26,124 bases of DNA from a virus. The position numbers and the translations under genes are program-made. Each line of letters begins with the position of its first letter. Positions within the stretch are counted from its first letter, which is position 1. A model generated the notes under the pieces. That model made no database searches. It was not told where the DNA came from and was given only the letters and a program-made list of their open reading frames with translations. The stretch spans positions 1-26,124 of IMG/VR virus record IMGVR_UViG_3300033148_004030. One strand, 5' to 3'. Of the stretch, positions 1 through 26,124 are shown piece by piece.

Positions 1-372
1 AGTGACGTCATTCACAAACCAAGGTCCGCCTATGCCGTAATCTGATGTTGACATTGCACGAACCATATCTCTCAACCAGTTAGGTGGGAGCAATAAGTCG
101 TTGTCTATAGATACGATCATATCCGCGCCGATATTCAGTCCCCATCGCAACCCTTCGTTGCGCGTTGGAAACATACCTTCATTCTTCACATGTTGTGCAA
201 CCTTCACATGATTAGAACGCAGCTGACGCAGAAATTCAATCGAATTGTCAGGACACCCATCGTCAATGAAAAGCCAATTAGCCTTTATACCTGCATTTTT
301 CATTGCCAAGGGCAAACAGAATTCTGTGAACGCCCGCCGTCCATAGCACCCACAAGTAACTGCGATTTTCAT
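1..372 (-). CDS. Glycosyltransferase family 2 (GT-A fold), C-terminally truncated by window edge
   Basis: Only the first 124 codons are inside the window; the gene continues past position 1. The reading frame starts MKIAVTCGCYGRRAF and contains a nucleotide-sugar-binding type segment (WLFIDDGCPDNS, about residues 33-44) followed by a DXD-like metal site in VSIDNDLLLPPNWL (about 93-106), with an RNEGLRWG helix before it. This order is typical of inverting GT-A family 2 glycosyltransferases, which transfer a sugar from an NDP-sugar. The ATG at 372 overlaps the stop of the upstream methyltransferase gene as ATGA, and a GAGGAA ribosome-binding sequence lies just before it, so the two are likely translationally coupled. 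The acceptor is unknown. Base composition is GC-richer than most of the window, as for the next two genes. Confidence 0.85.
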   Translation of the reverse strand, partial: MKIAVTCGCYGRRAFTEFCLPLAMKNAGIKANWLFIDDGCPDNSIEFLRQLRSNHVKVAQHVKNEGMFPTRNEGLRWGLNIGADMIVSIDNDLLLPPNWLRDMVRAMSTSDYGIGGPWFVNDVT

Positions 373-1031
373 TTCATTTCCTCTTGGAGCCAAGTAACCC
401 GGAACAACAAACCTTGCCTATGCACACACATTGGCGACAATGTCTTTACCAACAATTCAAATGGCATGGGTATCATATGTGCAGCGCAAGCATCATCAAG
501 ATACCGTTCGGCGCACTGTTCCGGCGTCTTATCCAGTATCTGCGCCTCATACAATAGTGTTATGCCACGCGGTGCGACGCAGCGCTTGATCGCTTTCAGT
601 ACCGCTAGTTTATCGTCCAGCGGCAAATGCTGAATGACATTATAGCTCAAGACCAGGTCAAAGCGGTTATTGCCGTCAATCATGCGAGCATCGCCGACCT
701 CGAATCGACATACTGAATTTCCGTAATGCTCAGAGGCGTACTTGATGCGTGATTCAGTTGCGTCAATTCCGAGATATTCGATGCAGTCAAATCGACTGAG
801 AAATGGACTATACCGGCCATATCCACAGCCGATATCTAGGACACGATATGATTTTAAGGATTTCAAGTGTGCCGACGCAACTGGGAAAACGATCTTCAGA
901 AAACCAGATACATCAACCGCATCACGGTTCCAGAGACGCTTATCATTTTTCGCTCGCTCCGTCCGGTCAACAAAATCGCCGGCGGGATGATAATTGTTCT
1001 TTGGTGTGTTCAATATCTGGACTGGATTCAT
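369..1031 (-). CDS. Class I SAM-dependent methyltransferase, 220 aa
   Basis: A Rossmann-type methyltransferase. SAM-binding motif I is clear (VLDIGCGYGRYS, residues 64-75), followed by the acidic ribose-contacting residue at the end of strand 2 (YLGIDATES, 86-94), motif II-like VGDARM (112-117) and a post-motif segment FDLVLSYNVIQHLP (124-137) typical of small-molecule or sugar O-/N-methyltransferases of the Methyltransf_11/25 type. The start has a strong GGAGGAAGG site 5 bases upstream. It overlaps the genes on both sides by ATGA (at 372 and 1031), so it belongs to a tightly coupled cassette with a second methyltransferase and a GT2 glycosyltransferase. Methylation of a sugar, or of a precursor used by the neighbouring transferases, is a reasonable inference; substrate specificity cannot be read from the sequence. 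Confidence 0.88.
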   Translation of the reverse strand: MNPVQILNTPKNNYHPAGDFVDRTERAKNDKRLWNRDAVDVSGFLKIVFPVASAHLKSLKSYRVLDIGCGYGRYSPFLSRFDCIEYLGIDATESRIKYASEHYGNSVCRFEVGDARMIDGNNRFDLVLSYNVIQHLPLDDKLAVLKAIKRCVAPRGITLLYEAQILDKTPEQCAERYLDDACAAHMIPMPFELLVKTLSPMCVHRQGLLFRVTWLQEEMK

Positions 1032-1576
1032 TTCGCCTTCCTCCAGTACGCAATCAGTGCATCATGTCCGGGGCCGTGATAATTCGGCAATCGCGTTACC
1101 TCGAATCCTAATTGCGCAAACTGCGCCTCATCCCAAACGCTGGCGTGCCTGTCAAGTTCGTTCGTCTTGTGTCGCCACTCGCTCGTATCGCCGTCGGGCG
1201 CGAAAACGGTAACGGCGTATCTCGCCACCCGCTTGGCATGTCCGAGAATCTTCCGCGCTCTTTCAGAAGTCACATGCTCAATTGAATCTACAAATGTCAC
1301 CCAATCAAATGCTCCGGTAAGCACATCGGCAATGCGAATCATGTCAAGCGCATAACATTCACGGAGATGCTTGCGCGCTTCGGCCGCCTTGTCTCTGTTG
1401 GCCTCAAACCCTGTTATCTCAAGCCCCAGATGATACCGGCTCGCCTTCAATCCGTCGCCACACCCCATGTCCAGCACCGTCTTTGCATCGGCTGGCCTGA
1501 ATGGTGCGAGTATCCTCCGCAGCTTGTCCCCGCGTGGATACTCAAATTCAGGCATACTGGGCTTAGGATTATTCAT
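1028..1576 (-). CDS. Second class I SAM-dependent methyltransferase, 182 aa
   Basis: A short methyltransferase unrelated in detail to its neighbour. Motif I is VLDMGCGDGLK (34-44), followed by the acidic strand-2 residue in GFEANRDKA (56-64), a motif II-like segment, and WVTFVDSIEHV (92-102) at the position where such enzymes carry their substrate-side loop. The C-terminal half has a conserved-looking His/Trp/Glu patch (SEWRHKTNELDRH). The start ATG lies inside the end of the glycosyltransferase gene (8-base overlap) behind a GGGAGGGGG ribosome-binding site; the stop overlaps the next methyltransferase start as ATGA. GC-rich composition matches the two genes downstream and differs from the rest of the window. 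Its position suggests modification of a glycan or a sugar nucleotide, but DNA or protein methylation cannot be excluded. Confidence 0.85.
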   Translation of the reverse strand: MNNPKPSMPEFEYPRGDKLRRILAPFRPADAKTVLDMGCGDGLKASRYHLGLEITGFEANRDKAAEARKHLRECYALDMIRIADVLTGAFDWVTFVDSIEHVTSERARKILGHAKRVARYAVTVFAPDGDTSEWRHKTNELDRHASVWDEAQFAQLGFEVTRLPNYHGPGHDALIAYWRKAK

Positions 1577-3401
1577 TTACCCCCTCCCAATTGAAAATTC
1601 CGTCTAGAACACGTCGTGCTATCGGTTCGGGATGACTACCAGCGAATCGCGCTGTTCCACCACCGCCAAAGGGATGAGTCCCAAATTTCAATTCTATTTC
1701 TTTTGGAGAAGAACGCCACGGCAAGAAGACCTTGTCTATGTAGTTTTTCGTCATCCTTTCAGCAGCACCAGTCTGTTGTTCGTAATACGCCGCCTTAAGT
1801 CTTAACTTCTCCAACGGCTTTACCCAAGAATAATGAGCATATAACTTTTCCTTTATCGAACATACTCTATGCAACGACGCAACAAGATTGCCACCCTTAT
1901 CGCACAACATATTGTGATCTTTATAATGATAACCATCATGCCATCTGACCACTTTGATTTGTGGAAAATTATCCCAAACACCGGTTCCAACGGTCTGAAA
2001 ATTATTCCAAAACAAATCAAATCCAGGTCGTACAACTTCAAATTCATGCATTAGGCAAGATAGACGCCACAAACCTTTTTCATAAAAAACTTCATCTGCA
2101 TCCAATAGCAACATAATGTCATTATCTAATAATTCTCGAGCATAAGCATTCCTTTGTTCTGTTTTATCAGTCCAATTATCCTGAATCAATGTAATCTTAT
2201 CTGGATATAAGTCAACCAAGGAATGAATAATGTCTATCGTATTGTCAGTGCTCCTATGATCAGAAGAACATAAACCAGCCCTGATAGCATAGTCGTTTCC
2301 TCCCTCTACTATGATTATTCTATCTACAAGAGGAAGAACACTTTCTATAGAAGCTTGTATATATTCTTCTTCGTTTAATGCGATCATACAAGCAGTTATT
2401 CTACCATTATGTGTTCGCTGATTACGTTGATATGAAAATTTATCCACAAGTCCATTGCTCACCCATCTACTCAAAAACAACCGTTTGTTTCTTTCGTAGA
2501 ATCTATGTTTTCCAAGCTTACTATGTCCACAAAAGTGAACGATATGTGAATTAGGTGTGAAGACAATTCTATATCCAGCATTTCGAGCCTTCATACACAG
2601 ATCAGAATCTTCCCAATAACCCAATAGATACTTTTCATCGAACCCACCCAACTTTCTGAAAACATCTCTTCTCATAAGAAGACATGAGGCTGTTATCATA
2701 TCTACTTCTCTGAACATCACCCATTCACGTTGGACATCAGGAACCTGATCTCTCAAGACATGCCTAAAACTAAGATCTTTCCAACTCCAGACAGAACCAC
2801 ATGAATGAATTTTCCCCTTGTCATCAATCTGGCGGTTTCCCACAATCGCTATATTTTCATCTTCTTCTAGCACACTCAGCATACCATCTAACCAACCATC
2901 CGCTACCCTAACATCAGCATTAAGAAAACAAACATATTTAGAATCTGTATATTGAACTCCAACATTACAAGCGTGTGCAAAACCAGTGTTTCCATCAAGA
3001 ACAATTTGTGGAATATCAAAATCGTATTTGCCTTCTCCATCCACCACCAACAACAAGGAACAAAGTTCCCCTGACATGCTAGAACACAAAGAGGGAATAT
3101 AAGATTGTGAAGTGTGGCATGGCACTATAACCACAGTATCACGATAGTTTTCTAGTCTTCCGAAATTGTGTATGTCAATTGAAATCTTAGAAAAATCAGG
3201 TTGTTCAGCAAAATACTCCTTGTTAGAACAAAAGAAAGCCTGTCTATCAGCAACGCGATTACCCAAAGTTTTATAACCTCTTCCAACAGCTTCTCCGCAT
3301 AATCCTTCGGGAATCTCCAGAAGCCCATCTTTAACGCTATATTCTATTCCATTAAAATATGCGCTACCATTCTTAAAAGGAGCCCTTAATTTCACTGACA
3401 T
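1569..3401 (-). CDS. Tandem GT2 glycosyltransferase with phage-type N-terminal module, 610 aa
   Basis: Three parts are visible. Residues 1-45 are a small beta-rich module (PFKNG..YFNGIEYSVKDG) that is also present at the N-terminus of the GT9 protein at 4242-5270. Residues ~88-300 form a first GT2 domain of the WbbL/rhamnosyltransferase type: VVIVPCHT, the donor-site strand FLNADVRV (159-166), GGFDEKYLLGYWEDSDLCMKA with the catalytic-type ED pair. Residues ~333-460 are a second GT2 domain: ITACMIALNEEEYI, then LLLDADE (431-437) as its DXD motif. Such tandem enzymes usually add two sugars or alternate linkages. GTG at 3410 is in frame, but ATG at 3401 has a GGAG site at the right distance and is preferred. 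The last ~37 codons sit in the GC-rich tract, suggesting that the 3' end was replaced by recombination. Confidence 0.88.
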   Translation of the reverse strand: MSVKLRAPFKNGSAYFNGIEYSVKDGLLEIPEGLCGEAVGRGYKTLGNRVADRQAFFCSNKEYFAEQPDFSKISIDIHNFGRLENYRDTVVIVPCHTSQSYIPSLCSSMSGELCSLLLVVDGEGKYDFDIPQIVLDGNTGFAHACNVGVQYTDSKYVCFLNADVRVADGWLDGMLSVLEEDENIAIVGNRQIDDKGKIHSCGSVWSWKDLSFRHVLRDQVPDVQREWVMFREVDMITASCLLMRRDVFRKLGGFDEKYLLGYWEDSDLCMKARNAGYRIVFTPNSHIVHFCGHSKLGKHRFYERNKRLFLSRWVSNGLVDKFSYQRNQRTHNGRITACMIALNEEEYIQASIESVLPLVDRIIIVEGGNDYAIRAGLCSSDHRSTDNTIDIIHSLVDLYPDKITLIQDNWTDKTEQRNAYARELLDNDIMLLLDADEVFYEKGLWRLSCLMHEFEVVRPGFDLFWNNFQTVGTGVWDNFPQIKVVRWHDGYHYKDHNMLCDKGGNLVASLHRVCSIKEKLYAHYSWVKPLEKLRLKAAYYEQQTGAAERMTKNYIDKVFLPWRSSPKEIELKFGTHPFGGGGTARFAGSHPEPIARRVLDGIFNWEGVNE

Positions 3402-3411
3402 GTTCTCCACA

Positions 3412-3732
3412 TTAAATCTTAAACAAAATATCTATCAATGCTAAAAGTACTTTCTCAGTCGTTTCATTAATCCTTGCTATATTTTGTGCTTGATGTTCGT
3501 TAGCAGCATCCCATTCACTAAGTAGATTATCAACTTCTTCTGTAACCAACAATTTGTTCGAAACTCTTTCATAAGAATTTCTTACAACGAGAAGCAAGGT
3601 AGAAATTGCTCGCTTAGCCTCTTCTTTGCCCATGTTGTGCAATTCTGTAACCATTGCCCGCAAAACAGAGCGCAATTCTTCTGGAGCATTTTCAAGCGCT
3701 GATTCTATGCTTGTATGTTTGTTTTCTTCCAT
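3412..3732 (-). CDS. Small helical hypothetical protein, 106 aa
   Basis: Not recognised. The product is acidic, almost entirely predicted helix by eye, with heptad-like hydrophobic spacing (ALENAPEELRSVLRAMVTEL, then NKLLVTEEVDNLLSEW) and no cysteine, signal peptide or membrane segment. The ATG follows a GGAG site by 9 bases; the stop TAA of the lipoprotein gene upstream lies one base before the ATG. It sits between a lysis-type lipoprotein and the tandem glycosyltransferase. A small coiled-coil adaptor or regulator is possible, but no function is supported. Confidence 0.75.
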   Translation of the reverse strand: MEENKHTSIESALENAPEELRSVLRAMVTELHNMGKEEAKRAISTLLLVVRNSYERVSNKLLVTEEVDNLLSEWDAANEHQAQNIARINETTEKVLLALIDILFKI

Positions 3733-3733
3733 G

Positions 3734-3970
3734 TTACTTTACTCCATCTTTAGCGTTTTTAAATTTCTGCCACAATGCGGCATTAGCCGAAAGAGCTTTC
3801 ACCTGTTCTGCTTCGCTTAGCTTGCCTTGTTCTGCGCGAGTACTTACTTCTGCACTCCACGAGGTAGTTTTATCAAGCAACCGCGAATACGTGGGACTCA
3901 TATATACCGCACAACCATTCATGACAACAACAAGCAAGCAACTTGCCACAAGCCATTTGATTTTCTTCAT
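3734..3970 (-). CDS. Small lipoprotein, candidate outer-membrane spanin or lysis lipoprotein, 78 aa
   Basis: The N-terminus MKKIKWLVASCLLVVVMNGC is a textbook lipoprotein signal: two lysines, a hydrophobic run, and a lipobox with Cys20 as the lipidation site. The mature part is about 58 residues and mostly helical (SRLLDKTTSWSAEVSTRAEQ, then LSEAEQVKALSANAALWQKF). ATG 3970 is chosen over an upstream in-frame ATG at 4018 because it starts exactly at the signal peptide and has a GGAG site 9 bases before it. A short phage lipoprotein next to a two-helix membrane protein suggests the lysis module of a Gram-negative phage (o-spanin-like), but no matching inner-membrane spanin and no endolysin are seen here. 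It could instead be a superinfection-exclusion lipoprotein. Confidence 0.8.
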   Translation of the reverse strand: MKKIKWLVASCLLVVVMNGCAVYMSPTYSRLLDKTTSWSAEVSTRAEQGKLSEAEQVKALSANAALWQKFKNAKDGVK

Positions 3971-4014
3971 CAAATCATCTCCAAAATAAACTTGTTCAAC
4001 ACACGCTGACAATT

Positions 4015-4230
4015 TCACTTTTTGTGTTTCTCATCACAAATCTTGGCCTTTTCCTTCCCAATGTCGGCCATCCCCTGAGCGCCAATATAGGCCCCAACAA
4101 GACCTAAAATAGCATATGTTCCAGTTTGTATGTCAATCTGCTTAAAAATCATAGCGACAACAACGCCCACAACACTAAAAAACATGGGGATAAACTTTTT
4201 TGACGAAAACAAATCTCGTATAACTTTCAT
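4015..4230 (-). CDS. Holin-like small membrane protein, two predicted transmembrane helices, 71 aa
   Basis: The product has a short basic N-terminus, two hydrophobic helices (FIPMFFSVVGVVVAMIF, about 14-30, and AILGLVGAYIGAQGMADIG, about 41-59) separated by a short polar turn (KQIDIQTGTY), and a charged Lys/Glu tail. Length and topology match class II phage holins, which form lesions in the inner membrane to release lytic enzymes. A GTG at 4245, overlapping the upstream stop as GTGA, would add five residues; ATG 4230 with GAGAAG seven bases upstream is preferred, but both are possible. The lipoprotein gene follows after 44 bases. Assignment as holin rests on topology and neighbourhood, not on a diagnostic motif. 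Confidence 0.75.
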   Translation of the reverse strand: MKVIRDLFSSKKFIPMFFSVVGVVVAMIFKQIDIQTGTYAILGLVGAYIGAQGMADIGKEKAKICDEKHKK

Positions 4231-4241
4231 TGTTTTTCTTC

Positions 4242-5270
4242 TCACAAAGAAGCCAGAATCCTATCAATCATATGATCAGGATTGAACTTTAAACAATCAA
4301 CTCTACCATTCACACAGGTAAAGCGATTACATGGTTGACAGTCAACCTCCTTTCTCCTAATCACTTCAACATCCCCGGGAGTCAATACCAAATGAGAACC
4401 CATCGCTCCAAAATAAGCCAAGACTTTCTTTCTTAGAGCTATGCCTAAATGCAAGAACCCCGTATCTGGAGTAAACACCAAATTACATGAACTGATAATA
4501 GCAGCACATTCTCTAACGTTATAACAACCACAACAGTTCACACAATCTTGTGATTTCACACTTGCACAAATAGCTTTTCCCAACTTTCTCTTTTTATCAA
4601 AGAGAAAAACCTTAACGCCATTTTCAACCAATCCACGAATGATTTTGATAGCCAACATCGTCTTTATATGTTTAACTTCGCAAGATGATTCTAAAACAAA
4701 CGCAACCCATCTATTTGTGGTATTTTCACCAGTTTGTGATTTTGCCCACTCGACTTCTTCCTCTTTGACCTTGTAGAACAGTTGCTTATCTTTAACAAAG
4801 TTAGTAACCCCTGCCATTCGTGCTAACAAATCTATTTTATGAACATTGCTAATCAAGTTGTTACCAAATTCAACATTGTTGAGATTTGTTATGTAATCAT
4901 ACTTTCCTCTACGCACAAACGACAAAGAGTAGCCGTGATCGAAAACCCTATCTGCTGTATCATCTCCAAATAAAGTCGAGGAATATTTCTTATCCGTCGC
5001 AAAGTGTATTTCAATTCCTGGATACCGTTTCTTTATCAATTTCCTGATTGGATGACACATCAAAACATCACCAAGGCCACTTCCTCTAATAATCAATATC
5101 TTTTTACACTTATTTGTAAGGTTCTTATATCTAGCCTTTGGAGCATAGTTTCCACCAAGAACCAGCCCTAATGCTAATTCTTCAGGAACATCAACTATCG
5201 AATCTTTCACCGTATACGGTATTGATCTTATATACACCGTACCGTTAACAAAGCGTGCTCTTAATAACAT
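4242..5270 (-). CDS. Glycosyltransferase family 9 (heptosyltransferase-like) with shared N-terminal module, 342 aa
   Basis: Residues 1-45 repeat the module seen in the tandem GT2 protein (LLRARFVNGTVY then IPYTVKDSIVDVPEEL). From residue 56 on the protein is a GT-B fold GT9: KILIIRGSGLGDVLMCHP (57-74) is the N-terminal glycine-rich loop, and FTPDTGFLHLGIAL (266-279) followed by KKVLAYFG is the donor-site signature of ADP-heptose:LPS heptosyltransferases. A C-terminal cysteine cluster (311, 314, 319, 326) resembles the Cys set seen in many GT9 proteins. ATG 5270 is retained because the shared module begins there, although no ribosome-binding site precedes it; the inverted repeat at 5282-5387 ends only 11 bases before the start. 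A role in decorating virion or host surface glycans is inferred. Confidence 0.87.
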   Translation of the reverse strand: MLLRARFVNGTVYIRSIPYTVKDSIVDVPEELALGLVLGGNYAPKARYKNLTNKCKKILIIRGSGLGDVLMCHPIRKLIKKRYPGIEIHFATDKKYSSTLFGDDTADRVFDHGYSLSFVRRGKYDYITNLNNVEFGNNLISNVHKIDLLARMAGVTNFVKDKQLFYKVKEEEVEWAKSQTGENTTNRWVAFVLESSCEVKHIKTMLAIKIIRGLVENGVKVFLFDKKRKLGKAICASVKSQDCVNCCGCYNVRECAAIISSCNLVFTPDTGFLHLGIALRKKVLAYFGAMGSHLVLTPGDVEVIRRKEVDCQPCNRFTCVNGRVDCLKFNPDHMIDRILASL

Positions 5271-5281
5271 GGTTTATAAAA

Positions 5282-5387
5282 CAAGAGAGACAGGATATTA
5301 GCTTGAAACGCTAGTTAAAATAGTGTTAAGAGAAAAATTTCCACAAGAAATTACTTCTCTCTCTTTATAGTAATCCTGTCTCTCTTG
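5282..5387 (-). terminator. Long-arm inverted repeat with structured 76-base loop, terminator-like
   Basis: Arms at 5282-5296 and 5373-5387 are perfect 15-base reverse complements (CAAGAGAGACAGGAT). Read on the minus strand, the second arm is followed directly by TTTTAT, while the plus-strand exit has no T-run. The loop can itself fold: AATTTC-TTGTG-GAAATT within AAGAGA/TCTCTT, and TAGC/GCTA. It lies between the capsid gene and the GT9 gene, where an end-of-transcript signal for a highly expressed capsid message makes sense. The loop is far longer than in ordinary intrinsic terminators, so a structured 5' leader of the GT9 gene is an alternative. Confidence 0.6.
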
Positions 5388-5405
5388 CCATTCCTTATCT
5401 AAACA

Positions 5406-6407
5406 TTAGTTGCCAATGTTAATAATCTTTGCTTGGAAAATCTCAATGGTCATCATCAGAACTGTAAATTCCGCAATCAATGTCTTGTAGGCCGTGGTGG
5501 TAAGCGCAAGATCGATACTAGAAATTGGCATCATATCAACCATTGCAATCGCATTACCATCGTCTGTCACCGACTTATCATCAATGATATAAGCCGTTCT
5601 CTGGCTATATGTCTCCGTGATAAACCTGCTTGCGATAAGATCAAGAGTTCCCATCGGAGAGACCCAACGCGTGACTGCCACACCTGCCGGAATATCAGCA
5701 AGGGCACCGGCACCAGTTTGAGTCAAGCGATAATAAGAACCCAAAATCAAGTCACTCATCTTCTGGTTCTCATAAAGAGAAAAGATGATTGCTTGAGGCT
5801 TGCCACCAAGACTTACAACAGTTCTCATGGTAGTTGTCAAAGCTGAAAGAGTCAACGCAGCACCACCAAGATCCGTACTATTAGTGGTAATCAATTGATT
5901 CAAGCCATCAAACTGGAGACCCGCACCAGTAGTAGAATCGCCATTAATGATTGACCATTCTTCCATCAGTGCAACATTTATCATCTTCATCTTCGTCTGA
6001 AGTTTCTTGATATCTGTATACGATCTACCAGCCATCTGGTCAAAGAAGTTAACCTGAACCAGATCACCAAGACTAACGTATGGAGCACTCATATAACGAT
6101 ATGAAGCTTGTGTGGCCGTCGGCAATCCACCTCTAGCAAAAAACCCGTTAGAAGGAGACGTGCCAAGGAAAGTACCTTCGGTAGCACTTGTTCCAACAAG
6201 CTTATACCACGAATGAGCAGAACCATTACCTTCAATACGACTCAGCCTGTTCCGGATCGGAGTATCTACAGGAGCAGCTATTGCAAGCTCACTTTGCAGA
6301 TCCTCACGCACCAAGAGCAAGCCAGACACGTTCGTCGAACTAATAGCCTTTTGAACGTTGTTAATAGCTTGATCAACTTCAAAAGACGTTCCTTGAAAAT
6401 TTGGCAT
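5406..6407 (-). CDS. Major capsid protein, HK97 fold, 333 aa
   Basis: Recognised by size, position after the prohead protease-scaffold gene, and sequence character: an N-terminal helical arm, the phrase IAAPVDTPIRNRLSRI near residues 48-63 (the APxDTP N-arm pattern common in SU10-like and DUF5309-like capsid proteins), a Gly/Ser-rich E-loop region (GTSATEGTFLGTSPSNGFF), a spine-helix-like QTKMKMINVALMEEWSIING, and a beta-rich P-domain/A-domain C-terminal half ending in a hydrophobic strand. ATG 6407 is chosen because an AGAGGAAAAA ribosome-binding site lies 3 bases before it; an in-frame upstream ATG at 6476 would add 23 residues of atypical, Cys-containing sequence. No domain fused to the capsid core is seen. 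Roughly 415 copies per T=7 head are usual for the fold, but the T number here is unknown. Confidence 0.88.
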   Translation of the reverse strand: MPNFQGTSFEVDQAINNVQKAISSTNVSGLLLVREDLQSELAIAAPVDTPIRNRLSRIEGNGSAHSWYKLVGTSATEGTFLGTSPSNGFFARGGLPTATQASYRYMSAPYVSLGDLVQVNFFDQMAGRSYTDIKKLQTKMKMINVALMEEWSIINGDSTTGAGLQFDGLNQLITTNSTDLGGAALTLSALTTTMRTVVSLGGKPQAIIFSLYENQKMSDLILGSYYRLTQTGAGALADIPAGVAVTRWVSPMGTLDLIASRFITETYSQRTAYIIDDKSVTDDGNAIAMVDMMPISSIDLALTTTAYKTLIAEFTVLMMTIEIFQAKIINIGN

Positions 6408-6451
6408 CGCTTTTTCCTCTGAATTAGTTTCATGAACCATAACACAATTAC

Positions 6452-6505
6452 ATCTAGTTCTAGATATCCCGAACATATCTATTTTGTGTTTCCAGCAATT
6501 TCCAG
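6452..6505. promoter_or_regulatory. Palindromes and direct repeat in the capsid gene leader
   Basis: The 127-base gap before the capsid start holds three short symmetrical elements: ATCTAG-TT-CTAGAT (6452-6465), AGATAT-CCCGAAC-ATATCT (6462-6480, overlapping the first), and TTTCCAG repeated with a 10-base period (6489-6495 and 6499-6505). Together they could be an operator, a leader hairpin or a promoter region for strong capsid expression. No convincing -35/-10 pair was found, so the class is uncertain. Confidence 0.4.
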
Positions 6506-6512
6506 AAACAAT

Positions 6513-6542
6513 TCAGCTCGTTGCCTTTTACAACTTAGCTGA
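6513..6542 (-). terminator. Stem-loop over the protease stop codon, weak terminator or processing site
   Basis: On the minus strand TCAGCT-AA-GTTG, a 7-base loop, CAAC-G-AGCTGA gives a 6+4 bp interrupted stem that includes the stop codon of the protease gene. It is followed by ATTGTTTC, not a clean T-run, so termination would be partial at most. An RNA-processing or stabilising hairpin ahead of the capsid message is equally possible. Confidence 0.35.
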
Positions 6543-8370
6543 GCTTTTTCTCGAGTGATTCTTCCAAAACCTGATCACAGAACCGCTGTTGTTCAACAGT
6601 TAGGGGCTTGCCTGACTTTTTCAGGTCAATCGCCTTCTGCACCCGATTTTGCAATTCCATATCTGCCTTAGCCATTTTCATTTCTTCATCATTCTCACGC
6701 ATCACCTTTCTAACCTTTGGTCGTTCACCTTGGGCTCGAATCACGGCAAGAGCCTTTTCCAACTCGTCAGAAAGACGCTCAATCATTTCATCACGTTTCG
6801 CCAGTTCCATATCAATCACATCGCCACCCAAGCCCTTAGTCACACCACGAGACCCAACAGTAGTGTGAATCTGCTGTGAAAAGTCATAAATCTCGCCGCA
6901 TCCCGGACACTGAATAGCAGACTTGGCAATATCACCTCGCTTAACCGCCTTCATTGCTTCTCTTATCGTAGTCCCACAATAGGGACAGCTATCACCTTCC
7001 TGATCCTCACTGTCCAGCGGTTCATCTTCCGGAGGAGAAATGAGATGTGTTTTCCGCTCATCAGGCCCACCTTCTTCACCCAAATCTTGATAGCCCTGCT
7101 CGCCCTGCCAACCAGCACCACCTTCCATTTCTTCTGGATAAGCAGCAAAAACATTACCTTCTTCATCTTCATAAACTTCCATGCCTTCGGGGATATCATC
7201 GTATTCGCCCTCATATTCTTCATAGGGCTCATACATGTCGTCGTATTCCCCTTCATATTCTTCATCTGCGGGATAATATTCATAACCACCTTCTTGATCA
7301 TCTTGATATGATTGCGGCATATCGTCGTTGATCATCTTTCTTTTCGCATCTCGAAGATTTTCAGATTCAACCGGATCATCATGAGGCTGTGTCGCCTCAT
7401 ATTCTTCATCATCCGGACTCTCATAAGCTGCCTTCAACAAAGCTTCTGCTTCCGCAATTCGACGTTTACGCATATTCATGGTTTGATTAACCTCACTAAG
7501 CAAACGCATTTTTTTGATTTCAAAACAAAACGGACAAGAACTACTATCGTGACTTTTCCCTAAAATCTTTGCTGCTTTTTGATGAACTTTAAACTTATCT
7601 TTTTCCTTCAAAGAAGAATTGGGTAATATATTCAAAACAGAATATGCGTGAATCTTATCGGGCATACAATAATATCTCTGTTTATACAATCCATCTTTTG
7701 TTCTGCGAACTTTTACCAATCCAAAAACTCTGTCTGGTAATCGTGCAACTTCTTCGTCTGTTAAGATCTTGCTTTTAAACACAGGAACCTTACTCTCAGC
7801 TGACACCATTTCTCTGTAAAGAGGATCATTATAATTCCCATCTCTCTTTACAACTTCAAACAAACATTCTGGATGTGCCGGTCTATCAACCAAAGAAACT
7901 TCATTTAAGACATACTTCTTAACTTTAGAAACAACCTTACCCAACGCTGGCACAAATTCCTTAATCCTTTTCAACGCCTTTCCACCAATACTAAACCCTT
8001 TATAAACTCCGCTTTTAACCTTTTTCCAAGCATCATCATCAATGACCTTGGCTACAACCCTGACCAATTTATTTTTAGGATCTAGTTCAATGTCTTCTAT
8101 AATCCCACTTGCTTTTTTATCATCGTGCATTTCGCGAAGATTCATCCATTTCTTAAAGTCGTTCACAGCTTCAACAGTAGCGTCCCATTCTACGATTTCA
8201 TTTTGATTATCTAAAGTTGCCTTAGTCACTACTCCCACAACCAATCTCTTATCATCATCTATCTTCGTGATAGCTGCATAATTAACTAGAGAATCAAACG
8301 CTCCATGATTTTCAACATGAAAAACTTTCTCCATCTTCTTATTGTTTCTCTTAATCATACGTCTTAACAT
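6535..8370 (-). CDS. Prohead protease (XkdF/U35-like) fused to acidic, zinc-ribbon and scaffold-like coiled-coil regions, 611 aa
   Basis: Residues ~25-175 match the XkdF-type prohead protease: VVGVVTKATLDNQNEIV, NLREMH with His82, KGFSIGG with Ser127 and LNEVSLVDRPAHPE (155-167), giving the His/Ser pair expected for this peptidase clan. Residues ~205-272 carry the LPDxxF...PDxxHxxxxLxxL...A..LG module often found behind such proteases. A CPFC pair follows (279-282). Residues ~315-440 are strongly acidic with a tandem EEYEGEYDD repeat (370-378, 384-392). A zinc ribbon follows (CPYC 462-465, CPGC 488-491), and residues ~518-611 form a charged coiled coil like a scaffold. It probably cleaves head proteins and helps assemble the prohead. 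ATG 8370 has an AGGAGAG site. Protease-scaffold fusions are known; the zinc ribbon within one is unusual. Confidence 0.85.
   Translation of the reverse strand: MLRRMIKRNNKKMEKVFHVENHGAFDSLVNYAAITKIDDDKRLVVGVVTKATLDNQNEIVEWDATVEAVNDFKKWMNLREMHDDKKASGIIEDIELDPKNKLVRVVAKVIDDDAWKKVKSGVYKGFSIGGKALKRIKEFVPALGKVVSKVKKYVLNEVSLVDRPAHPECLFEVVKRDGNYNDPLYREMVSAESKVPVFKSKILTDEEVARLPDRVFGLVKVRRTKDGLYKQRYYCMPDKIHAYSVLNILPNSSLKEKDKFKVHQKAAKILGKSHDSSSCPFCFEIKKMRLLSEVNQTMNMRKRRIAEAEALLKAAYESPDDEEYEATQPHDDPVESENLRDAKRKMINDDMPQSYQDDQEGGYEYYPADEEYEGEYDDMYEPYEEYEGEYDDIPEGMEVYEDEEGNVFAAYPEEMEGGAGWQGEQGYQDLGEEGGPDERKTHLISPPEDEPLDSEDQEGDSCPYCGTTIREAMKAVKRGDIAKSAIQCPGCGEIYDFSQQIHTTVGSRGVTKGLGGDVIDMELAKRDEMIERLSDELEKALAVIRAQGERPKVRKVMRENDEEMKMAKADMELQNRVQKAIDLKKSGKPLTVEQQRFCDQVLEESLEKKLS
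7195..7263 (-). repeat. Tandem in-gene repeat encoding EEYEGEYDD
   Basis: Two copies, 14 codons apart, of a segment encoding EEYEGEYDD followed by M or I inside the acidic region of the protease-scaffold gene. The copies are nearly identical in DNA (cgtattc-ccttcatattcttc type on the plus strand), pointing to a local duplication. Confidence 0.65.
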
Positions 8371-8381
8371 GATACTCTCTC

Positions 8382-9644
8382 CTATTCTTCCAATTTGTGT
8401 CGTTCTTCAATAAGTTGTGACCTTTTGTCCTCTAGCAATCTCTTAATGTCTTGTTCGTCATCATATTCATCCTCTGGGACATCTATCACATCCCTATACT
8501 TTCTTTCTGTGTCCAGCTTCAAATTATGATAGCCAAGTAGTTTATTTCGTTGTGCAACAATCTTTCTCCTCTTTTCTTCACTCAAGCCACTCAAGGCATC
8601 TGAATCTCGGACAATGCTGTCTATTTTATTTCTAACAACACGAGGAGAATCTCCCAACTTCGGCTTATTATAAGGTCTGACACGAAACTTATGATGACTA
8701 TACAAAAATGCAAGAAGTCCAGCAATGCCTCCAGCTATGAAAATGTCATTCAAAATTTTCTTCCATTTCCGCTTCACATAATCATAAGAATCACCAAACA
8801 ACCCTTTTCTTAAACCATTGATATAAATTCTTTTGGCAACGCTTCTCCCATTCTTCCGTCTCATTCGCCTATAACCTAGTATCCCACCGCCAACAATGCC
8901 CCCGCCAGCCAAGCCCCCACCGGCAAATTGCAATCGAGGAATATCTATGTTACGAAAATCCTCAGCGGCTTGAGCTATGCCTCTAACTCTGCCCATCCTA
9001 TAAGCACTCAATTGGCTTGGCAAATCGGTGGGCTTAACAGCAATCATCTCTCTCCTAATATCGCCAAACTTAATTCTTGGCGAACCAAGTTGCTCATTCA
9101 ACAAACGCGCCTGATACCATTTCAGCTTTTTACCACGAGCCCTTGTTCTCAAAGCTCTTTTAACTCCAAACCAAAGTCTATTTCTTTGAGGTGTAGCATG
9201 AACAGCATAGCTTCCATAGGGCAATTTCTTTGGCAATCCCTTTGGATTCATAACTAAGCGAAAGATCTGCCTGGCTTGTTTTCTTGGAAGATTATAACTA
9301 CCAGTCTTATAATATGTCCCAAACACCCTCTTATGTGTAGGACTTCCAGTCAAAACAGCCATCAAAGATGTCGGAGCCAACCATCCTCTTGACCTAACTC
9401 GCCTCTTCTCCCCAGGGATCACTGTTCCATGTACTCCCAACCACATTCTCCTCAATTCTTTGCGAGTTGGAGTAGCAACAATTTTAGGAACATATCTAAC
9501 GTTACGTTTAGCTCTAGCGTATATCCTTCTGCGTGCCAATGCTGATGGAGACCAAGGCTTGATCCACTGTCTGTAAGCTTCCTTAGCTGCATCTCTAAGA
9601 AATCCCTTTTGTATCATCAGATTGGTTATCAAATCATTTGACAT
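8382..9644 (-). CDS. Arg/Lys-rich protein with two Gly-rich hydrophobic segments, 420 aa
   Basis: Not matched to a named family. The first ~235 residues are very basic (SALARRRIYARAKRNVRYV and similar runs). Two hydrophobic segments follow: FAGGGLAGGGIVGGGILGYRR (about 240-260), extraordinarily glycine-rich, and IFIAGGIAGLLAFLYSHH (about 301-318), a good transmembrane candidate. The last ~90 residues switch to mixed-charge helix ending in ERHKLEE. It belongs to a set of similar basic proteins around the portal gene. The ATG at 9644 is preceded by a GGGTGA site; an in-frame GTG at 9653 is less likely. The stop lies 11 bases before the protease start. A virion-internal or membrane-inserting role is inferred from charge, segments and position. 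Confidence 0.75.
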   Translation of the reverse strand: MSNDLITNLMIQKGFLRDAAKEAYRQWIKPWSPSALARRRIYARAKRNVRYVPKIVATPTRKELRRMWLGVHGTVIPGEKRRVRSRGWLAPTSLMAVLTGSPTHKRVFGTYYKTGSYNLPRKQARQIFRLVMNPKGLPKKLPYGSYAVHATPQRNRLWFGVKRALRTRARGKKLKWYQARLLNEQLGSPRIKFGDIRREMIAVKPTDLPSQLSAYRMGRVRGIAQAAEDFRNIDIPRLQFAGGGLAGGGIVGGGILGYRRMRRKNGRSVAKRIYINGLRKGLFGDSYDYVKRKWKKILNDIFIAGGIAGLLAFLYSHHKFRVRPYNKPKLGDSPRVVRNKIDSIVRDSDALSGLSEEKRRKIVAQRNKLLGYHNLKLDTERKYRDVIDVPEDEYDDEQDIKRLLEDKRSQLIEERHKLEE

Positions 9645-9685
9645 TTGGTTCACCCGCTAATTATACAAGGCAACTCTGTAGATAA

Positions 9686-9904
9686 TTACGCAATACGCTT
9701 TCCATTCTTATCGAACTGCACACCGACCGGTATAGAGATTTTTACTCTGGGATGATCAGCCTTGGACAACTTTTCCACCACCGGTTTAGTTCCTTTGCAT
9801 TCAAAAATAGACCCATCATCATGCAAAACATTAAAAGTGTTGTCTCCAGTTCTTTCTATCTTTTCTGCATTAGAATCAAACTTCCTATCAAACTTTTCAG
9901 CCAT
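9686..9904 (-). CDS. Small hypothetical protein, 72 aa
   Basis: Not recognised. The product (MAEKFDRKFDSNAEKIERTG...) is charged and probably beta-rich in its second half (FNVLHDDGSIFECKG, VKISIPVGVQFDKNGKRIA), with one cysteine and no membrane segment. ATG 9904 has a GGAG site 9 bases upstream. An earlier in-frame ATG at 9925 overlaps the upstream stop as ATGA but lacks a ribosome-binding site; it would add seven residues. Position between a membrane-anchored protein and a basic virion-type protein suggests a small head component, but this is only context. Confidence 0.7.
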   Translation of the reverse strand: MAEKFDRKFDSNAEKIERTGDNTFNVLHDDGSIFECKGTKPVVEKLSKADHPRVKISIPVGVQFDKNGKRIA

Positions 9905-9921
9905 AGCTTGTTCTCCATCCG

Positions 9922-10320
9922 TCATTTAGTTCGTATATAATGTTCAAGTAGTGCGGCGATTATCCACAACAACAACGGAATTCCTAAGCATATACAAACC
10001 CCTCTAAAAAACATCTTCTGTATACGTTCTACTGCCAACTTCAAAGCACTGCATCCCTCAAATTCTGGACTTCGTATGTGCTTATACATCTTGTTGACTT
10101 CCTTTAAGACTCTGTCTGTTTCATCCAAATGAATTGCGATAGTCATGATTCCCAACATTTCCTTTGAGATATTTAAACTTTGTAAGGTGTCAACGGCAAC
10201 TCTAGAAGTAGCTTCATCGCCATTGTCAACTTCTTCCAACAGATTCTTAACTTCTCTATTTGAAGGAAGATTCCCAATTAATTTTGTTATGGCACTTGAT
10301 GAACGAAATGGAGTTGACAT
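9922..10320 (-). CDS. Small C-terminally membrane-anchored protein, 132 aa
   Basis: Not recognised. Residues 1-100 are soluble and helical (ITKLIGNLPSNREVKNLLEE, then LKEVNKMYKHIRS), and the C-terminus has one strong hydrophobic helix (FRGVCICLGIPLLLWIIAALL) followed by a short basic tail. ATG 10320 has an AAGGAA site 8 bases upstream and begins MSTPFRSS; the longer in-frame reading from 10389 would run inside the preceding gene and is rejected. The topology, a tail-anchored helix bundle, would suit a protein that meets the host membrane late in infection or during ejection; no function is claimed. Confidence 0.72.
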   Translation of the reverse strand: MSTPFRSSSAITKLIGNLPSNREVKNLLEEVDNGDEATSRVAVDTLQSLNISKEMLGIMTIAIHLDETDRVLKEVNKMYKHIRSPEFEGCSALKLAVERIQKMFFRGVCICLGIPLLLWIIAALLEHYIRTK

Positions 10321-10333
10321 ATAAAAATTCCTT

Positions 10334-12748
10334 TTACAAAACTCGCTTACCTGTAGATGTAACAACAATGTTATCTGAATCTGTATCATCTCTGTTCAAG
10401 TCAGCAACCTCACTTCTCTTGACTCTGGCTCTTGATAAATACAAGCCTGCTCCATCACTATATGCTGCTTTTCTATCAACAACATAAACACCATGATAAC
10501 CTTTATCAAACAATTGCCTGATCACCTTCTTTTTATTCTTGACTATTCCGGGCACTTTCTTTAAAAAGGGAACATTGGGAACTGTCTTCGAAAGCAGCTT
10601 CATTCTAGTAGTATACGGCAAAGACCTGACATCGTTTCCCTCAGCAGACAAGATATCATGAACAAGAAAAACCGGCTTTCCAGCCTTACTCTGGATAATT
10701 CTAGAATGATGCGAATCCGAGCTGAGAACAGCGTTGCTAATCATAGGAGAATGAACAAAAGCTTCTACTTCTAAAACAGTTCCAGGAGCACCTAAGTGCA
10801 AATCTCTGATATAAGGAAAATTATCAGTCTTCTCAGCATAGCCTTTTCTTTTCTTATTTGACGATTCTGTTCTTGTAAGTATTCTGTTCTCATGGCTCCC
10901 AATATACAGCAACACTTTGGGGCCACCAATTCTTGGCTTAATGGCATACCTTGTACTTGTCAACATTCTTTTCTTAGGCTTCATTCTATAATCTTTCATC
11001 CTGTACTGCCCGCTGAATTCTTTCTTTCTCACACGCTGGACCACCCATTTTCCTTTAAACTTCTTCATGCCATAAGAACCCTTGCTAGGTCCAGTCAATA
11101 TGTCAAAGATAATCGAATTGTCGTCAAAGCGTTTAATTTCAATCGGTCCCGCTTCTCTGACCTGAACCAAACCCTTCCCGTAACCTGATTTGATCTCACC
11201 AGAAAAATTCATATAAGCAGCAGAATGAGTTGGTTGAGTGATAGCCAATCTCTTTTGTCCGGCTTTAGGCAATCCCTTTGGAATCACCCAAGATAGAGCT
11301 TTTTTTCCAACCTGTATGCGAAAATCATAATGTCTTCCGGCTCTCTCAGCATTGTGTTCCTGGATAGCATAGCGCGTCAGGACGGGTCTGAGCGGTTTTA
11401 AAGCACCTACCCTTAGCTTAGGGGCGGGCAATGCTTTTGGGCGCTCTGAGGACAAAAGCTGACTCACATGCGGCCTATGCCTGCGTACCCCCGCCTTTGG
11501 TATTGGTACACGCTTGCCGCTTTTTGTTGTGACCCAACGTTCAATTTCCTCTGGCCTTAAGTATCTCTTTTCAATTTCGCGATACATTTTTTCATCTCCA
11601 GCTTCTAATTCAGCGTGCGCAATTCTATTAAATTCTGATTCGTCACCAAGAACGCGAAAGCTAACTTCTTCTCCCTTATAAGCAAACCCACTCTGAGGAA
11701 AGCCATCAAGTAGAACAACCGCCTTCAACTGATTAGGACTTCGTTTGTTCGAACTAAATTCTCCAAAAGTAATGACTTGTCTCACTGCTCTGAAAGGAGT
11801 TCCATTCTGTTGCAACACACCCTTCAAAGCATCTTCAAACTTAGAAGCCAACAAAGCACGCTGATTGGTCGTTTGCAAGTCTACAGGAACCAAATCTGTC
11901 AATTCTCTTTTTTCTCCATTCATCTCCACAGTTGCCTTCTTGACTTCTTTCGAAGAAATCAACTTATAGTCTGTATCAATGACCTCCTGGAAATATCTAC
12001 TTCTTTCTGGAAGCAAGTTCTCAAAAAACTGTGGATCAATGACATACATTGCAAATGACTCCGCAAAACATTCCTTTGGCGAAATAAGTTCTTGCTGATC
12101 AATGAATTTAATACCATTCGGCACCAAATATTCTGACTGAACAACTTCACCAGTTATTGTAGAAATTTGTGGCCTCCAAAATCCCACAATTGGATCTGGA
12201 CTTTTGACAAACGTAGGAATCACTCCCTTAAACTTACTCTTTTCATCGTCTGAAAGCCAGTGATGCCAAAGCATATGACCATATTCATGTACACACGTTT
12301 TGTGAAATTCAGGAATCAGCTTATTTCCAAATCTAACAACTCCAAATCGTCTATAAAAGTCGGGAACAAATCGCATTGAATTCCTGACTCTGTTATAAGA
12401 AGCATGGCCCTGTCCTTCTTTAAAATCAAAAGAAGTTACAAGCTCATGATTCAAGCGATAACGTACATAAACTCTAGCAATCATTTTCAAGATTTCATGA
12501 TTAATTCTGCCAGTTGACTTTCTTGTAATGTCATCTAGAGCTGTGATATAACGTTCCAAAGCATCCTTTTCATTGTTACCATCAACCCAAACATAATTTT
12601 CTCCATCAACCACACGCCACATCTTTGTGATCTTTGGTATAACAGCATCAACATTGGGATAAGATTGAACACTAGTTATGTATTTCCAATAGTCTGGATT
12701 GAAACGAGTGATAGCTTTCTCAACGGTAATTGCGTTTTTCAATTCCAT
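10334..12748 (-). CDS. Zincin-like peptidase fused to LigD-type 3'-phosphoesterase and a degenerate ligase-like domain, 804 aa
   Basis: Residues ~85-270: metallopeptidase-like domain with HEYGH (154-158) and a downstream ECFAESFAMY (226-235) giving a plausible Glu zinc ligand. Residues ~459-575: resembles the DNA ligase D 3'-phosphoesterase domain, with RYAIQEHNAERAGRHYDFR, W487-PKG, KRLAI and THSAAYMNFSGEI. His465, Asp475, Arg477 and His508 are in the places of the LigD catalytic His/Asp/Arg/His, though two extra residues lie between the first His and Asp. Residues ~600-780 follow the ATP-dependent ligase motif order in eroded form: RIGG for KxDG, LEVE for LDGE, VHDIL, GYHGVYVV, then RARVK. 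PE before ligase is also the order in Pseudomonas LigD. ATG 12748 has an AAGG site; a TTG at 12796 overlaps the portal gene and is rejected. Directly follows portal, so probably a virion protein. Confidence 0.82.
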   Translation of the reverse strand: MELKNAITVEKAITRFNPDYWKYITSVQSYPNVDAVIPKITKMWRVVDGENYVWVDGNNEKDALERYITALDDITRKSTGRINHEILKMIARVYVRYRLNHELVTSFDFKEGQGHASYNRVRNSMRFVPDFYRRFGVVRFGNKLIPEFHKTCVHEYGHMLWHHWLSDDEKSKFKGVIPTFVKSPDPIVGFWRPQISTITGEVVQSEYLVPNGIKFIDQQELISPKECFAESFAMYVIDPQFFENLLPERSRYFQEVIDTDYKLISSKEVKKATVEMNGEKRELTDLVPVDLQTTNQRALLASKFEDALKGVLQQNGTPFRAVRQVITFGEFSSNKRSPNQLKAVVLLDGFPQSGFAYKGEEVSFRVLGDESEFNRIAHAELEAGDEKMYREIEKRYLRPEEIERWVTTKSGKRVPIPKAGVRRHRPHVSQLLSSERPKALPAPKLRVGALKPLRPVLTRYAIQEHNAERAGRHYDFRIQVGKKALSWVIPKGLPKAGQKRLAITQPTHSAAYMNFSGEIKSGYGKGLVQVREAGPIEIKRFDDNSIIFDILTGPSKGSYGMKKFKGKWVVQRVRKKEFSGQYRMKDYRMKPKKRMLTSTRYAIKPRIGGPKVLLYIGSHENRILTRTESSNKKRKGYAEKTDNFPYIRDLHLGAPGTVLEVEAFVHSPMISNAVLSSDSHHSRIIQSKAGKPVFLVHDILSAEGNDVRSLPYTTRMKLLSKTVPNVPFLKKVPGIVKNKKKVIRQLFDKGYHGVYVVDRKAAYSDGAGLYLSRARVKRSEVADLNRDDTDSDNIVVTSTGKRVL

Positions 12749-12752
12749 CTCA

Positions 12753-14942
12753 TCATCCCTTAGTGTATGGTCTGATGATTCTAATTGTTCGTCCAATGAC
12801 CGGACCAGTCCTAGGATTACGACTAAAGATGTTCGCCGCTCTACTCACAAGACCTCTTCCACCAGAAGAAATAGCCGCTACCAGCAAAGCAGTAGGAATC
12901 GCCATATATGCCGCATTTCTTCCTAACTGATAGCGTGCATTGTGCATGATTCTTCTATCTGTCCCAGTTTGATCGGCAATTCCAGTAACAATGGCATCAG
13001 TCAAAACTTCCTTAGAAACATTCAACTGTCTTCGAAGTCGGTCAAGTTTTTCCTGTTCTTTATTTTTTAGAGGCTCAAACCTGATTTGACTAGGAAGTTG
13101 ACCATAATACTTCTGAATAAGGTTATCAAATTCATCATTCTTGTGATCAATGGTGATAATGGTATCTTCACCATTCTTTTTCAAATTATCTACAACCCCA
13201 TTCATAACGCGCCGCAATTCGGCAGGACCTCCAGTTGTCTGAACGTTCATACGTTGCGAAACTGAATTTTGTGCTTGCAAAGCACGAGGAGATTGTTGCT
13301 GTTGTAAACCATTAGCACCACTCTCTGTCTCGCCAGTTTCTTCCCCTTCAACCAACATCTTTTCTGCTATGTCATCAGCCATTTCAATGGGAACCTGACC
13401 ATTAGGAGTAGTGGTCCAAATGACATCTCCACCTTCTTTAGGACGCATCTTAAGTTTCTTTCTTCTATCGTTGATTGAAATAACACCAGCACTCAAATCT
13501 TGGATATCAACCATTGCTTCTTGAGCCTTATCTAAAGGAGTGTCGGTGACATATTTGAACTGAACATCATCATACCCATAAGCTCTCTGAATGATTTCTT
13601 CATTCACATGACTTTGTATAAGTTCGAGCAAAGCCTTCAAGCCACGATCTTGCGAAATGCGATATTGAACTTCTGAAGTCGTCCTATGCAAGTCCATCGT
13701 GAAACCAATATCTTGTGGAGAAATCTGAAAGCAAGCAGATTTTATCGAAAGTGACCATTTCAGGTACTCAAACATCTGCATATCTTTAGAGCTATAAGGC
13801 CGCAAGGGAATATAGCTAGCACCCTTAGAACCACTGATAAACATCAACTTATGAAGACCACCTTTTCTTTGAATCTCTTGATCCCAATATCTAGCGAATG
13901 TTCTTCGTTGATTCGGTGTGACGCTTTCCCCTAAATCCATAATGCCAGGAGGTACATTGCTATATTTGAAAAATTCCATGTTATAGTTGTCTACAAACAA
14001 CGTTGTTGTGATGATGAAAGCAGCGATTTCACATGGAGAAAAACCATAACAATCATGCTGAGGATTAGCCATAATATAAATCATTTCATCATCTGTAAAT
14101 TCAGCCATTTCCTTTCCATCTTTCATCCAGCAATAAGCTTTGTCTGGAGGTTCTGGAACAGAACCATCCTCAGCACGCATCACCACAATTTCGTTTCCTG
14201 GACGGACATACAACTCTGCAACAGGGTTAGACTCATCACGACTTTTGTTTTTAATGATAACGCCAGCGTCATAAAGTAGAATATCATCAAGAACACGAGG
14301 AATGAATGAATTCCATGTAGGACTCTCTCTACATGGTCTCTTGAAGATTTTAACTTTCTTAGCTTTTTCGTCTGCTTCAAATCTAATGTAACTGATGGCA
14401 TTTTCAAAGACCCATCTGATTTGAGCTTTTTTATCAGCACGGGTGTTCATCGAATTGTTCATAATCCCAACAATTCGATCATGAATCCCCGCAGCCAATT
14501 TCGAGTCTATGTTTGAAGGAATCTTATCATCACCAAATCCTTTGATGCCCCAGTTATTAATTGAAGATTTGACATTGTTATGCCACTGATCTAGAGAAGC
14601 TTCAATTTCATCTGTATTCCTGGTGATAGACCATTGAGCCCTAGAAATTTGATCTCTCCTAGCCTTTCTGATCGCCCAAGTGATTGGATCACTATCACCA
14701 AGCATTTTTATCTGTCTCAAAGAGATTGGTCTCCCCGCCCTTTTCTTTTTGCGAGAACTGACACTGCCTGATTCAATCATCGCAGCATCAGCCGCATAAT
14801 CACCTCTTCGACGATAAGGAACTTCTAACCGTATGTCACCATTGTTGATAGATTTAACCAAAGACTGAACTGGCATCGAAATTTTGTCAATCAATTCCAT
14901 AGAACTGTCAACCAGCCGTTTAGCCAGATCATTTAATATCAT
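12753..14942 (-). CDS. Portal protein with an extended hydrophobic C-terminus, 729 aa
   Basis: Recognised as a portal (head-tail connector dodecamer) from the order of conserved segments: SDPITWAIRKARRDQISRAQW near 85-105, a wing/stem region with DDILLYDAGVII (about 219-230), MIYIMANPQHDCYGFSPCEIA (about 295-315), the LHRTTSEVQYRISQDRG clip region, and a ISINDRRKKLKM segment typical of phage portals. It lies upstream of the protease and capsid genes as in many HK97-type phages. The C-terminus is unusual: after a Gln-rich linker it ends with a Gly/Ala hydrophobic stretch (YMAIPTALLVAAISS, about 679-693) and a basic tail, like the neighbouring basic proteins. ATG 14942 is two bases after the upstream stop and has a GAGGTGG site. 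Confidence 0.88.
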   Translation of the reverse strand: MILNDLAKRLVDSSMELIDKISMPVQSLVKSINNGDIRLEVPYRRRGDYAADAAMIESGSVSSRKKKRAGRPISLRQIKMLGDSDPITWAIRKARRDQISRAQWSITRNTDEIEASLDQWHNNVKSSINNWGIKGFGDDKIPSNIDSKLAAGIHDRIVGIMNNSMNTRADKKAQIRWVFENAISYIRFEADEKAKKVKIFKRPCRESPTWNSFIPRVLDDILLYDAGVIIKNKSRDESNPVAELYVRPGNEIVVMRAEDGSVPEPPDKAYCWMKDGKEMAEFTDDEMIYIMANPQHDCYGFSPCEIAAFIITTTLFVDNYNMEFFKYSNVPPGIMDLGESVTPNQRRTFARYWDQEIQRKGGLHKLMFISGSKGASYIPLRPYSSKDMQMFEYLKWSLSIKSACFQISPQDIGFTMDLHRTTSEVQYRISQDRGLKALLELIQSHVNEEIIQRAYGYDDVQFKYVTDTPLDKAQEAMVDIQDLSAGVISINDRRKKLKMRPKEGGDVIWTTTPNGQVPIEMADDIAEKMLVEGEETGETESGANGLQQQQSPRALQAQNSVSQRMNVQTTGGPAELRRVMNGVVDNLKKNGEDTIITIDHKNDEFDNLIQKYYGQLPSQIRFEPLKNKEQEKLDRLRRQLNVSKEVLTDAIVTGIADQTGTDRRIMHNARYQLGRNAAYMAIPTALLVAAISSGGRGLVSRAANIFSRNPRTGPVIGRTIRIIRPYTKG

Positions 14943-14943
14943 C

Positions 14944-17025
14944 TCACCACCTCGCTCTCTGCGTTCGTTTTGTTCTTTTCTTTCCCTTTCTTCCCCCCTG
15001 CAAATCTTGGCGCACTAAAGCCAGGCCAGAGACCGGAGTAGATGTGAACTGTTTTAACAGATATCCTTTGCTTTGAGCTTTTCCAACAAGATCTCGAAGA
15101 AGAGTTAAATTAGAAATTGTTCCTTCACTCTCTTCTAATTCTGGGGTTCTTTTAACTCTCACCTCACCCCCTTTTTTTCTGGGATTTTTATGCTTACCCG
15201 CCTGACTTGGCAACGGAACTCTAGGTGGCGGGATAGCTCCATATATTCCTTCCCTTTTCTTTCTATCTACATAAAGAGTAGTGGCAATTCTATCTAAGAG
15301 CTTTTTATCAGAGATTCCTGTCCTCCGTTGAACGAGTCGCAAAGCTTCTGGAGCTCTGCCATGTTCAACTAGTCTAGCAACCTGCTGTCTGGTTCTTTTT
15401 GCCTCTCTACCATACCGCAAATTACCAAGCGCAACTTTATATCTCATCTCTGATTCAATTTGCTTACTTCCTCGCTCAGTCGCCTGTTTCTCTCTTAGAA
15501 ACTTAACTCTTTCGCCAACTTCTCTTTGAAACTCGGGAGCATTTTCTCTCGTCACTCCCCCTCTAGCTCTGAATGTTTCAGCAGTCGCTTTCTTTTTAGC
15601 TGCAATTGATTCTTTCAGTGCTCGTTGACGTGCAACACCTTCGAGTCTAGAAACGCGCTTAACATCTTCGTTGAAATCTCTAGCATGTTTAGAACGATTT
15701 TTAGCAGCTTGAGGAACTGTCTCTGGGACATTTGCAAAGCTCACAGCTACATCAGCCAAAGCACGTTGTGAGATAGGATGAGTTCCCAACATTTTAGACG
15801 TATATTTATAAGCCAAATCATAAGCACTGTCTTTATCATATCCTTTTGATCGAGCAGATTGGAAAGCTTCCCGAAACAACTTCCTGGTTTCCACTGTCAT
15901 CTCAACCAACGCTGCTCGCTCTCTTTCAGACTTAGCTCTCAGCCAACCTTTTCCATACTTGTGCTCAGCTTCTCTCTCAATGTCTCTTTTAACACGATAC
16001 AATTCCATCAAGACGCTATCAGTATCCGGAGTATCATATCGTGGATCACCAGCAGCTCTTCCCTCTTCAATTTCATTAATAGTGCTCTGTGTTCTGGCAA
16101 GACGCATATAGATATTGCCAGTGCTCTTGTCGCGATTATAATCAAGCATGGCCTTCATCTTGTCAGGATTGATTCTGACCTCAATGGGATAGAAAGGAAC
16201 TTTTCTACCCAACAACTCAGTCACAAACTTCGCTGTATGAGCAGCAGCAGTTATCTTCATAGAATCACCTATTTCTCCCGCCAATTTAGAAGAAAAAGAT
16301 GGTTCTGGAACATTGAAAACTCCATGACGTCGTAGAGTTTCTATTGTTTTTCTCTTCCTTTCGGCTCTCTTAGCTCTTAGCATTGCTGCTTTAGCACGCA
16401 TTTCAGGATCCATGCGAGAAAGATTAACAACATCTCGAGCCTTACGAGCCAAGCGTTCATACAATCCTTCTGCTCCAGCCTGCACACCAGCCAAGCCAGT
16501 TCTGACCGCAACGCTTGTTCCACCATATTTCAAACGTTCTAAAAGATCAGAAGGAATCTTCTTGACTCCTCTTCCATAAACTTCTCCACTCACTGGATTC
16601 ACATGCAGAGATCGTTTGGTTCTGCGAATTCTCCTCTTCCTACCTCTCGTTCCAATGCTAGTTCGTAGTTTAGGAGCTCCCGTAGACAAGACATACTTCT
16701 TCTCAGAAGCTGGCTGTTTAGGCAAGGTTCTAGCTACAAACTGATGCAGACTTGTTTTAGAAGGTTCTGTTGACACAATCCTTTTCACAGATCCCTTAGG
16801 CTTGGGAATCTTCCTACCTTTTCTCTTATCATACGGAATTCTTTTCCCAGTCTTTGTTGTATAAAATCCTAAGTGTTCTTTAGGAATATATCCTGGATCT
16901 CCTGGACCAATACTAGACTTCGACACAGAATCTTCTCCAGTGTCTTTATCTATCAGACATCTAGCAAACGCTTGCAACAAATTTCCATTGTCCTTAGCTA
17001 TTGTTGACATGGCCTCTTCGTCCAT
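14944..17025 (-). CDS. Large Arg/Lys-rich helical protein upstream of portal, 693 aa
   Basis: No named family recognised. The first ~70 residues are acidic or neutral, then a TTKTGKRIPYDKRKGRK segment (about 57-73) resembling one in the 804-aa peptidase/phosphoesterase protein (TTKSGKRVPIPK). After that the chain is extremely basic and mostly helical, with long charged runs (AMLRAKRAERKRKTIETLRR; ERERAALVEMTVETRKLF) and only one cysteine. Near the C-terminus EESEGT (631-636) is shared with the 955-aa protein; the last 20 residues are nearly all Arg/Lys/Gln. Unlike its relatives, it has little continuous hydrophobic sequence. ATG 17025 is used, but a TTG at 17031 and ATG 17004 are alternatives because no clear ribosome-binding site decides. 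Candidate DNA-binding internal head protein. Confidence 0.72.
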   Translation of the reverse strand: MDEEAMSTIAKDNGNLLQAFARCLIDKDTGEDSVSKSSIGPGDPGYIPKEHLGFYTTKTGKRIPYDKRKGRKIPKPKGSVKRIVSTEPSKTSLHQFVARTLPKQPASEKKYVLSTGAPKLRTSIGTRGRKRRIRRTKRSLHVNPVSGEVYGRGVKKIPSDLLERLKYGGTSVAVRTGLAGVQAGAEGLYERLARKARDVVNLSRMDPEMRAKAAMLRAKRAERKRKTIETLRRHGVFNVPEPSFSSKLAGEIGDSMKITAAAHTAKFVTELLGRKVPFYPIEVRINPDKMKAMLDYNRDKSTGNIYMRLARTQSTINEIEEGRAAGDPRYDTPDTDSVLMELYRVKRDIEREAEHKYGKGWLRAKSERERAALVEMTVETRKLFREAFQSARSKGYDKDSAYDLAYKYTSKMLGTHPISQRALADVAVSFANVPETVPQAAKNRSKHARDFNEDVKRVSRLEGVARQRALKESIAAKKKATAETFRARGGVTRENAPEFQREVGERVKFLREKQATERGSKQIESEMRYKVALGNLRYGREAKRTRQQVARLVEHGRAPEALRLVQRRTGISDKKLLDRIATTLYVDRKKREGIYGAIPPPRVPLPSQAGKHKNPRKKGGEVRVKRTPELEESEGTISNLTLLRDLVGKAQSKGYLLKQFTSTPVSGLALVRQDLQGGRKGKKRTKRTQRARW

Positions 17026-17038
17026 TTTCAATTAAAAA

Positions 17039-18766
17039 TCAATGAATGATTTGTTTCTTAGCGTTCACCTTAGCCAATTTATCAATAAAAGATCCGAGAT
17101 TGTTCATCTTGCGCAAACTCATCTCCAGATCTTCCGCACGCAGTTGAGCAAGAATTTGCCTAGCTGTTTCTATCTTCTCTCTATTTGTTGTTTTGGCTCC
17201 CTGCTTCAAAAGATTCTTAGACCTAGAACTCTTCAACGCTTTAAACTTCACCGGCTTAGTTCGTGTTGGTTGAATAAAATATGGACTGAAAGTCCTAGTT
17301 TCTTTGTAACGTGTGGGCTTAGTCATACGTCCCAAGAGAACCCCACCTGCTCCTATTCCAACATTAGTAAGGAGCCTTTTGCGCTTCCTAGCAAGATCAA
17401 CAGCTTCCCGAGACAACCTTCCCAAATGACGCAGTCCAGCGTTATCTTCAAATCCTTCATTAGATTCGCGACGTCCACGAGCACTGAGCTGTGCAAATTT
17501 CTTTTTGCCATATTTCTTTCTACCAATCCATGCAGCAAGAGCTCCAGGATCGCTCACTCCACGATGAGCTAGTTTTCCCTTCAATGCTTTGAAACGACCA
17601 CCACTTCCGAGACGTGCCACTTTTTGAACCTTGCCAACTGGAGGACAATAGCCCAATCCTCTTCCAGTCCTGGGACCAAGACCTTCCGGACCAGTTCTAT
17701 CCAGTTTCCTTCTGGCACGAAAACGACCGCCACTTCCATACTCAATTCTTCGAGCATTTCTACGACGTCCACGACGCGCTAGAAATCCTGCTCCAAGCAC
17801 GCCAGCTCCGGCTCCTAATCCTACTGCTAAAGGAGCATATTCGGGAAGATCCCTGATTCTAGTCAACGTTCCTCCTAGAACCCTTCCATAATTCCGAACT
17901 CTCCTGTTGCTTCCACTCCCTGGAAATCTCCACACTCCGCGAGAATCAGCAATTCTCTGACCTACTCTTCGGTCCCTAGTAGCAGCCGCTATTCTACTAG
18001 TCAGCTTTCTGGCTCTATCAATCAGTCCAGCGTTATCCTCATATCCTCTACCTTCTTGACATCCTTCTTGCATTTCACGTTCTCCAAATAATCTACCAAA
18101 TTTTTCAGAAGCTCCACTGGTTCCAGCAGATTTGCTACGATGCAAGAATCTCCGAATCATGCTATTCCGAAGATTCTGATACGTCTTATCTGCCGGATCT
18201 ATATTCAAAGACCGCAGACTTCTATCAACATGCTCTTCGGCATTGATTTTGGCATCTAGGTGTTCTAGACGCTTATCTTCCCATCGCTTATGAGATTGTG
18301 CATATCTCCCACGACGAGCTCTGCGGACCTTTCTCAAATCCCCACTAGATATAGCACGATACATCTCTCGGTCTGGTTCTCCAAAAGTTCTTCTCTTAAG
18401 ACTTTTGCTTCCATAATAAGCAGCAAGACCACCAGCTCCGTACAAGGCAACTTTTCCAGCCTTTCGACCAGATTTGTATCCACTCACAAACTTTTTTCTA
18501 CGTCTATTAACAGCTCGAGAAATCTGCTTTGGTCGAACAACTTTCTGTGCTTTCAAAGAAAATCGCTTGATTGTTCTAGGGATCGTTCTCTGCATTTGAC
18601 CAGTTTTCGCAGCTAAAGCTGACCTAGATGTTCTCAGGGTATTTCTTCCAGCCTTAGCTCCACTAATTACGACTCTTCTTAAAGGTTTTCCGCCAATTTT
18701 GCTGGCAATTCTTCCTAACGTTCCAGGCCAACCTTTCCGAACATATCCATTTTTAATGAAATACAT
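17039..18766 (-). CDS. Arg/Gly-rich protein with three hydrophobic segments and duplicated motifs, 575 aa
   Basis: Three Gly/Ala-rich hydrophobic segments lie in a very basic chain: VALYGAGGLAAYYGSKSLKRR (106-126), LAVGLGAGAGVLGAGFLARR (313-332) and VGIGAGGVLLG (469-479). The sequence EDNAGL occurs twice (243-248 and 440-445), each time after an EG-containing acidic patch (CQEGRGYEDNAGL; SNEGFEDNAGL), with identical 15-base DNA cores at 18023-18037 and 17432-17446. A GSGGRF(R/K)A motif also occurs twice (344-351, 387-394), the second leading into DPGALAAWIGRKKYGKKKFA, a short module I recall from phage structural proteins. ATG 18766 has a GGAG site 9 bases upstream. It fits the set of basic, virion-associated proteins around the portal. 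No enzymatic motif is seen. Confidence 0.75.
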   Translation of the reverse strand: MYFIKNGYVRKGWPGTLGRIASKIGGKPLRRVVISGAKAGRNTLRTSRSALAAKTGQMQRTIPRTIKRFSLKAQKVVRPKQISRAVNRRRKKFVSGYKSGRKAGKVALYGAGGLAAYYGSKSLKRRTFGEPDREMYRAISSGDLRKVRRARRGRYAQSHKRWEDKRLEHLDAKINAEEHVDRSLRSLNIDPADKTYQNLRNSMIRRFLHRSKSAGTSGASEKFGRLFGEREMQEGCQEGRGYEDNAGLIDRARKLTSRIAAATRDRRVGQRIADSRGVWRFPGSGSNRRVRNYGRVLGGTLTRIRDLPEYAPLAVGLGAGAGVLGAGFLARRGRRRNARRIEYGSGGRFRARRKLDRTGPEGLGPRTGRGLGYCPPVGKVQKVARLGSGGRFKALKGKLAHRGVSDPGALAAWIGRKKYGKKKFAQLSARGRRESNEGFEDNAGLRHLGRLSREAVDLARKRKRLLTNVGIGAGGVLLGRMTKPTRYKETRTFSPYFIQPTRTKPVKFKALKSSRSKNLLKQGAKTTNREKIETARQILAQLRAEDLEMSLRKMNNLGSFIDKLAKVNAKKQIIH

Positions 18767-18805
18767 CTATAATTCTCCCTTATACGTTCACAAATTTCTC
18801 ATTGC

Positions 18806-18827
18806 GAATTACCCAGTGAATTACCCA
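18806..18827 (-). repeat. Tandem 12-base repeat carrying two in-frame stop codons
   Basis: GAATTACCCA occurs at 18806-18815 and again at 18818-18827. On the minus strand each copy contains TAA in the frame of the DHH phosphoesterase gene, so the gene ends and then ends again 12 bases later. A local duplication at the 3' end. Confidence 0.55.
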
Positions 18828-19738
18828 CTTATCGGGTTTGAACTAGATTCGATAAGAAATTCTTTAGAGAAGAAACCAGCCGAGCCAAGATGTCCTCCAC
18901 CTCCGTGCTTCTTAGCAATTTCAGAAACATCTATTTGTTGAGAAGTTTCGGGATTCTTTTCAGAACGTAGTTGATAAGTGTAGGTTGTCCCATCAAATGA
19001 AAAGCCAACTCCAAAGGGATAATCCTTAAGCTCTTCTCCAAACAGTTCTGAAGAAAAGACAGGATACCCAACATTCAAAGCCAGACAACGTTGTCCATCT
19101 AATCTCGCTTCAAACATATTGGCTTCTCGAATCTGAGCTCTTTGCTTCTCAATAAATTTCAAACACACTTCCCCATTGCTAATAATTTGCTGAACCTTAG
19201 ATGCTTCCGGTTTTCCACCTGCTAAGAGAATCTTCCAGATATGAGACTTCGGGTCTTGATCCTCAATCATCATGCCAGCAGTGAAAGCCTTGGTTTCGAG
19301 ATATTCCCACTTCCACACATCTCTATCACCAATCCATTTCAAAGCCCTTGGCATAGGACGAACACAATGATATAAATAATCCCAAGTCAGTTCACAAGCA
19401 GATACCCCACTTCTCACTAGACTCTGAATGTTGAAAAGATCTTTAACTAGACCCTCTGGAATTTTTTCCTCTAACTCGTTCATCATGTCCACAGCAGTTT
19501 TATGATGATCGATAATAATGACGTTCTTAGTTATAGCATACAGCTTTAACATCCCATCAAGCTTCAAAGAGTAGTCAACCAACCAAACACTCTCATTCTT
19601 GCTAATCATGTCATAGGGAAAAGAATCCTTATAGTTCACCTCAACAAACAACAGCTTCTCGTTAATGTGCTCAAACGCCCAGTTCACAACGGCCGCCGCA
19701 GCTCTTCCATCCAAATCATTATGATGAAAACAAATCAT
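18821..19738 (-). CDS. DHH-family phosphoesterase (NrnB/COG2404-like), 305 aa
   Basis: The motifs of DHH/DHHA1 phosphoesterases are present in order: FHHNDLDGRAAAA (4-16) with the metal-binding His/Asp residues, VDYS (54-57), IIDHHKTA (75-82) containing the DHH signature, WIGDRDVW, and C-terminal GGGGHLGSAG (279-288), the DHHA1 substrate-binding loop. These enzymes use two metal ions, usually manganese, to cleave short oligonucleotides or nucleotide monoesters and cyclic (di)nucleotides. The start MICFHHND at 19738 has a strong GAGGAG site 9 bases upstream; an earlier ATG at 19771, overlapping the previous stop as ATGA, would add eleven unusual residues. It sits between two large basic virion-type proteins. 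It might clear nucleotide fragments or a cyclic-nucleotide defence signal; neither can be decided here. Confidence 0.88.
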   Translation of the reverse strand: MICFHHNDLDGRAAAAVVNWAFEHINEKLLFVEVNYKDSFPYDMISKNESVWLVDYSLKLDGMLKLYAITKNVIIIDHHKTAVDMMNELEEKIPEGLVKDLFNIQSLVRSGVSACELTWDYLYHCVRPMPRALKWIGDRDVWKWEYLETKAFTAGMMIEDQDPKSHIWKILLAGGKPEASKVQQIISNGEVCLKFIEKQRAQIREANMFEARLDGQRCLALNVGYPVFSSELFGEELKDYPFGVGFSFDGTTYTYQLRSEKNPETSQQIDVSEIAKKHGGGGHLGSAGFFSKEFLIESSSNPISG

Positions 19739-19767
19739 CTCAACAAACTCCTCTTTCTTAAAAAGAC

Positions 19768-22635
19768 TCATGCTTGCCAGTTATTTCGAAGCGACTTCCT
19801 GCGTCGAAGTCCCAAGGCAGTCAGGGCACTTCCTCCAATAGCAGCAGTATATCCTGCACCGATAGGATCTGTTGCAGCAAATCTTCCCATCTTATAAGGA
19901 ATCTTAGCAAGACCACCAACTCTTTGAAATTTGATTCCCTTCCTTCTAGACGCCATGCGAGACAAGTCTACTCGATCGGGCCGAACCCTTCTAAATCCAC
20001 GATCAAAAGCTCTCAATCTTTCTCCAAACCTCTCTCCTGCAAAATAAGATTTAGCCTTACTTGTTCCAGATGCCAACTTCAAGCCACGCATTGTTCTCTG
20101 TCTTGCAAACATTCCAGATTTTGGAGGTCCCTTGGCAGATCCAGCGACCCATTTAGCTCTATCTCCCATTATGCCATGATGAAATCCTGGAACAAAAGCA
20201 GCCTTCCTTCTAAAAGCAACGATAGACCGTTTTGCTTTATACCCCAAGCTACCTCTTCCAAGTAGCCTGGTGGACTTTACAGCCACCCTCCTTATCCTAG
20301 GAAATAATTTCCCAGCTGTTCCCATCGCTAATCCCGTCAGTCCTTTTCTTATTCCACCTCTTCTCTTTCCAAAATATTCTCTCTCAAAGTCACGTGGATT
20401 TATTCTCACTCCCTTTTCATTCCACCCATATTTATCAGCTATTCTAGCAAGTTTCCTATCTTGTTTATATGTTCTTCCTGGCATCAAAATTTTTCTATAT
20501 TTTTTACCTTCTTCAAATGGAATGAAAACAGACATCGGCCTTTTCCCTGATATTCTCCGAAATCTCTTAATCGGATCTACAACTCCAGGTTTGATGCCTG
20601 ACCAATTACTCCAAGCCTGTCTAGACACTAAGTCCCCATATCTTTTAGCATCTCTCAATCGTTCACTGCGCGTCAAGCTTCTTGAGCCAAGAAATGTTAT
20701 TCCCTTTCTTCCAAGAATCGCTTGAGGATAAGGTTGCATCGGGAGATTACGACCATGTGCCATTTCACCAAGTTTAGAAGTTATCATCATGTCCTGAAAT
20801 GATGGAGCTGGAACACGACGATCCCAATGCAAATGACCCAGTGCAACTTGTGGTTGTCCAATTCCAGCCGTATTTTGAGTTCCTCTGATGATTTTAATTC
20901 TAGGATTTCGAATCAATTCTTTTATTTCCTGCCTAGACAACATGCGTCCCTGCATAGGTTTTGTGGCTTCTAGTTGAAACGCAAATTCTCTTTGTTTTCT
21001 GTGTCCAAGCTTAGCCGCCCTTTTTAGGTTTTCAGTCCCGACTTTTAGACGCAACCTTCTCATTGCTGATTCAGATCTTCTCAAAAAATTTTTCCATGCT
21101 TGACGAACTAATCTTCTCTCTGCGACATAGGGTCCTTTCCTAATTCTCTTTCTCATGGACCCAAATTTTATAAAACCCCTGTTTTTTGCCGAGGTTCTCT
21201 CCTTTGCTTGTACGATCTTTTTTATGTCGTTTGTCCGATTAGAAAGATACAAAGGTGTTGAGGGAAGAACATCAACGTCTCGTAGAGTCCCATATCCTGG
21301 GGAAGCCAGCATCCTATTGCGAAATCTATTAGGATATTTCATTCTGGGAATAGGTAACAATCCTACCGTAGTAGTAGGAGTTCCCTCTGTTTGAAGATCT
21401 CTAATCCTCTGTGCAGTAGTAGTTGGTTTACCTCTAGTCAATTGATTCTTCGTTGTGAGATAAGTAGCTAGACCCAGAGCAGCTAGTGTTAAGAGTGTTG
21501 AAAGGTTTTTATTCCCTCCTACATTAGCTAATCTTTCTAGATAAGTTATAGCCCTTGGATCTTCTCTAATAGACTTCATCAATCTTCTAGCATTTATCTG
21601 TGTAGGTGTATCTAAATTCTTAGTGATTCCTCTTAATATCTTTTCTCCCCTATTCCTTTCTTGCATCAACCTTTTCTTCTTTTCTTCAGAAATTGAATCA
21701 TCATCAGGATCAATTGGTCTTTGATTCTTGAACTTATTTCTATTCTCTTCAACAGGTGATTGAAAACGAGTTCCTTCACTCTCTTCAACTTCTTTCATTG
21801 GTGAGAATGAGTAGCCACTAGTTCTAGTCCCTGTGCTCGAAACCTTCGGTCCATAATACAAACTTGGTCTACGCTTAGTTGGCTCCACTTTACGTCTACG
21901 AACCCTCACAAAGCGCTTATACGGCCCTGCTAGGTACACACCACCCAATGGCTGAAAATAAGAACTTTTATGTAGATTTCCTGTTCTTTGATTTCTTTGC
22001 AGATACGGCTCCAACAATTCATAATCACCTATTCCACTTGACCTCATTGCTTCTTCTGCTGTTGGGTAATTTCGACTGTCTGAAGATTCGTTCAACACCC
22101 TCACCAACCTTTTTGCTGGACTATACAAAGTTTTGTGTGCAACAAGTCCGCCAGTCGCAGCCATTCCCAATCCCAGTGAGCCTGTAACAAGTGGGTATCG
22201 TCCGCTTACATATCCGGCAGTTAATCCTAGAGAACTGGGAGCAAGATATTCACGCGCTGATTTCTTTCCAGCTCTGATGAACCTTGCAAATTTGTATTCG
22301 CCTTCTTCGGGAATGTTATGAATCAACACCTTTCCTTTTTTCCATCCTCGTCTTCCAAGCTTGAAACCCTCCACATAAGAAGAACCTATGAGTGGATTAG
22401 CTGTTCTCCTAGCTTTCCAACCAACCCTGAATGGCAAACCCACTCTTAGAGAAGCTTGGCGCTGTTTGAAAGGAGGGGTCCAATAGAGCCTGTTACCATA
22501 CAATTGAGCTCTACGAAATGGAACATAACTTCTTGCAGCCCTCCATCCAACTCCAAGTGAAGATGTTAGTCTCTTAGCTCCCCTTCCTATGTCTTGTCCT
22601 AGATTCTTTATCTCGGTCAACAATTTAGTCTTCAT
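19768..22635 (-). CDS. Very large Arg/Lys-rich protein with three hydrophobic segments, 955 aa
   Basis: No named family recognised. The chain is rich in Arg, Lys, Gly and Tyr throughout, with three membrane-like segments: VTGSLGLGMAATGGLVAHK (about 150-168), LSTLLTLAALGLATYL (about 378-393) and a Gly/Ala segment ten residues before the C-terminus (AGYTAAIGGSALTALGLRRR, about 926-945). EESEGT (284-289) is identical to a peptide in the 693-aa protein, with a 17-base identical DNA core. The region ~560-720 (for example ALGHLHWDRRVPAPSFQDMM and RSLTRSERLRDAKRYGDLV) is more complex and might be a folded domain. ATG 22635 is used; a TTG at 22650 is also in frame. It is the largest gene in the window. 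An internal head or ejection protein is a reasonable but unproven idea. Confidence 0.73.
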   Translation of the reverse strand: MKTKLLTEIKNLGQDIGRGAKRLTSSLGVGWRAARSYVPFRRAQLYGNRLYWTPPFKQRQASLRVGLPFRVGWKARRTANPLIGSSYVEGFKLGRRGWKKGKVLIHNIPEEGEYKFARFIRAGKKSAREYLAPSSLGLTAGYVSGRYPLVTGSLGLGMAATGGLVAHKTLYSPAKRLVRVLNESSDSRNYPTAEEAMRSSGIGDYELLEPYLQRNQRTGNLHKSSYFQPLGGVYLAGPYKRFVRVRRRKVEPTKRRPSLYYGPKVSSTGTRTSGYSFSPMKEVEESEGTRFQSPVEENRNKFKNQRPIDPDDDSISEEKKKRLMQERNRGEKILRGITKNLDTPTQINARRLMKSIREDPRAITYLERLANVGGNKNLSTLLTLAALGLATYLTTKNQLTRGKPTTTAQRIRDLQTEGTPTTTVGLLPIPRMKYPNRFRNRMLASPGYGTLRDVDVLPSTPLYLSNRTNDIKKIVQAKERTSAKNRGFIKFGSMRKRIRKGPYVAERRLVRQAWKNFLRRSESAMRRLRLKVGTENLKRAAKLGHRKQREFAFQLEATKPMQGRMLSRQEIKELIRNPRIKIIRGTQNTAGIGQPQVALGHLHWDRRVPAPSFQDMMITSKLGEMAHGRNLPMQPYPQAILGRKGITFLGSRSLTRSERLRDAKRYGDLVSRQAWSNWSGIKPGVVDPIKRFRRISGKRPMSVFIPFEEGKKYRKILMPGRTYKQDRKLARIADKYGWNEKGVRINPRDFEREYFGKRRGGIRKGLTGLAMGTAGKLFPRIRRVAVKSTRLLGRGSLGYKAKRSIVAFRRKAAFVPGFHHGIMGDRAKWVAGSAKGPPKSGMFARQRTMRGLKLASGTSKAKSYFAGERFGERLRAFDRGFRRVRPDRVDLSRMASRRKGIKFQRVGGLAKIPYKMGRFAATDPIGAGYTAAIGGSALTALGLRRRKSLRNNWQA

Positions 22636-22652
22636 GTATTTAGATTCCAAGA

Positions 22653-22844
22653 TTAGTGTTGTTCTACAGTTTTAGCCTTCATCTGTTCGTATTTAGTCAC
22701 CACTTCGGTCCGCCATTTACATCGTGGACAAAGTTTGAACATTTCTCCGGCAACCTTAGTCGGTGGCGTATCACTAGGAATATCATTCCTTTTACACCCC
22801 TCACACTTAATCCATTGAATCTTTCTGTATTTCAGTTTTAGCAT
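22653..22844 (-). CDS. Small zinc-ribbon protein, 63 aa
   Basis: Two CxxC pairs (CEGC at 14-17, CPRC at 39-42) separated by about 21 residues form a probable zinc ribbon similar to those in the Com/Mom-regulator and rubredoxin-like small phage proteins. The rest is basic (MLKLKYRKIQW; VTKYEQMKAKTVEQH). Such proteins bind nucleic acid or a partner protein; a translational activator role like Mu Com is one option. ATG 22844 has an AAAGGA site 9 bases upstream. It sits between a small basic membrane-type protein and the 955-aa protein. Confidence 0.78.
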   Translation of the reverse strand: MLKLKYRKIQWIKCEGCKRNDIPSDTPPTKVAGEMFKLCPRCKWRTEVVTKYEQMKAKTVEQH

Positions 22845-22859
22845 TTCATCATTCCTTTC

Positions 22860-23141
22860 TTACCAGCCACGATTTCTTTGACTTTTATCATATCGATAAA
22901 GTCCATAACCTCCAACTCCAGCTATTCCACCACCAAGAGCCGCTCCCTTATAATAGCTAGGCAAAGTCAAAATTCGATGCCTGACATAGCGCCTTGTGTC
23001 TCTCATCATATCTTGAGATCTTCTAGTTAATCGTCTAGCTCTAGCTAGCATTCTCAAGATGTTGTAATTATATATCCGCCTCTTATACAAGGGAGAATGT
23101 TTGCCTGCTTCTATTTCTTTAATGCTTAGAAATTTTCTCAT
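22860..23141 (-). CDS. Small basic protein with Gly-rich hydrophobic tail segment, 93 aa
   Basis: Residues 1-60 are basic and helical (LRMLARARRLTRRSQDMMRD). A hydrophobic Gly/Ala segment (YYKGAALGGGIAGVGGYGLY, about 63-82) is followed by a short polar/basic tail (RYDKSQRNRGW). The GVGGYG hexapeptide is shared with the 220-aa protein encoded just upstream, so the two are probably paralogous in this part. ATG 23141 has a GGAG site 9 bases upstream, after a large inverted repeat at 23174-23250. A minimal version of the basic-plus-hydrophobic design seen in at least seven other genes here. Confidence 0.76.
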   Translation of the reverse strand: MRKFLSIKEIEAGKHSPLYKRRIYNYNILRMLARARRLTRRSQDMMRDTRRYVRHRILTLPSYYKGAALGGGIAGVGGYGLYRYDKSQRNRGW

Positions 23142-23173
23142 AAATTATACTCCACGACAAGAAGCCACAAAAC

Positions 23174-23250
23174 ACTCGACTCAGACGCCTTGCAGCACTA
23201 AACCCTTGCCTATATGGGGGCAAGCCCGTTTAAACGTGTCTGAGTCGAGT
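23174..23250 (-). terminator. Long-arm inverted repeat with nested hairpin, terminator-like
   Basis: Arms of 13 perfect bases (ACTCGACTCAGAC) at 23174-23186 and 23238-23250 enclose 51 bases. The loop contains a second, nested hairpin: TAAAC...CTTGCC-CCCATATA-GGCAAG...GTTTA on the minus strand. After the second arm in the minus direction comes GTTTTG; the plus direction has no T-run. It sits between two small basic protein genes. Termination with an oversized loop, or a structured leader of the 93-aa gene, are both possible. Confidence 0.55.
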
Positions 23251-23263
23251 AAGCCACGCCTTC

Positions 23264-23926
23264 TTAGCGTCGTTTTGTCAGGATATACTTGGCAGCTATG
23301 CCGCGATGCAAAACACCCGCACTTTTCTTCGTGTTTTGACGATCCCGTAAATAACTATAAGCTCCATAACCGCCAACACCCAACGCTCCCGCTCTAGCTA
23401 GTTTAGACCGAGCAATGTTCCTACCCATAGCAATGGGATGAGTCGCACTTTGAACTCTAGGAGCAATGGCAGCTTCTACGCTTCTATAGCTTTGTCCCGA
23501 TGGTCTTAGAAGAGCAGCCGCCCGACCACGAGAAATTCCCCTTTTCCTAGCCACAAAATCAACCAAACGGCCAAACTGTATTCTTGACATTAATTCCTTT
23601 CCTCTTGTGCCAGCCATCCCTCTAGCTCCGCTTATAGTTCTTTTTCCACCAAGCAAGTTTCTAAAAGCTTCGCCGTAACGTCCTCGACGAACCTGTTCCC
23701 CCATAATTCTCACGGAAGACAGAGGTTTCCTACCACGCCTCCAAGTTCTGACCAAAGCGCCTATTTTCTCAGGAATCTGTGTAGATGCCTTTTTCAATGT
23801 CTTTTCTCCATAAGCCAAGGCATCTGACTTACCCACCGCTCTTTTTCTCCTGCCAGAATATCTTCCGCCAACATTCCCCAAACGACGCAGACCTCTACGA
23901 AGATTTGTACCAATTCCCTTGTTCAC
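23264..23926 (-). CDS. Arg/Gly-rich protein with Gly-rich hydrophobic segment, 220 aa
   Basis: Not recognised. The chain is dense in Arg and Gly (NLRRGLRRLGNVGGRYSGRR) with a helical middle (FGRLVDFVARKRGISRGRAA) and a hydrophobic segment ARAGALGVGGYGAYSYL (about 177-193) before a basic tail. GVGGYG is shared with the 93-aa protein. The start is uncertain: GTG 23926 has a GGAG site 8 bases upstream and is preferred, while an in-frame GTG at 23965 (MNKTYFLNYG) has only a weak site and would add 13 residues. The stop is followed by the inverted repeat at 23174-23250. Part of the basic protein set. Confidence 0.72.
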   Translation of the reverse strand: MNKGIGTNLRRGLRRLGNVGGRYSGRRKRAVGKSDALAYGEKTLKKASTQIPEKIGALVRTWRRGRKPLSSVRIMGEQVRRGRYGEAFRNLLGGKRTISGARGMAGTRGKELMSRIQFGRLVDFVARKRGISRGRAAALLRPSGQSYRSVEAAIAPRVQSATHPIAMGRNIARSKLARAGALGVGGYGAYSYLRDRQNTKKSAGVLHRGIAAKYILTKRR

Positions 23927-24019
23927 AGCATTGTCTCCATAATTTAAAAAATAAGTTTTGTTCACACAATTATTCTTTTCCTTTATCTAGGTCAACTGGC
24001 CACTTAACCCTCCACCTAA

Positions 24020-24610
24020 TCAGTCTCTATTACCATACCTGCCCAGTCCTGGTTGAAATCCAACATTCATGCTATCTCTATAACGCTGCTCAGTAATTTG
24101 AACCGGCTTTCCTCTAATCATCACTGTCACCATTTTTTGTTCATTTTCTTTCCCTGATCCTGGCTGTATTCTTTCATTTGCATTCTTCAGACCAGATTCG
24201 TATTCTTCACTGCGCTTGTGATTCCTTGCATAAGCCTTATAGCCAATAACTCCAGCAGCACCCCATAAAAACGGATTAAATCTGTGACGATAAAACAGTC
24301 GAGCAGGAGTAGCTAGGCTTTCACGGATCAGTCTTCGATTGCCCATGTTCGCAGTTCGTTTCCAAGCACCGCGAAAGGTCTGCGGCAATATACGCCGTGC
24401 TTTACGCATTGTTCCACTAGAAACAACCCTCTTAAACGGTTTGTATCTTCTAAAGCGATATCTAGTCTTCAGACGTCCTATCTTATAAGTACCACAATAA
24501 TCTTCTGGAATCAGTTTCCTCACACGCCTAAGTCTTTTCACTCTTAACATTTGTCGCTTAGCCAATTCTTTGCAAATATGCTCAGCACTTATCTCTATCG
24601 TTTTATTCAT
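24020..24610 (-). CDS. Basic protein with single hydrophobic segment, 196 aa
   Basis: Not recognised. The N-terminal 110 residues are very basic (KRQMLRVKRLRRVRKLIPED; TRYRFRRYKPFKR). One hydrophobic segment follows (NPFLWGAAGVIGYKAYARN, 112-130), then RSEEYESGLKNANERIQ and a less basic C-terminal region that contains a beta-like KMVTVMIRGKPVQITEQ. The EYESG patch resembles the acidic EG/SG motifs in its relatives. ATG 24610 overlaps the upstream stop by 8 bases (AATGAATAA, same arrangement as at 1569-1576) and has a GAGAGG site. Probable member of the virion-internal basic set. Confidence 0.76.
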   Translation of the reverse strand: MNKTIEISAEHICKELAKRQMLRVKRLRRVRKLIPEDYCGTYKIGRLKTRYRFRRYKPFKRVVSSGTMRKARRILPQTFRGAWKRTANMGNRRLIRESLATPARLFYRHRFNPFLWGAAGVIGYKAYARNHKRSEEYESGLKNANERIQPGSGKENEQKMVTVMIRGKPVQITEQRYRDSMNVGFQPGLGRYGNRD

Positions 24611-25466
24611 TTGCCAAACCTCTCTCCACTATCTTTTGGAAAGTTGTTACCATCGCTTTAGATAAATCAATCTGCCCCTTTTCTAAACCATCTCCCTCCT
24701 CAGGAAACAGTTCAATGATATTCCCCTTTTTGTCATAAGTCTGATACATGCCAGAACTGTTAATAAATCCAGTATTTCTTCTAGAAGATTTATCAAACCT
24801 AGAAGAACTGCGACGACGTAATGCCCTATCACGCATAGATTTAGCCCCAAATGCCCCCGCCCCTGCAAAACCAGCAGGAACGACAAACCTTGCCGGTTTT
24901 CTAAGTGAATGTATAAATCTTACTCCTAAGCTTCTGCGATCTTGATTAAATGATCGTCGCCAATTCAATTCCCGCTCGCTAAGTGGTTCTATGATAGTGT
25001 TGCCTCCTCTAACTTCTTCAGCAAGTTGGTTTCTGAATTGTTGCTCTTTTGCGCCTATCTTAATTCTCTTCCGCGCAGTGGGTGAACGTATAACATAAGC
25101 AGGACTAATAGGTCTAGCTACTCGTTCTAGATTAGTTATATCTACCAAGTCATCTGCATAATGCAAGGCAGGCTGTCCTCTTAAACGACGAAATATGTTC
25201 TGAGCCAACCGTTCTTGATGAATAGCTTCCGGGGTCCTCACCTTAATATAACGCCAATGGCCTCTCCTATTCCATGCCGATTTTGGAACCCAACGTCTAA
25301 CAGCTCGAGTTCTCATCATCTTGGGAACTCTGAGCTTAGATCCCGGTCGCATTTTTGAAGAAGAAACCAATTCGCCTATCACCGTAATATACTTTCTTCC
25401 AGAGCGAAAAGCTCCCTTCCACGGTTCAGCGGCTTTTCTCAACATGGCTTTATATATCATACTCAC
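24603..25466 (-). CDS. Basic protein with Gly/Ala hydrophobic segment, 287 aa
   Basis: Not recognised. It is basic in the first 95 residues (KMMRTRAVRRWVPKSAWNRR), has a mixed-charge middle, a hydrophobic segment FVVPAGFAGAGAFGAKSM (194-211) followed by an Arg cluster (RDRALRRR), and an acidic, non-basic C-terminal tail (IIELFPEEGDGLEKGQIDLS) ending in a helix. GTG 25466 overlaps the upstream stop as GTGA and has AGGCGG 6 bases before it; ATG 25460 is the alternative. The design matches the other Gly-segment proteins, with a soluble C-terminal tail that may bind a partner. Confidence 0.76.
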   Translation of the reverse strand: MSMIYKAMLRKAAEPWKGAFRSGRKYITVIGELVSSSKMRPGSKLRVPKMMRTRAVRRWVPKSAWNRRGHWRYIKVRTPEAIHQERLAQNIFRRLRGQPALHYADDLVDITNLERVARPISPAYVIRSPTARKRIKIGAKEQQFRNQLAEEVRGGNTIIEPLSERELNWRRSFNQDRRSLGVRFIHSLRKPARFVVPAGFAGAGAFGAKSMRDRALRRRSSSRFDKSSRRNTGFINSSGMYQTYDKKGNIIELFPEEGDGLEKGQIDLSKAMVTTFQKIVERGLANE

Positions 25467-25762
25467 TTTGTTCCGCCTAGCCTATATAAAATTGAAGTTA
25501 CTTCATCTACCAACCCATCATAGCTAGAACTATAATGAGCATACTGAACATACACTATAAAACTCTTACACCCATCTGTGGAAAATTCCACAGGCTCAAC
25601 TACCATTTCGGGCACATCAGTGTCACTGTTTACCAGCGAAACAACCTTACCCTCTAATAAAAGTTCGGGATCTTCATAAACTCCTAACAATTTAAATATC
25701 CTAATCGTCTTCCCATTAAAGCTTTTCAACATAGCCAACGAATCCATATCTATTTCTTTCAT
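25463..25762 (-). CDS. Hypothetical acidic protein, 99 aa
   Basis: Not recognised. A compact, probably alpha/beta soluble protein (TIRIFKLLGVYEDPELLLEG, CKSFIVYVQYAHYSSSYDGL) with one cysteine and no membrane segment, unlike its neighbours. ATG 25762 lies immediately after a T8 run and has no ribosome-binding site; ATG 25747 (MDSLAMLKSF), with a weak AAAGAA upstream, may be the true start. The inverted repeat at 25772-25857 ends just before the gene, so translation or transcription of it may depend on that structure. Confidence 0.68.
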   Translation of the reverse strand: MKEIDMDSLAMLKSFNGKTIRIFKLLGVYEDPELLLEGKVVSLVNSDTDVPEMVVEPVEFSTDGCKSFIVYVQYAHYSSSYDGLVDEVTSILYRLGGTK

Positions 25763-25763
25763 C

Positions 25764-25857
25764 AAAAAAAAATCTGGGATTAACGAACGCTAAATTCTAT
25801 AAATTCAATGCAAACACAACCAAAGTCGTAAGAATCTAATGTTCGTTAATCCCAGAT
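25764..25857 (-). terminator. Long-arm inverted repeat with T8 tail, intrinsic-terminator-like
   Basis: Arms at 25772-25788 and 25841-25857 are perfect 17-base reverse complements (ATCTGGGATTAACGAAC on the minus strand) with a 52-base loop. In the minus direction the second arm runs straight into eight T residues (25771-25764), the hallmark of intrinsic termination; no T-run follows in the plus direction. The loop can form a further TAGATTC/GAATTTA pairing. It separates the membrane-anchored gene at the window end from the rest of the series. A tandem TTCTTAAAG/TTCTTAAAT repeat lies next to it at 25861-25878. A regulated attenuator for the 99-aa gene is an alternative. Confidence 0.65.
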
Positions 25858-25937
25858 CTATTCTTAAAGTTCTTAAATCACCCAGTTACTATCATATTGG
25901 TCAGCCTACATTTTTTTTTCACTTTTACAAAAACTTT

Positions 25938-26124
25938 TTACCTAAAGAGCATGACCCACCACGCAGCCCAAAGAGCTAGACCAAATCCACTAGAAACAAC
26001 TGTCTTTGTTAGGGACTTACCATCATCTTGCGCCAACTTAATTCCATTGGGATCAGTAACATCATAGGCAGCCCTTCTAATGGCCGCAGCTTTTTCATTC
26101 TTAAGCGAAACGAGTAGAGTCACC
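25938..26124 (-). CDS. C-terminal part of a membrane-anchored hypothetical protein (5' end outside window)
   Basis: Sixty-one codons are visible. The frame has a GTG at the very edge (26123), but nothing upstream can be seen, so the start is probably outside. The visible part is a polar helix (SLKNEKAAAIRRAAYDVTDP) followed by a C-terminal hydrophobic helix (GFGLALWAAWWVMLF) that ends the protein. Not recognised. A small tail-anchored phage protein fits; it is separated from the following genes by the terminator-like repeat at 25764-25857. Confidence 0.55.
   Translation of the reverse strand, partial: VTLLVSLKNEKAAAIRRAAYDVTDPNGIKLAQDDGKSLTKTVVSSGFGLALWAAWWVMLFR

Follow-up and report, generated by a model that had tools for sequence, protein, structure and literature searches.

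A zincin-like domain joined to a LigD-type 3′-phosphoesterase and a ligase remnant in a protein encoded directly after a phage portal gene

Results

Gene order around the portal gene

The window, that is, the whole stretch of DNA analysed here, comes from IMG/VR, where it forms a virus record 26,124 bases long that is probably a fragment. On its minus strand, positions 10334..12748 encode an 804-amino-acid protein composed of a zincin-like domain, a middle domain, a LigD-type 3′-phosphoesterase (PE) and an inactive ligase domain, an order shared by homologues in three other records (L009, L141 and L062). The gene directly upstream in transcription encodes the portal protein (12753-14942, minus strand; Phage_portal PF04860, E=2.2e-23; phrog_12, E=1.3e-36). 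Downstream, again in order of transcription, lie two small genes, a gene for a basic protein, the prohead (head maturation) protease gene (6535..8370, minus strand; PF14550, E=1.4e-7; phrog_9427), the gene of an SU10-type major capsid protein (5406..6476, minus strand; PF17236, E=1.1e-13) and a glycosyltransferase 9 gene. The 804-residue protein is thus encoded between the portal and the prohead protease, in agreement with a preliminary description of this DNA that had located it directly after the portal in a virion gene cluster.

The open reading frame is genuine under translation table 11 and runs from an ATG at 12748 to 10334. This ATG, which lies four bases past the portal stop codon, is most likely the start codon because the homologues begin at the same place, and residues are numbered from it throughout. 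The computed isoelectric point of the protein is 9.8.

Eight other proteins of the window (14944-25466 and 8382-9653, minus strand) are very basic, with isoelectric points of 10.4-11.9 and a lysine plus arginine content of 21-25%, and several of them contain one glycine-rich hydrophobic stretch each. Family searches gave no clear function for these eight and no similarity was detectable among them; possibly they are internal virion DNA-binding proteins. A DHH phosphoesterase gene (18821-19771; phrog_4771, E=6e-54) lies within this cluster and overlaps its neighbour by 4 bases. Glycosyltransferase- and methyltransferase-like genes are found beside the head genes (window positions 1-5270), and a similar glycosyltransferase adjoins the capsid gene of L141.

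A zincin-like domain, a middle domain and a linker

Residues 44-263 (11960..12619, minus strand) make up a zincin-like metallopeptidase domain containing a HEYGH zinc-binding motif (residues 154-158; 12275..12289, minus strand) and an ECFAESF third-ligand motif (residues 226-232; 12053..12073, minus strand). Both motifs had been noted in the preliminary description; in the forms HExGH and FAE[ST]F they are retained in all four members (the window protein and its three independent homologues), and in a model predicted from the four sequences both fall on helices. This model resembled the Pro-Pro endopeptidase PPEP-1 (probability 0.98, TM 0.50, E=0.018, mean pLDDT 61.7) and, with moderate scores, other ATLF-type zincins, and a zincin profile search of the PDB ranked members of the PPEP family first (E ~0.01). 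In the homologues, matches to Peptidase_Mx in Pfam stayed below threshold. The domain shares with ATLF-type zincins the HExxH motif and a predicted second helix bearing a glutamate, and may share their fold, whereas the sequence similarity to them is marginal. The motifs and the probability of the PPEP-1 match fit the earlier assignment to the zincins, while its TM score, its E-value and the sub-threshold Pfam matches are weak; with a model of low to moderate confidence, the zincin identity appears weaker than that of the PE.

The middle α/β domain (residues 264-395; 11564..11959, minus strand) was modelled with a pLDDT mostly of 80-93. Its Foldseek matches to Pol-beta-type nucleotidyltransferases were weak (E of 0.3 or worse) and indicate at most a possible, weak fold resemblance; a working Pol-beta nucleotidyltransferase is unsupported, the fold matches being weak and the catalytic signature absent. 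The linker that follows, EIERWVTTKSGKRVPIPK (residues 401-418; 11495..11548, minus strand), resembles the W[VI]T..GKR[VI]P motif found in head-slot proteins of related phages.

The 3′-phosphoesterase domain retains its active site

The PE occupies residues 456-573 (11030..11383, minus strand). It matches Pfam LigD_N (PF13298, E=1.2e-15), exceeding the curated cut-off, and the solved archaeal PE of PDB entry 3p4h (E=7e-16). In the AlphaFold model the domain has a pLDDT of ~95 and forms the β-barrel of 3p4h (TM 0.91, rmsd 1.3 Å). The preliminary description had proposed a LigD-type PE with H465, D475, R477 and H508 as catalytic residues and had staked the proposal on a structural match to the barrel; the residues are correctly identified and the predicted model shows the barrel. 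All eight LigD PE active-site positions are present (Q463, H465, H473, D475, R477, S486, H508 and Y512). In the Pseudomonas LigD PE, His42, His48 and Asp50 are manganese ligands, Arg52, His84 and Tyr88 are phosphate ligands, and Gln40 and Ser61 have supporting roles (PMC8656161).

A further residue of the Pseudomonas enzyme, Glu82, is required for 3′-phosphatase activity and dispensable for removal of a 3′-ribonucleoside (PMC8656161), and is not defining for the LigD PE superfamily as a whole. Proline takes the equivalent position in the window protein, as it does in the majority of viral PE-ligases. Because of this replacement, the predicted activity of the PE may be that of a 3′-ribonuclease/phosphodiesterase rather than a 3′-phosphatase. 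The window PE also contains a two-residue insertion (A-G) ahead of the second histidine. Thus, while the barrel and the full set of active-site residues align the domain with the LigD PE superfamily (PF13298; 3p4h, 3n9b, 5dmp), it departs from that superfamily in the A-G insertion, in the proline at the Glu82 position, in being fused to a zincin and in occurring without Ku or a polymerase.

The ligase domain is inactive

The NCBIfam LigD model PRK09632 covers not only the PE but also the region downstream of it (E=2.1e-24). Here, residues 580-760 (10469..11011, minus strand) constitute a LigD-type ligase nucleotidyltransferase domain whose predicted fold resembles that of archaeal ATP-dependent DNA ligases. 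Motif I reads R606-I-G-G in place of K-x-D-G, with R606 replacing the lysine and G608 the aspartate, and these losses rule out an active ligase. The earlier statement that the locus is without an active ligase is accordingly right as to activity, but it had missed the ligase remnant. The motif I lysine and aspartate are gone from all four members of the lineage (R/G, V/R, E/K and E/G), whereas in other viral PE-ligases the lysine is kept in 12 of 12 and the aspartate in 11 of 12. The window protein ends before the OB domain; L009 has one (Pfam OB_2, E=8e-11), as apparently, from the alignment, does L141. The succession of PE and ligase nucleotidyltransferase is that of bacterial and archaeal LigD, as represented by PRK09632. 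Unlike those enzymes, however, the window protein has lost the ligase lysine, is without the OB domain, is preceded by a zincin and a middle domain where they have a polymerase, and is encoded in a phage head operon.

Relatives occupy the same slot after the portal

Searches of IMG/VR with single-sequence patterns from the whole protein gave no match; relatives were reached through portal, PE signature and zincin profile searches. These yielded three further independent relatives, each encoded directly after a portal gene and all sharing 28-32% overall identity with the window protein. In L009 the portal is followed by a 970-residue zincin-PE-pseudo-ligase-OB protein. In L141 the gene order agrees with that of the window: after the portal come a 976-residue protein, a protease, an SU10-like capsid protein and a glycosyltransferase that resembles the one in the window. 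In L062 (L062-L065 are identical copies) the slot holds a 1031-residue protein that has kept the zincin motifs and lost the active-site residues of both PE and ligase.

Among the members with an intact PE site, the PE is the most alike of the enzymatic domains (40% identity between window and L009, 69% between L009 and L141), and a tree of PE domains groups window, L009 and L141 (99/93). The deeper forks of this tree are weak and therefore do not place the source of the PE module. Three of the four lineages (window, L009 and L141) retain the PE catalytic residues, and none retains those of the ligase. From these sequences the zincin is consequently taken as the constant part of the group, and the loss of both the PE and ligase active sites in L062 indicates that some members do without catalysis by these domains.

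The portal profile search gave 76 viral loci; across genome contigs, the portal search found no match. Among these more distant relatives, the slot after the portal in L066 (1556-4342) holds a head protein with MuF, inorganic pyrophosphatase (InPase) and SAM-lyase domains. The slot proteins of L067 and L068 contain an HExxH motif and the linker W[VI]T..GKR[VI]P, and their C-terminus was judged by eye to be MuF-like. The window protein has this type of linker (EIERWVTTKSGKRVPIPK) too, which links it to the head-located effector slot of MuF and polyvalent proteins. Pfam did not detect the MuF domain itself (PF04233) in the proteins of window, L009 and L062, and membership of the window protein in the MuF family was rejected for that reason.

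A probable head-located protein with a LigD module as cargo

In polyvalent proteins the zincin is the commonest domain, and phage-encoded polyvalent proteins are likely packaged in the capsid (Iyer 2017, PMC5512222). The window protein is like them in being multi-domain, in having the zincin as hub domain and in its head gene context: zincin, PE and pseudo-ligase are joined in one polypeptide, with portal, protease and capsid genes adjacent. The likeness extends to the InPase, 2H and SAM-lyase domains found among its relatives. It differs from the polyvalent proteins of that study in that no LigD PE or ligase is reported for them (the word ‘LigD’ is absent from the text). MuF head proteins and MuF toxins (PMC5576092) occupy the same slot after the portal and share metallopeptidase cargo, but the MuF domain that they possess was not detected in the window protein.

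The protein is best read, from its sequence and surroundings, as a head-located polyvalent protein that is probably ejected, both because four independent contigs share this post-portal slot and because the occupants of the slot in more distantly related phages are MuF/effector fusions. Polyvalent proteins with zincins being known (PMC5512222), what is new is the LigD module as cargo; neither a LigD PE or PE-ligase in polyvalent proteins nor the virus-type PE family was found in the open-access literature searched, and a prior description elsewhere is possible. The preliminary description had held that an injected protein able both to cut a host protein and to trim DNA 3′ ends would be new. 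This novelty is narrower than claimed for the injected zincin fusion and broader for the PE, which belongs to a family present in many uncultured viruses.

The explanation that we place first, and hold to be nearly as probable as its contrary, is that of a polyvalent head protein coupled to the portal, in which the zincin serves processing and the LigD-derived part engages DNA ends so that the PE can trim their 3′ termini. According to this model, the protein would probably sit in the capsid near the portal and exit with the DNA. The zincin would most likely process the protein itself or a partner, either after entry or while the particle matures. A captured viral PE-ligase module would make up the C-terminal part, and its dead ligase domain could bind DNA at a nick or an end, leave it unsealed and present 3′ ends to the PE. 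The PE would then clear the phage genome of 3′ blocks, be they terminal ribonucleotides or others, with host or phage enzymes finishing the repair. End trimming is, judging from the homologues, not the function common to the slot proteins, because L062 has kept slot and zincin and lost the PE residues.

The same loss of both LigD active sites in L062 makes a structural role the strongest rival, and a serious one. Here, the LigD-derived part would be a DNA-binding module holding a DNA end near the portal within the head, the zincin would be the only enzyme needed (for head maturation) and the intact PE would be a remnant. A ligase that is dead in every member, a gene lying between portal and prohead protease, the basic nature of the protein (pI 9.8) and the retention of the zincin motifs in L062-L065, in the same slot, are all consistent with this. 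However, a remnant would not be expected to keep all eight PE residues in window, L009 and L141 when the window protein is only ~30% identical to the others, and we consider the structural role possible but doubtful.

An alternative that we regard as unlikely is an injected anti-host effector, whose zincin would cut a host protein and whose PE would act on host nucleic acid or on the product of a defence system instead of the phage genome. One domain of the slot protein of L066 is a SAM-lyase, and domains of this kind are known to counter restriction. Moreover, polyvalent-protein zincins may target host proteins (PMC5512222), and putative MuF toxins have a nuclease domain in more than half of cases and a metallopeptidase domain in 20% (PMC5576092). 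Against this, the fusion of the PE with a DNA ligase domain and the nature of its viral relatives, which are PE-ligases or polymerase-PE proteins, argue for DNA-end chemistry. Least probable of all is a conventional repair protein that is produced in infected cells and merely located in the head operon: L003 does have a standalone PE beside non-structural genes, but with a dead ligase, and with a post-portal position that four independent contigs conserve at ~30% identity, the window protein does not fit this reading well.

PE proteins in other uncultured viruses

The window PE shares its two-residue insertion with the PEs of L003 and L005. A DNA pattern for this insertion matched 52 stretches in uncultured viral contigs, some of which are copies of one virus, versus 4 in a species-level collection of bacterial and archaeal genomes; two of these 4, from Acetobacteraceae, resemble ordinary LigD, one of them clearly. 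In a Rickettsiales metagenome-assembled genome (L137), an 818-residue open frame reaching the end of the locus has a virus-type PE at its C-terminus; L137 may be a binned phage.

The architectures of the viral PE proteins include a standalone PE, PE-ligases with intact motifs (L020 and L036, for example), and giants of 1619 and 3231 residues. L005 encodes a polyvalent protein with 2H, PE, ligase and InPase domains, and the PE-ligase gene of L036 is one gene away from a tail sheath gene (phrog_279, E=1e-15). LigD polymerase and PE share one frame in 14 viral records. LigD-type primase-polymerase-PE proteins of ~490-530 residues were seen in L010, L012, L015, L018, L019, L022, L023, L029, L030, L037, L047, L050, L054 and others, all records without Ku. 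When the remaining PE-bearing viral records were searched for portals, few showed a clear one.

Ku was absent from all 55 virus records searched, the window included; many of these records, the window probably among them, are fragments. Ku-based end joining was rejected on this count. L006, L007 and L008 were left out of the Ku search: the PE-ligase of L006 adjoins a Ku-like gene (by eye) and seems to be a cellular LigD segment, L008 was set aside as a cellular-type PE, and L007, a PE match, was set aside from the viral set. The LigD polymerase (PF21686) had no match in the records of window, L009, L141 or L062. The remark in the preliminary description that the window lacks a polymerase and Ku thus holds.

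Catalogued phages gave no match to the whole protein or to the PE, the latter by tblastn in 0 of 50,697 phage records. The same kind of PE query matched 495 plasmid records, LigD where annotated, and this indicates that the search works.

A broader proposal, which we offer as speculation more apt to be wrong than right, is that a LigD-derived kit for healing DNA ends, free of Ku, is carried by many uncultured phages, and that one part of it has, in the window lineage, been built into a capsid protein. Delivered with the genome, this part would clean 3′ ends damaged or blocked in packaging, storage or by host defence at the start of infection. If so, DNA 3′-end healing would join the activities that phage heads may contain, and the viral PE proteins, should their substrate be phage DNA as it enters, would represent an end-repair system working without Ku.

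Six of the PE-ligases (L020, L024, L036, L041, L042 and L053) open with a common short peptide, FA[PV]G[IL][PQ]..., ahead of the PE.
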